From NCBI GenBank assembly GCA_014879575.1, contig JACSRU010000100.1, positions 1 through 48,633 of the forward strand: a stretch of 48,633 nucleotides of DNA, read 5' to 3'. Made by a program: the position numbers and the translations under genes. The notes under the pieces are model-generated. The model saw only the letters and a list, made by a program, of their open reading frames with translations. It was not told the DNA's origin and did not search any database. This stretch comes from Chthoniobacterales bacterium (lineage in GTDB: Bacteria > Verrucomicrobiota > Verrucomicrobiia > Chthoniobacterales > Terrimicrobiaceae). Below are positions 1 through 48,633 of the stretch, piece by piece. How positions within the stretch are numbered: the first letter of the stretch is position 1; each line of letters begins with the position of its first letter.

Positions 1-4
1 TCCG

Positions 5-37
5 TCGTCGGCAGCGTCAGATGTGTATAAGAGACAG
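5..37 (+). other. Nextera/Tn5 sequencing adapter remnant
   Basis: The bases match the Illumina Nextera read-1 transposase adapter, including the 19-bp Tn5 mosaic end AGATGTGTATAAGAGACAG at 19-37. This is library-preparation sequence, not genomic DNA, so native sequence begins at about 38 and the left edge is an assembly or read end. The match is by eye from the known adapter sequence. Confidence 0.95.
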
Positions 38-607
38 CGACTGACCGGCTCTCCAAGTCCCGCAAGCCAGGGATGAGACTATGAATTGCTCCCATTCCCA
101 CATGGCGCACCCGCGCCTTGATTGCGCTCATTGGCCCGAGCCGCTGACGGCACCGGGGGCGGCGCGGGCTTGCCCCACGTGCCTACCGTCTCCGGCCAAT
201 CAGCTCACCTTTCAGGACGATACGCGCCCGGTCCGCCCATTGAATCAGGGCGTCCGCTTCGCTTCCGTCCCTGCCTCAATCGGCGGCTGCATCCGAGTCC
301 GACCGGCTGGTTTTTCACCCCGCACCCCGGCGATGGACGCGCTCATTGGAGGCCGTCGCGCCGGTTCGCCGGGGCTTCGATCTCTCGCCCCGCTTCCCTC
401 TGCGGCGGCTTCCAATCAGCACAGTCTGACCGATCTTCCAGGCTTCACCCGCCCATTCCTTCCGTCCTCGCTCGTGCCGGGAGCCCGGCTCCGGGCGGAA
501 CGAATCGGCGGCGTGATCCTTTTCGATCCCTCATGCGGAGTCCTCGGAAACAGATTCCGGGACTCCTTGGAAGACCCTGCCCGACCGACCGGGCTTCCCT
601 ACCTTCG
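38..607. other. GC-rich leader region, no convincing gene
   Basis: About 570 bases precede the mobilization genes. Long open frames cross it (81-782 and 122-622), but their translations are low-complexity Arg/Pro/Ser-rich, overlap one another and resemble no family I know. That is what chance gives in GC-rich DNA lacking stops. GCGCTCATTGG occurs at 124-134 and 339-349, and CCAATCAGC at 196-204 and 412-420. These are too short and scattered to interpret. A noncoding leader to the oriT/mobilization region is the simplest reading. Confidence 0.5.
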
Positions 608-662
608 CGGTCATTTCCCTAGGTCAAATGACCGGCGGGATAGCACTTTCCCTAGGGAAAGT
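608..662. promoter_or_regulatory. Paired inverted repeats, candidate oriT
   Basis: Two dyads lie side by side upstream of the accessory protein and relaxase genes. The first has 9-bp arms CGGTCATTT (608-616) and AAATGACCG (626-634) around a 9-base loop. The second is the perfect 18-bp palindrome ACTTTCCCTAGGGAAAGT (645-662). Both contain TTTCCCTAGG (614-623 and 647-656), suggesting one protein binds both. Inverted repeats next to a relaxase gene are typical of an origin of transfer. No nic consensus is recognised, so an operator for the mobilization genes is the alternative. Confidence 0.45.
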
Positions 663-784
663 TCGGGGCGGGCCGCTGCCGCTCTTTTCCCGCCGTTTTT
701 CCGCGTGTCAGGCACGCTCCAGAAGCCACTCGCCTGCGGCTCGTTTTCTCATCGCATTCGCTCAAAACAACCCACCACCTGATT

Positions 785-1015
785 ATGCCACGCCAACCCC
801 AACCCGGAGTCGTTCAATTCGCCCTCGATGTGTCTCTCGACGCCAAATTGCGTTTCGACACCCTTCACGAATCGCTCGGTTTCAAAACCAAATCCCAAAC
901 CTTCGAGGCGATTCTGTATTTCGTATCCACGAAGGACAAAATTGACCCCGCCGTGCTCGAACGCATCGAAACCGGCGTCAAGGAAACGCTGCGCTTGCTC
1001 GAATCCTTCACATGA
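785..1015 (+). CDS. Small mobilization accessory protein (RHH-like)
   Basis: This 76-aa protein ends in an ATGA overlap with the relaxase gene, so the two are probably translationally coupled. The N-terminal part (about residues 8-20) is a hydrophobic/polar strand-like segment ending in ASP-x-LRFDTL-type sequence, followed by two predicted helices. This resembles ribbon-helix-helix accessory proteins of relaxosomes (MobC/TraJ-like roles), which bind oriT and recruit the relaxase. The dyads at 608-662 lie just upstream and would be the obvious binding site. The fold is inferred from size, position and pattern; no diagnostic motif is present. Confidence 0.6.
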   Translation: MPRQPQPGVVQFALDVSLDAKLRFDTLHESLGFKTKSQTFEAILYFVSTKDKIDPAVLERIETGVKETLRLLESFT

Positions 1016-2148
1016 AAAACGGGCAAATCTTCGCGCACAAGTCCACCGCTCGCGGGCGGCTGGACCTGGAGTATCTCGATGAGACTTCCGGCCGGAAGCT
1101 CGGTTTGCGCGAACGTGCCGACTTGGATCAACAAATTGGAAAGAGGCTGAAACATTTCACGGAATACGCCTCCAAGGAATCGCTCGGGCAGGTTCACGCC
1201 GGCGGATTCCTTCACGATCATATCCGAGTCAACCCCGATGGCACGAGCACCGCTCCGGCGCGGCTGTCCAACGCGGAACGCAAGCGCCGGATCACGGACT
1301 CATGGCAGGTTCATCTGGCGAGATTTCCGTCGAACGCGAAACGTCCGGTCATCGCGCACCGACTGATTTTTTCGATGTCCACCGAACAGCATGACGCGCT
1401 GGTTTCGGCGGGGATCAACCCCGACCAGGTGTTGCACTCGACGATGAAAAAGGTCATGCGCAAATTCGCCGAAAAATTTCACCCCGGCGATTCCATTGGC
1501 TACGCCTACGGGCTGCACCACGACACGGCCCACCTTCATGCCCATGTCGCGCTTTGCCCGCGCACGGCGAAGGGAAAATACGTCGGGTGCAGCACATCGC
1601 GGTTCAGCCGGGCGCGGCACAAGCGGCAGATGGATGTAATCAAGACGTGGTTCGAGAAGGAAAACCAGCGGTGGGAAAGGATTCTGAGTTCCCCGCAGGG
1701 AATCGAACAGGCGGTTTCCCAGCGGATTGATTCGGACAAATTGGTTTTCTCTCCGCAGTTGAACCGCTTCCAGTTGGAGGCCTTGCGGCAGACGCAGACC
1801 GCCGAGGCGATCCGGCTGCAACAGTCGTATCAGAGCATCCGCAATCTCGAAGCGGCCATCGCCGCCAAGCGCCGGTTCCTCGCGGTGCAGCGGGACGCCA
1901 ATTTTGTTTCGCGGCTGGCGGGCCGCCGCAAGCCGAAGTTCGTCCGCACGGTGGAAAAACTCGCCGCCGTCGTGGACCGCCGCTCGCTGCGGGAAATGCA
2001 GAGCCTTCTTTTCAAGATCACGCGCGGTTATCGCGCCGCCCACAAACGCTATTCGCAAACCTACGGATTCAACGCATATGCCAATCGAAGCACCATCGCA
2101 CACAGCCATCGGCAGCAGGGCCATAAGCTCGGAGTTCATCATTTGTGA
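1012..2148 (+). CDS. HUH relaxase (VirD2/MobP-like)
   Basis: This 378-aa protein carries the metal-binding histidine triad of HUH relaxases in the run HHDTAHLHAHV (residues 169-179: H170, H174, H176 and H178 are candidates). It is followed by a basic stretch, and the C-terminal half (about 215-360) is Arg/Lys/Gln-rich and helical. Relaxases nick oriT, stay covalently attached to the strand through a tyrosine and pilot it to the T4SS. The nicking tyrosine is not assigned; Y21 and Y52 are candidates. It is short for a relaxase and has no obvious helicase or primase domain. It sits between its putative accessory protein and the coupling-protein gene, the expected order for a mobilization module. 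Confidence 0.82.
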   Translation: MKNGQIFAHKSTARGRLDLEYLDETSGRKLGLRERADLDQQIGKRLKHFTEYASKESLGQVHAGGFLHDHIRVNPDGTSTAPARLSNAERKRRITDSWQVHLARFPSNAKRPVIAHRLIFSMSTEQHDALVSAGINPDQVLHSTMKKVMRKFAEKFHPGDSIGYAYGLHHDTAHLHAHVALCPRTAKGKYVGCSTSRFSRARHKRQMDVIKTWFEKENQRWERILSSPQGIEQAVSQRIDSDKLVFSPQLNRFQLEALRQTQTAEAIRLQQSYQSIRNLEAAIAAKRRFLAVQRDANFVSRLAGRRKPKFVRTVEKLAAVVDRRSLREMQSLLFKITRGYRAAHKRYSQTYGFNAYANRSTIAHSHRQQGHKLGVHHL

Positions 2149-2329
2149 GAATTTCGCGTTCCGGCCCGCCAACGTGGACGCTTTCTCGCATCAGAGATTC
2201 GAGGACGGGTCCGCCATCACAACGGTCAATTTCAAGGGCTACTCGCAGGCCGTTCCCGATGCGGAACGCCGCTTGTTCGACCTTCTGATTTCCAAGCTCA
2301 ACCCGAAACCCGCCGATGAAAATCATTGA
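2078..2329 (+). CDS. Small protein between relaxase and coupling protein
   Basis: This 83-aa frame starts at an ATG inside the last 71 bases of the relaxase gene and ends 14 bases inside the coupling-protein gene. Dense overlaps of this kind support a real gene in a compact operon. The sequence is acidic/mixed with a conserved-looking segment (SSEFIICENFAFRPANVDAF) and no membrane segment or signal peptide. I do not recognise a family. A later, non-ATG start near 2130 would remove the large overlap and is possible. Its position suggests a relaxosome or coupling accessory role, but this is only inference from context. Confidence 0.5.
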   Translation: MPIEAPSHTAIGSRAISSEFIICENFAFRPANVDAFSHQRFEDGSAITTVNFKGYSQAVPDAERRLFDLLISKLNPKPADENH

Positions 2330-3848
2330 TGGCCTCCTTTTTCTGCTTTGCATCGCGGGAACGCTGGCCGGGTATTCTTTCCTTTCGCCGCCGCTATCAT
2401 GGGGCGTCATCGGGTTTTGCATCCTGTTTGCACTTTGGGCGCTGTTCTCCGGCGATCCTTCGGGAAAAACCGTTCTCAGGTTGGGCGGCGTATCCTGGTC
2501 GCAGGAAGATTTCGTTCGCGGCTGGCTCATCACCGGGAGAACCGGCAGCGGAAAAACACAATGCGCGATCAATGCCATCACGTTTCAGGTTTTCAAGAAT
2601 GTGCCGGATTGGGGCGGCATCTGTCTCGACCAGAAGGGGCTTTATTGGGAAATCCTTGTGAAGATGGCGGCGCATTTCGGGCGCGGCCATGATCTTGTTT
2701 TGCTGCAAACCCGGCCTTCGGGGGAGGACATGCTTTGGCGTCCGCCGCACACGATCAATATTACCGGTAACCCGGACGTTCCCGCTTCGACCTACGCAAA
2801 AGTCATCGTCGATACCGCCACGTCGCTGACCGGCGGGCGGGGCGGGAATCCGTTTTTCCGAACCAAGGCACAACTAGCCATCCAGACCGGCTTTGAAATT
2901 TTGCGCCACATGGAGGCGTATGTCACCGTTCCCAATATCCACCGGCTCCTGCTCAACGCGGAGGACGCGAACGCGACCATTGAGGTTCTCATGAACAAGG
3001 GCGACCAGCGTTCGCTCGAATTAGTTACAGCGTTTCGCAGCTACCTTGAGCAGCCGGAGGAACAGCTTGGCGGCGTGCAGGGAACTTTGAGCACCTACCT
3101 CGAATTTTTCCTCAACCCGGAAATTTCCGAGGTCTTTTGCGCCAACGAGCCGTCGTTTTCGGTTTCGGAAATCGACGCGGGTAAGATCGTCTGTCTGGCC
3201 TTGCCGCAGAAATTTCAATCCGAGCGGCTCTATATCAATACGATCCTGAAATTGTCGTATTATTTTCATGCTCTGAGCCGCTTCGACAAACCGGCGGAGG
3301 AACGCGAGAAAGACAATCTCATCATCCTTTTTGCCGACGAGGGCCAGGAAATCATCACCGGCGCTGAGTCCGCCTTTGCCGATCACCGAGCCGCTGGCGT
3401 GATCCGGGAGGCCAAGGCAACCATTGTTCTTGCCACCCAAGCCTATACCTCCATTCACGGATCACTCGATAAACGCTATGCGGATGTGCTCATGCTCAAT
3501 TTGAGCAACGAACTGATTTTCACCGTGGCGAATCACGATTCCGCCGTCATCGCTTCACGAAACATCGGAGAGCGGCAGGTTGTCGAAAAATCGTGGGGAT
3601 GGGCGGCGGGCCGCAAGTCCTACACCTACCAGAAGAAGATCAAACCGTTCTTCGAGCCGTATCAGTTGCGCAAGCTCCCAAAATTTACCGCCATTATCCG
3701 CCATTGTGAAAAACCGTTTCGACGGAAGCTGATTCCCCCGATCAACCCGGATGGCACGCACCCGAGCTGGTTTCTCCATTTTCGTCCCGACTACGCCTTG
3801 CGCCAATGGCTCAGAGGCAATCCATCCCAACCCGCAACGAACCCATGA
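2316..3848 (+). CDS. Type IV coupling protein (VirD4/TraD-like)
   Basis: This 510-aa protein has two N-terminal membrane helices (about 5-25 and 29-45), then an AAA+/RecA-like motor with Walker A GRTGSGKT at 74-81 and a Walker B strand ending in FADEGQ near residue 345. A TQ-type sensor segment (VLATQAYTS) and the Gly-rich GGRGGNPFF stretch near residue 170 fit the TraG/TraD/VirD4 family. Such hexameric inner-membrane ATPases link the relaxosome to the secretion channel. The gene overlaps the AAA+ ATPase gene by ATGA. The matching T4SS genes lie about 26 kb downstream, so the transfer region has been split by cargo. Confidence 0.88.
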   Translation: MKIIDGLLFLLCIAGTLAGYSFLSPPLSWGVIGFCILFALWALFSGDPSGKTVLRLGGVSWSQEDFVRGWLITGRTGSGKTQCAINAITFQVFKNVPDWGGICLDQKGLYWEILVKMAAHFGRGHDLVLLQTRPSGEDMLWRPPHTINITGNPDVPASTYAKVIVDTATSLTGGRGGNPFFRTKAQLAIQTGFEILRHMEAYVTVPNIHRLLLNAEDANATIEVLMNKGDQRSLELVTAFRSYLEQPEEQLGGVQGTLSTYLEFFLNPEISEVFCANEPSFSVSEIDAGKIVCLALPQKFQSERLYINTILKLSYYFHALSRFDKPAEEREKDNLIILFADEGQEIITGAESAFADHRAAGVIREAKATIVLATQAYTSIHGSLDKRYADVLMLNLSNELIFTVANHDSAVIASRNIGERQVVEKSWGWAAGRKSYTYQKKIKPFFEPYQLRKLPKFTAIIRHCEKPFRRKLIPPINPDGTHPSWFLHFRPDYALRQWLRGNPSQPATNP

Positions 3849-4747
3849 ATCACCAAAACATCGAAAAACTGAACGCCCTCGAACCGCACCTGCATTCCAA
3901 AATCAAGGGGCAGGGCCACGTCATTTCCCGTGTCTGTTCTGTCCTTGAACGCGGTCAGCTTGGTTTGCAGCCTCCGGGCAAGCCCCTTGGTTCATTTCTG
4001 TTCCTTGGGCCGACCGGGGTAGGGAAGACGGAACTGACGTTGGCATTCTCCCGTTACCTTTTCGGGAATGATTCGGCATTCCGCTTCGATATGTCAGAGT
4101 TCCTTCATTTGGATGCGGTGAAATTGTTCATGGGCGACGAAACCGGGAATCCCGGACGCCTGGGAAAAGTCCTCTCCGAACACCGGCAAGGCGTTCTCCT
4201 GTTCGATGAAATCGAAAAAGCGCACCGCCTGATATGGGATCTGTTTTTGCAGATGCTCGACGCGGCACGGATCACGCTGGCCGACCATCGCGCCTATGAC
4301 CTCTCCGGGTTCTACATCGTGTGCACCAGCAATATCGGCTCACAGCAGCTTTTGCGCCCGACCCGGTTGCCGTTCGCCACATTGGAACGCGCGGTTCTTT
4401 CGGAGCTTCACCGTTCTTTCCGCCCGGAACTCATCGGGCGCTTCGACGAAAAACTCGTATTCAAGCCGCTCTCCCCTGAGATGCAACGGGAAATCGGCCA
4501 ACTTGTCATCTCCGAGGAATTGGCACGCTTCCGGCAGCAGGGTTTCCCTATTGCCGTGTCCGATTCCGCATTGGAATTTTTGGTGCGGCGGGGCACTCAC
4601 AAGACTCTTGGCGCCCGCCCCATGAAAAAAACGGTGCGGAAATTTATCGGAGATGCCGTCCGGCAGGCCCTGAAAGCCCGCCAGACGCCAACCGGGACCT
4701 TGGCGGTTTCCCCACAAGCCGACCAACTGACCTTTCATGCCTCCTAA
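3845..4747 (+). CDS. Single-domain AAA+ ATPase (ClpB/ClpA D2-like)
   Basis: The 300-aa product looks like one Clp/Hsp100 D2 domain without the N-domain or D1 ring. It has Walker A GPTGVGKT (55-62), Walker B VLLFDEIEK (about 117-125), sensor 1 in CTSNIGS (Asn163), an arginine finger in LIGRFDE (Arg199) and a C-terminal small domain with LGARPMKK supplying sensor 2. The start used here gives an ATGA overlap with the coupling-protein gene. It is therefore likely part of the transfer operon, perhaps remodelling the relaxosome or unfolding substrates. That role is inference; I do not recall a described conjugation protein of exactly this form. Confidence 0.8.
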   Translation: MNHQNIEKLNALEPHLHSKIKGQGHVISRVCSVLERGQLGLQPPGKPLGSFLFLGPTGVGKTELTLAFSRYLFGNDSAFRFDMSEFLHLDAVKLFMGDETGNPGRLGKVLSEHRQGVLLFDEIEKAHRLIWDLFLQMLDAARITLADHRAYDLSGFYIVCTSNIGSQQLLRPTRLPFATLERAVLSELHRSFRPELIGRFDEKLVFKPLSPEMQREIGQLVISEELARFRQQGFPIAVSDSALEFLVRRGTHKTLGARPMKKTVRKFIGDAVRQALKARQTPTGTLAVSPQADQLTFHAS

Positions 4748-4810
4748 TCCCGCCGGGGATTCAAAAATTCGGCTGTTGCCTGATTTCCACGGCAATTTAC
4801 CATTCATGGC

Positions 4811-5197
4811 ATGGCGTTGTTTGATCAACTGCTGTTCGCCTGGACTTACCGGGTGGGAGAGCGCGAATTTGTCATCGAGATTTTTCGGGATGGCAGTTGC
4901 GTTCTCTACGACGAGACCATTCGCCGTAAACTCTGTCACGCCGGAAAATCGGGAATTGCCGCGCTCCTTGAAGACGTTGCGGCGGACGAACCCTCAGCCG
5001 CCCATGACCGCAAGGGAGAATTTGGCATTCGTTTTTCCATCGACGCCGAACAGTTGAGTCTCATCCGGCAGGCGCGGGAAGAATTCGATCAAACCGACGA
5101 CGTGCCCGCAGGGCTGGAAGGCGAAATCAATCGTCGCTTTGGTTCCATCTTTGTTCGGGAAATCGAACCGTATCTTACCATTCCTCTGTCCCGCTGA
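4811..5197 (+). CDS. Hypothetical protein, 128 aa
   Basis: An acidic soluble protein with no signal peptide or membrane segment. It follows the AAA+ gene after 63 bases on the same strand and is probably the last gene of the mobilization operon. The N-terminal half alternates hydrophobic and polar residues (FVIEIF, CVLYDE), suggesting beta strands. The C-terminal half is helical and acidic. I recognise no family. An overlapping frame from 4737 was judged a shadow because its composition is poor. A small adaptor for the neighbouring ATPase is conceivable but unsupported by any motif. Confidence 0.6.
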   Translation: MALFDQLLFAWTYRVGEREFVIEIFRDGSCVLYDETIRRKLCHAGKSGIAALLEDVAADEPSAAHDRKGEFGIRFSIDAEQLSLIRQAREEFDQTDDVPAGLEGEINRRFGSIFVREIEPYLTIPLSR

Positions 5198-5319
5198 TAC
5201 TGGATGGTTTGCAACCTGCTGATATAGAATAAGTAAAGCGTTCTTCTGGAAATTCTTGGCCGATTTTGGTTGCGCTCCCCTCTTGAAATTCCTCGGAAAT
5301 CCCTTCACGATCACCCTCA

Positions 5320-5790
5320 ATGTCGGCAAACCAACCAACCGAGTCTTCCGAAAACCCAATCATATCCCCCTTTTCGGATGCGGAAAGCAACGCTTTTCCG
5401 AAGCGGCGGAAAAACCGCATCGCGCTATGGGCTTCTCTGGCGGCAGTTCTTGCCGTCATTGCCATCCTTGGAGGGTTCCTCCTTGCCCGCTATTTGAGTG
5501 ATCCCCTCCGCACACTGGAACCGTTCCCCGTGTCGAAATACATGGAGAGTTACAAGGCGCTGGCTGGATCGAAGTTCCGGGGTAATCTCCGGGTGGAAAA
5601 CGACCTTGGCTGGAAGGAGGGCGTTGGCCGTTTGATGGTTTTCTCCCTGCGCGATGATTCACGTCCCGTTGTGGTGATGATTCCGCCAAGCCTCGCCGAG
5701 ATTTATTTTACAAAAGGGCAGACCTATGCGGGAGAACTTGAAGTCAAAGAAGGAGGACTCATTTATGCGAATTCCATTCGGAAAAATTAG
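5320..5790 (+). CDS. Single-pass membrane protein
   Basis: This 156-aa protein has a polar N-terminus, a basic KRRKNR segment and one membrane helix (about residues 35-57), leaving about 95 residues probably outside. The exported part has beta-rich spacing and could be an OB-like or barrel fold. I do not recognise it. Its 3' end overlaps the next gene by 26 bases, so the two are likely coupled. The preceding gap (5198-5319) is AT-richer and contains TATAGAAT at 5223-5230, a possible -10 box. This suggests a new transcription unit begins here, but no clear -35 is seen. Confidence 0.65.
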   Translation: MSANQPTESSENPIISPFSDAESNAFPKRRKNRIALWASLAAVLAVIAILGGFLLARYLSDPLRTLEPFPVSKYMESYKALAGSKFRGNLRVENDLGWKEGVGRLMVFSLRDDSRPVVVMIPPSLAEIYFTKGQTYAGELEVKEGGLIYANSIRKN

Positions 5791-7726
5791 CACGGGGATT
5801 TTTCTCATCGGTTCCCTCGCACTGGCGCAGGAACCTTCTCAGCCAGCCCCGGAAGCTGCTCCAACCGCTTCACCGGGAGCTTCCCTGCCGTCCGATTCAA
5901 ATAGCCAGATGAACGCCGCCAATGCCGCGAAAGGAACCGGGGGCGGAAATGATACTGCCGCCGCGCTCGACTATCTCATGAATCGGAAGCCGCAGGATGG
6001 TAGCGCAGGTAAACAGGCTTTCGATGCCGGAAAGAGGGTGGAATCCAAGGCCATTGCTGACGACGCCGTGGGCATTCCCCGAAATGAAGACCCTGAAACT
6101 CGCGCCCGTTTTGAACGGTATTTGGGGATGCCCTCAGTCCCCCAGGAAACCCTCGACGAGTATTTCACCAAGATGAAAGCGGTTTCGGACCAGCTTCGGG
6201 ACAACCAGCTTTTCGCGGCGTGGAAGCAACTACACGAACTGGCGGATTATACCCTCATTGATGCCGGAATCAGCAGGGAGTTGGCAAATCGCGTGGAGTC
6301 CATTTGGAATATGGACAGAGCCACCGCCAATCTGGATCGAAAGAATGAGCAGATTCGCAAGGACGTAAAAACGGCAAATCGCAATGCCGACTTGATGTCC
6401 CAAAACGTCTTGGAACAAGAGTTGGAGTACCAGCGAAAGGCCAGGCAAGGACAACAAGTGCGTCAGCAATCACAGAGTGGACAGCAGCAAAATCTTCCCA
6501 ATGGCGGCGTTCCGCAGGACGGGGGAACAATTGCCGCTCCCTCCGTCACCGGCCTCGAAGGGAAGCTTCAATTGACGGAGGAATATCTCCGTTCGCTGGA
6601 ACTCAAAGCGAAAATCAAGCTCAATGAACTGAAACAGGAAAAGCTGCTTGAGCAGGCCAAAGGCGACTTTTCCGAATATATTTCCACATTGTTCAATAGT
6701 GGTCGCCTGAACCATGTTGTTCTTGCCGCAGACTTCTACCGGAAGATTTTTCAGGAAGGGGAGTACCCGGCGGACATGGCAAAACAGGTCAACGCTTCGT
6801 TGGAAATCAACCGCGATGTCCAATCAGCCGTTGAAGTGTTTCGTTACAAAGTCGATCGGGGACAACTTGCGGGGGCGAGCGACAGTCTGCAAGAAGCCTT
6901 CATGACGAGCGAACTCAACCCGGCCATTCTCGGATTGGACAGGTCATTGAAGGAAAAGGTTGCCGATTTCATGGCCAACCTCGATCAAATGCGGAATCTC
7001 ATCGAAGCTCGGGATTTCGGAAATCTCGAAACCCTTTTGCAAAGCATCAAAAAGTCGGCGACAGACTTTGATACGACAAAGCCGATGGCGATTGTTAATG
7101 CCGTAAAGCTCGAAAGCAAAATGCGCTTGGGAAAAGCCAAGCTCGCCGCGCAGCAGGGCGATCTAAAGTTGGCAATGGAGGAATTTCAAGCGGCGGCGGA
7201 GGCATGGCCCGGAAATCCCGACTTGGAAGACAAAGCCCTCACTTTTTTCGACACCCAGGACTTGAAATCACAATCCTTGACGGAATTCGACAGGCTGATT
7301 GAAGAGCAAAACTATCGGGCGATTTTCGACAAACAACTGGCATTTGCTCCCGCAATCAAGGGAGACACAAAGCGAGAGGAAGCGTTAAAAACGGCGTTGC
7401 AGTCCATCAAGGACGCAGAAATGGCTTCCGAAAAGGCCAACGTCATGATGATGAACGGCGATTTCTTCGGGGCATGGGAAACCATCGAGCTTGCCGCCGT
7501 TCATCTTCCCGACGACAAAAAGCTAAACAAGCTGCGGGCGGACCTTGCGGGCCGAAGCGCGGAGTTTGTCGCCGCCGTGAACAAAGCGCGGGACGCCGAG
7601 GGCCGCAACGAAATCGGCTATAGCCTGACATGGTATGTCAACGCTCAGCGGCAATATCCCGCCAGCCAGATTGCCAACGAAGGAATCGACCGCCTCAGCA
7701 AGAAATTGCTGGAGGCCCAAATGTAA
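5765..7726 (+). CDS. Secreted helical/TPR-like protein
   Basis: The start is fixed by a strong Shine-Dalgarno AAGGAGG at 5750-5756, 8 bases upstream. The 653-aa product has a signal peptide ending near residue 20 (GSLALAQ), then a low-complexity Ala/Pro/Ser/Gly segment. The rest is almost entirely helical, Glu/Lys/Gln-rich sequence. Residues about 200-310 look coiled-coil. The C-terminal half has regularly spaced Ala/Leu residues (AKLAAQQGDLKLAMEEFQAA) like tetratricopeptide repeats. It is probably a periplasmic or outer-membrane scaffold for the export system encoded next. It lies 21 bases before the ABC transporter gene. The family is not recognised. Confidence 0.7.
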   Translation: MRIPFGKISTGIFLIGSLALAQEPSQPAPEAAPTASPGASLPSDSNSQMNAANAAKGTGGGNDTAAALDYLMNRKPQDGSAGKQAFDAGKRVESKAIADDAVGIPRNEDPETRARFERYLGMPSVPQETLDEYFTKMKAVSDQLRDNQLFAAWKQLHELADYTLIDAGISRELANRVESIWNMDRATANLDRKNEQIRKDVKTANRNADLMSQNVLEQELEYQRKARQGQQVRQQSQSGQQQNLPNGGVPQDGGTIAAPSVTGLEGKLQLTEEYLRSLELKAKIKLNELKQEKLLEQAKGDFSEYISTLFNSGRLNHVVLAADFYRKIFQEGEYPADMAKQVNASLEINRDVQSAVEVFRYKVDRGQLAGASDSLQEAFMTSELNPAILGLDRSLKEKVADFMANLDQMRNLIEARDFGNLETLLQSIKKSATDFDTTKPMAIVNAVKLESKMRLGKAKLAAQQGDLKLAMEEFQAAAEAWPGNPDLEDKALTFFDTQDLKSQSLTEFDRLIEEQNYRAIFDKQLAFAPAIKGDTKREEALKTALQSIKDAEMASEKANVMMMNGDFFGAWETIELAAVHLPDDKKLNKLRADLAGRSAEFVAAVNKARDAEGRNEIGYSLTWYVNAQRQYPASQIANEGIDRLSKKLLEAQM

Positions 7727-7747
7727 CCGGTCAATGGAACTTACCGG

Positions 7748-9442
7748 ATGGCTAACGCAATCAGTGTCCGCAATCTTTCGATCACCGTCCGGGACAAGCG
7801 CCGAACCAAGGCGCTTCTTTCCCATGTCAATTTTGAGATCGAGCAAGGAAAGTTTGTCGCGGTCATCGGAGCGTCCGGTTGCGGCAAAAGCACGCTTGTC
7901 AAATCGCTGGCGGGACTGATCGCCCCTTCATCCGGTCAGATTCTTTTTGCTGGCCAGACCGCCGAGGACTTGAATGAACACCTGCCGCTCGCGGTGGGAT
8001 ACCTTCCCCAATTCGGAGCCTTCCACGAAAAACTGGCCGTCGGGGAAAATCTCGATACCGCCGCCGCTCTGCGGCTTCCGCAGAAGGTTTCCATAGAACG
8101 GCGGCAGGCGTGGATGCGCCATATTACGGAACTCGCCCGGATTGAACCGTTGCTCGCCCAGGAATACCGGACACTTTCCGGGGGCCAGATGCGCCGCATG
8201 GCTTTGGCCGAGGAACTGATTGGCGATCCTGCTTTTCTGTTGCTTGACGAATTGACCAGCGGCCTTGATGCCTTTTCCGATCAGGAAATGATGGCGTGGC
8301 TGCGCGACTTGGCGCACGGCATGGCAAAAACCGTGGTTCTCGTCACCCACTCGGTCAACAACCTGCACTACTGCGATGCCATCATGTTTCTTCACAAGGG
8401 GCGCTTGGTTCATTTCGGGGATTATCAATCGCTGCTTGACGCTCATGGGGTAAGTTCCATCGCCGAACTTTTTGGTCTCTATCAAACACAGGATGTTGAC
8501 CTTTCCGCCCTCGATACGCCTGTCGAGGAACCTCCCAAGGTGCCAGAAGGAGAATCACTCACAATCAAATCCCTCCCGCCTCCGGGGGGCTTTGTTCAAT
8601 TTCCGACGCTGCTTTGGCGGCAGGCGAAATTGTTCTGGCGAGACAAAGGGCAGATCGTTCTGCATGCCGCATTGATCCTGACCTTCCCGTTTCTTGTGGC
8701 GGTTTTTGCCACCAGCGGTTTGCCACAGGTGCGCAGCCAGACGCTTTCTCTCGAAACCAACATTCTCAGCACCCTTCAGGAGCAGCTCTTTTATCTCAAG
8801 GAATCCTTTCAGGCCGCTTCATTGATTTCCGGGCTGGCAATGTTTCAGGTCATTCTTCTAACCCTGATCGGCGCGAATAACGGTGCGAGAGAGATTGCGA
8901 AGGAGCGGAATATCCTCGCCAAGGAACTGCGGGCCGGCCTGTCTCCGACCGCTTATGTTGGCGTGAAATTTCTGCAAGTCGCGCTGTTGTGCATGGTGCA
9001 GGCATTTTGGATGGCATGGTTTGTCAAAACGGTCTGTGGCTTTCCGGGCGGCCTGCTGGATCAGTTCGCCATCCTTTTTGCCACCACGCTTGCCATGAGC
9101 ACAACCTGCTTGGCGATTTCGGCTGCATCGCCTTCCCCGGAACGCGCCTCCCTGCTGGCGATCTATCTTGTGGGCTTTCAACTGCCGCTTTCCGGCGCGG
9201 CATTGGCTCTGCCCGACTGGCTCAGTACGATCTGCCGTCCCTTTATCGCAGCCTATTGGGGATGGAGCGGCTATTTGCAGACCTTTCAGGACACTCGCTA
9301 TTTCGATATTGTCCGGCAATCGAGGGAAACTTGGATTGCTCCGTATCCCTTGGGCATGGCGGTTTTGGGTATTCATATACTCGTTGCCCTGATTGCCGCC
9401 ATTTTCCTGACGGCGACCGTCAAAAAGGGGGTGGCCGAATGA
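7748..9442 (+). CDS. ABCG-type ABC transporter (cassette A)
   Basis: A 564-aa half-transporter with the nucleotide-binding domain first: Walker A GASGCGKST (41-49), signature LSGGQMRR (near 142), Walker B FLLLDE and the H-loop histidine in VTHS. An ABC-2 type membrane domain follows (about residues 290-560, some six helices). The NBD-then-TMD order is that of the ABCG/White group, which mostly exports. It heads the cassette A core, overlapping the next gene by ATGA. A close paralogue lies at 47506-48633 on the minus strand; long stretches of the membrane domain are nearly identical. The substrate is unknown. The small exported peptide downstream or a glycan precursor are the candidates. Confidence 0.88.
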   Translation: MANAISVRNLSITVRDKRRTKALLSHVNFEIEQGKFVAVIGASGCGKSTLVKSLAGLIAPSSGQILFAGQTAEDLNEHLPLAVGYLPQFGAFHEKLAVGENLDTAAALRLPQKVSIERRQAWMRHITELARIEPLLAQEYRTLSGGQMRRMALAEELIGDPAFLLLDELTSGLDAFSDQEMMAWLRDLAHGMAKTVVLVTHSVNNLHYCDAIMFLHKGRLVHFGDYQSLLDAHGVSSIAELFGLYQTQDVDLSALDTPVEEPPKVPEGESLTIKSLPPPGGFVQFPTLLWRQAKLFWRDKGQIVLHAALILTFPFLVAVFATSGLPQVRSQTLSLETNILSTLQEQLFYLKESFQAASLISGLAMFQVILLTLIGANNGAREIAKERNILAKELRAGLSPTAYVGVKFLQVALLCMVQAFWMAWFVKTVCGFPGGLLDQFAILFATTLAMSTTCLAISAASPSPERASLLAIYLVGFQLPLSGAALALPDWLSTICRPFIAAYWGWSGYLQTFQDTRYFDIVRQSRETWIAPYPLGMAVLGIHILVALIAAIFLTATVKKGVAE

Positions 9443-10260
9443 AGTTGGCAGCGATGATGTTCTTTTTAGCAATCGCTGTAGTGGCGGCGGCCGATACCGT
9501 CGAAACGCTTCGTCTGCAACCGGCTCCAAATATGACGCGGGCGGAACTTCATTACGTTCAAACTGTTTCCAATCCGAAGGCCGTCCTTGTTCTATGTCCC
9601 GGCGTCAACGGGGATGGCGAGAGGCTCATCCGTTCTCCCAAATGGCTTTCCTTTGCCAAGGAAAACAACCTTGGTCTTGTCGGCCTGTCGTTTGCTTCAC
9701 CGATGTCCGCGATCAACGATGGGACCGGATACTACTATGTGAATCACGGATCGGGTGAAAAATTACTCGAAGGTATCCGCAAAATTTACCGAAGGGAACT
9801 GCCCTTGCTTTTTTACGGCACGTCCGGCGGGGCGCATTTTACGAGTCGTTTTGTGGAATGGAATCCAAAGAAAGTGCTGGCTTGGACAGCTTACTCGGCA
9901 GGGTGGTGGGATCAGCCGGGACAAGCCGCTGCCAATCCGCCGGGTATTGTCGCCTGTGGCGATGAAGATCATCGCTATGGCGCTTCGTTGATTTATTTCA
10001 AACAAGGCCGTGCCGCCGGAAAACCGTGGCTATGGGTCAGCCTTCCCCGAACCGGACATACCGGATCGTCGAAACTGGATCAGTTCGTCATGCACTACTT
10101 CACCACCATTTTGCAAAGGCAGTTCGGAGATGCGGCGTATCTGGATATTGATCAAAAAACCGTCGTCTCGGAGTCCGACGCGGACGCGCAGCCGTCATTG
10201 ACTGCCTGGTTGCCGTCGCGCCGCCTGCTAAATGAATGGAGGGAAATTCATGAGCCGTGA
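9439..10260 (+). CDS. Secreted alpha/beta hydrolase (cassette A)
   Basis: The 273-aa product has a signal peptide (about 1-17, ending VVAAA) and an alpha/beta-hydrolase core. The nucleophile elbow is GTSGG (Ser129), the acid probably Asp175 or Asp177 in GDEDHRYG, and the histidine His207 in RTGHTG. It most resembles PHB-depolymerase/feruloyl-esterase-like and dienelactone-hydrolase-like secreted esterases. The substrate cannot be read from the sequence. The ATG forms an ATGA overlap with the ABC gene; a longer upstream frame is rejected because it only shadows that gene. The paralogue at 46685-47509 is similar over its whole length and keeps the triad. Confidence 0.8.
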   Translation: MKLAAMMFFLAIAVVAAADTVETLRLQPAPNMTRAELHYVQTVSNPKAVLVLCPGVNGDGERLIRSPKWLSFAKENNLGLVGLSFASPMSAINDGTGYYYVNHGSGEKLLEGIRKIYRRELPLLFYGTSGGAHFTSRFVEWNPKKVLAWTAYSAGWWDQPGQAAANPPGIVACGDEDHRYGASLIYFKQGRAAGKPWLWVSLPRTGHTGSSKLDQFVMHYFTTILQRQFGDAAYLDIDQKTVVSESDADAQPSLTAWLPSRRLLNEWREIHEP

Positions 10261-10332
10261 TGGGACAGCATTTCGGTGGCACTCGACACCGCTTCGGATG
10301 CCGCGTGACCATCAAAAGTGGAAACTGACGCC

Positions 10333-12582
10333 ATGAATATTTACCTTGTTCAAGAGGGCAACGAATTTGGCCCCTATTCGTGGGTCGAAATTTATGCGGG
10401 ACTTAAAAAAGGCGAATTGAACTATGTGGATCAAGTCCGCATTGACGACGATCCTGAAATCAAATCCATTGAGGAATTCGGCTTTTGGAACGAAGGATCT
10501 GATGTAGGGCCGCTTACTTGGGAGGAAATCCTTTTCCTTTTACGGGAAGGATGTCTTGACGGCCCGATTCCTGCAAAGATCGAAGGCGAGGCGGATTTTT
10601 CCACGCTGGAAAAACTTATCGCTGCGAGGCCCGGCCTATTGGAGTCTCCCGATTCCCTCAAGTCGCGTTCGAGGCGAAAATGGCTTGTTCCGGCAAGCGT
10701 GGCAGCCGCCGTGCTGATCCTCGCCCTTGGAGGATTGGGCTTCTATCTCGGAATCCAAAAGAAGCCCACAAGCAGCCAGCCTCTATCTTCTATTGCCGTC
10801 CGCGAGCAAGAACCGGTAGAAGCTCCCGCCGCCACGGCCACGCCGGTTCCAGTCCTGCCCGAGAGTCCCGCCACGCCAGTGGAAAAACAACCCGTGATTG
10901 TGGTGGAGAATTCCCCGGCTCTGGAAATGCCTCTGCCGACACCCGCTGAGGTGTTGCCCGTCCCGGAGGCCGAGCCGACTCTCGCCAATGTTCAGGCCAC
11001 CACGCATCAAGCTCCTGCCCCCGCGACTCCGGCGAAAACAACGCCTAGTGAAAGTGCTGTTGCAAAACAGGAAATAGTCCCCGAACCGACTCCTGCCATC
11101 GCTCCTGCCAAACCGACGCCCACGGCAACTCCCGTTATTCAGGTTGTCGCAAATTTCTTTAAGATTCGATCCATCAAGTTTCTCAAAAAAGAACCCAGGG
11201 ACGGGATAGGCGTTTGGAGTTTTGAAGAAACGAAAAAGAAGCGGCAAGTTCCCGACGAGTTTCAGCCATGTCTCGAAGTCTCCGTGGACGTTGCGGAAAA
11301 TACGCGCTCCGATCAGACGATGGCGAAGGCGTATTTTTTTGATGACAACAACGAGATTGTTTTCACGCACAAGTCACCTTCCAAGGCTGGAAAGAAATCC
11401 GACCGCAATCATTTTGCGATGCCTGTCCTTTTCAAAAAGGGAGAAACAGATCGCTTCTTTTTTGAGGTGCCTGAGCAGATTAGGAGCCAAAACTGGAAAG
11501 CCGTAATTGTTTTTGGGGACAAGTTCGAGGCGAAGTCTATCGCCTATCCGCAAACCGTCAGTGACTTCCTTTTAAGCTATCCTGAAAAAGAATTGGTCTA
11601 TGATCGCACCGCCAAGCGCGTTGCCCGCAAACCGGCGATGGACCCGCTTATTGAGTATGTTGTCAAAACGAAGAATCCCAGGCAGCCGCAAATCACGCTG
11701 TTTCTGCGACCGCCCAAAGATGTCAGTAGTGCCAGCGATGTGGATGGTGTCATGGCCCTTTGCGTGCTCGCTCCGAGTGTGGACGCGCTCAAACGCGAAC
11801 TCCAAAAGGAAGAAATGAGTGGCGACTATAACGGGTTGTTGGGATTTGCCAACAAGCACAAGCTGGCAATCATTGCCTGGGGATCGCGCGGCTTTTGGGA
11901 CGTGGGCAAGAACTATGACGAACTTGCCAAGGAGAGGGCCAAGGAAATTGACAAGAATTTCGACATTGTTGCGGATGCGTGGGAGCGCGGCGTGAAAGAA
12001 CTCTGCGAAAAATACGGCCTTCCTGACCGGAATTTCCTCATTTGGGGGCAGTCCGGCTCCGCGCAATGGGCCAAGCGTCTGTGCCTGCGAAAACCGGATT
12101 ATTTCCTCGCCATTCACATTCATGTTCCAAGCAGCTTTGACAAACCAACCCCGGAGGCCAGAAAGGTTTTCTGGTGCGTGACCACCGGAGAGTTGGAACC
12201 CGGTTATGAACGCTCGAAGCGTTTCGTGGCCGAATGTCAGAGACTTGGTTATCCCATCGTTTACAAGGCGATTCCCGGTTTGGGCCACGCGGGACACCCG
12301 GACGCAGCCGCCCTTGGATTCAAGTTCTTCGAGTTCGCCCTGAGCCAGCGCAAGCTGAGAGCAGAATTCGACCAGGAGGAAAAAAACCGGCTCAGCTTGT
12401 TGACGCGGGATCAACCCGAAAAAATTCCGCCTTGGCCGGAGATTTTCCAGAATCCGGCCTTTTATGGCGATGTCGTCAATCAGGCAATGTTTCCTGCCTC
12501 CCAAAAGGATATGATCCCCGAAGGGTTTAGAATTCCGCTACCGAACAAGGACATCGCTACTATTTGGAACAAGGACAAATGA
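10333..12582 (+). CDS. GYF-like/TM/alpha-beta hydrolase fusion (cassette A)
   Basis: A 749-aa multidomain protein. Residues 1-100 hold two tandem GYF_2-like modules (each with a GP-[YL]-[ST]-W-x-E motif). A membrane helix lies near 122-144, then a long Pro/Ala/Thr linker (about 150-265). A beta-rich segment (about 275-420) precedes an alpha/beta-hydrolase domain (about 440-685) with nucleophile elbow GQSGS (Ser574) and catalytic His in GLGHAGHP. The topology suggests a cytoplasmic peptide-binding head and an exported enzyme. The ATG at 10333 matches the N-terminus of the paralogue at 44405-46672. The gene ends in an ATGA overlap with the Wzy-like gene. The paralogue has Cys in place of Ser574. 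Confidence 0.78.
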   Translation: MNIYLVQEGNEFGPYSWVEIYAGLKKGELNYVDQVRIDDDPEIKSIEEFGFWNEGSDVGPLTWEEILFLLREGCLDGPIPAKIEGEADFSTLEKLIAARPGLLESPDSLKSRSRRKWLVPASVAAAVLILALGGLGFYLGIQKKPTSSQPLSSIAVREQEPVEAPAATATPVPVLPESPATPVEKQPVIVVENSPALEMPLPTPAEVLPVPEAEPTLANVQATTHQAPAPATPAKTTPSESAVAKQEIVPEPTPAIAPAKPTPTATPVIQVVANFFKIRSIKFLKKEPRDGIGVWSFEETKKKRQVPDEFQPCLEVSVDVAENTRSDQTMAKAYFFDDNNEIVFTHKSPSKAGKKSDRNHFAMPVLFKKGETDRFFFEVPEQIRSQNWKAVIVFGDKFEAKSIAYPQTVSDFLLSYPEKELVYDRTAKRVARKPAMDPLIEYVVKTKNPRQPQITLFLRPPKDVSSASDVDGVMALCVLAPSVDALKRELQKEEMSGDYNGLLGFANKHKLAIIAWGSRGFWDVGKNYDELAKERAKEIDKNFDIVADAWERGVKELCEKYGLPDRNFLIWGQSGSAQWAKRLCLRKPDYFLAIHIHVPSSFDKPTPEARKVFWCVTTGELEPGYERSKRFVAECQRLGYPIVYKAIPGLGHAGHPDAAALGFKFFEFALSQRKLRAEFDQEEKNRLSLLTRDQPEKIPPWPEIFQNPAFYGDVVNQAMFPASQKDMIPEGFRIPLPNKDIATIWNKDK

Positions 12583-13904
12583 CCGATATTTATTTTCAAG
12601 GATTCTGGAGGATGGATTGGGGTTTGGGAAATCCCAACAAGACCGCTGCGTTAATCGCAATTCTCATGATTACGGTGTGGGCGCTGGCCTATATCAGAAA
12701 ATGGGGTTTTTGGGTGGCGCTGGTCCTGTTCACAGGATTGGGCGTTTGCTTGATTCACACCTTTTCGAGGGGAGGGCTAATCGCGGCGGCGGCGGGACTG
12801 GTGATTTTAATTTGGCAGGCCCCGCGTCCGTGGCCCCGTCGGAAGATGATTGCCGTCGCCATCTCGGCATGGGTCATCGTCGGATTTTCCGTATTTGTGC
12901 AGGCTCATGAACGCTACGGGCAGGGAGTCGTTTCGGAAGATCGTTCCATCACGAATCGCCTTTCCCTTTGGAAGTCCGCGCCCGCCATGATGGTTGACGC
13001 ACCCGGTGGATGGGGAATCGGCCAGTCAGGAATTTCTTATGTCCGATGGTATCAGCCTGTCGAGCGCCATGAACCTTACCGCACGTTCGTTAATAGTCAT
13101 TTGACTTGGCTCGTCGAATTCGGATGGCCGGGACGATTCCTTTATTTGGGAGGATGGGTGCTTGTCCTGCTTTTTTGCTGGCCCGCAAACGCTCGTGCCT
13201 TGGCCATCCCGTTGGGTGTCTGGATCAGTTTCGCTGTATCCGCTGCGTTCAGTTCCGTAGCCGAATCTTTCTGGCTCTGGATCATTCCCGCCTTCGCGCT
13301 TGTATTCGCCATTAGCTTCCGTATCTGGCGGCGCTCATGGCCGAAACTTTCGGCCTTCATTTTACCCCCGGCTGTTGCCGCCCTGCTATGCCTGGCAATT
13401 TTCCTGATCGGGAGCCGCCCCGAATCCTTGGTAAAGCTGCGTGGAGACATGGTGATTTTCGGAAAGGGCAACCCGGAATATCTCGTGCTGGCGCATACCG
13501 CCACGTTGGGAGAGAACTACCACCGCATCTTGAGACAAACGGCGGAGAAAATGCCGCTTCCGACCGTTGGTATTGCGGAATCCGCCGCTGCCCTGCGGGA
13601 TTCCAAAAACACCACGGTGATACTAACCGGACTCGGCGGTTCCGACAATTCCGAGGCTTTGCGAGCGATATTTCAAAACGCCGGGCAAATCATCCTCATA
13701 AACCCCAAGCTGCTTCCCCAGGAAATCGGATTGCCGGAAGCACAGGAGGAACGCATCAGCGTGTTTTTCGGCGAATTTGCGCAAGCTGCGACGCTTCCAA
13801 ACTGGAACCGGATCGCTTCCGTAACACGCCTGCCCGCCATCGGTGATTTTGTCCCAGATTGGCCCGAAAGCATTCTCGAAGCACAACAAAAAACAAATGA
13901 ATAG
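12579..13904 (+). CDS. Wzy/O-antigen-ligase-like membrane protein (cassette A)
   Basis: The 441-aa product resembles Wzy_C (O-antigen ligase/polymerase) proteins. It has an early GNPNKTA motif, TFSRGG near residue 68, NRLSLWKSAP, GWGIGQSG and a NSHLTWLVEFGW segment, set among about eight membrane helices. Residues about 290-440 form an additional soluble domain with Rossmann or degenerate hydrolase-like strands (VILTGLGGS) and no evident nucleophile. Wzy_C proteins transfer lipid-linked glycans to lipid A-core or, as pilin/protein ligases, to proteins. The start is set by ATGA overlap and by its paralogue at 37625-38929. It is short for the family and lacks several N-terminal helices. Confidence 0.75.
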   Translation: MTDIYFQGFWRMDWGLGNPNKTAALIAILMITVWALAYIRKWGFWVALVLFTGLGVCLIHTFSRGGLIAAAAGLVILIWQAPRPWPRRKMIAVAISAWVIVGFSVFVQAHERYGQGVVSEDRSITNRLSLWKSAPAMMVDAPGGWGIGQSGISYVRWYQPVERHEPYRTFVNSHLTWLVEFGWPGRFLYLGGWVLVLLFCWPANARALAIPLGVWISFAVSAAFSSVAESFWLWIIPAFALVFAISFRIWRRSWPKLSAFILPPAVAALLCLAIFLIGSRPESLVKLRGDMVIFGKGNPEYLVLAHTATLGENYHRILRQTAEKMPLPTVGIAESAAALRDSKNTTVILTGLGGSDNSEALRAIFQNAGQIILINPKLLPQEIGLPEAQEERISVFFGEFAQAATLPNWNRIASVTRLPAIGDFVPDWPESILEAQQKTNE

Positions 13905-14457
13905 CTACTTTCGATCCCAATTGCGAGGTGACGTGGTAGGATGCTGGCTTATCGCCACAACCGCCGTATGTGCCGGGCTCGTCATCAATCAATTTCGGGA
14001 TTCGCCGATTCCCCTGATTTACAAGACGAAATCCGAGCGACTTGCCGATGCCGTAGCCAATATCACCGCCGCCGAGTCGCAACAATCCACGTCCTCAGCC
14101 ATCGAAACTGTTTCCCTTCCGGCCACTCTCTCGTTGGAGGAATTCAGCAAGGTCGTGGAAGCAAAACAAGCTCTGATACTCGATGCCCGCCCTGAATTGT
14201 TTCATCGTATTGGCCATGTGCCGGGCGCTCTCGCTCTGCCGCGTGATGACTTCGAGAATTATTACCAGAAGCACCGGGCGTTGTTGGAGGCAAACAAGAA
14301 TCAATCATTGGTCATTTATTGCTCCGGGGGAGACTGCGAAGACAGCGCATTGGTGGAAGCCGCGCTGCAAAAACTCGGATATACCCAAATCTCCATTTTC
14401 GAAGGCGGTTGGAGCGAGTGGACGAAGGCCGGACTGCCGGAGGAAACCAGTCAATGA
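13897..14457 (+). CDS. Membrane-anchored rhodanese (cassette A)
   Basis: The 186-aa protein has an N-terminal membrane helix (about 12-30), a spacer and a rhodanese domain (about 78-186). It keeps the ILDARPE and GHVPGALALP motifs, the active-site loop YCSGGDCEDS with Cys142 as predicted persulfide carrier, and the C-terminal GGWSEW. A second cysteine, Cys147, lies in the same loop. The anchor would place the domain outside the cytoplasm. It overlaps both neighbours and is paired with the MauE/DoxX gene in both cassettes, suggesting a joint sulfur or thiol-redox step. The paralogue is at 38926-39462. Confidence 0.87.
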   Translation: MNSYFRSQLRGDVVGCWLIATTAVCAGLVINQFRDSPIPLIYKTKSERLADAVANITAAESQQSTSSAIETVSLPATLSLEEFSKVVEAKQALILDARPELFHRIGHVPGALALPRDDFENYYQKHRALLEANKNQSLVIYCSGGDCEDSALVEAALQKLGYTQISIFEGGWSEWTKAGLPEETSQ

Positions 14458-14900
14458 AGCGGTTTATTTTCAATCGGTGGTTTCTGTTTGCGCTGCGGGT
14501 GATTCTTGGGGCCATTTTCACTTACGCGGGAATCACGAAAATTCAGGAGCCGCTGAATTTTGCCGACAGTATCGCCACGTTTCAAATGCTCCCGAGTCAG
14601 TTGATAAATATTTTTGCTCTGGCCCTGCCCCCTTTTGAAATCATCGTCGGCTTGATGCTGATCACCGGATGGAAGGTGAGGTTGGCGACATTTGCAACTC
14701 TTGCTCTTTCCGTCATATTCGCCATTGCGCTTGGACAGGCACTCGTCCGGGGATTGGAGGTTGATTGTGGATGCTTCGGCTCCGGCGAACCCTCCGTGCT
14801 AAAAACATGGGCATCTTTGGGCCGGGACATTTTACTCATTGCCGCCAGTCTGTTGCTGTATGGCGTTTATTCCAGGCGTGGGAGGGAAGATGCGGCATGA
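14454..14900 (+). CDS. MauE/DoxX-family redox membrane protein (cassette A)
   Basis: A 148-aa four-helix membrane protein of the DoxX/MauE group. The family's redox motif is clear: DCGCFG, with Cys105 and Cys107 in the loop between helices 3 and 4. MauE-like proteins are thought to handle electrons or disulfides for periplasmic Cys-rich proteins, as in methylamine dehydrogenase maturation. ATGA overlaps join it to the rhodanese gene before and the methyltransferase-like gene after. The paralogue at 39459-39887 aligns without gaps through the motif. Given the Cys-rich secreted proteins downstream in both cassettes, disulfide formation or repair in those products is a reasonable inference. Confidence 0.87.
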   Translation: MKRFIFNRWFLFALRVILGAIFTYAGITKIQEPLNFADSIATFQMLPSQLINIFALALPPFEIIVGLMLITGWKVRLATFATLALSVIFAIALGQALVRGLEVDCGCFGSGEPSVLKTWASLGRDILLIAASLLLYGVYSRRGREDAA

Positions 14901-16234
14901 GCCGTTCGATTGAACCGGCTGACAGCAAGATAATCGTCTCGCCGCCCGCCGATGATTCCCTGAATTTCGCCCGCAGATACTCCGACAGAATCAGCGCACA
15001 AGCCCTCGGTTTTTCCGGTGTCGTTGGTTTTTGCACGGCATGGGCGATTGCCGGCCGGGTAGATTCCCTGACACCAGCCGCGCATCTGCTTTTGTTCGCG
15101 GGGCTTACGGCGCTGCCAATGATCGTGCTGAGCCTGTTCGTCAACCAAACGCATCTGCGGAAAACGAGCGGACTTCTCCCGACCGCCGGAAAAGCGAACT
15201 GGCCGCGCTGCGGGATCAAGATCGTCGGCCTCCTGGCGACTCTCGCAATTCTCGGGACCTGCTATTGGCTTTTCCCTGAATACAACCGTTCCCATTATGC
15301 GATGGTTTGGGAAGCGGCGCAAATCGCGGCGCTTCCGCTTCTGGCTATTACGATTGGATATTTCATCTGGACGGACCGCCGCATGGCCGATCCCGAAGAT
15401 GGTTACTGGCACTTCGGATCGTTCGTTTTAGGACGATGGCATCAAGTGGATTATCCCAAGTTGCGCGAATACGCACTTGGCTGGCTCATCAAAGGATTCT
15501 TTCTCCCCTTCATGCTCTCCGGCGTAGCCGAACATGCCGTTGTCCTGCTCAAAGAAGGGTGGAACCCATCCACCTTTGCCACGCTTTACCTGACCTCCTT
15601 CACAGTCATATTGGCCGTTGATACCGTCTTCGGTGCGATTGGCTATCTTCTGACTCTCCGAATTCTGGACGCGCACATCCGCTCTCCGCAACCGACATGG
15701 CTTGGATGGGTTTCGACCATCATTTGTTACGTTCCCTTCTCCCAATTTCTTCATCGGGCGTTTTTGGAATACAAGGGCGACATTGACTGGTCGGCCTGGC
15801 TGTCGAATCAACCGATTATCTTTGTTTCGTGGGGATTTGCGATTTTGGTTCTGCAAGCGATCTACGTTTGGGCGACCATTTCTTTCGGCTGCCGGTTTTC
15901 CAACCTCACCAACCGGGGCATCATTGTGGACGGTCCCTACCGTTACATGAAGCACCCGGCCTACCTCGCCAAAAATCTGGCATGGTGGCTGATTTCCGTT
16001 CCCTTTGTTGCCCACGGCGATTTTCTGCTGAACCTCAAAGCCTGCATTCTCCTTGGCCTGACCAATGTGATTTACTTCATTCGAGCCAAGACCGAGGAAT
16101 ACCACTTATCCGAAGATCCGGCTTACCGGATTTACGCGGATTGGATTCGTGAATGCGGATGGGGCGCAACCGCTAAAAATCTTGCGGTGGTCGTGAAGAA
16201 CCGTTTTCTCCCACGCAGCTTCTTCACGGATTGA
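14897..16234 (+). CDS. ICMT/PEMT-like membrane methyltransferase
   Basis: A 445-aa protein with about ten membrane helices. The C-terminal part carries the isoprenylcysteine/phospholipid methyltransferase signature GPYRYMKHPAY (346-356), the helical hairpin after it, and the terminal acidic motif AKTEEYHL. These bind S-adenosylmethionine and methylate carboxyls, lipids or, in many bacterial members, unknown substrates. The N-terminal half (to about residue 200) is an extra polytopic region not found in the minimal 200-aa enzymes. It is joined by ATGA overlap to the MauE gene but has no counterpart in the visible part of cassette B. So it may belong to a glycan or peptide-modification branch specific to A. 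Confidence 0.7.
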   Translation: MSRSIEPADSKIIVSPPADDSLNFARRYSDRISAQALGFSGVVGFCTAWAIAGRVDSLTPAAHLLLFAGLTALPMIVLSLFVNQTHLRKTSGLLPTAGKANWPRCGIKIVGLLATLAILGTCYWLFPEYNRSHYAMVWEAAQIAALPLLAITIGYFIWTDRRMADPEDGYWHFGSFVLGRWHQVDYPKLREYALGWLIKGFFLPFMLSGVAEHAVVLLKEGWNPSTFATLYLTSFTVILAVDTVFGAIGYLLTLRILDAHIRSPQPTWLGWVSTIICYVPFSQFLHRAFLEYKGDIDWSAWLSNQPIIFVSWGFAILVLQAIYVWATISFGCRFSNLTNRGIIVDGPYRYMKHPAYLAKNLAWWLISVPFVAHGDFLLNLKACILLGLTNVIYFIRAKTEEYHLSEDPAYRIYADWIRECGWGATAKNLAVVVKNRFLPRSFFTD

Positions 16235-16237
16235 TCA

Positions 16238-17488
16238 ATGCTTTCCAAGCGCCCAGTTCAATTTGGCTTTTACGGTCTCATTTTCATCGGGACCGTTTTG
16301 CGAATTGTCAGTTGTTTTCAGCACAATCCAACAGCTTACCTCTTTTCCGATCCGAAACGGCATTGGCTGAATGGGGAGCGCCTGTTTAGTCCGGACTTCA
16401 TGGGGGCATCCGATCCCATCCTGTACCAAATTTACGTCGCCGCCGTCCGTCTGCTTACCGGGGGCAACGCCATCCTGATCGCCGGTATTTGTGCCTTGTT
16501 GTCGGTCCTCATGCCGTGGATTTATTATCGGGCCGCCCGCGAGTTCGGGCTGACACGAACACCCGGCCTCGCGGTATGGGCGCTCATCGCGATTACCCCC
16601 TCTCTCGTTGCCATCTACCATTACTTCATGATGGAAACCCTGTTGCTTCCGCTGGTGGGAGTGGCTTTGTGGATGACAGCGCGACATCTGCGCAAAGGTG
16701 GTAGAAGCGCTTTTCTTTGGGCGGTTTTTTTCTGGCTTCTCGCCAGCCTCACCAAGCCAACCGTAGTTCCTCTGGCGGCGGTGTGTTTGGGATGGGGATG
16801 GTGGATGAAATCGCGCCGTATTTCCGACGTTCTCCTGGCCGCCGCATTTGCGGCGATTTTGCTGATACCGAACACTATCAGAACACAGCACTATTTGGGA
16901 TTCCCGGCCCCTCTGGGCAATCCGTGGCTGACTAAAATTCAGCATCGTTCGGGGGACAAGACCATCCGCATTCATTTTGGCAAGGGACAATGGAATTTCA
17001 GTTCTCCAAGCTGCTACATGCAACCGTTGGAACCGCTCAGCTTTTGGGCCATGCGACGGGCATGGGAGGAATCGGTTGCGGAAATTTCGATCAATTCCAA
17101 AAACGGCGTTACGGACTGGAAGTTGGCCTACCGGAATCTCAATACGGGTTGGCGGGAATGGTTCGCACAACTCGGGGAAAATGTCCTCATGTTCCTTTTC
17201 GCGGCCTCATGGCCGGATAACAATGCCGCGGAATGGGATGGATGGCTTTCAAGTATCTCCCGCTGGCTTTGGGCTCCACTCATTTTCTTTGTCCTTGATT
17301 GCAACATTCGAGAATTCATTCGGAAGCGGTTCGAGCTTCTGCCCGTTGCCGTAACCGCCTTCACGCTTTTTCTGGCCTTTCAAAACGTCGCCACGTCCGA
17401 AGGCCGCTATCGAAAGCCGCTGGAACCCCTGTTGTTGATGAACTTGGTTTGGGCAGTTTCTCCCGCTCACAAAAGGGAAGAATCATGA
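16238..17488 (+). CDS. GT-C glycosyltransferase (GT39/ArnT-like)
   Basis: A 416-aa polytopic protein starting 3 bases after the methyltransferase stop. It follows the layout of PMT/ArnT-like GT-C enzymes. After helix 1 comes a loop with an acidic residue (LFSDPKRHW, Asp38), the expected position of the catalytic base. About nine further helices follow and a short periplasmic C-terminal part. Such enzymes use polyprenyl-phosphate sugars as donors and act on the outer face of the membrane. The acceptor is unknown. It overlaps the next glycosyltransferase gene by ATGA, so the two probably act in one pathway. Confidence 0.72.
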   Translation: MLSKRPVQFGFYGLIFIGTVLRIVSCFQHNPTAYLFSDPKRHWLNGERLFSPDFMGASDPILYQIYVAAVRLLTGGNAILIAGICALLSVLMPWIYYRAAREFGLTRTPGLAVWALIAITPSLVAIYHYFMMETLLLPLVGVALWMTARHLRKGGRSAFLWAVFFWLLASLTKPTVVPLAAVCLGWGWWMKSRRISDVLLAAAFAAILLIPNTIRTQHYLGFPAPLGNPWLTKIQHRSGDKTIRIHFGKGQWNFSSPSCYMQPLEPLSFWAMRRAWEESVAEISINSKNGVTDWKLAYRNLNTGWREWFAQLGENVLMFLFAASWPDNNAAEWDGWLSSISRWLWAPLIFFVLDCNIREFIRKRFELLPVAVTAFTLFLAFQNVATSEGRYRKPLEPLLLMNLVWAVSPAHKREES

Positions 17489-18720
17489 AGGGCAAAGTCG
17501 CGGCATTCTGCCGGAAGTATCAGGAAGTGCTTTTCTGGCTTGGGATCGGGCTGGCTCTGGATGTGGCCTTCCTGATGGTCAAAGATGCTCCGCTTGTGGC
17601 CGATGAAGGCTACCACCTGCCTCAAATCAGCGGATTTCTCAGCGGAAATTTCGAGGTTTCGCCCCACATCACGGTTTTGCCCGTCTATCACGCAATCATG
17701 GCGGGTATTCTCAAGCTCATCGGAGCCGAATCCGTTGCCGAGGCCCGGCTGGTGACATTCCTCGGTTCTGCCGCCAGCATTTGGTTTTTCTACCTCATCG
17801 TCCGGCGACTTTGGCCGGAAGAACGCTACCTCCGCACGGCGCAATTCGTTTTCCTCCCGATTCTTTTTCCCATGCACTTTCTGATCTACACGGATACCTG
17901 GGCGCTGGCCTTTGTCCTGATAGCTCTCGAACGCGGGTTGGCGGGTCGTCCGTGGCAGAGCGCAGCCGCCATCACCGTGGCGGTCCTCATGCGTCAGCCG
18001 AATCTTGTATGGGCCGGAATGATCTGGATTTTGCTGGTTTGGAAATCGGATTCCCTCGAAACCACCTTTGAGGCGATCAAATCGCATTGGTATCGAACGA
18101 CCCTACCGTTTGTGCTGGTTTTTGCCGGGTTTGGCGGATTCATCCTGTTTAATCACGGAATCGCCGTCGGCGACCGGAATCAGCATGAAATCGGTTTTAA
18201 TCCGGCCAATCTGTGGTTTTTCGGCCTGTGCTTTTTCATTTTCTTCCTGCCGACCTGCGTTGGAACCCTGTTGAGGTTCTGGAAGCCGCTGCGGAAGAAT
18301 CCGATTTGGGCTGGCGCGGGATTTGCTACCGGATTTTCCGTATTCATGGCTACATATCATGCTGCTCATCAATACAATCAAGCATCGCTATGGTTTTATC
18401 TGCGCAACCGGCTTCTGCACTGGACTTCGCGGATACCAGCTATCAAAGTGCTGAGTTTCCTGCCCGCTCTGATTGGTTTGACCAGTTTTGTCCTCGGGCC
18501 GTTGCGGGAAAGGAGGTTCCATGTGCTGATTCCCGTCTCGCTGGCATCCATCGCCGTCATGCCTCTGATCGAACAAAGATATTACCTTGTTGCCTTCTCT
18601 ATGTTCCTTGCTTTCAGGAGGTTGGAAAATCGTTCAATGGAACGCATCAATACGGCAGCGTATGCGCTTTGTTCCTACGTTCTTTTGGAGGAAATTGCCC
18701 AAAACAAATTTTTCCTCTGA
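17485..18720 (+). CDS. DIE2/ALG10-like GT-C glycosyltransferase
   Basis: The 411-aa membrane protein carries motifs I associate with eukaryotic ALG10/DIE2 alpha-1,2-glucosyltransferases: DEGYHLPQ (40-47) after the first helix, ITVLPVYHA, YTDTWAL (about 135-141) and RQPNLVW (170-176). ALG10 adds the last glucose to the lipid-linked oligosaccharide in the ER. Bacterial homologues exist but their substrates are mostly unknown. It is the last gene of the overlapping GC-rich operon. The next gene begins after a 76-base gap and codes for the Ser-tailed peptide. A generic GT-C enzyme is the alternative reading. Confidence 0.68.
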   Translation: MKGKVAAFCRKYQEVLFWLGIGLALDVAFLMVKDAPLVADEGYHLPQISGFLSGNFEVSPHITVLPVYHAIMAGILKLIGAESVAEARLVTFLGSAASIWFFYLIVRRLWPEERYLRTAQFVFLPILFPMHFLIYTDTWALAFVLIALERGLAGRPWQSAAAITVAVLMRQPNLVWAGMIWILLVWKSDSLETTFEAIKSHWYRTTLPFVLVFAGFGGFILFNHGIAVGDRNQHEIGFNPANLWFFGLCFFIFFLPTCVGTLLRFWKPLRKNPIWAGAGFATGFSVFMATYHAAHQYNQASLWFYLRNRLLHWTSRIPAIKVLSFLPALIGLTSFVLGPLRERRFHVLIPVSLASIAVMPLIEQRYYLVAFSMFLAFRRLENRSMERINTAAYALCSYVLLEEIAQNKFFL

Positions 18721-18745
18721 AGTTTGAAAAAATCCACAGTTTTAG

Positions 18746-18774
18746 TTGACAGTGGCAGGATTGCCCGATGGAAT
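18746..18774 (+). promoter_or_regulatory. Possible promoter of the peptide block A
   Basis: TTGACA (18746-18751) is a perfect sigma70-type -35 box. It is followed after 17 bases by TGGAAT (18769-18774), a 4/6 match to a -10 box, 22 bases before the peptide ATG. The gap separates the GC-rich operon from the AT-richer block, where a new promoter is plausible. Cassette B has TTGACA at the corresponding place (39930-39935). Confidence 0.35.
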
Positions 18775-18796
18775 TCGCCGCGAACGCACAAAAATC

Positions 18797-18973
18797 ATGA
18801 AAAACACCAAAGGTCTGATCGGATTGGCAACTTTCGTCCTGAGCTTGTGGGCGGTCGTTGTCGTAACCTATGCAAAGCAAGTAGCTCCAGGCGGAGCAAA
18901 ACTCGACCGATTGATTCCTCTGCAACAATCTTCTTGTTCGTCATCGAGCAGTTCTAGCAGCAGCGGAGAATAA
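18797..18973 (+). CDS. Exported 58-aa peptide, Cys/poly-Ser tail (cassette A)
   Basis: The 58-aa product has a Lys-containing N-terminus, one hydrophobic helix (about residues 7-24) and a short linker. It ends in a single Cys flanked by serines, with nine consecutive serines and then Gly-Glu. The hydrophobic segment is either an uncleaved anchor or a signal peptide cleaved near TYA-K. Poly-Ser after one Cys at the C-terminus suggests a modification site: thiol chemistry at the Cys and perhaps O-glycosylation of Ser, given the glycosyltransferases upstream. It resembles no named family I know. The ATG at 18797 fits the helix; an upstream in-frame start at 18746 would add an unlikely basic leader. 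Counterpart: 40072-40230. Confidence 0.65.
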   Translation: MKNTKGLIGLATFVLSLWAVVVVTYAKQVAPGGAKLDRLIPLQQSSCSSSSSSSSSGE

Positions 18974-19004
18974 AATTCGGCCCCCATCAACAGCGCGATA
19001 CCGC

Positions 19005-20432
19005 ATGAGTTTGAAGCTTGCAAGCGGCCTCCTAGCTGGTCTTGTCCAGTTCACGGCTTTGTCGGCATTCTCGTGCGGCGTTGAATGGAAAAAGCCAAAG
19101 ACCCACTTCAACGGGGTCAATGAGTTCGGCAACGTCAGCTATTGGGATCAGGTCGGAGAGCTAGATTTGGGGGGTGAAACCTTCCCTTTGATCATTGGAT
19201 TCCGCTCCGATTGGGAAAACCCATCTCCATATTTAGGTTATGGATGGTTCTTTGGAATTTTGGATGCCCATTTCATCCAGCGTTCTTCGGACTCATTTGA
19301 TATGATCGGCCCAGATGGGTATACTGTCCCTTTCGGGAGAGACAATAACAATCCAGCGATATTAAATGGCGCAAAGGGATGGAAGGCGGAAGTCAAAACC
19401 GATACAATAATAGCTCACGCCGTATGCGGCTGGAAATTAGTTTTTCTGAAAGGTAAATTAGTTAGCATTACTACGCCCAAGGATCGCACAATAAATATAC
19501 AAAGAGATGCGGATGGTATTGCTACAGCAGTTGTAGAGGCAACGACTGTGCTAATGAAAGTGCAGCGCGACACCAAGAAAAACATCACGGATTTGGTGAT
19601 GGGTGATAGAAGAATTCATTTTGCCCAGGTCGAAAAGCCACTAATTCAGTCTGTTAATGGCACAAACATCATTGGAGCGAGAACATCCGCAGTTGGAACT
19701 ATTACGTTACCAAACGGCGCAAAAAAAGCATTTGACTACGCTCCGAACGAAAAATTGGAGCCTACTATTTCTATCGTTAACTCGGGGGAAAGCCCTCGAA
19801 TAATAACATGGAATCCGAGCAACCGAGTAATAATTTCGGACGGACCATGGAAATATGACGTAACCTCACCCGAAATTCCGGGCCACAATGCCGCTATTGG
19901 TCGCATCCGAGAAGATGCAAAAGATAAAAAAGAGTTCTGGCACTACGACATTGCAAAAGGAGAAGAGCGTTCCGTAGCTTTAAATGGAGCCACTACTACC
20001 AAGAAATGGTTTACATCCGGTCTCTTGAACGGAAAACTCCGCTCTATTGAAACGACGGCTGCAAACAGCTCGTCGCACACGCTCACCACATACTCCTACA
20101 ATGAAAGTGGTGATCTAATTCGAAAAATAAGCCCTTCCGAATCCTTCTACCGCCAATATGGCGACGATCACAAGACAGTCAAAACATTTGCGCTAGATGG
20201 AACCCTTCTTAATCAGGAAGTATACGATGACCAGAAGAGGCTCATGGAGAGACGCCACAGCGACGGAAAAGTGGAAACATTTTCATACTCTCCAAAGGAA
20301 ACACTAAAAACCATTTTATCACCTACGGGCTATAAAACTGAGATTGTAATCAGCAATGGAAAGGTTGATAGCTATAAGATTTTTGCTCAAACAGGAGACC
20401 TTCTAAAAACCATCACCACCAAAATACAATGA
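19005..20432 (+). CDS. Secreted YD/RHS-like protein (cassette A)
   Basis: A 475-aa protein with a signal peptide (about 1-22, ending in SAFSC). A conserved N-terminal section follows with PLIIGFRSD and SPYLGYGWFF, like the start of RHS/YD-repeat proteins. The rest is beta-rich with YD-type features (YSYNESGDLIRK, DGKVETFSYSP). There is no toxin-like C-terminal domain. The cysteine at the end of the signal peptide (FSC-G) could be a lipobox, but the context is not ideal. The gene overlaps the CC-rich protein gene by ATGA. The homologue in cassette B (40274-41659) keeps the Cys-x(1-2)-EW start and the SPY-x-G segment at low overall identity. Confidence 0.7.
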   Translation: MSLKLASGLLAGLVQFTALSAFSCGVEWKKPKTHFNGVNEFGNVSYWDQVGELDLGGETFPLIIGFRSDWENPSPYLGYGWFFGILDAHFIQRSSDSFDMIGPDGYTVPFGRDNNNPAILNGAKGWKAEVKTDTIIAHAVCGWKLVFLKGKLVSITTPKDRTINIQRDADGIATAVVEATTVLMKVQRDTKKNITDLVMGDRRIHFAQVEKPLIQSVNGTNIIGARTSAVGTITLPNGAKKAFDYAPNEKLEPTISIVNSGESPRIITWNPSNRVIISDGPWKYDVTSPEIPGHNAAIGRIREDAKDKKEFWHYDIAKGEERSVALNGATTTKKWFTSGLLNGKLRSIETTAANSSSHTLTTYSYNESGDLIRKISPSESFYRQYGDDHKTVKTFALDGTLLNQEVYDDQKRLMERRHSDGKVETFSYSPKETLKTILSPTGYKTEIVISNGKVDSYKIFAQTGDLLKTITTKIQ

Positions 20433-21316
20433 AACCAGGAAACACCTCAATTAGAACGAGCGCAATTTTTGCGCTCTTAACGTTGGCACATATATGCTTC
20501 GTTCCATATGCACATTCAGCAGAATGTTGCGGAGGCGAAGAGCTTACTGGAACCGAGGCATGTTGTAACGATGAAAAGTATGAGCCTGCTGATGATAAAG
20601 CATGTTGCAATGATGAAGGAACTTATGATCCAAGTATCAGGGAAGGCAGTTTTTCAGTTGGAGCGACTGCTACAGATTATATGAAATCGAAGTTGAGCAG
20701 TGCTTTAAACGTTATTCCTGGACTTGAGAATCTCGAGATCACTGGTGCTTCCGCAACATTTACTAAAACTATTGCTGATTGCTGCCCCGACGAAGGTGCG
20801 TCAGTTTCAGATGGTCAGAAAGGCGCGGTCGGAAGTGCATCCTTGTCTGCAAAGGTTGATCATCTCCCAATTTGGCCGCAGGGCGGGCTCAATACACAGG
20901 AGGCCGAGAAAACGATTCTAGGTAATTACTTCAAAGTGATGGTTAATATCGGTAGCTTTTTCGATATCGACCTGACCACCACAGCTTCGCTTGGCTACTT
21001 AGATAATACGTGTGAGGACAAGGTGTGCTATTATGGATCAATCGATTTTTCTACCACTCTTAGTGCCTACTTACAGTTAGAGGCTATCGTATGCGAAAAA
21101 TGGATTGGTCAGTCGCAGGAAGAATGTGTTGAAGTTAATATCACGCCGGCCAACATAACATGTCCGTTTGGCGTCACCGGAACATGGCATGAAGGGGGGG
21201 ATTGTGATAAAGACTGGAATGGAAATACGCACGCGGGTCCCCTAGAGGTCTCTACCTCCATCGACGTTGGGATCGGAACATTTAATAAAGTGTGGTTCAG
21301 CTGGGGTCCGGTGTAA
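20429..21316 (+). CDS. Secreted CC-rich protein (cassette A)
   Basis: The 295-aa product has a signal peptide (about 1-30, ending AHSA). Immediately after comes a run of vicinal cysteine pairs: AECC, EACCNDE, KACCNDE and later ADCC. Single cysteines nearer the C-terminus bring the mature total to 14. The C-terminal two thirds look beta-rich. Paired cysteines separated by short acidic linkers suggest either a dense disulfide structure or a metal/thiol site. No family is recognised. It is translationally coupled to the YD-like gene. The corresponding gene in cassette B (41656-42042) is much shorter but also has 14 cysteines after its signal peptide. Confidence 0.68.
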   Translation: MKPGNTSIRTSAIFALLTLAHICFVPYAHSAECCGGEELTGTEACCNDEKYEPADDKACCNDEGTYDPSIREGSFSVGATATDYMKSKLSSALNVIPGLENLEITGASATFTKTIADCCPDEGASVSDGQKGAVGSASLSAKVDHLPIWPQGGLNTQEAEKTILGNYFKVMVNIGSFFDIDLTTTASLGYLDNTCEDKVCYYGSIDFSTTLSAYLQLEAIVCEKWIGQSQEECVEVNITPANITCPFGVTGTWHEGGDCDKDWNGNTHAGPLEVSTSIDVGIGTFNKVWFSWGPV

Positions 21317-21349
21317 AAATCCAAGCAAGAGCCTATCAAGAAGGATTTA

Positions 21350-22339
21350 ATGAAATACATTATGTGCCTGCGAGCAACGTCTATTGCTCTTTTATTCGCT
21401 TTAAGCTCCTCGTTCGCGGGAGATGAAAAGGTTCAAACACTCACATTTCCGTTGCGCGTTAATATAGACAGACAAATGACGGATACCGGGGTGCCCCTAT
21501 CCATCCCGTATATCTCTTTACCGCAGGATTTTTCGAAGTGGTTGTCCAGCGTATTGAACAATGACGACAAGGTAATGCTCGGATTTCTGGAGGCGGTTCG
21601 AAAAGAAAATGGTGACGAATTGAAAAAATATCTACGATCAGACGCAGATTTCGAAATTTCGGATTTCTCTCTCGTCGCGAGAGAGCTTAAAAAATCCTAT
21701 TGTATTGGGGAAGGAACATTTTTCCCTGTCGGAAAGATTCCAACTACAACCGGAGCTGGATATGTCTTCTTTCGTAACAACAAGGCTGGAAGCAACCCCA
21801 ACTTTTTTATTTTGATCGTCAAGACAAAACTAGCAGACGGAACTATGGTTCAGCCCACCGATGAAGATGGAATGTTTGATGTTCTACAAAATTCTATTAA
21901 CTCACTTACACTTCAAAGTCTTGGAAGTCATATAACAGATATGCAGCCATCGCAGTTGTCACTTGCAGCCCTTGATTTGTTTAAATTCGTTGCCTCCTCT
22001 GAGGTGTTGGCGGAAGTGCAGGGATCGATCGCTCATGCCGCTAATAACAATCTAAAAGAAAGCTTCACGGCACTCAGTCAAGCGCGAGTCGATGCGGCGA
22101 TTGCAAAGCTGTCAGACGACAATAAAAAACAGTATGTAGAGAAGTATATCCAGAGCGCCCGTTCGATTTCAAAAGTGATGGCTTTTGGGCCGGTTGTGGT
22201 TACTATTCAAGAGCGGAACAGTTATTATCCGCTATTTTATTATTATCGAGATAAAGCAACGGGAAAGTTGTTAGCGACGAATTTTTCACAAGATCAACCT
22301 TTTAGCCAGCTCATCCAAAAGGCAGTTTTCTTGAAATAA
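21350..22339 (+). CDS. Secreted protein of unknown function
   Basis: The 329-aa product starts after a good Shine-Dalgarno (AAGGA, about 7 bases upstream). It has a signal peptide of about 23 residues (ending SSSFAG). The mature part is mixed alpha/beta with few cysteines. A segment near 120-160 (IGEGTFFPVGKIP, YVFFRNNK) suggests a beta sheet, and the C-terminal region 215-280 is helical. I recognise no domain. It lies between the CC-rich and DUF1573 genes, the same slot as the unrelated-looking secreted protein at 42092-43216 in cassette B. Confidence 0.6.
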   Translation: MKYIMCLRATSIALLFALSSSFAGDEKVQTLTFPLRVNIDRQMTDTGVPLSIPYISLPQDFSKWLSSVLNNDDKVMLGFLEAVRKENGDELKKYLRSDADFEISDFSLVARELKKSYCIGEGTFFPVGKIPTTTGAGYVFFRNNKAGSNPNFFILIVKTKLADGTMVQPTDEDGMFDVLQNSINSLTLQSLGSHITDMQPSQLSLAALDLFKFVASSEVLAEVQGSIAHAANNNLKESFTALSQARVDAAIAKLSDDNKKQYVEKYIQSARSISKVMAFGPVVVTIQERNSYYPLFYYYRDKATGKLLATNFSQDQPFSQLIQKAVFLK

Positions 22340-22351
22340 TCACCATAAGTT

Positions 22352-23032
22352 ATGCTGTCATTACGAAAAAGTTCGCAGGCTCTCTTATTGATCCTTGCAT
22401 CCCAGTTTCCTGTCGCTGCAGCAATGCTCAAATGGGACCAAACGTCAATTGAACGCGAGGTGCCTTTCGATTCGTCCAACATAAATCAGAGCTTTTTCGC
22501 TAAAAACGAAGGAAATACGCCAATTTTTTTTAAAACAGTAAAAACTTCGTGCGGGTGTACAGTCGCGAATATCGAAAAAAAGACATTAGCTCCAGGTGAG
22601 GTGGGAGAGGTGGCAGTAAAAATTGATGTTACTAAAGTAACTGGAGAATCGGTCAAATTGATTGTAGTTGAGACAGATGAAGCGGGATTGGGTGCTTACG
22701 ACCTCACAGTTACAATTAAAAGGAACTCTCCTTACGACGCATACCCTGCAACGCTTATCTGGAACAAGTCGGAAGGGCTCTCGGAAAAGTCCCTAGTCTT
22801 CAAAAAGCGGGATAGTACGCCAGCTTCGGTGAATATTAAAAGGGCAATTTCACTGCTCCCTGAGCAGTTTGAAGTAAGACTCGAAAAAGGAGTTTCACCA
22901 GATTCTAACGTCGTATATATTCGCCCACTAACCGACAATTTCACGCGGCTAAAACCAGTGACTTTAATTCTAGATTATGATGGAAAGGTTGTTAATTCGC
23001 GAATGGGCGTGACGGTCACTCAATCGCAGTAA
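22352..23032 (+). CDS. DUF1573 secreted protein (cassette A, first)
   Basis: A 226-aa protein with a signal peptide (about 1-24) and a DUF1573 immunoglobulin-like domain. The hallmark SCGCT motif is present (Cys67 and Cys69), followed by APGE and a beta sandwich (VKIDVTK). DUF1573 domains are common in Bacteroidetes and PVC envelopes, and the C-x-C pair is near-invariant. The biochemical role is not established; a redox or metal function is often suspected. It starts 12 bases after the preceding gene. A second DUF1573 gene lies at 23448. Confidence 0.82.
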   Translation: MLSLRKSSQALLLILASQFPVAAAMLKWDQTSIEREVPFDSSNINQSFFAKNEGNTPIFFKTVKTSCGCTVANIEKKTLAPGEVGEVAVKIDVTKVTGESVKLIVVETDEAGLGAYDLTVTIKRNSPYDAYPATLIWNKSEGLSEKSLVFKKRDSTPASVNIKRAISLLPEQFEVRLEKGVSPDSNVVYIRPLTDNFTRLKPVTLILDYDGKVVNSRMGVTVTQSQ

Positions 23033-23045
23033 TAACTCCCGAATC

Positions 23046-23438
23046 ATGTTGGGTAGCATTTATCTTAGTGCGGTCGCAGCAGTAATTATTTGGCTGGGTG
23101 CTAGGGAGTTGTGGATTAACGTCTTGCTACTCATGCAGGGAAACGGCGCGGTTGGGAAGATTGTCGGATTTCAAACTGTTTACACGCGACGCAGACCGCG
23201 CTACTGCCCCGTGATCGAGTATCACGACCGTGAAGGGTTAAGGAGAACCTTACTGGGTAGGTTTAAATGTCAAAGAAACGACTCGGAGATCGGATCGCAG
23301 GTTGCCGTACGATACTTAAAAAGGAAAGACAACTTGACGGAACGCCGCTGGGACCAGCTAACTATTTGGATCGCCCCTTGTATGATGCTCGTTTTTGGCA
23401 CGATAGTATTCGTAGCGGCATTAGCGAGAATTCACTAA
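23046..23438 (+). CDS. DUF3592-like membrane protein
   Basis: A 130-aa protein with two membrane helices (about 3-28 and 105-127) enclosing a small beta-rich domain. The GKIVGFQTVYTRRRPRYCPVIEYHD stretch, split around the YxPVIEY motif, and the following VAVRYLKRKDN match the DUF3592 pattern. Members are small membrane proteins of unknown function found widely in bacteria. It sits 13 bases after one DUF1573 gene and 9 bases before the other, so all three are probably cotranscribed. Confidence 0.68.
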   Translation: MLGSIYLSAVAAVIIWLGARELWINVLLLMQGNGAVGKIVGFQTVYTRRRPRYCPVIEYHDREGLRRTLLGRFKCQRNDSEIGSQVAVRYLKRKDNLTERRWDQLTIWIAPCMMLVFGTIVFVAALARIH

Positions 23439-23447
23439 CAAAAAGCT

Positions 23448-24203
23448 ATGCAAACAAGCTGCCTAATTGACCATCGCGCTTGTCCAAAGACTAGAGGGAC
23501 ACTGCAGTATTCTCATCCGCGCATTTTCACCGCAAGCCTATTGACTGCATGGTCGATCATCTTTCTCTCAAGCGCATTCGGCGGTGAGCTAAAATGGAAG
23601 GAAGACAATATAACAAAATCAATCGGTTTCTCCGAGGAGAAAATTACGGTAGAATTCTCTGTTAAAAACGAAGGAAAGCATTCGGTAAAAATTGAAGCCG
23701 TTAAAACGTCCTGCGGGTGTGCAGTAGCGAAAGTTGCCAGCAATGATTTGCGGCCCGGTGAATCGACTGCATTAGTAATTGACATCAATACAACGAAAAT
23801 AGCTGGAGAGTCTCGTAAATTTGTAACCGTTAAAACTGATGAACCCGGATTGACCGTATATCAGCTTAGTGTTGATATCCTCAAGCAACTTGCATACGTT
23901 CCCAAACTGTCGAAAATCGAGTGGGAAAATGCAAATTCATTTGAAACCAAAACGTTAACCGTCGAACGCACTGAGGGACTTCCTTCTGAAGTCGAGGTGG
24001 TTCGATCTGTGTCTGGGTATCCGGAGGCGATTTCGGTAGAACTCAGTAAGAATGACGGCTTTGACGGGAAAGCCAAAGAGATTGTACTAAATTTAACACC
24101 ACTAAAGCACGGCATCAGCCAAATGAAGCCTATTAATTTGATACTAAAGAATGGCGAAAAAATTATCAACTCTCGACTCAATGTATCAATTGACGTTCAT
24201 TAG
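23448..24203 (+). CDS. DUF1573 secreted protein (cassette A, second)
   Basis: The 251-aa product repeats the architecture of the gene at 22352: hydrophobic export segment (about 28-46), then a DUF1573 domain with SCGCAV (Cys89 and Cys91), RPGES and a beta sandwich. The ATG used gives an unusual 25-residue Cys/His/Arg-containing N-terminus before the hydrophobic segment. The true start may be a later non-ATG codon. The two proteins are clearly related but diverged, indicating an old duplication. Confidence 0.78.
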   Translation: MQTSCLIDHRACPKTRGTLQYSHPRIFTASLLTAWSIIFLSSAFGGELKWKEDNITKSIGFSEEKITVEFSVKNEGKHSVKIEAVKTSCGCAVAKVASNDLRPGESTALVIDINTTKIAGESRKFVTVKTDEPGLTVYQLSVDILKQLAYVPKLSKIEWENANSFETKTLTVERTEGLPSEVEVVRSVSGYPEAISVELSKNDGFDGKAKEIVLNLTPLKHGISQMKPINLILKNGEKIINSRLNVSIDVH

Positions 24204-24229
24204 TTGAAATCAAGGAACGATAATGTCTT

Positions 24230-24394
24230 TTGAAGGAAAGACTTTTCGATACAAAACTTACTATTCGCTATGTGCTTGGCGCAGACAACAGTCATTCCAC
24301 TAAAGTATGGACTCTATCATCTATTGTCGCAGGCCCGTTGCCGTTTTTAGTATTAGTCGCTATATGTTTAGTTATTTCGCTTTTTGCAAGATAG
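24230..24394 (+). CDS. Small membrane protein, TTG start or frameshifted
   Basis: A 54-residue frame beginning at TTG has a charged N-terminus, a polar segment and a strong C-terminal membrane helix (about 31-53). The best ribosome site (AAGGA at 24212-24216) serves an ATG at 24223 in another frame, which runs only 26 codons. Either translation starts at the TTG, or a frameshift has separated the original ATG from the helix-coding part. The second reading would make it a pseudogene. The frame fills an otherwise empty gap between the DUF1573 and thioredoxin-like genes. No family is recognised. Confidence 0.35.
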   Translation: MKERLFDTKLTIRYVLGADNSHSTKVWTLSSIVAGPLPFLVLVAICLVISLFAR

Positions 24395-24438
24395 GATCAT
24401 CTGCGATATCCCACATAAGATAAATATAAGAAAGTTTT

Positions 24439-24891
24439 ATGAAGAGCTTTAACGTCGCTTTTACATTTCTGACATTTTTTGGTGTCAACTTTTGTGCGCC
24501 CGCTTCCGCAGCAGATTGGCACACTGATTACGACTCGGCTCTTACAATCGCCACAAAGGAAGATAAAATGCTACTTCTTGACTTTACAGGTTCAGACTGG
24601 TGCGGGTGGTGCATAAGATTAAAGAAGGACATTTTTTCACAGTCGGAATTCGAAAAATTCGCTAAAGATCATTTAGTGCTTTTTGAAGTTGACTTTCCTC
24701 ATCATGCATCACAGGTGCCTGCTTTAATAAGCCAAAACCAAAAGCTCTCACGTCAATTCGGCGTTCGAGGATTTCCAACATTGATTTTACTTGATCAAAA
24801 GGGTGAGGAAATTTCCCGCAAGGTCGGATATATTGCTGGTGGTCCCGACGCCTTTATTCAGTGGGTAAAAAACGCAACAAATCAAAAGTAA
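24439..24891 (+). CDS. Periplasmic thioredoxin-like protein (WCGWC)
   Basis: A 150-aa protein with a signal peptide (about 1-24, ending ASAA) and a Thioredoxin_7/DsbD-gamma-like fold. The active site is SDWCGWC (Cys55 and Cys58), and the cis-proline loop is in GVRGFPTLILLD. Proteins of this type with a CxxC after a TGSDW motif are common in PVC and Bacteroidetes envelopes and act as disulfide reductases or isomerases. It is followed 7 bases later by a second thioredoxin-like gene. Confidence 0.85.
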   Translation: MKSFNVAFTFLTFFGVNFCAPASAADWHTDYDSALTIATKEDKMLLLDFTGSDWCGWCIRLKKDIFSQSEFEKFAKDHLVLFEVDFPHHASQVPALISQNQKLSRQFGVRGFPTLILLDQKGEEISRKVGYIAGGPDAFIQWVKNATNQK

Positions 24892-24898
24892 CCCTCCT

Positions 24899-25423
24899 AT
24901 GACGAACATGCTCCAGTACAAAACAATCGGCTGCTTTCTTTGGCTTCTTTGTTGCTTCTATCTGGGAACAACTGGTCCTGTCATAAGCGGAGAGCCATCG
25001 GCTGCAAATCTAGTCTCACAAGCGCTTGAGAGAGCCGCTAATTCTAAGAAGGAAATAATCGTTACCGTTGGGAATTCAAAATGCGGTTGGTGCGTATTGT
25101 TTGAAAAGTACTATAAACGAGCATCTGTTAAACGAGTTTTAGATAAATACTTTGTAATCGTAACTATCGACACCATTGAAATGAAGGACGGGAAAGCAGT
25201 GTATTCTAAATTTTCCGAACCTCGCGCCCCCTCTTGGGTTATTTTGGATTCGAATTCAAAAGTGCTCATTGATTCTTTCATAAATGGTGTAAATATCGGA
25301 TATCCTGCAAAGCCGGATGAAGTAACGTATTATATCGACGCGCTTAAAAAGGCGCAGCCCGCGCTTACTTATAGAGAACTGGAGACGCTTGCATCTGAAC
25401 TGCAAGACAATACTCGAAATTGA
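24899..25423 (+). CDS. Exported thioredoxin-like protein (KCGWC)
   Basis: The 174-aa product has an N-terminal hydrophobic segment (about 8-30) that should direct export, then a thioredoxin fold. It has the redox motif NSKCGWC (Cys62 and Cys65) and a cis-proline-like APSWVILD. It is more diverged than its neighbour and ends in an extra helix of about 25 residues. A helper redox protein for the Cys-rich secreted proteins is likely from context. It is the last intact gene of the AT-richer block; truncated genes follow on the other strand. Confidence 0.8.
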   Translation: MTNMLQYKTIGCFLWLLCCFYLGTTGPVISGEPSAANLVSQALERAANSKKEIIVTVGNSKCGWCVLFEKYYKRASVKRVLDKYFVIVTIDTIEMKDGKAVYSKFSEPRAPSWVILDSNSKVLIDSFINGVNIGYPAKPDEVTYYIDALKKAQPALTYRELETLASELQDNTRN

Positions 25424-25444
25424 TCAGGTTTTGAGAAAGCCATG

Positions 25445-26085
25445 TCAACTTGTATTGCGAGTTCGCTTTTCTACTGACCAATCAATATCTATTTCATGAA
25501 GTAAGCTAAGCCGATTTTTCGGCATAGTGTTTCGCTGCCTTTTTTGGTAATTAAGCCAGTCCCAAAGTTGATGGAATTTAGGAATATTGGAAGGAACCTC
25601 GCAATGCCCGAATTGCTTTTTGAATTCTTTGAGTTCCGAGTATCTTTTTAGCCAGTTCTCCTCGTTTGGATGCCAAGGAAAATTGATGGAATTTAACTGA
25701 CCGGCATGCTGTTGTGACTGGGCAATTTTACGTTGAGATTTTACCCAACTTGCCAACGAGGAATTTGTAACTCTAGTTGGATAGCTTTTGTTTTTCGCGA
25801 GGAATTCCTTTAATTCAACAAAACGACGCTGCCAAGACGCTTCTCGAACATCCCATATGAATCCTAACGCGTCCAGTTCACGAATTTGCCTGGCAGCAAG
25901 TTTGTCCTTCCCTCCTCGCAGGGCATTGCAAACGTAGTGCCCAAGCCCTGGGTTCAGAGGGTAGTTCCACGGAACATTACTGTGCCCATGTTTGGCGTGG
26001 AACTCTTTCAATTCTACCAGACGTTTTTCAAAAATATTAAACTTCCAGATCATGCCAATTCGATTCAATAGGCGCGTCTGGTAAG
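25445..26085 (-). pseudogene. Helicase-associated-repeat protein, 5'-truncated
   Basis: The frame encodes three helicase-associated (HA) repeats, each with the pattern W-x(3-5)-RF-x-ELK-x-F-x-K-x-GH. Repeats start near FEKRLVELKEFHAKHGH, SWQRRFVELKEF and NWLKRYSELKEF. HA repeats usually sit at the C-terminus of large DEAD-like helicases or occur as tandem arrays of unknown function. The upstream part is lost where IS3-family sequence begins (about 26065-26085), so the apparent longer frame is a chimera. A product from the internal ATG at 26053 (202 aa) remains possible. The original gene was longer. Confidence 0.7.
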
Positions 26086-26754
26086 GTGTGGCCTGAAGCT
26101 CTCCACGAAGGCATTCTGGACGGGCTTTCCCGGTTGGATGAAGGCCAGTTCGACTTGGTGTTCGTAAGCCCAGCGGTCGAGTTGCTGGCTCGTAAACTCC
26201 GGGCCATTGTCCAGGACGATGCGCGCCGGGCGGCCTCGTTCGGCCACCACCCGATCCAGCACGCGGGCGACTCGGGCTCCGCAAAGCGAGGTGTCGACCT
26301 CAATAGCAAGGCACTCCCGACTGAAGTCATCCACTACATTGAGCGTGCGGATCTTGCGTCTATCAGCCAACTGATCGCTCATGAAGTCTATCGACCATCG
26401 TTGGTTGAGCCCTTCCGCTGCCACGGGCCTCTCCCCGCGCCACTTCGCCGTCTTGCGCTTGCGCCGCTGCCTGACCTGCAAGCCTTCCTCCCGGTAGATG
26501 CGATAGATGCGCTTGGCGTTGTCCGTGAAGCCCTGACGCCTGAGCGCCAAGGCCAGCATGCGGTACCCCCACCGCCTGCGCCGCATCGCTGCTTCCTTTA
26601 AGGCTGCCCGCAAGGCATCGTCTCCCGGCTCCGCTGGCTTGTGATAAAATGAACTTCGAGCCATTTGCAACAGCCCGCAAATGCGTCGCAGTCCCACCAC
26701 GTAGCTCTTCCTCAGATACTCGGCGGCTTCACGGCGCATCGCGGGCTTTACCAT
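26065..26754 (-). pseudogene. IS3 orfB transposase, C-terminally truncated
   Basis: A 229-aa DDE integrase: HTH_21 region, then the catalytic residues in WSIDFM (first Asp), VLDNGPEF (second Asp) and NAFVESF (Glu). Full-length relatives continue about 45-60 residues past the Glu. Here the frame runs straight into RPHLTRRAY and stops, consistent with deletion of the C-terminal part. Near the start of the frame an A7 run (T7 at 26754-26760 on the plus strand) provides the usual slippage site for the orfA-orfB fusion. Confidence 0.8.
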
Positions 26755-27014
26755 TTTTTTGCGTTCACGTCCTTCAGCATCTGGATGTCCAACGCCTGAT
26801 CGGCTACCAAGCGCTTCAGCCTCCGGTTTTCATCCTCCAAGCTACGTAGGCGCTGGGCTTCGCTGACATCCATCCCGCCATACTTTGCCTTCCACCGGTA
26901 GATCGTTCCTTCACTGATCCCGTGCCGCCGCGCCAGCTCTCCCAGCACGCCTCCGGCTTCAATCTCCTTCAATATCCCGATGATTTGCTCCTCGCTAAAT
27001 CGACTTCTCTTCAT
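26748..27014 (-). CDS. IS3-family orfA (HTH protein)
   Basis: An 88-aa protein with the standard IS407-type orfA layout: MKRSRFSEEQIIGILKE start, helix-turn-helix (HGISEGTIYRWKAKYGG) and a C-terminal leucine-zipper-like helix (DENRRLKRLVADQ). It overlaps orfB by a few bases at the A7 slippery run. OrfA binds the IS ends and, fused by frameshift to OrfB, forms the active transposase. This copy looks intact, unlike orfB. Confidence 0.88.
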   Translation of the reverse strand: MKRSRFSEEQIIGILKEIEAGGVLGELARRHGISEGTIYRWKAKYGGMDVSEAQRLRSLEDENRRLKRLVADQALDIQMLKDVNAKKW

Positions 27015-27139
27015 TCGCTGTTCTTTGGGTTCTTATCCCCCTTAACAGCAACTTTCTCCTTTTAAACGGTCCGTTTTATCGGGGGCAGATCATCCGCACG
27101 ACTATCATTTGCAACAACCGCTAAAGCACATTAAATTGT

Positions 27140-27397
27140 TCATTTGTCGTTTGAACGTGAATGAAGGGTGGCTTTTTCCAGCACGTTATAAAGATCAACC
27201 CCGAGAGCTTCCGCTATGCGCAAAAGACTATCTATGGTCGGGATTCGCATCCCTTTTTCCATTCCGGACACCATTGCGCGACTCAAACCGGAACGCGTGG
27301 CAACCTCATTAATGGAGAGTTTCTGCCGCAATCGTTCATCACGCAGCAACTCACGCAAACGGCCAATAATGTTTTCACGTTCGGGGTTTTTCCTCAC
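27140..27397 (-). CDS. XRE-family HTH regulator
   Basis: An 85-aa repressor-like protein containing a Cro/C1-type helix-turn-helix (about residues 15-70; LSINEVATRSGLSRAMVSGM). It ends in a short LYNVLEKATLH tail and has no sensor domain. It faces away from the HTH gene at 27525, and the 127-base gap between them holds several dyads (27451-27500) that are probably its operator. Autoregulation and control of the two-component operon are likely. The IS end lies 48 bases past its stop. Confidence 0.82.
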   Translation of the reverse strand: MRKNPERENIIGRLRELLRDERLRQKLSINEVATRSGLSRAMVSGMEKGMRIPTIDSLLRIAEALGVDLYNVLEKATLHSRSNDK

Positions 27398-27450
27398 CCC
27401 CTCTCTTCTAGGTAAAAGGCCCGTTCCGATTGGATGGGACTAAAAGCCCT

Positions 27451-27500
27451 CCCGATATGGAATAGATATTCCCGATGCGGAAGATCATCCGCATGCGGAA
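27451..27500. promoter_or_regulatory. Operator cluster between divergent regulators
   Basis: Three related elements occur at 18-20-base spacing: CCCGATATGGAA (27451-27462), CCCGATGCGGAA (27471-27482) and CCGCATGCGGAA (27489-27500). The third is part of the perfect palindrome TCCGCATGCGGA (27488-27499). A further dyad, GGAATA-GA-TATTCC, occupies 27459-27472. Helical spacing and symmetry between two divergent HTH genes are what a cooperative XRE operator looks like. Which protein binds is not known. Confidence 0.55.
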
Positions 27501-27524
27501 TGGCAAATTTGCCACACTGGTTGT

Positions 27525-27758
27525 GTGGCCAGTCTGGACAAGTCTTTTGCCGATTTTCTCAAAGCCCTGCGTGATGATCAGAGTTACGCGAGCTTGGCGC
27601 GGAAACTCGGCATTTCTGAATCCACCCTTTACCGGCTGACCAACGGCGAGCAATCCGCGACTCTGCGGGCCGTCGAAAACATTTTGCAGCAACTCAATCT
27701 GTCTCCCGCCGATATTTTCGGCGAGGAAATCCACCGCAAGAGGGAGCGCCGAGGCTGA
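27525..27758 (+). CDS. Small HTH regulator
   Basis: A 77-aa protein starting at GTG with a helix-turn-helix (about 20-60; LARKLGISESTLYRLTNGEQ) and a basic C-terminal tail. It is a minimal DNA-binding protein, 21 bases upstream of the histidine-kinase gene and probably cotranscribed with it. It is divergent from the XRE gene at 27140-27397 across the operator cluster. A switch made of two opposing regulators, as in ICE and phage control regions, is a fair inference. Confidence 0.7.
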   Translation: MASLDKSFADFLKALRDDQSYASLARKLGISESTLYRLTNGEQSATLRAVENILQQLNLSPADIFGEEIHRKRERRG

Positions 27759-27779
27759 CGCCCCCGTTTCGAGCAGGTC

Positions 27780-28814
27780 ATGAAGCCGAATCCCTCCCTT
27801 TTCTGGAAGTGCCAGATCGGGGGCTGGCTGGTATTCATCATCCTATCTTTTCCCAACAAGATTGCTCTTTTTGGTTCCGTCCCGGCGGCGTTCATTTCCC
27901 TTTACCGGGATGCCCTCGGATTTCTGTGGACTTGGGGGATGTATGAAATCTATCGGCGAATTTCCTATCGGCAAACCGGCGTAGCCAGGGTGATTGCCCT
28001 CGTCACCATCCTGTCACTCTTGGGCGGCGTGATCTTGGCGGTGGTTTCGCGGGCGCTTCGCAATGTCTTCCCCTTTGAGGAGGCGGGATTTCCCAATTAC
28101 GGCATCGCCACGGGGGTGTTCTATTACCGGGCCGTCCTTTTTGCGTGCTGGAGCTTCCTCTATTTCGGCCTCCGGCTGGTCTATGAAAGCATGGAGAAGG
28201 ACGTGAGCTTGGCGCGGGCGGAAGCCGCCCGCAGCGATGCGGAACTCCAAATGTTGCGGGCGCAGATGAACCCGCACTTCCTTTACAATGCCCTCAATAC
28301 GATCATTTCCGAAATCGGGAAGCCGGGCCAGCATCTCAAGGAACTTGTCCGAGCCTTATCGGAATACCTCCGCTACTCCCTCGAAAACCGCCACAACGAC
28401 CGTGTGCCCCTCGGCAACGAATTTGACGCCATGAGAGGCTATCTGGCCGTGGAAAAAGCGAGATTCCGCGAAAATCTCGAAATCGAATGCCGCATTGACG
28501 AAACAGCCCGTAGCGACCTCGCCCCCGGCATCTTCATGCAGCCCTTGGTGGAAAACGCCGTCAAATACGGAAAGAAAACCTCTTCCCGGCCTTTACGGGT
28601 TCGCTTGGACGTTTCCCACCCCGCGCCGGATCGCATCCGGGTGGAGGTCGCCAATACCGGGCATTGGCTGGACACAACAGGACCGAGAACGACCGGGGGC
28701 GTCGGTCTGGGCAATTTACGCCAGCGGCTTGAACTGCTCTATCCCGGCACGCATGATTTGCGCATAATCGAAGAAAACGGATGGGTTACCGTCCGAGTGG
28801 AGATTCCTGCATGA
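27780..28814 (+). CDS. LytS-type sensor histidine kinase
   Basis: A 344-aa kinase of the His_kinase (PF06580-like) class. Four N-terminal membrane helices (about 15-130) are followed by a short coiled coil, then LRAQMNPHFLYNALN with the phospho-acceptor His166. An HATPase_c domain with the N-box LVENAVKYG and glycine box GGVGLGNL completes it. There is no large periplasmic sensor, so it probably senses within or at the membrane, as AgrC/ComD-like or LytS kinases do. The stop overlaps the response-regulator start by ATGA. Confidence 0.88.
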   Translation: MKPNPSLFWKCQIGGWLVFIILSFPNKIALFGSVPAAFISLYRDALGFLWTWGMYEIYRRISYRQTGVARVIALVTILSLLGGVILAVVSRALRNVFPFEEAGFPNYGIATGVFYYRAVLFACWSFLYFGLRLVYESMEKDVSLARAEAARSDAELQMLRAQMNPHFLYNALNTIISEIGKPGQHLKELVRALSEYLRYSLENRHNDRVPLGNEFDAMRGYLAVEKARFRENLEIECRIDETARSDLAPGIFMQPLVENAVKYGKKTSSRPLRVRLDVSHPAPDRIRVEVANTGHWLDTTGPRTTGGVGLGNLRQRLELLYPGTHDLRIIEENGWVTVRVEIPA

Positions 28815-29548
28815 GCGCCCCGGAATTACGCGCAATCATCGTGGATGACGAAGCTCCCGCGAGAGAAGTCCTCCGGGAACTTCTGGAAGTTCATCCCAAT
28901 GTCCGGATTGTTGGTGAAGCCGATTCGGTGGCGAACGCGACGATTCTTTGCCGTGACCTAAAACCCAATCTTCTGTTTTTGGATGTGCAAATGGAAGACG
29001 GAGAGGGATTCGATTTGCTGCCGAAAATCGACTCGCTTCCAGCCATCATTTTTGTGACCGCGTATGATCGCTTTGCCATTCGGGCGTTTGAGGTCAACGC
29101 CGTTGATTACCTGCTGAAACCTGTCGATCCGCAAAGGCTCGCCCATACCCTCCAGCGCATCGTGCGGCAGCCGCAATCGGCCGCCGCGCAAATCTTTGCC
29201 GAGGACGATAGGATTCATCTTCGAGGAGATGGAAAACAGCGTTTCACATTCCTGGCTGAAATTGGTGGCATCGAAGGGTTGGAAAACTATTCCATCGTTC
29301 GTTTTATTGACGGAGACTCCATCACAGTACGGCGGTGCATGGCCGAATGGGAGGAAACCTTACCCAAGAAGATGTTCTGTCGGCCACACCGTTCGTTCAT
29401 CATCAATGTGGACGCGGTCCAAACCATTTCCCGAATCGGCAAGGATGAGGTGCATGTGAAAGTCCGGGGCTTTTCCACTCCAATTCAGCTTGGTCGTCGC
29501 GCGGCGGCGAAATTTCAGGGCTCTCTCAGGCAGCCAAATCTGCTGTGA
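28811..29548 (+). CDS. LytTR-family response regulator
   Basis: A 245-aa protein. The receiver domain (about 5-120) has the acidic pocket VDDE (Asp12, Asp13), phospho-acceptor Asp58 in LFLDVQME and the conserved Lys in YLLKP. The C-terminal LytTR DNA-binding domain (about 140-240) has the typical CRPHRSFIINV segment. LytTR regulators bind paired 9-bp sites and often control peptide signalling, bacteriocins or competence. With the adjacent kinase it forms a complete two-component system. Its targets are not evident; the virB operon or the peptide cassettes are candidates. Confidence 0.9.
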   Translation: MSAPELRAIIVDDEAPAREVLRELLEVHPNVRIVGEADSVANATILCRDLKPNLLFLDVQMEDGEGFDLLPKIDSLPAIIFVTAYDRFAIRAFEVNAVDYLLKPVDPQRLAHTLQRIVRQPQSAAAQIFAEDDRIHLRGDGKQRFTFLAEIGGIEGLENYSIVRFIDGDSITVRRCMAEWEETLPKKMFCRPHRSFIINVDAVQTISRIGKDEVHVKVRGFSTPIQLGRRAAAKFQGSLRQPNLL

Positions 29549-29577
29549 CGAAGCGGTCAAAAAGCACCGTTTCGTCA
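29546..29577 (+). terminator. Strong hairpin at the end of the LytTR gene
   Basis: Arms TGACGAAGCGGT (29546-29557) and ACCGTTTCGTCA (29566-29577) pair over 12 positions with one G-U and enclose an 8-base loop. The first arm begins at the LytTR stop codon. There is no U-tract after the stem, so it is at best an atypical terminator. It could equally be an mRNA-stabilising hairpin between the regulatory and transfer operons. Confidence 0.45.
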
Positions 29578-29601
29578 CTCATTCGGACACATTCACCACA
29601 C

Positions 29602-29667
29602 TTCACCTGACAGGTTCGCTGTCTCGGTGAACGGGTTTCTCAAATGGAACATGCCATGAGAAACCTG
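29602..29667 (+). promoter_or_regulatory. Two dyads over the start of the XRE-virB operon
   Basis: A hairpin at 29602-29631 has outer arms TTCACC/GGTGAA and inner arms GACAG/CTGTC around GTTCG. A second inverted repeat pairs GGTTTCTCA (29634-29642) with TGAGAAACC (29657-29665), extendable with one G-T to 29632-29667. The second covers both candidate start codons of the XRE gene (29644 in the loop, 29656 in the stem). It could be an operator for autoregulation or an RNA structure hiding the start. Confidence 0.5.
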
Positions 29668-30021
29668 AATGTCATCGGCCCCCAAATCCGCAGGCTTCGC
29701 AGCTTGCGCGGGTGGTCGCAAAATTATTTCGCCATCAAACTGGAATTTCTGGGGATGGAGCACGCCACCAGAAAGAAGGTGGCAAGAATCGAAGCGCGGG
29801 AAGTCTGGGTGTCCGACGACGACATGCTCTTTCTTTCGAGAGCATTTGGCGTAGCGGTCGCGGACCTTTTCCCGCCGAACATTCTCAGCGCCCGCCATCT
29901 TTGCGCGGCCATCAGCCAGGCGAAAGCGTCCCGTTACGGATGCCTGATTTTAGGCTTGTTATTTTGCCCCGAACTCGGGGCACCGCTCTTCAATTTTGCG
30001 TCTATGGTTGCCAGCGTATGA
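29644..30021 (+). CDS. XRE-like regulator heading the virB operon
   Basis: A 125-aa protein with an HTH domain (about residues 10-85; IRRLRSLRGWSQNYFAIKLE, then RKKVARIEAREVWVSDDD). The 40-residue hydrophobic tail (YGCLILGLLFCPELGAPLFNF) is odd for a DNA-binding protein and could anchor it to the membrane. Two starts are possible: 29644, or 29656 inside the dyad. It overlaps the pilin gene by ATGA, so it is the first gene of the transfer operon and probably controls it. Confidence 0.68.
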   Translation: MEHAMRNLNVIGPQIRRLRSLRGWSQNYFAIKLEFLGMEHATRKKVARIEAREVWVSDDDMLFLSRAFGVAVADLFPPNILSARHLCAAISQAKASRYGCLILGLLFCPELGAPLFNFASMVASV

Positions 30022-30263
30022 AAACTCTCATCCTCGCAGCAGCACTCGACGGGGCGCTTTCCGAAGGTCTCGGGATCATCGCCAAATTCCTTTACATCAT
30101 CGCGGTCGTCGTCATCGCGCATGGCGGCTGGCAGGTCCGCAGCGGCAATGCCGACATGGGCAAGATGTCCATCGTGGGCGGCCTGCTTCTCGGCCTCGCC
30201 GTCGTCATCGCCGAAGCCCTGTTCAATGCGGGCGGCCTTCCCACCATCAGCGTCGGCCAGTAA
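30018..30263 (+). CDS. virB2: VirB2/TrbC-like pilin
   Basis: An 81-aa protein with two membrane helices (about 19-37 and 49-68) separated by a short polar loop, GGWQVRSGNADMGK. This is the VirB2/TrbC fold with the loop on the cytoplasmic side. VirB2 is the conjugative pilus subunit. Here no long cleavable signal peptide is obvious, so the N-terminus may be only lightly processed. Its place directly before VirB3- and VirB4-like genes supports the assignment. Sequence conservation in this family is low. Confidence 0.75.
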   Translation: MKTLILAAALDGALSEGLGIIAKFLYIIAVVVIAHGGWQVRSGNADMGKMSIVGGLLLGLAVVIAEALFNAGGLPTISVGQ

Positions 30264-30577
30264 TGAGCAAGGGCATCGTCCATACCCATGCCGGAGACGA
30301 CAGCGACGGCAAGATTTGGGGACTCGAAGGCGTGAACATCCTGTTCATGCTCGCCGGGCTTCTCATCAGCATCGGGCTGGCCCTTTTGCTTTCGCGCCAT
30401 TACGCGCCGACGTTCAGCGCCGGCGCAGGCGCGATGCCGTTCCTGCTCGTCACCGGCTACGTCTTCATTCTCCGGCAGGGCAAGCCGAAGTCCTATGACA
30501 CGGACTTGCTCGAAACACTCGCCAGTGGCTCCGGCTGGATGCCGCCCGTCCGCCAACGGCGCAACCCTCTTTCCTGA
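30263..30577 (+). CDS. virB3: VirB3/TrbD-like inner-membrane protein
   Basis: A 104-aa protein whose start overlaps the pilin stop by one base (TAATG). It has two closely spaced membrane helices (about 25-45 and 52-72) and a C-terminal polar tail, as VirB3 does. VirB3 works with VirB4 in pilus assembly and is often fused to it. Here the two genes are separated by one base. The assignment rests on size, topology and gene order. Confidence 0.68.
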   Translation: MSKGIVHTHAGDDSDGKIWGLEGVNILFMLAGLLISIGLALLLSRHYAPTFSAGAGAMPFLLVTGYVFILRQGKPKSYDTDLLETLASGSGWMPPVRQRRNPLS

Positions 30578-30578
30578 C

Positions 30579-33281
30579 ATGCAAATGCCCAACGGCTGGT
30601 TCTCCCACGACCTCATTATTTGGAACGACCTCGATAAACGCGGATTCCTGACCAAAGGCTTCACGCTGGACGTGCCCGATCTTCGCCACGCCAGCGAACA
30701 CGCCCTCGATGCCTTTTATGAATCCATCCGGCAGTTCCTTCATACGCTGGACGAATCCACCCGCGCTCAAATCCGCTGGTCGGTGGATTCCAATTACCGG
30801 GACGAATTGACCGCCTATAAAACCGTCACGGATGAACGGTGCGAACCCGATTCATGGGCGGCCATTGCCCGCAATGAGCGGTTCAATCGGTATTGGAAGG
30901 CGATGCAGGAAGGTCGGCTTCGCCGGGAAAAGCTGACTCTTTTCCTTTCCAAGCGCATCACCACCAGTCCTCCGACTGGCGCAAGTAAACCCCTCCTGGA
31001 CGAACATTACCGGCGCATTTTGGCGCAATACCATGAAATGTTCGAACAGCACGGGCGGGTCATCGCGTCGTTGTTTGAACCGCATGGCTGCCGCGTCGCG
31101 CCAATGTCCACGACGGACCTATTTCGTTACTATTCGACGTTCCTCAATCCGTCCTACCTCAAGCGGGACAACTACGATCCCATCGGCCAGTTCCGCGAGG
31201 AAGAAACGATTCACCAAAATTGCTGGCATCAGGGGATTCAGGCCGGAAAGACCTTCGGCTTCTTTGCCGATGGATATTACCACAACCTGATTCTTCTCAA
31301 ACGCCGTCCGCAGCGCACCCGGCGCGGGATCTTCTGGGCGGTCACTTCGCTGCCCTTTCTCGACTATGCGATTACGGTCAACCTGTATCCGCAGAACGTC
31401 CGCAAGGAAATCAGTCGGGCGGAACGTTCGCTGGAGCGCGTGCGCGGCGACTATGCGGCGGAAGGCAAGCATTCGCTCCTGACTTCCAAAGAGGTCAAGG
31501 AACAGCGCATCAGGAGTCTCGCCCAGGGAGACGCGGTTCCATTTTTGTATGATTACGTCGTTCACGTTTGGGATGCGACCGAGGACGGCCTGATTTCCAA
31601 GACGCGGCAGATCGAGACCGCCTTCGGCCAAATGGAGGGTGCCCAATGCTGGACATCCAATCTGTCTTCGGCGGCCACCACGAAAAATATTTGGGCTCAG
31701 ACATGGCCGGGGTGGCTGTGGGGCAAATACACGCACCATGCCGATAGCGGCCTTGATGAATGGCTGGCCGACATCCTGCCGTTTTCCTCCACTTTTACCG
31801 GCCATCTCAATGGGGCCGAAGCTCTTTATGACGGGAGCAACCGGAATCTCGTCGGGGTTCGGAACTTCCTTTCCGGCACACCGCAGCTCGCGGTTTTGTT
31901 CGGCATGACGCGGGCGGGAAAATCCGGCTTCATGGCCGATTTGCTTTCGCAGTCCGATCCGTATTACGACTTCACGCTGATTGTCGAGGAAGGGCTTTCT
32001 TACGGCATCTGGACGCAGGCGCAGGGACACACGCCCATCGTCATCCAGCCGGACGGTGATCTTTGCCTGAACTATCTCGATACCCAGGGAGCGCCACTCA
32101 CCAACCTGCAAATCACCACCGCCGCCGCGCTGGTGGCAAAGATGGCCGGACATCCCGCCGACGAGGACAGGCGAAGCCTGCGGCTCGCTCAAATCACCCA
32201 ATATATCGAGCAGCTTTATACGGACCGGTTTGACGAATGGATTTCCGAGGACGCTTCGCGTCTGGATATGGCCGCGCGTCACGCGATGGCCGCCCTCGCT
32301 TACAAGCGGACACATTTGCCCCTGTCCGCCACATTTCTTGAGGCATGGGCGGAATTGCGTCACACCGCCAGCGAGGACGAGCGGGAAAGCCTGATTTCGG
32401 CTCCGACCGACGAGGCAGTTTCCCGCTTCATCAAAGCCGCGGACACGGAACGCTATGTGCGCAATGCCGCCTTTGCGTTCTTCCAGCCGGAAGACCATCC
32501 CACGCATGACATGCTCCAGCAAATGATGCTGGTGGCTCCGTTCCCGGAGCACGATCGCGCGGAAATCAACCATCTGGCAACCCTGCTTGCACCGTGGAAC
32601 GAACAGCGGTTGGTCTGCGGGCATTCGACCCTTTCCATCACCGGCAGGCTGGCCCATTTCGATTTGACCTACATCCCGGAATCCAATCGGCAGTTGAAAG
32701 AACTGGCCGGATTCCTCATCGCCAACTACGGCCGCCAGCACATCATCACGCTGCCGCGTGGCAAAAGAAAACGGGTGATCTTCGAGGAAGTCGCCCGAAC
32801 CCTCGATATTCCCGGCGGAGAACAGCTTGTTTCCGAGTTCTACGCGCAGCTAAGCAAATTTTCCACCTGGATAATCAGCATCGTTCAGCAATACAGCCGG
32901 TTCCAGCGGTCGGGCATTCGCCCCATCGTCTTCGGCAACGCCAAGCAGTTCTTCTTCACGCGCATGAATGACCGACGCGATATTGAGGATGTCGCCAGGG
33001 ACATCGCTTTGTCCGAGACGACGAAAGAGGCGATTTCCCGTTATCCGCTTCCCGAGCATTTGCCTGATTCCAACAAATACGCCGCGCTGACGTATTACCA
33101 TCTGGACGTTCAGCAGCCTCGTTGCGGCACGGTTCACAACCGCGTTTCGCCGGAGATGCTTTTCTGTTCTTCCTCGACCGGGGAAGACTTCGACAACCGG
33201 AGCCGTTCGCTCCGCAACCATCAGGACATCGTTAGCGGGATTCTTTCCGAGTCTGCTTCCTCTCAACCCTCATCCCTATGA
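30579..33281 (+). CDS. virB4: VirB4 conjugation ATPase
   Basis: A 900-aa T4SS ATPase. The N-terminal half (to about 400) is the CagE/TrbE-type domain. Walker A is GMTRAGKS (442-449), and the motor continues with the Walker B-like strand ending KRVIFEEVAR (about 735). A late segment, VFGNAKQFFFTRMND, matches the C-terminal region of VirB4/TrbE proteins. The ATG at 30579 directly follows the VirB3 stop; an upstream frame from 30495 only overlaps virB3. VirB4 energises pilus biogenesis and substrate transfer. The gene is full length and intact. Confidence 0.88.
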   Translation: MQMPNGWFSHDLIIWNDLDKRGFLTKGFTLDVPDLRHASEHALDAFYESIRQFLHTLDESTRAQIRWSVDSNYRDELTAYKTVTDERCEPDSWAAIARNERFNRYWKAMQEGRLRREKLTLFLSKRITTSPPTGASKPLLDEHYRRILAQYHEMFEQHGRVIASLFEPHGCRVAPMSTTDLFRYYSTFLNPSYLKRDNYDPIGQFREEETIHQNCWHQGIQAGKTFGFFADGYYHNLILLKRRPQRTRRGIFWAVTSLPFLDYAITVNLYPQNVRKEISRAERSLERVRGDYAAEGKHSLLTSKEVKEQRIRSLAQGDAVPFLYDYVVHVWDATEDGLISKTRQIETAFGQMEGAQCWTSNLSSAATTKNIWAQTWPGWLWGKYTHHADSGLDEWLADILPFSSTFTGHLNGAEALYDGSNRNLVGVRNFLSGTPQLAVLFGMTRAGKSGFMADLLSQSDPYYDFTLIVEEGLSYGIWTQAQGHTPIVIQPDGDLCLNYLDTQGAPLTNLQITTAAALVAKMAGHPADEDRRSLRLAQITQYIEQLYTDRFDEWISEDASRLDMAARHAMAALAYKRTHLPLSATFLEAWAELRHTASEDERESLISAPTDEAVSRFIKAADTERYVRNAAFAFFQPEDHPTHDMLQQMMLVAPFPEHDRAEINHLATLLAPWNEQRLVCGHSTLSITGRLAHFDLTYIPESNRQLKELAGFLIANYGRQHIITLPRGKRKRVIFEEVARTLDIPGGEQLVSEFYAQLSKFSTWIISIVQQYSRFQRSGIRPIVFGNAKQFFFTRMNDRRDIEDVARDIALSETTKEAISRYPLPEHLPDSNKYAALTYYHLDVQQPRCGTVHNRVSPEMLFCSSSTGEDFDNRSRSLRNHQDIVSGILSESASSQPSSL

Positions 33282-33577
33282 AAAACCTCATTTGTTCTTT
33301 GGCCTCTAGGAAAAGAATAGCCGTGTGTGCGTTCGCGTGGTGCGCGGTCGTGTTGCTCCCGGCGTGCGCGTCTCGCAGCCAGTTCCAGAAGGGATACGAC
33401 GCGGGCGCGTCCGACACGGCTAAACGGCAGTATTGGATTCTGCAAAACATGCAGAAGCGGGAGGACGGCCAGCGATCCAAGCCGCGCCTGTCGCTCTACC
33501 GTATGCCGGTTGAACCCGATCCCGCCGCCACGGTGAAAACCGTTCCCTACGAAATCACCATTCCTGTTTACGAGTAA
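33278..33577 (+). CDS. Small lipoprotein (VirB7/TrbK-like position)
   Basis: A 99-aa protein with an N-terminal basic segment, a hydrophobic stretch and the lipobox LLPAC (Cys30), then a short polar domain. The gene overlaps virB4 by ATGA. A small outer-membrane lipoprotein next to VirB5-like genes is typical of VirB7 or TrbK (entry exclusion). The sequence does not discriminate between these. The lipobox is clear; the specific role is inferred. Confidence 0.72.
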   Translation: MKNLICSLASRKRIAVCAFAWCAVVLLPACASRSQFQKGYDAGASDTAKRQYWILQNMQKREDGQRSKPRLSLYRMPVEPDPAATVKTVPYEITIPVYE

Positions 33578-33600
33578 ACCACAGCCAACCCCAATCCATC

Positions 33601-34491
33601 ATGAAAAAAACGATCCTCCTAACCACATCTGCCGCGGTTCTCGCCGTTCCCCACGCCCATGCCGTGCTTGGTGTCGGCGACATCGTGAGCGACCCCATTG
33701 CCGAACAAGCCCTGATCGAAAAGAATATTTTCGACCAGATCAAATACGCCTGGGAGCAGGCGCAATGGGCGGAAAAGCTCGCTACGCTCCACAACACCTT
33801 GACGACGGTTCAGGAACATTTGGAAACCGCCAATCAGGTGAAACAGGCCATCGGCGATCCCGTTGCCGCCATTGCCCTGATTGATAACGGCCTGTTCTCC
33901 GGCTATCTGGAGGATTCGGGGATTGCCGATACCTTGGGCGAACTGGCCGGCATCGCGCAGACCGGCGCGGAACTTTCCGCCACGGTCAGCGAGTTGTTTG
34001 AGCCGATCAATCTGAATTCGTGGAAAAACCTTTCCACCGACACCACACGCAGTTTCGAGGGAATCGCTTCCTTTCGCGATTCCAGCGATCCGTTGAAGCG
34101 CTTCCGCGCCGTGGACAATGCGTTTTCGCGCTTTGAAACCCTTCTCGGACGCGCCCAGAACAAGCGGAAGGTTCTCAACCGGCAGATTGCCCGGCTCAAC
34201 ACGCAGTTGAAGAACGCGCAGGACGACGCCGAAGTGCAAAAGCTGGTGGGGTCTCTCTCGACCGCGCAGACCGCGCTCGATGACCTCGACGACATGGTGG
34301 ACACGGCGCGCGGTCAGGTCCAGTTGCTGCACACGCTCAACGAAAACCGCAAGGAAGCCGAGGAAGTCGCCGCCGAGGAAATCAGCCGGGAACGCAATCG
34401 CGAACTGGCGCGGCTGTCCGCCGAAGCCGACGCGGCGGCGGTCCTGCCGGATTTTGACACTCCGAACGACGACCTGCCGCCCGGCTTCTGA
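33601..34491 (+). CDS. VirB5/TrbJ-like minor pilus protein
   Basis: A 296-aa protein with a signal peptide (about 1-21, ending AHA). The mature sequence is almost entirely helical, with Gln/Glu/Ala-rich heptads (AEKLATLHNTLTTVQEHLE; RQIARLNTQLKNAQ). The IKYAWEQAQWAEKLATLHNT region is like the start of TrbJ/VirB5 proteins. These form the pilus tip or bind the channel and may contact recipients. It follows the lipoprotein gene by 23 bases. The assignment is by architecture and order. Confidence 0.75.
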   Translation: MKKTILLTTSAAVLAVPHAHAVLGVGDIVSDPIAEQALIEKNIFDQIKYAWEQAQWAEKLATLHNTLTTVQEHLETANQVKQAIGDPVAAIALIDNGLFSGYLEDSGIADTLGELAGIAQTGAELSATVSELFEPINLNSWKNLSTDTTRSFEGIASFRDSSDPLKRFRAVDNAFSRFETLLGRAQNKRKVLNRQIARLNTQLKNAQDDAEVQKLVGSLSTAQTALDDLDDMVDTARGQVQLLHTLNENRKEAEEVAAEEISRERNRELARLSAEADAAAVLPDFDTPNDDLPPGF

Positions 34492-34519
34492 GGGCCACAC
34501 TCTTTATCACTCAGGAAAT

Positions 34520-34723
34520 ATGATTCCCTCACTCTCCAATCTCTACAATGCGGCTTTCGAGCTTCGCACGCTTCTGATGCCGTTCGCCTTTGTCCTCGCC
34601 GTCGTGGGCATCGGGGAAATGGGATGGCGGGCCGCGTCCGACACCCGCGCCATTCTCGGCGCATTGCTGAAAACCATTCTCATCGTCGGAATGCTCGCGG
34701 GCTATCCGTCCGCAATCATATAG
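34520..34723 (+). pseudogene. VirB6/TrbL-like gene, truncated after 67 codons
   Basis: The frame encodes an N-terminal segment with two membrane helices (about 16-33 and 43-62), as at the start of VirB6/TrbL proteins, which normally have five or more helices and over 250 residues. It stops at TAG and the sequence then becomes AT-richer and noncoding, with no further VirB genes (B8-B11) in the window. This looks like a rearrangement breakpoint. A genuine short membrane protein cannot be excluded. Confidence 0.5.
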
Positions 34724-34890
34724 ATGTTAAATAACTAAGCATTTGTTGATGGTTGTTTAGAGAGTAAGCTCGATGGAGTCTTCCTGCGTAACTGTCAGAC
34801 GTTGAGCTATTCGCAGGGCTCCCTTGTTCTTGAGGATCAGGGCAATATGACCTGGCGGAGACATGAATTCGGGTTGAACTGTCGGCCGCG

Positions 34891-35148
34891 CTAGTCTGGC
34901 GGTTCTCTGTGCCCGCCGAACCACCGGGCCACAGGGATTCCAATATCTTCCCTCCTGACCGGAACGGGACTGGAACTGAGGCCGGGGTCAACTTGCCCTT
35001 GCCGGGTAGTAATCCAGCAATCGCCGGTGTGGGTTTCCTCGTTCCAGTCGTCAACCGGGACGGCACACGAGTATTCTTCTCCTGAACTTCCGGAATGAAT
35101 GCTTTTCAACCGGTATATGATGCCTGCGAAGATGGCGGGATTCCTCAT
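34891..35148 (-). CDS. Hypothetical 85-aa protein after RadC
   Basis: The frame starts with an ATGA overlap with the RadC-like stop (34891-35148, minus strand), so coupling supports it as a real gene. It is a small, fairly polar protein with two Cys (SCAV, GDCW) and no membrane segment or known motif. The longer frame that continues upstream is a shadow of the RadC gene. Function unknown. It is the last gene of the minus-strand operon. The remaining 34724-34890 holds no gene. Confidence 0.5.
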   Translation of the reverse strand: MRNPAIFAGIIYRLKSIHSGSSGEEYSCAVPVDDWNEETHTGDCWITTRQGQVDPGLSSSPVPVRREDIGIPVARWFGGHREPPD

Positions 35149-35621
35149 AGCAATCCCGCGTCGCGAAAGCTGAAGTAGCCGGGGTGTCCCTCTTGGGCGG
35201 TCCCGATGACCACGTGATCCAAAAAGTTGATTTGAAGAAGAGAGGCCCCCTCTCTGAGTTTTGAAGTCAGACGTCTGTCGGCCTCGGAAGGAGCGGGATT
35301 TCCGCTCGGGTGATTGTGCATCAAAACGAATGCATAAGCGCCAGCAACGACTGCCGGGCGGAAGATTTCCCGTGGATGCGCCGTGCATTCGTTTGTCGAT
35401 CCCAAAGCCACAAGATTCCAGCCCAGGGGCCGGAGGCGTGTTGAGAGGAGTATCACCGCCAAGTTTTCCTTGTCGGCTTCGTGTTCCGGCCTGGAAGCGA
35501 TTGCACAACCCCAAAACTTCGCCGCTGCTTCGGGAGTATCCACCGCCATTTGGGTGAGCCCGTATTCCTCCAACGATGGCTCTCCGATCCTGTTGACAGT
35601 GATACGGAGGGGCAGGTTCAC
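35145..35621 (-). CDS. RadC-like JAB-domain protein
   Basis: A 158-aa protein with the JAMM/JAB metalloprotease-like core of RadC: Glu52 region, then MHNHPSG (His102, His104) and Asp115 in SEADRRL, the zinc-binding set. The N-terminal HhH part of chromosomal RadC is absent. Short RadC/YkfG-type proteins are very common on plasmids, ICEs and genomic islands, where their role is still unknown; anti-restriction or repair have been suggested. It is coupled to small genes on both sides by ATGA. Confidence 0.88.
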   Translation of the reverse strand: MNLPLRITVNRIGEPSLEEYGLTQMAVDTPEAAAKFWGCAIASRPEHEADKENLAVILLSTRLRPLGWNLVALGSTNECTAHPREIFRPAVVAGAYAFVLMHNHPSGNPAPSEADRRLTSKLREGASLLQINFLDHVVIGTAQEGHPGYFSFRDAGLL

Positions 35622-35785
35622 GGTTCCACCTCCACGGCATTCTGGGACTCATCTTCTGGCACGATTTTTTCGAGGATTTCCTGCAAGCGGCGTGCCCCCT
35701 TGCGGTAAACCGTGACCGCAAGCATTTCCCGTTCGGAATAGATGGCCCAAAATCTGGAGCCATACTTTTCAACTTTTGTCTTCAT
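35618..35785 (-). CDS. Small 55-aa protein upstream of RadC
   Basis: The product (start at 35785) is a small mixed-charge protein with a beta-like N-terminus (SRFWAIYS) and a helical, acidic C-terminus. Its stop overlaps the RadC start by ATGA. It matches the pattern of plasmid-borne small proteins of unknown function preceding radC-like genes, but I recognise no named family. The longer frame to 36103 has poor composition and runs through a terminator-like hairpin, so it was not used. Confidence 0.6.
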   Translation of the reverse strand: MKTKVEKYGSRFWAIYSEREMLAVTVYRKGARRLQEILEKIVPEDESQNAVEVEP

Positions 35786-35911
35786 TGGATTCCTTTGTTG
35801 TGGGTGGGCAGCCTCGCCTGCGGTGGTTTCCGCTGGTTGGGACGCAGGCCGCCCACCCGATTGAGCCCTGCCATTTCGTGCCATTTGTTGGGGCTCTATT
35901 CCGGCAGGACA

Positions 35912-35942
35912 CAAAAAAACCCGGCAGGGCGAACCTGTCGGG
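35912..35942 (-). terminator. Intrinsic terminator/attenuator, minus strand
   Basis: Read on the minus strand: CCCGACAGG, loop TTCGC, CCTGCCGGG, then seven T residues. The 9-bp stem (one G-U) plus U-tract is a textbook intrinsic terminator. It lies about 127 bases upstream of the first gene of the RadC operon on the same strand, with no minus-strand gene upstream. It is therefore probably a leader attenuator, or the terminator of a lost gene. Confidence 0.7.
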
Positions 35943-36321
35943 GCAGAGGTTGGAAATCGGGGCCGTTGGTTTTTGGTAAATGCGCGTGTGAAATTGCTCT
36001 TTCTCGCTCCCCTCTTCGTGCGACACGCTGACGAGACTTCCATCTCCACAGATTCTCGGACAAAAGAAGCGGGCGGCGAAAGCCAGGCCGCGCCGTCCGT
36101 CATTCTCGGAAAAGGCTGTCCAACAAGTCGCGGGGCATTCTGGCTGCAAAACGTTCCCTGTCACTTGAACTTCCCATCAACAGGGAAAGGAATGGCGGGA
36201 ACGAAGGTCCCCCGCCTTCGGCTATGCGGGTTCGTGCAAAAAGCACCACCATGAAAAGCCTTCACCGCATGTTCACGTGAGACGAAAGAAATGAAGGGGA
36301 GAAAACCAAAGAAGTGAAAGA
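35943..36321. other. Noncoding region with one inverted repeat
   Basis: No gene is supported here. It holds the dyad TTCCCTGT (36154-36161) and ACAGGGAA (36180-36187) with an 18-base spacer, and TCACGTGA at 36274-36281. The first resembles the TTTCCCTAGG elements of the candidate oriT, but only over six bases. Promoters for the divergent RadC operon and the response-regulator gene must lie here; no clear -35/-10 pair was found. Confidence 0.4.
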
Positions 36322-37053
36322 ATGCCACCGGGCAGCCCGATCAAATCTGTGGATTTAGTTACCGAGCGATTTCTTCTTGCCGACTGGAGAACAGGAAACT
36401 CATCTGTCGGCATGGCTGGTCGATTGAAGAAAAAGCTTCTTTTTGTGGATGATGATCTGGAGATGCATTCGGGGATGCGCTTCATCTTGGATACTGATTA
36501 TGATTTGACCTGTGTCTTTTCGGGAGAAGAAGCCGTTGCCGCCTCGGCCTCGGAAATTTTTCCTGTTGTCCTTCTGGATTTGCAAATGAACGGACTTTCC
36601 GGTCTGGAAACTTTGAAGCTCCTCCTCAAAGCTGAGAACGATCCCCAAAAGGTCATCATTCTGACAGGCAACGACACGAAGGAGAGCGCAATCAAGGCGT
36701 TGAACCTCGGAGCCTTCCGATATCTGCTCAAACCCTTTCAGAAGGATGAGTTGCATGACACCCTCCATGCAGCTTTTAAACGGTATCGCTTTGAGAGGGA
36801 TGTCCTTCTTCGTCCGAAACAGATTTCCTCAGATTACCTCAAGGAGCTTGGCTTGGGCAAACGAAGCGCCGAAATCGCTCTCCTCGCTGCTCAAGGTGAA
36901 AGCAACCGCGAAATCGCAAACCAACTGAAAATCACCGAACGCACGGTGGAGAAGCAAATGCAGGGGATCTTTTCTGTCTTGAATGTTTCCTCGCGGGCAA
37001 AGCTGATCGTAACAATGCATGGATTGAACGCGGATAGGCAAATCGCTCTCTGA
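36322..37053 (+). CDS. LuxR/FixJ-type response regulator
   Basis: A 243-aa protein (or 213 aa from the ATG at 36412). The receiver domain has VDDDLE, phospho-acceptor Asp86 in VLLDLQMN, and Lys in YLLKPF. The C-terminal GerE/LuxR helix-turn-helix contains GESNREIANQLKITERTVEKQ. No partner kinase is adjacent, so it is an orphan here. FixJ-like regulators with this order are frequent on mobile elements. It lies just upstream of an XRE gene and cassette B, which it may control; this is inference. Confidence 0.87.
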   Translation: MPPGSPIKSVDLVTERFLLADWRTGNSSVGMAGRLKKKLLFVDDDLEMHSGMRFILDTDYDLTCVFSGEEAVAASASEIFPVVLLDLQMNGLSGLETLKLLLKAENDPQKVIILTGNDTKESAIKALNLGAFRYLLKPFQKDELHDTLHAAFKRYRFERDVLLRPKQISSDYLKELGLGKRSAEIALLAAQGESNREIANQLKITERTVEKQMQGIFSVLNVSSRAKLIVTMHGLNADRQIAL

Positions 37054-37149
37054 GCAGGCCACTTATTCAGAGAGCACTGCGGTTGAGGGATTTTCGCCAC
37101 TCTTGGGTCGCATTTGCGGTCCCTCGGTGTGTTTTATTTTTCCTTGAAA

Positions 37150-37169
37150 AATACGTGGAAACACGTATT
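37150..37169. promoter_or_regulatory. Perfect palindrome upstream of XRE gene
   Basis: AATACGTG-GAAA-CACGTATT is a perfect 8-bp inverted repeat 35 bases before the XRE start at 37204. Two copies of TTATCACT follow at 37177-37184 and 37192-37199. The symmetry suggests an operator for the XRE or LuxR-type regulator, or a hairpin in the leader. Confidence 0.5.
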
Positions 37170-37203
37170 GCTTTTATTATCACTCAATGAGTTATCACTA
37201 GGA

Positions 37204-37398
37204 ATGTTCGGAGATAACCTAAAACGAATCCGCAAGGAAAGAGGGATGACCCAACGAGAAGTTGCGGCGCTTGCCGAGATTCACTATCGCCACGTTCAAG
37301 ATATGGAGGCTTGCTTGAAGATTCCTTCGGTTGCGATTGCTGTCCGCCTCCATAGGGCCTTGAAGTGTAAGCTGACAGACTTGACGAAGGGATTGTAG
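37204..37398 (+). CDS. Small XRE-family regulator
   Basis: A 64-aa protein that is essentially one Cro/C1 helix-turn-helix (GDNLKRIRKERGMTQREVAA, then IHYRHVQDMEACLKIPS). Its start at 37204 was chosen because the upstream frame is hydrophobic and runs through the palindrome. It is an orphan 226 bases before cassette B. The gap 37399-37624 holds no gene. Local regulation of cassette B is possible. Confidence 0.75.
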   Translation: MFGDNLKRIRKERGMTQREVAALAEIHYRHVQDMEACLKIPSVAIAVRLHRALKCKLTDLTKGL

Positions 37399-37624
37399 CG
37401 GAAGCTACGAACCAGACGTCTGTTCCCACCTCTCGGTATGCCGCTGCTTGCGTGAAGTGGGAAATCACGGAAGGCAAACATGCGGCAGTTCCTGCCGAGA
37501 TAAATTCTTGCCCCGTTCGGGTGAACACATTATCAAGTGCCCCCGTGAAAATCTCGGTGCCATTCTGTGCTGGTGAAACGTGGTCCCCGGTGGATTTCAC
37601 GAGCAATTTCCCCTGTCTTGCCCA

Positions 37625-38929
37625 ATGAGCGAAATCTTTTTCCAAGGTTTCTGGCGTATGGATTGGGGCTTGGGCAACCCGAACAAGACGGCAACCCTGA
37701 TTGCCATCCTCATGGTGGCTGTCTGGTCGCTGGCCTACCTGCGCAACTGGCTTTTCTGGATTTCGCTCGTGCTGTTTTCTGCTCTGGGGATCTGCTTGGT
37801 GCACACCTTCTCCCGTGGGGGCATGGTGGCGGCGTTCTGCGGGTTGATCCCCCTGCTGGTCTGCCTGCGTCGTCCCCTGCCCATAAAACGGATCGTTGGG
37901 GTTGTTGCTGCCGTCTGGGTGATCATTGGAGCGTCCATCTACCTTCAAGCCCACGAACGTTACGGGCAAGGCGTCGTTCAGGAGGATCGTTCCATTTCCA
38001 ACCGTTTTGTCCTCTGGAAGGCGGCTCCCACGATGATGGTTGACGCACCTGGAGGATGGGGGTTGGGAGAATCTGGGAAAGCCTACATGGATTGGTATCA
38101 GCCCCTCGAACGGAACGAATCCTACCGCACACTGGTAAACAGCCATCTGACTTGGCTGGTGGAATTCGGCTGGATTGAACGATTTTTCTACATTTTCGGC
38201 TGGCTGGCGGTTCTTCTGCTCTGCCTGCCAACACAGGGAAATCGCTGGCTGGCCGTCCCTTTGGGTATCTGGATCTCGCTTTTCACAGGGGCTTGGTTCA
38301 GTTCTGTCGGGGAATCTATCTGGCTCTGGATTGTGCCTGCCATCGCGATGGGGTGGGTGATTGTGTGGCGCATTCAGAACCATGCTTGGCCAGAAACCAA
38401 GCTGTTGCTTCTGCCTCCCGCTCTGGCCGCCGCCTCACTGCTCTGTCTTTCCCTTCTTGCTCCGCACTCGCCTGTCACAAAAAGAGGGAATGCCCTCGCC
38501 ATCGGCAATGGAGTCCCAAGCACTTGGGTTGTTGCGGATCGGGTTGTTCTGGGAAAATCGTTCCCTCGGCCACTGAGGGATGCCTTGGCGAAAAACCCAC
38601 AACTTTCCTGCGGGATTGTTGAGAACATTGCGGATCTTCCCGACAACGTGGTCTCCACTCTGATTCTTTCGGGCAAGCTGGATTCCAAAAATTCTGAGGT
38701 GATCGAGGGCAAGTTGAAATCTGTGAAAACGCTGACCCTTGTAAATCCAGCTTTCTTCCCTGCCGAATTTCCCATCCCGAAGGGTGCTGACGTGCGGATT
38801 GCCATCGGGGAGTTCTCTCAACTTGCCTCTGCTTCCAATTGGGCTCCTGTCGCCAAAGTCGAGCATCTGGTTGGGATTGGAGATTTTATCCCAAACTGGC
38901 CGGAAGTCCTGCTTACCGATCAACCATGA
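37625..38929 (+). CDS. Wzy/O-antigen-ligase-like membrane protein (cassette B)
   Basis: The 434-aa paralogue of 12579-13904. It begins with the same FFQGFWRMDWGLGNPNKTA stretch after MSEI, and keeps TFSRGG, NRFVLWKAAP, GWGLGESG and NSHLTWLVEFGW, as well as the extra C-terminal soluble domain. Identity is high in the membrane part and lower in the C-terminal domain, where the two copies have drifted. Unlike copy A, no GYF-hydrolase gene precedes it; that gene lies on the opposite strand at 44405-46672. It overlaps the rhodanese gene by ATGA. Confidence 0.75.
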   Translation: MSEIFFQGFWRMDWGLGNPNKTATLIAILMVAVWSLAYLRNWLFWISLVLFSALGICLVHTFSRGGMVAAFCGLIPLLVCLRRPLPIKRIVGVVAAVWVIIGASIYLQAHERYGQGVVQEDRSISNRFVLWKAAPTMMVDAPGGWGLGESGKAYMDWYQPLERNESYRTLVNSHLTWLVEFGWIERFFYIFGWLAVLLLCLPTQGNRWLAVPLGIWISLFTGAWFSSVGESIWLWIVPAIAMGWVIVWRIQNHAWPETKLLLLPPALAAASLLCLSLLAPHSPVTKRGNALAIGNGVPSTWVVADRVVLGKSFPRPLRDALAKNPQLSCGIVENIADLPDNVVSTLILSGKLDSKNSEVIEGKLKSVKTLTLVNPAFFPAEFPIPKGADVRIAIGEFSQLASASNWAPVAKVEHLVGIGDFIPNWPEVLLTDQP

Positions 38930-39462
38930 AAACGCTCCGCGCAGATTTGATGGTCATTTGGCTAGTGGCAACCACAGCTTTATGCGTCGGATTGCTCATC
39001 AACCAATTCAGGGACACTCCCCTTCCTCTGGTCTACAAAGACAAGGCTGAACGCTTGCAGGACTCGGTTCAGCGGATCGCTTCAAAAGAATCCGCATCTG
39101 CTCCTGCGCCGATGGTCCACCTTCCTGAAAAACTCTCCTTGGAAGAATTTGCCTCCTACGTGGAGAACAAACGAGGCTTGATCCTCGATGCCCGCCCAGA
39201 AATCTTCCATCGCCTCGGGCATGTCCCTGGTGCTCTCAGTCTGCCACGAGATGACTTTGAGAAGGGTTACGCGGCAGTGAAGGCAAAATTGGAGACTGAT
39301 CGTTCCCAGCCAATTGTCATCTACTGCTCCGACGCATCTTGCGAGGATTCGGGGCTCGTTAAAAAATCCCTCGCCGCTTTGGGGTTCAGCAATCTTACTC
39401 TTTATGAAGGCGGGTGGAATGGATGGACAAACGCAAAGAAACCGGAGGAAACCGCGCAATGA
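38926..39462 (+). CDS. Membrane-anchored rhodanese (cassette B)
   Basis: A 178-aa paralogue of 13897-14457, with a membrane helix (about 8-27) and rhodanese domain. It keeps LILDARPE, GHVPGALSLP and the active-site loop YCSDASCEDS with Cys134, plus the second loop cysteine Cys139. Retention of both cysteines in two diverged copies suggests that both matter, for example as a persulfide-to-disulfide relay. Start and stop are set by ATGA overlaps. Confidence 0.87.
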   Translation: MKTLRADLMVIWLVATTALCVGLLINQFRDTPLPLVYKDKAERLQDSVQRIASKESASAPAPMVHLPEKLSLEEFASYVENKRGLILDARPEIFHRLGHVPGALSLPRDDFEKGYAAVKAKLETDRSQPIVIYCSDASCEDSGLVKKSLAALGFSNLTLYEGGWNGWTNAKKPEETAQ

Positions 39463-39887
39463 GACTATTCATACAAAATCGGTGGTTCCTCCCCGGCCTC
39501 CGACTGGCTCTGGGAGGAGTGTTCCTCTACGCGGGGACAACGAAGGTCATCGGCCCACAGGCATTTGCCGACAGCATCGCCACTTTCAAAATGCTGCCGC
39601 CTCAACTCATCAACATCGTTGCCCTCGGTCTGCCACCCTTTGAGATTCTTGCCGGACTCATGCTCGTATCAGGGTGGAACGCACGCGCCGCTTCGCTGGC
39701 GGTCGCTGGCCTTGCCTTCGTCTTTGGCATTGCTCTTGGACAGGCACTCATTCGCGGGCTTGTGGTGGATTGTGGCTGTTTCGGATCTGGGGAGCCATCA
39801 ACCCTGAAAACTTGGGGATCTTTTGGACGGGCACTCCTGATTTTGGCTGGGTCCTTGTGGGTTTTTTGCATGCAAGACACTGATTGA
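39459..39887 (+). CDS. MauE/DoxX-family redox membrane protein (cassette B)
   Basis: A 142-aa four-helix paralogue of 14454-14900, aligning without gaps up to DCGCFGSGEPS (Cys105 and Cys107). Similarity between the cassettes ends with this gene. In A it is followed by the methyltransferase-like and glycosyltransferase genes; in B it is followed at once by a noncoding gap and the peptide block. So this gene marks the boundary between conserved core and variable block. Confidence 0.87.
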   Translation: MRLFIQNRWFLPGLRLALGGVFLYAGTTKVIGPQAFADSIATFKMLPPQLINIVALGLPPFEILAGLMLVSGWNARAASLAVAGLAFVFGIALGQALIRGLVVDCGCFGSGEPSTLKTWGSFGRALLILAGSLWVFCMQDTD

Positions 39888-39902
39888 AAGCGTTATGCAA
39901 AT

Positions 39903-39958
39903 GTTACGGGATTGTAACGCGAAATATTGTTGACACGTTTTTGTGTGGCTGTTTACCT
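39903..39958 (+). promoter_or_regulatory. Possible operator and promoter of peptide block B
   Basis: A dyad GTTAC (39903-39907) / GTAAC (39914-39918) is followed by TTGACA (39930-39935), a perfect -35 box. A weak -10-like TTTACC lies at 39952-39957. The position matches the TTGACA upstream of the peptide in cassette A. The leader to the peptide ATG is about 110 bases and contains two very short open frames (from 39970 and 39991). Confidence 0.35.
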
Positions 39959-40071
39959 CCCGTGTCATCATGAAAACCTAATCTGCTGTCATGCTGATCG
40001 CCAGCGAAGGATGACGGTCGCCTATACACATCTTCTTCACATACTCTTGTAACAATCGAACAAAATAACTA

Positions 40072-40230
40072 ATGAATCAATTACATTGCATGCTCCTTAT
40101 TGGAACTCTCATATTTGGCGGGATTGCACTCGCCTCAATAAATGAGCACGAGTCAGACGCACGTAAAGCTCCATCAACGATGAATAAGAATCCCTGTGCG
40201 ACGCCGACTCCCGATCCAGATCCTGAGTAG
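40072..40230 (+). CDS. Exported 52-aa peptide, Cys/Thr-Pro-Asp tail (cassette B)
   Basis: A 52-aa frame, shorter than usual annotation cut-offs. MNQLHC is followed by a hydrophobic segment (about 7-21) ending in an ALA-S signal-peptidase-like site. A polar linker follows, and then a C-terminus with one Cys and a low-complexity tail ending in Glu (NPCATPTPDPDPE). This repeats the plan of the cassette A peptide (one Cys, biased tail, terminal Glu) with no primary identity. It lies in the same slot, between MauE-side genes and the YD-like gene. Position and plan, not homology by eye, support it. Confidence 0.6.
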   Translation: MNQLHCMLLIGTLIFGGIALASINEHESDARKAPSTMNKNPCATPTPDPDPE

Positions 40231-40273
40231 CATCTATTTTAGCACCGTCCAATGGCATGTTCGAGTCACACAA

Positions 40274-41659
40274 ATGGGACGCATCAAGCTATTAATTATA
40301 CTCCTGTTTACGGGAAGTCTATCTAGTTGGGGGTGCGAGTGGCAGGCCCGGATTCCGAAGAATGTATACGACTACGTGAACAATGAGGGATTACTCAGCC
40401 TGACGGAGCAAATAGCCGAAATCGCCGCGCAGCGGGGAGCTGCACTGCCAGTTCTACTAAGCTTCAAATCCCGGCGAATATATGTGTCCCCGTACGTTGG
40501 CTCAGCTTGGAGCATATTTCCATTCGATTCCTATGCAGAGAAGCTGGACGAAAAAACTCTTAAAGTTGTTGAACCCGATGGGGTCATTTCATATTTTATA
40601 CTAGACAAACTAGGCACTTATGGAGGGCCAAACAACATGCGCGCAGAGTATGTTAACTTGGATGTTTTGGTAATAAAAGGACCTTGTGGGCAATCATTCA
40701 GATACACGAAAGGCCGTCTATCTAGGCTTACAACTCAAACGCTTGGCACTATTGATTTTAAGAGAGAAAACAGAGAGTGCACAATGACTCGAGGAAATAC
40801 AATTCTCGCCCACGTTACTCGTGAAAAGGATGAATATTGCAGCGTTAAAGTTGGCGACCAAGCGATTAACATTAACCTTGGTCGAGTTCCGGTTGTGTCT
40901 TCTTTGGCGGGCACCAAGGTAATCAGCGGCTTTACCATGGCCCCGACGACAATAATTGGGTCGTCGGGTAAAGTGAGTAACATTGAGCACATAGTTGATT
41001 CGAAACTCAATGGAATTATCAATTTTGGAGATAAGAACGGATACCGCATGTCGTACTCCTTCGATCCATTAAGTGGAATAGTACAGTCGGATGGATATTG
41101 GGAATATAAGTTTTCTCAAACATCAAATGATTTGCCTCGTTCTAGCTTTATGCTGGAAAGGACCTCGATAAACGGCGAACGGCAAAGGCACTCCGAGGAT
41201 TATCGACAGGGGAAAATAATCGATGAGGATGGGCTCAAAAAGACAATAGACTATTATCACACCGGAGGAAAGCTTGCGGGAAAAAAACGAAAGATTGAGC
41301 TTTTTGAAAATGACAGACTTATCGATAAAGAGTTATTTTCATATGATGAGCGTGGCTACCGAATCCGCTCTGTCTTGAATGATAAAAATGTTACGAACTA
41401 TGAGGTTATTAGAGATGCGGGGCAGAATATGGTAATAACGCTTGAGCGAAATAGTAACGCTGATCTAGTAGGAATTACAATACAGGATAATGAGGGAAAG
41501 ATGATTGAGTTTTTTGACCTTCGGCAACGATGCGGCAATTTGTTTCAATCATATGCCCATATGCCTAGCGGAGCATTGGGAATCTATTACGCTAAATACT
41601 TTCCCGCCCACCTTCTTGAGATAGCACATAAATACACAAACACAGATAAAAAACTATGA
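40274..41659 (+). CDS. Secreted YD/RHS-like protein (cassette B)
   Basis: A 461-aa protein with a signal peptide (about 1-20, LLFTGSLSSWGC). The Cys at the end (WGC-EW) may be a lipobox or the start of a conserved motif shared with copy A (Cys followed by EW). Later conserved features are PVLLSFKSR and SPYVGSAW, then beta-rich, YD-like sequence (FSYDERGYRIRSV). Identity with 19005-20432 is low except for these anchors, much lower than in the core genes. The ATG at 40274 fits the signal peptide. It is coupled by ATGA to the Cys-rich gene. Confidence 0.68.
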   Translation: MGRIKLLIILLFTGSLSSWGCEWQARIPKNVYDYVNNEGLLSLTEQIAEIAAQRGAALPVLLSFKSRRIYVSPYVGSAWSIFPFDSYAEKLDEKTLKVVEPDGVISYFILDKLGTYGGPNNMRAEYVNLDVLVIKGPCGQSFRYTKGRLSRLTTQTLGTIDFKRENRECTMTRGNTILAHVTREKDEYCSVKVGDQAININLGRVPVVSSLAGTKVISGFTMAPTTIIGSSGKVSNIEHIVDSKLNGIINFGDKNGYRMSYSFDPLSGIVQSDGYWEYKFSQTSNDLPRSSFMLERTSINGERQRHSEDYRQGKIIDEDGLKKTIDYYHTGGKLAGKKRKIELFENDRLIDKELFSYDERGYRIRSVLNDKNVTNYEVIRDAGQNMVITLERNSNADLVGITIQDNEGKMIEFFDLRQRCGNLFQSYAHMPSGALGIYYAKYFPAHLLEIAHKYTNTDKKL

Positions 41660-42042
41660 CAAAACAAATAATCGCAGCATCCCTACTATTCGCAATAGTG
41701 TTAGTATCCTCGCAGGCAGCATACTTTTCATGTTTTGCGTTGTGCAATGGAACCAAACCCTGTCCCCAACCTGGCGGATCTGGGCCTAACTGCTCTACAA
41801 CCCCAAAAAGTAAATGCAACTCAACGACACATACACCTTCTCTATATTTGTGTCAGACAGGAAACTATAAATATTGCAAGGACACCGTTAAAGAAGATGA
41901 TGTTTGTTATCATTTGATTGGTGAAATGCCAACTTGTGGAAATGAAGAATACTATGAATGCGCCTGGAACGACCAGGCTAAGACATGCGACATGGCAGGT
42001 TCCTGTTCCATAGGGCCATGCACCAATGATGAATGTAATTAG
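41656..42042 (+). CDS. Small secreted Cys-rich protein (cassette B)
   Basis: A 128-aa protein with a signal peptide (about 1-21, ending SSQA) and a mature chain of about 107 residues with 14 cysteines, spaced about every 5-12 residues. It is otherwise polar (Thr/Pro/Asn/Asp). No known knottin or EGF pattern was matched. Such density implies a disulfide-stabilised extracellular protein and fits the redox proteins encoded around it. It corresponds in position to the 295-aa CC-rich protein in cassette A, which also has 14 mature cysteines. Confidence 0.7.
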   Translation: MTKQIIAASLLFAIVLVSSQAAYFSCFALCNGTKPCPQPGGSGPNCSTTPKSKCNSTTHTPSLYLCQTGNYKYCKDTVKEDDVCYHLIGEMPTCGNEEYYECAWNDQAKTCDMAGSCSIGPCTNDECN

Positions 42043-42091
42043 TAAAGGTTTTAGGTCTACAGTCATTGATTTCAGACGCGACACTCTAGTT

Positions 42092-43216
42092 ATGGCATAT
42101 ACATTCCGTTACGGTTTTAGCAAGGCGTTACTCAATTTGCTTTTTGTTTCTGCCTGCTTTGCATGTCCTAAAATTCAAGCGGGTCAGGAAATACCTACGG
42201 AATTGGTGTCCGAACTTCTGCCGCACATTAAGGCAGTCGAACAGTTGTTTGCAAATTATCGAGCAGATTATGAGTATCGTGGTCAAGCTGGTCCTGATGC
42301 GCTGCTTTTCTTTCGATCTCTTGACAAGATTCGCTCTTTTAATCGAGGCGAAAAATTCTTCGGACGCTCCATGAGTGATGAGGAGTTCGCTTCAACTTTT
42401 AATAAGGATCTTCTCATAACATGCTCTTATGCCGAGGGAGATTACAAACTATCAAAGTATGATAGAAAGAAAGACTATAAAGAGACGCGTATATTTTATG
42501 ACAATAAATTCTATCGCGAAGTCCCGAATTCGAACCGATGGGATATTACACCATATCCAATAACCGACATTCCATTTATTTCTCAATTTTTCGTTCAACT
42601 CCCTAAAAGCATTCCCCTGCAGGGTGCTCCATGGATGAACGGCGAGGTAACGCTATCATCTTTTTTAGAGAAAGCCCGGAATGACGGTTTTATCAAAGTG
42701 CGAAATATTGATGACGATCATTTTATGATTACTGCTCAGATACCTTCTTTTTATCAGGACGAAGCCGATCTGTCAGAGAAACTCAGAGACTCCATTGACA
42801 TCATTATTGAAAAATCAAAAGAGTTCCGAATAAATTCTCTCGCAATTTACACATATGATGAATTGAAACTTGGGCGGATCGATTCAAGCAGTCTTGGGGA
42901 TACCCAGAAAAAGGTGATCTTTTTTAGCGATTATAAGGAAGTTCATCCAGGTGTTTTTCTCCCTTATTCAATTAAATGCGATCTTTTTGCTACAATCGAC
43001 TCTTTTGCCGGCGACCTAACACAAGACCAATTAGGGGATGTGCGCAAATTTGCCAAGGCGATGCCGTTAAGCAGCAAGTTGCATATTTTCACTCACGCCC
43101 TAAACATTTCAAAAATCGAGTTTAATGTAGTAGAAAAAAACAATCTATCCCCTCCTAATGATAATGAAACGTTTTATTTCAATCATACATCTCGTTCATT
43201 TCAAGACACGCCATAG
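42092..43216 (+). CDS. Secreted protein of unknown function (cassette B)
   Basis: A 374-aa protein with an export signal (about 10-30, ending IQAG). The mature part has alternating strands and helices (DYEYRGQAG, IFYDNKFYREVPN, VIFFSDYKEVHPGVFLPYS) and resembles in style LolA/outer-membrane lipoprotein-sorting-like proteins (curved beta sheet). No motif proves this. The ATG at 42092 was preferred over 42026, which overlaps the Cys-rich gene and adds a basic leader; neither has a good ribosome site. It occupies the slot of 21350-22339 in cassette A but shows no visible similarity to it. Confidence 0.6.
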   Translation: MAYTFRYGFSKALLNLLFVSACFACPKIQAGQEIPTELVSELLPHIKAVEQLFANYRADYEYRGQAGPDALLFFRSLDKIRSFNRGEKFFGRSMSDEEFASTFNKDLLITCSYAEGDYKLSKYDRKKDYKETRIFYDNKFYREVPNSNRWDITPYPITDIPFISQFFVQLPKSIPLQGAPWMNGEVTLSSFLEKARNDGFIKVRNIDDDHFMITAQIPSFYQDEADLSEKLRDSIDIIIEKSKEFRINSLAIYTYDELKLGRIDSSSLGDTQKKVIFFSDYKEVHPGVFLPYSIKCDLFATIDSFAGDLTQDQLGDVRKFAKAMPLSSKLHIFTHALNISKIEFNVVEKNNLSPPNDNETFYFNHTSRSFQDTP

Positions 43217-43224
43217 TGGTCTGC

Positions 43225-44313
43225 ATGAGAAAAAATAGTTGCTGGATAGGCTTGTGCAAGTATGGGTGTTTCGGAATGCTTTTTTTAATGGGGCTCAGAG
43301 TTTCTGGAATAGACTCAACTCCTGCGGCAGCAAATGTAGAGGTAAACAAAGAATCAATTAACTTTGGCTTGATAACTGATTTTGTTCCTGAAAAGGCACT
43401 TATTGGAAAATTCCAAATTACAAATAAATCAGCAGTTCCGATTTTCATAAAACAAACGTCCGCTTCGTGTGGTTGCACTGTTTCGTCTATCTCCAGTCGA
43501 GAAATTCCACCAGGAGAAACAGTTACTCTTGAGGCCAAGCTCTCACTTAAAGATATTTTTGGCAAAAAGATGGTGAAGGTGGTTGTCCGTTTTTCTGATG
43601 ATTCGTTCCGACTTTTTACTTTAGAAGCTAACGTTATCCCAAAGGCGCAAGTCCAACCTAAAAATCCGAAATTCACAATCAGAGGGAATGATACGGTGAA
43701 ACCCATGATTGTAGACATCTTTATTCCAGTTAATAAAAATATCACTGAGAAATCATTTGTAACGCTTGATAAGATTCCTGATGGCTATCTGGTAGAATCC
43801 CAATTATCCAATATTACCAATGTTGATGACGTAGAGCTGTTAAAAATTCATTTAACTATGACCGCCAACAAATCGATGTTCCCTGGGATCTATTCGGAAC
43901 TTATAAAAATTTCATCTATCGGTAATATGAAAATTGATATACCGTTTTCTGTCGAAGTTAAGCCAGAAATCGTATTGCTTCGGGACTATATTTTTCCAAC
44001 AAGTGAAGAATCAGATTCTATTAAGTTTCAACTGGATATCATCTCTCGATCAAAGCTAACCCTAGAGGAGTTAAAAATCGTTTCTGAGCAGTTGGATCAA
44101 ATTGCAGACATCAAAACAATTACCGAGTCAGATTGGGGCGATGGATATCGCTACGTGTTAGTATGCCAGGTCAAGAAAGCGAATGTTTCGAAAAAATCTA
44201 TTGTGGGTAAAGTTACAGTTAAAAGTAAAAGCATCGAGCTGCCTTTTCGCGTAATGGTGCGTCATAATTATGGCCAAACAATGCCTAATCCTGACCCCAG
44301 TATTAATCCTTAA
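43225..44313 (+). CDS. DUF1573-containing secreted protein (cassette B)
   Basis: A 362-aa protein with a signal peptide (about 8-30). The DUF1573 domain has the SCGCTV motif (Cys82 and Cys84) and PPGET. An additional beta-rich C-terminal part of about 200 residues is not present in the cassette A versions. The start ATG was chosen over a GTG 9 bases upstream. It is the last plus-strand gene of cassette B and converges on the GYF-hydrolase gene; the 91-base gap between them has no clear terminator. Confidence 0.8.
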   Translation: MRKNSCWIGLCKYGCFGMLFLMGLRVSGIDSTPAAANVEVNKESINFGLITDFVPEKALIGKFQITNKSAVPIFIKQTSASCGCTVSSISSREIPPGETVTLEAKLSLKDIFGKKMVKVVVRFSDDSFRLFTLEANVIPKAQVQPKNPKFTIRGNDTVKPMIVDIFIPVNKNITEKSFVTLDKIPDGYLVESQLSNITNVDDVELLKIHLTMTANKSMFPGIYSELIKISSIGNMKIDIPFSVEVKPEIVLLRDYIFPTSEESDSIKFQLDIISRSKLTLEELKIVSEQLDQIADIKTITESDWGDGYRYVLVCQVKKANVSKKSIVGKVTVKSKSIELPFRVMVRHNYGQTMPNPDPSINP

Positions 44314-44404
44314 TATTGAATCCCATTGGTGTCGTGGCTCCCTGAATTTATATCTTAAATGTCTCGGAGCTTGCTTATGGGTGCCTTTGCTCCGATTGGT
44401 AGCC

Positions 44405-46672
44405 TCATTCGCCTCTGCTCCATATTGCAGCAATTTCTTTTGTCGGTAAGGCAACACGAAAACCCTTCGGAATCATCTCAACTCGATCAACTGTGAAAAG
44501 TTCTTGGTTGACAAAGTCGCCGTATATATACGGAGAGCTGAACTCCCCAATCCAAGGTTGCGAGGGATCGCCTCTATTTGAGTAGCTCGTTTTTTCTATT
44601 TGTGTGTCGAGCTCTTCGCGTTTATCTTTTTGCAAGAGCGCGAATTTGAAAAACTCAAATCCTAGGGCGGCGGCATCTGGATGGCCCGCGTGCCCTAATC
44701 CAGGAATTGCCTTGTAAACAATTGGATAGCCCATTTCACGAACTGTTCTGACCCATCGCTTTGAACGCTCGTATCCAGCCTCTCGTTCGCCAATTGTGAG
44801 ACACCAGAGCACCGTTGCTGCTTCGGGAGTTGGCTGGTCGTAGCTGCCTGGCATGTGAACATGCACGGCGAGAAAATATTCCGGCTTCCTCAAACAGAGG
44901 CGGGCGGCGAATTGTGCGGAACCACAATTCCCCCAGAGGAGAAAGTTTTTCTGCGGAATTCCATATTTTTCTCCCAGTTCCCTGACTCCCCGCGCCCATG
45001 CGTTCGCCACGATATCGAACGACTCATCAATTTCTTTTGCCTTCTCCCGTGTAAGGTCGTCGTAATTCCGCCCCGGATCCCAAAGTCCCCGAGATCCCCA
45101 AGCAAGGATCGCCAGTTTGTGCTTGTTCGCAAAACTGAAAAGGCCCGCGTAGTCCCCAGTCATTTCCTCCTTCCTGAGTTCGCGCTTCATATCCTCCAGT
45201 CCATTGGCAAGAACGCATATTGCCAGAACCCCCTCGACTTCGGATGCGTTGGATATTCCTTTGGGAGGGCGAAGGAATAATGTCATCTGAGGCATACGGG
45301 GATTCTGTGTCCTGACAACATGCTCGATGAGGGGGTCCATGTCGGGCTTGCGGGCAACCCTCTTTGTAGTTCTGTCCTCGACAATCTTTTTCTCGGGGTA
45401 ATCAAGGAGGAAGGCCGAGGCTGTTGGTGGGTATGTGGTGACCTGTGCCTCGGTTTTATCCCCGAAAACAAATAGGGACTTCCACTTTGTTTTTTCCATC
45501 TTCTCGGGAATCTCAAAAAAGAAGCGGTTCGGCTTGTCTTTGTAGAACAGGACGGGAACTGAATACATGGGTTTCCCGCTCACGCCCGACTCTGAAGGTT
45601 TAACGGACGAGACACGCAGCTTGTCGTCCTCTCCATAGAAGTAGGCCTTGGCGAAAGTTTTATCTGACCGGATGTCTGCGCTGACCGAAACCTTCACTTC
45701 CAAGCATGGCCGGAAAATCGGGGTCCCCTTCTTTCCGTTCTCCATCGGAATCTGCCAAACAGCAACCCCATCCTTCGGTGGCTTCCGTAACAGCTTCACC
45801 GATTCAATTTTGAAGAAATCGGAGACGGGAACTGATGATATTGGGGTTGCAGTCGGTCGGGGGGCGACTTTGGCGGTTTGCGCAACGGTTTGCGCTGGAG
45901 CTGTCGATGTAGCAGGGACGTTTGTCACCGGTGGGGGAGCAGAGGCAACATCTGGCTTTGGAGGTGCAGGGATCTCCTGAGTGGTCTTCTCAAGAGGAAC
46001 CGGATTCTCAGAGTCCGCTTTTGTGGTGGTAGATTCTGTGGCAAGTGGGGATGCCACGGCCATTGCAGTTGGTGTGGAAACGGGTTCTGGAACGGGTGGG
46101 GTCTCTGGGATCTGGGGGAGAACGGATTCTTGAACGCCGGAATTCTGGCCCGCAATGATTGTTTGCTGTTGGGCTGCCAGTTCGACTTTCGGTTGGCTGC
46201 TCCTTCCCCATGTGAAGACAGCGACAACACAAAGGAGAACCACCGCGAGGCCACCTGCAATCTGCATTCTGGTCTTGGGAACCTTGAGAGTTGCCTGAAT
46301 ATTGCGGAACGCCCGTTCCCCTCGTTCCCACAATCCCCCCGGTCTTCTATCCTCGGCAGGAAGGCAAATCTCCTGGCTTTGGCTGATAACGCCTTTCAAG
46401 TTGCTCAGCTCTGGATCCCCCTCGAACCGTGCCTGGTTCTCAAGATCCAAAACCCCCGCTTCAAGCATGGCGGAAATCTCCTCCCAAGTGAACGGGCCGA
46501 CTTCATCGCCCTCCCGCCAAAGCCCCCATTCTTCGAGACTCTTGATCTCGTCATTGCATTCGATCCGTGCGGGAATCTCTGGGGAAATCTCACCCTTCCT
46601 GAGCATGATGAAAACATCGACCCATGTGAGTGGGCCGGTTTCGGAACCGTCGCGTAAAATGAAGATGTTCAT
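44405..46672 (-). CDS. GYF-like/TM/alpha-beta hydrolase fusion (cassette B)
   Basis: A 755-aa paralogue of 10333-12582 on the minus strand with the same order: two GYF_2-like modules (GPLTW, GPFTW), a membrane helix (near 137-155), a Pro/Thr/Ala linker, a beta-rich segment and an alpha/beta-hydrolase domain. The nucleophile elbow reads GNCGS, so Cys583 stands where copy A has Ser574. The codon is TGT against TCC, at least two base changes, so this is not one sequencing error. The catalytic His motif GLGHAGHP is kept. Cys nucleophiles occur in dienelactone hydrolases. The stop is at the edge of the inferred inverted segment. Confidence 0.78.
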   Translation of the reverse strand: MNIFILRDGSETGPLTWVDVFIMLRKGEISPEIPARIECNDEIKSLEEWGLWREGDEVGPFTWEEISAMLEAGVLDLENQARFEGDPELSNLKGVISQSQEICLPAEDRRPGGLWERGERAFRNIQATLKVPKTRMQIAGGLAVVLLCVVAVFTWGRSSQPKVELAAQQQTIIAGQNSGVQESVLPQIPETPPVPEPVSTPTAMAVASPLATESTTTKADSENPVPLEKTTQEIPAPPKPDVASAPPPVTNVPATSTAPAQTVAQTAKVAPRPTATPISSVPVSDFFKIESVKLLRKPPKDGVAVWQIPMENGKKGTPIFRPCLEVKVSVSADIRSDKTFAKAYFYGEDDKLRVSSVKPSESGVSGKPMYSVPVLFYKDKPNRFFFEIPEKMEKTKWKSLFVFGDKTEAQVTTYPPTASAFLLDYPEKKIVEDRTTKRVARKPDMDPLIEHVVRTQNPRMPQMTLFLRPPKGISNASEVEGVLAICVLANGLEDMKRELRKEEMTGDYAGLFSFANKHKLAILAWGSRGLWDPGRNYDDLTREKAKEIDESFDIVANAWARGVRELGEKYGIPQKNFLLWGNCGSAQFAARLCLRKPEYFLAVHVHMPGSYDQPTPEAATVLWCLTIGEREAGYERSKRWVRTVREMGYPIVYKAIPGLGHAGHPDAAALGFEFFKFALLQKDKREELDTQIEKTSYSNRGDPSQPWIGEFSSPYIYGDFVNQELFTVDRVEMIPKGFRVALPTKEIAAIWSRGE

Positions 46673-46684
46673 AGCAAGTTCATT

Positions 46685-47509
46685 CTAGGGGGCATTGAGT
46701 TTCCTCCATTCAGCGAAAAGAGTTTCTGACGGCAACCAGCCAGTCAGTGATGGCTGGGCTTCTTGTTCGCCGCTGGAAACTTTCTCTTCGCGGTCAATGT
46801 CGGCCCAAATCGGCGTTGTCTTCGCCTGTGACAAAACCGCTGAAAAATAATCTCTCACAAAATCATCCAACTCAGGGCTGCCTTGGTGGCCGATCTTGGC
46901 GAGGCTTACCCATTGCCAAGGTTTCCCCGCCGCCCTCCCCTGCTTGAAATAGATGAGGGAGGCACCATAGCGCGGATCTTCATCGCCACATGCTACGATG
47001 CCCGGAGGGGAGATGGGATTTCGTTGCGGTTCGTCCCACCATCCTGCCGAATACGCGCACCAGGTGAGAACGCAGACAGGGTTCCATTCCTCGAACCGGC
47101 TTGTGAAATGTGCACCACCTGAAATCCCATAGAGGAGCAATGGGAGATCACGGCCGTAAATTTCTCGGATTCCTTCAAGCAGTTTTTCCCCAGATCCCTT
47201 CGATGCGTAGTAATAGCCGGTATTTTCGTCTTCGATGGCAGACATTGAAGAAGCAAAAGAAAGTCCGACCAAGCCAAGACGATTCTGTTTCGCGAAGGCA
47301 ATCCATTTAGGCGAGCGAATCAAATCTTCTCCACTTCCATTGCAGCCTGGGCACAAAACCAGCACGGCCTTGGGATTTGGAACCGTTGCGACATGATGAA
47401 GCTCGGCACGGGTCATGTTAGGGGCTGGTTCCAAGCGAAGCGTTTCAACTTTCTCGGCAGCCATGAGCCCAGCCATGCCTGCAAGAAATAAGAGAGCGGT
47501 GGTTTTCAT
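46685..47509 (-). CDS. Secreted alpha/beta hydrolase (cassette B)
   Basis: A 274-aa paralogue of 9439-10260. It has a signal peptide (about 1-18), nucleophile elbow GISGG (Ser130), acid in GDEDPRYG and catalytic His in KIGHQG. Sequence is strongly conserved with copy A through most of its length, including VETLRLEPAPNMTRAELHHV. It overlaps the ABC gene by ATGA and precedes the GYF-hydrolase gene by 12 bases, so the three form one minus-strand operon in the same order as in cassette A. Confidence 0.8.
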   Translation of the reverse strand: MKTTALLFLAGMAGLMAAEKVETLRLEPAPNMTRAELHHVATVPNPKAVLVLCPGCNGSGEDLIRSPKWIAFAKQNRLGLVGLSFASSMSAIEDENTGYYYASKGSGEKLLEGIREIYGRDLPLLLYGISGGAHFTSRFEEWNPVCVLTWCAYSAGWWDEPQRNPISPPGIVACGDEDPRYGASLIYFKQGRAAGKPWQWVSLAKIGHQGSPELDDFVRDYFSAVLSQAKTTPIWADIDREEKVSSGEQEAQPSLTGWLPSETLFAEWRKLNAP

Positions 47510-48633
47510 TCAGAAGCCCTCCGTTTGACTGTCGAGGTCAGAAAAACAGTGGCCGCCAATGCGATAAGGATGTGCAATCCCAGCACGGCCATCCCCAGCG
47601 GATAGGGAGCCACCCATGTTTCGCTGGATTGCCGGACAATATCAAAATACCGAGTGTCCCTGAATGTTTGCAGATACCCGCTCCACCCCCAATAGGCCGC
47701 AATGAATGGACGGCAAATTGTGCTGAGCCAATCGGGAAGCGCCAGAGCTGCCCCGGAAAGAGGAAGTTGGAACCCTACAAGGTAGATTGCTAAAAGGGAT
47801 GCCCTCTCCGGAGACGGTGAAGCGGCAGAAATCGCCAAGCAAGTCGTGCTCATGGCGAGGGTGGTTGCAAACAGGATCGCGAATTGATCCCAGAGATTCC
47901 CTGGAAACCCGCAGACGGTTTTCACAAACCAAGCCATCCAAAATGCCTGCACTGCGCATAGGAGTGCAATTTGCAGGAATTTTACCACGACGTAGGCGGT
48001 CGGGGAGAGTCCGGCCCGTAATTCCTTGGCAAGAATGCCTCGTTCCTTGGCAATTTCACGCGCTCCATTGTTTGCGCCAATGAGGGTCAAGAGAATGACC
48101 TGGAACATCGCCAGTCCTGAAATGAGGGATGCAGCCTGAAACGATTCTTTGAGATAGAAAAGCTGGTCTTGGAGGGTGCGGAGGATGTTGGTTTCGAGTG
48201 AGAGCGTCTGGCTCCGGACTTGTGGCAGGCCGCTTGTGGCGAAAACCGCTACCAGAATCGGGAAAGTAAGAATAAGCGCGATATGCAGGACAATCTGCCC
48301 ACGGTCGCGCCAGAAAAGATTCGCCTGCCTCCCCAAAAGTGTTGGCATCTGCACCCATCCTCCCGGAGGGGGCATGGATTTAATTGTGAGAGCTTCATTC
48401 GCTGGTTGGGTGGCTGGCTCCTCAACAGGCGTCTCAAACGCCGACAGGTCAACGTCCTGAGTTTGGTAGAGGCCGAAAAGCTCGGCAATGGAACTGACAC
48501 CATGCGAGTCCAGCAATGATTGGTAATCGCCAAAATGAACCAGCCGCCCCTTGTGGAGGAACAGGATGGCATCGCAATAATGAAGGTTATTGGTGGCGTG
48601 GGTGACGAGCACAACCGTTTTGGCCATGTCGTG
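47506..48633 (-). CDS. ABCG-type ABC transporter, partial (cassette B)
   Basis: The 3' part of a gene cut by the window end; the frame stays open past 48633. It retains the end of the ATPase (VTHATNNLHYCDAILFLHKG) and the full ABC-2 membrane domain. Paralogue of 7748-9442: the stretch from FATSGLPQVRSQTLSLETNI to AREIAKER is nearly identical, while the linker has drifted. The missing part should hold Walker A, the signature and Walker B. High similarity to copy A may be why the assembly ends nearby. Confidence 0.85.
   Translation of the reverse strand, partial: HDMAKTVVLVTHATNNLHYCDAILFLHKGRLVHFGDYQSLLDSHGVSSIAELFGLYQTQDVDLSAFETPVEEPATQPANEALTIKSMPPPGGWVQMPTLLGRQANLFWRDRGQIVLHIALILTFPILVAVFATSGLPQVRSQTLSLETNILRTLQDQLFYLKESFQAASLISGLAMFQVILLTLIGANNGAREIAKERGILAKELRAGLSPTAYVVVKFLQIALLCAVQAFWMAWFVKTVCGFPGNLWDQFAILFATTLAMSTTCLAISAASPSPERASLLAIYLVGFQLPLSGAALALPDWLSTICRPFIAAYWGWSGYLQTFRDTRYFDIVRQSSETWVAPYPLGMAVLGLHILIALAATVFLTSTVKRRASE

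Follow-up and report, generated by a model that had tools for sequence, protein, structure and literature searches.

Short Cys-tail peptides encoded upstream of Rhs-fold genes: a predicted exported family in Verrucomicrobiota with a swapped gene module

Several described systems share features with the locus reviewed here. Rhs/YD-repeat shells, known from the T6SS Rhs effectors and the teneurins, have in common with its larger secreted proteins the Rhs beta-sheet fold and a match to the RHS_repeat family. The PglL/PilO ligases and PMT mannosyltransferases of O-glycosylation find a parallel in a Wzy_C protein and, where tails are rich in Ser, in PMT_2/ALG10-like proteins, encoded beside a Ser/Thr/Pro-rich, acceptor-like tail. 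Among small peptides, AgrD-type precursors carry a leader, a Cys near the C-terminus and a hydrophilic tail ending in Glu, and the NVEALA peptides (PF14055) of Bacteroidetes are small, exported and contain Cys. The peptides described below differ from the latter in their tails and in their partner protein, and identity with NVEALA was rejected when the host genome gave no PF14055 match.

The window, a stretch of 48,633 nucleotides from a Chthoniobacterales bacterium (contig JACSRU010000100.1), holds two related cassettes, A and B, each with a short ORF just upstream of a gene for an Rhs-fold protein (YD):

18797-18973, plus strand: Cys-tail peptide A, 58 aa, tail CSSSSSSSSSGE
19005-20432, plus strand: YD-A, Rhs-fold protein of 475 aa, RHS_repeat E 5e-6
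39930-39935, plus strand: TTGACA, upstream of peptide B
40072-40230, plus strand: Cys-tail peptide B, 52 aa from ATG to TAG, MNQLHCMLLIGTLIFGGIALASINEHESDARKAPSTMNKNPCATPTPDPDPE
40274-41659, plus strand: YD-B, secreted Rhs-fold protein of 461 aa, partner of peptide B and homolog of YD-A

Peptide B consists of a leader (about residues 1-22), a linker, C42 and the tail ATPTPDPDPE, with a candidate signal peptidase I site, judged by eye, between IALA and SIN. A sequence-only reading of the window had credited it with the plan of the peptide in the other cassette, and the hydrophobic leader, linker, biased tail and terminal Glu are indeed all present. The single Cys of that reading holds for the predicted mature part, which has C42, but not for the whole ORF, which has a second Cys (C6) within the leader. 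The two peptides do occupy the same slot, ending 31 bp (A) and 43 bp (B) before the YD genes when the start of YD-B is set at the ATG at 40274 and not at the GTG at 40196, which overlaps peptide B, and they are only 12% identical, in keeping with the statement that they share nothing except their plan.

The YD proteins are homologous to each other, with 25% identity over 372 residues (E 5e-27). The model of the N-terminal domain of YD-A (pLDDT 85) has Rhs cores as its top PDB matches, the best being 8qjd (E 2e-10, TM 0.57 over the query), and the RHS_repeat match is confined to residues 342-377 of YD-A, with none in YD-B. Neither protein has the long YD-repeat array of a closed cocoon or a C-terminal toxin domain, so that YD, as modelled, is a partial Rhs shell lacking a toxin domain. 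It thus departs from the known shells in being short and secreted, in having no toxin domain or T6SS adaptor and in always being paired with other secreted proteins, and the peptide, for its part, does not resemble Rhs proteins. A pair of YD cysteines is conserved or missing as a unit, both being lost in several clades, and this suggests that they form an internal disulfide. The peptides retain their Cys where YD has lost both, which argues that the peptide Cys is not there to pair with a YD Cys, and for the same reason a disulfide joining the peptide to either of these conserved YD cysteines was rejected. At one locus (L034, G009:C11), two YD genes lack both conserved cysteines; each has its own Cys-tail peptide upstream and a giant Rhs-like ORF of 1857-1900 aa downstream.

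Related cassettes were examined for absence of an ORF with Cys and biased tail at this position, the condition under which the sequence-only reading would fail, and they did not refute it. Peptides were called by a rule demanding an ATG-start ORF of 40-110 aa with a hydrophobic N-terminus, the last Cys 7-40 residues from the end and a tail made up to at least 75% of the residues STPGDENQA. A peptide that fits this rule lies in the slot directly upstream of YD at 22 of 29 loci, compared with none of 396 regions upstream of other genes at the same loci, and the plan proposed for the two cassettes is thus found again in front of YD genes from across the phylum. The corresponding Fisher p of 5e-31 is only descriptive because the rule was written after the first examples had been inspected; the empty set of 396 is more telling. 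Under a stricter rule, none of 8,700 dinucleotide shuffles fit. The rule misses peptides at L099 and L100, which start with GTG and are preceded by strong ribosome-binding sites, a second copy at L103 with a less biased tail and a different, multi-Cys peptide at L024, and upstream of YD in L010, L091 and L104 there is no peptide. Within the order, 13 of 213 genomes encode YD homologs, and elsewhere in the class and phylum such genomes are scattered; the host genome has six paralogs. One of the genomes, that of the cultured strain Spartobacteria bacterium LR76, belongs to the host's family (locus L063 matches G009) and has one cassette or more. A contig scan with a single YD as query returned no loci, and an alignment-based scan returned five YD loci, three of them found before. 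On these comparisons, peptide B is very likely a member of a Verrucomicrobiota-wide family of peptides, predicted to be exported, that is tied to secreted Rhs-fold YD proteins.

Some YD loci without the peptide encode a radical SAM protein instead (L091, 6331-9138, minus strand; L104, 7572-10098; L107, 6415-8010), that of L091 with a SPASM domain. L091 and L104 also encode an exported protein of 348-390 aa whose 32-34 Cys are arranged in Asp/Glu-Cys repeats and which is reminiscent, by analogy, of a thioether-type RiPP precursor.

The sequence-only reading had taken the Cys and the tail to be the functional part, and the pattern of conservation bears this out. When 24 peptides are aligned, the start Met and the Cys are the only positions without variation. 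Beyond the Cys, 23 of them have a tail of 8-15 residues (mode 10) and the remaining one a tail of 37, and 18 of the 24 end in Glu, a residue that makes up just 2.6% of tail interiors. The leader often ends in A-x-A (by eye), the pattern of signal peptidase I. Within these limits the tails vary widely in chemistry: CSSSSSSSSSGE (A), CATPTPDPDPE (B), CTPTPTPTPAE (L027), CTPPPPNENPE (L093), CNPPPPPPGGE (L094), CDDDDDNDE (L092), CDEVDPGDEDSFE (L101) and CPG(SSD)nSSNLE (L095). The last of these, a family peptide with a long SSD-repeat tail (G236:C66), recalls the glycosylated Ser-Asp repeats of staphylococcal surface proteins. Synonymous differences predominate between related peptide copies, with pN/pS of 0.07 for L096/L097, 0.18 for L099/L100 (pS 0.78), 0.36 for winA/L008 and 0.43-0.57 for wider pairs, all of these being relatives of the A type. 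The Ser run of peptide A mixes TCN and AGY codons (TCG TCA TCG AGC AGT TCT AGC AGC AGC), and the Pro residues of the B tail use four different codons. Since Ser runs mix the two codon families and Pro runs use four codons, what is kept appears to be the residues and not a DNA repeat, and slippage is an unlikely origin for the Ser run.

Peptide B has no close homolog for a pN/pS comparison, so its coding status rests on slot, plan and tail; these grounds make it very likely that 40072-40230 is a genuine gene with predicted translation. The expectation that annotation would skip it is borne out in that no NCBIfam family matches: in a scan of the 24 peptides none passed a curated cut-off, the best (E 0.007) falling far below. 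The pentamer TTGAC is present in the 200 bp preceding 13 of 22 peptides, as against 70 of 401 control genes (p 3e-5), a hint that the peptides have their own promoter; a promoter scan upstream of peptide B, where the hexamer listed above is found, returned no full sigma-70 site. Upstream of B and of the L027 peptide, and of no others, there is a palindrome-like motif, TGTTACG(N4)TGT(A/C)ACGC(G/A)AA (window 39902-39923; L027 3850-3871), possibly the site of a regulator.

The usual gene order at YD loci is ABC transporter, alpha/beta-hydrolase-like proteins, Wzy_C, rhodanese, MauE, in some cases GT-C, then peptide, YD, Cys-rich protein and DUF1573. Judged by eye, some proteins encoded downstream may be LolA-like. 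The remaining genes of cassette B are as follows:

37625-38929, plus strand: Wzy_C (O-antigen-ligase-like) membrane protein of the YD-linked subfamily, PF04932 E 2e-13
38926-39462, plus strand: rhodanese with an N-terminal hydrophobic segment
39459-39887, plus strand: MauE/DoxX membrane protein with a DCGCFG motif, PF07291 E 7e-27
41656-42042, plus strand: Cys-rich secreted protein of module B, 128 aa with 14 Cys
42026-43216, plus strand: uncharacterised module B protein with an N-terminal hydrophobic stretch, no Pfam match
43216-44313, plus strand: DUF1573 protein, PF07610 E 2e-12
44405-46672, minus strand: backbone protein, alpha/beta-hydrolase-like by sequence inspection, weak N-terminal GYF_2-like match
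46685-47509, minus strand: second alpha/beta-hydrolase-like backbone protein (cluster c2), no Pfam match
47506-48633, minus strand: ABC-2 type permease of the backbone, PF01061, reaching the contig end

A comparison with L027, from another genome of the same family, divides these genes into two parts. The Wzy_C, rhodanese and MauE proteins are 85%, 88% and 80% identical, while the peptides and the YD proteins are only 27% and 23% identical, and the DNA identity of 82-85% ends at window position 39865, 22 bp before the MauE stop codon. With a conserved backbone and a dissimilar peptide and YD, the latter two have been replaced or have diverged together, and by this comparison peptide plus YD is a swapped cargo module on a Wzy_C/rhodanese/MauE backbone. 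Across the order, the Wzy_C subfamily and YD occur together in 11 genomes, YD alone in 2, Wzy_C alone in 2 and neither in 195 (p 9e-15, counting each genome as independent of phylogeny). Rhodanese-MauE pairs without YD have no Cys-tail peptide beside them, and the peptide was therefore rejected as part of a general rhodanese-MauE unit. Conversely, neither MauE nor rhodanese was seen in the Asp-tail loci L101-L103, so these proteins are not essential to the Cys.

The Wzy_C protein calls for some caution. R64, R112, R127 and H174 are conserved in all 24 members of the subfamily. The PF04932 match covers residues 54-190 of about 440, and the protein has about seven TM-like stretches and not the complete 10-12 TM architecture of a ligase. 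A fold search with its model gave no match with E below 1e-3 (the best, of its membrane part to FtsW, had E 0.011), and the remainder, the C-terminal part, gave weak matches to alpha/beta hydrolases. Considering the partial ligase match, the weak fold matches and the hydrolase-like C-terminal part, ligase activity is uncertain.

Cassette A has the same core and, in addition, a set of membrane proteins between MauE and the peptide:

12579-13904, plus strand: Wzy_C, PF04932 E 3e-16
13897-14457, plus strand: rhodanese
14454-14900, plus strand: MauE, which adjacent genes overlap and which simple ORF calling does not pick up
14897-16234, plus strand: ICMT-like membrane protein, seen next to Ser-type peptides and that of L028 but nowhere else
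16238-17488, plus strand: PMT_2 GT-C glycosyltransferase-like protein, E 4e-6
17485-18720, plus strand: DIE2/ALG10-like GT-C protein, E 9e-36
20429-21316, plus strand: Cys-rich protein of module A, 15 Cys
22352-24203, plus strand: two DUF1573 proteins of module A (22352-23032 and 23448-24203)

Between the two cassettes, the translations can be read as an IS3-like two-ORF transposase (26065-27014, minus strand) and a VirB4/TraC-like ATPase frame (30495-33281, plus strand) among probable conjugation genes.

The chemistry of the tail is related to the presence of these glycosyltransferase-like genes. A PMT_2-like GT-C gene lies near 7 of 9 loci with Ser tails and near 1 of 16 others (p 5e-4, for loci that share ancestry), its absence being uncertain at some loci where flanks are short at contig ends; the one exception is L028, with the tail CGGTSSGDPGQ. 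Relatives on the YD tree show the same contrast, L090 (Ser, with GT-C) against L092 (Asp, none) and winA and L008 (Ser, with GT-C) against L026 (Pro, none), and L009 and L027 also differ as expected. On this tree the Ser label has to switch about five times, with at least two of the switches forced by starred branches. Because GT-C genes track Ser tails, the Ser tails are probably O-glycosylated by the adjacent GT-C enzymes. Ser or Thr is present in the low-complexity part of Ser and TP tails and entirely absent after the Cys in L092, L094, L105 and tail a of L034; since Asp and several Pro tails thus have no acceptor hydroxyl there, glycosylation cannot be the general function. The system would also differ from PglL or PMT O-glycosylation in that the acceptor is a peptide of about 30 residues with an invariant Cys, and in that the Wzy_C protein is shorter and hydrolase-like in its C-terminal part.

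How might the peptide act? The explanation that we favor, tentatively and as something short of an even bet, is that of an exported peptide whose Cys and Glu-ended tail are recognised and modified by envelope enzymes of the cassette, and which acts together with the YD shell. The hydrophobic leader would route the peptide through Sec, and a mature chain of about 30 residues would then display the Cys and the hydrophilic tail in the envelope. The tail could serve as a tag for recognition and modification by the cassette's enzymes, the adjacent GT-C proteins O-glycosylating the Ser run in the Ser-tail class and this step being omitted for Pro and Asp tails, which would act as extended tails. The Cys would be a point of conjugation or crosslinking, and once finished, the peptide may join the YD shell and Cys-rich proteins in an assembly on the cell surface. 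In peptide B, whose tail is of Pro and Asp, activity would lie in the Cys and the extended acidic tail, with no GT-C glycosylation.

Other functions have to be weighed against this one. The most durable of them, though a doubtful one, is that the peptide is structural, forming intermolecular disulfides with a Cys-rich protein in a surface matrix, with the tail as a solubility spacer. The single Cys of the mature chain fits this, Cys-rich secreted proteins are enriched in the slots downstream of YD (15 of 36 slots, compared with 22 of 261), and genes for DUF1573, MauE, rhodanese and thioredoxin proteins lie nearby. However, the peptides keep the Cys where YD has lost both of its own, MauE and rhodanese are not universal, and a spacer alone leaves the terminal Glu and the link to GT-C genes unexplained.

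The Rhs fold of YD raises the prospect that the peptide serves a short Rhs shell as its cargo, plug or immunity-like partner, in competition of the polymorphic-toxin type. The swapping of cargo on a conserved backbone would fit a conflict system, and the distant relatives of YD are full-length Rhs proteins. We consider this unlikely: YD-A and YD-B, without a C-terminal toxin domain, are too short for a closed cocoon, and the peptides are predicted to be exported and resemble no immunity protein. PADLOC and PHROGs also gave no match. Peptides A and B match nothing in PHROGs, peptide B nothing in Pfam or PADLOC above cut-off, and ten proteins of cassette B match no PADLOC defence model; a prophage or defence origin was discarded for want of such matches.

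If the peptide were instead the precursor of an AgrD-like signal or pheromone, the Cys would form a thiolactone or similar ring and the tail would be removed in maturation. This fits the layout of leader, Cys, acidic tail and terminal Glu, the constrained tail length and the strong divergence of peptide sequences between strains. It is nonetheless improbable, as the conserved part of the cassettes encodes no receptor kinase, the partner genes belong to other types, and the low complexity around the Cys is unlike an AIP. An AgrD-AgrB pair was rejected when a search of the host genome at E 0.1 gave no AgrB (PF04647), a weak test in that no control genome passed this cut-off either.

Finally, that the ORF arose by chance, or is a non-coding leader in the YD transcript, is a most remote prospect: a Shine-Dalgarno sequence is not evident before the ATG of peptide B, which offers no close homolog for pN/pS, but the empty controls and shuffles, the purifying selection in relatives and the ribosome-binding sites at L099 and L100 all stand against it.

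The preferred explanation, an exported peptide modified in the envelope and acting with the YD shell, can be extended to the cassette as a whole. In this extension, which is speculative and which we rate as having a small chance of being right, a constant backbone of Wzy_C-type ligase, hydrolases, ABC transporter, rhodanese and MauE would mature an interchangeable pair of peptide and Rhs shell, with the Cys as the conjugate site and the tail as the recognition tag. If so, the Cys would be the attachment point for a glycan or other conjugate, and the surface could therefore be re-dressed by swapping the pair.

We found no description of the peptide family in the open-access literature searched; its partners belong to known folds, and its function is a prediction. 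A peptide below the size of usual annotation would be the signature gene of a widespread and fast-changing secreted system of Verrucomicrobiota, and it can be searched for by a Cys, about ten hydrophilic residues and a Glu end, upstream of an Rhs-fold gene. The system would also place Rhs-fold proteins in a non-toxin context, together with glycosyltransferases and a ligase-like protein, and it makes a testable claim, namely that the chemistry of the tail co-evolves with the enzymes that may modify it.
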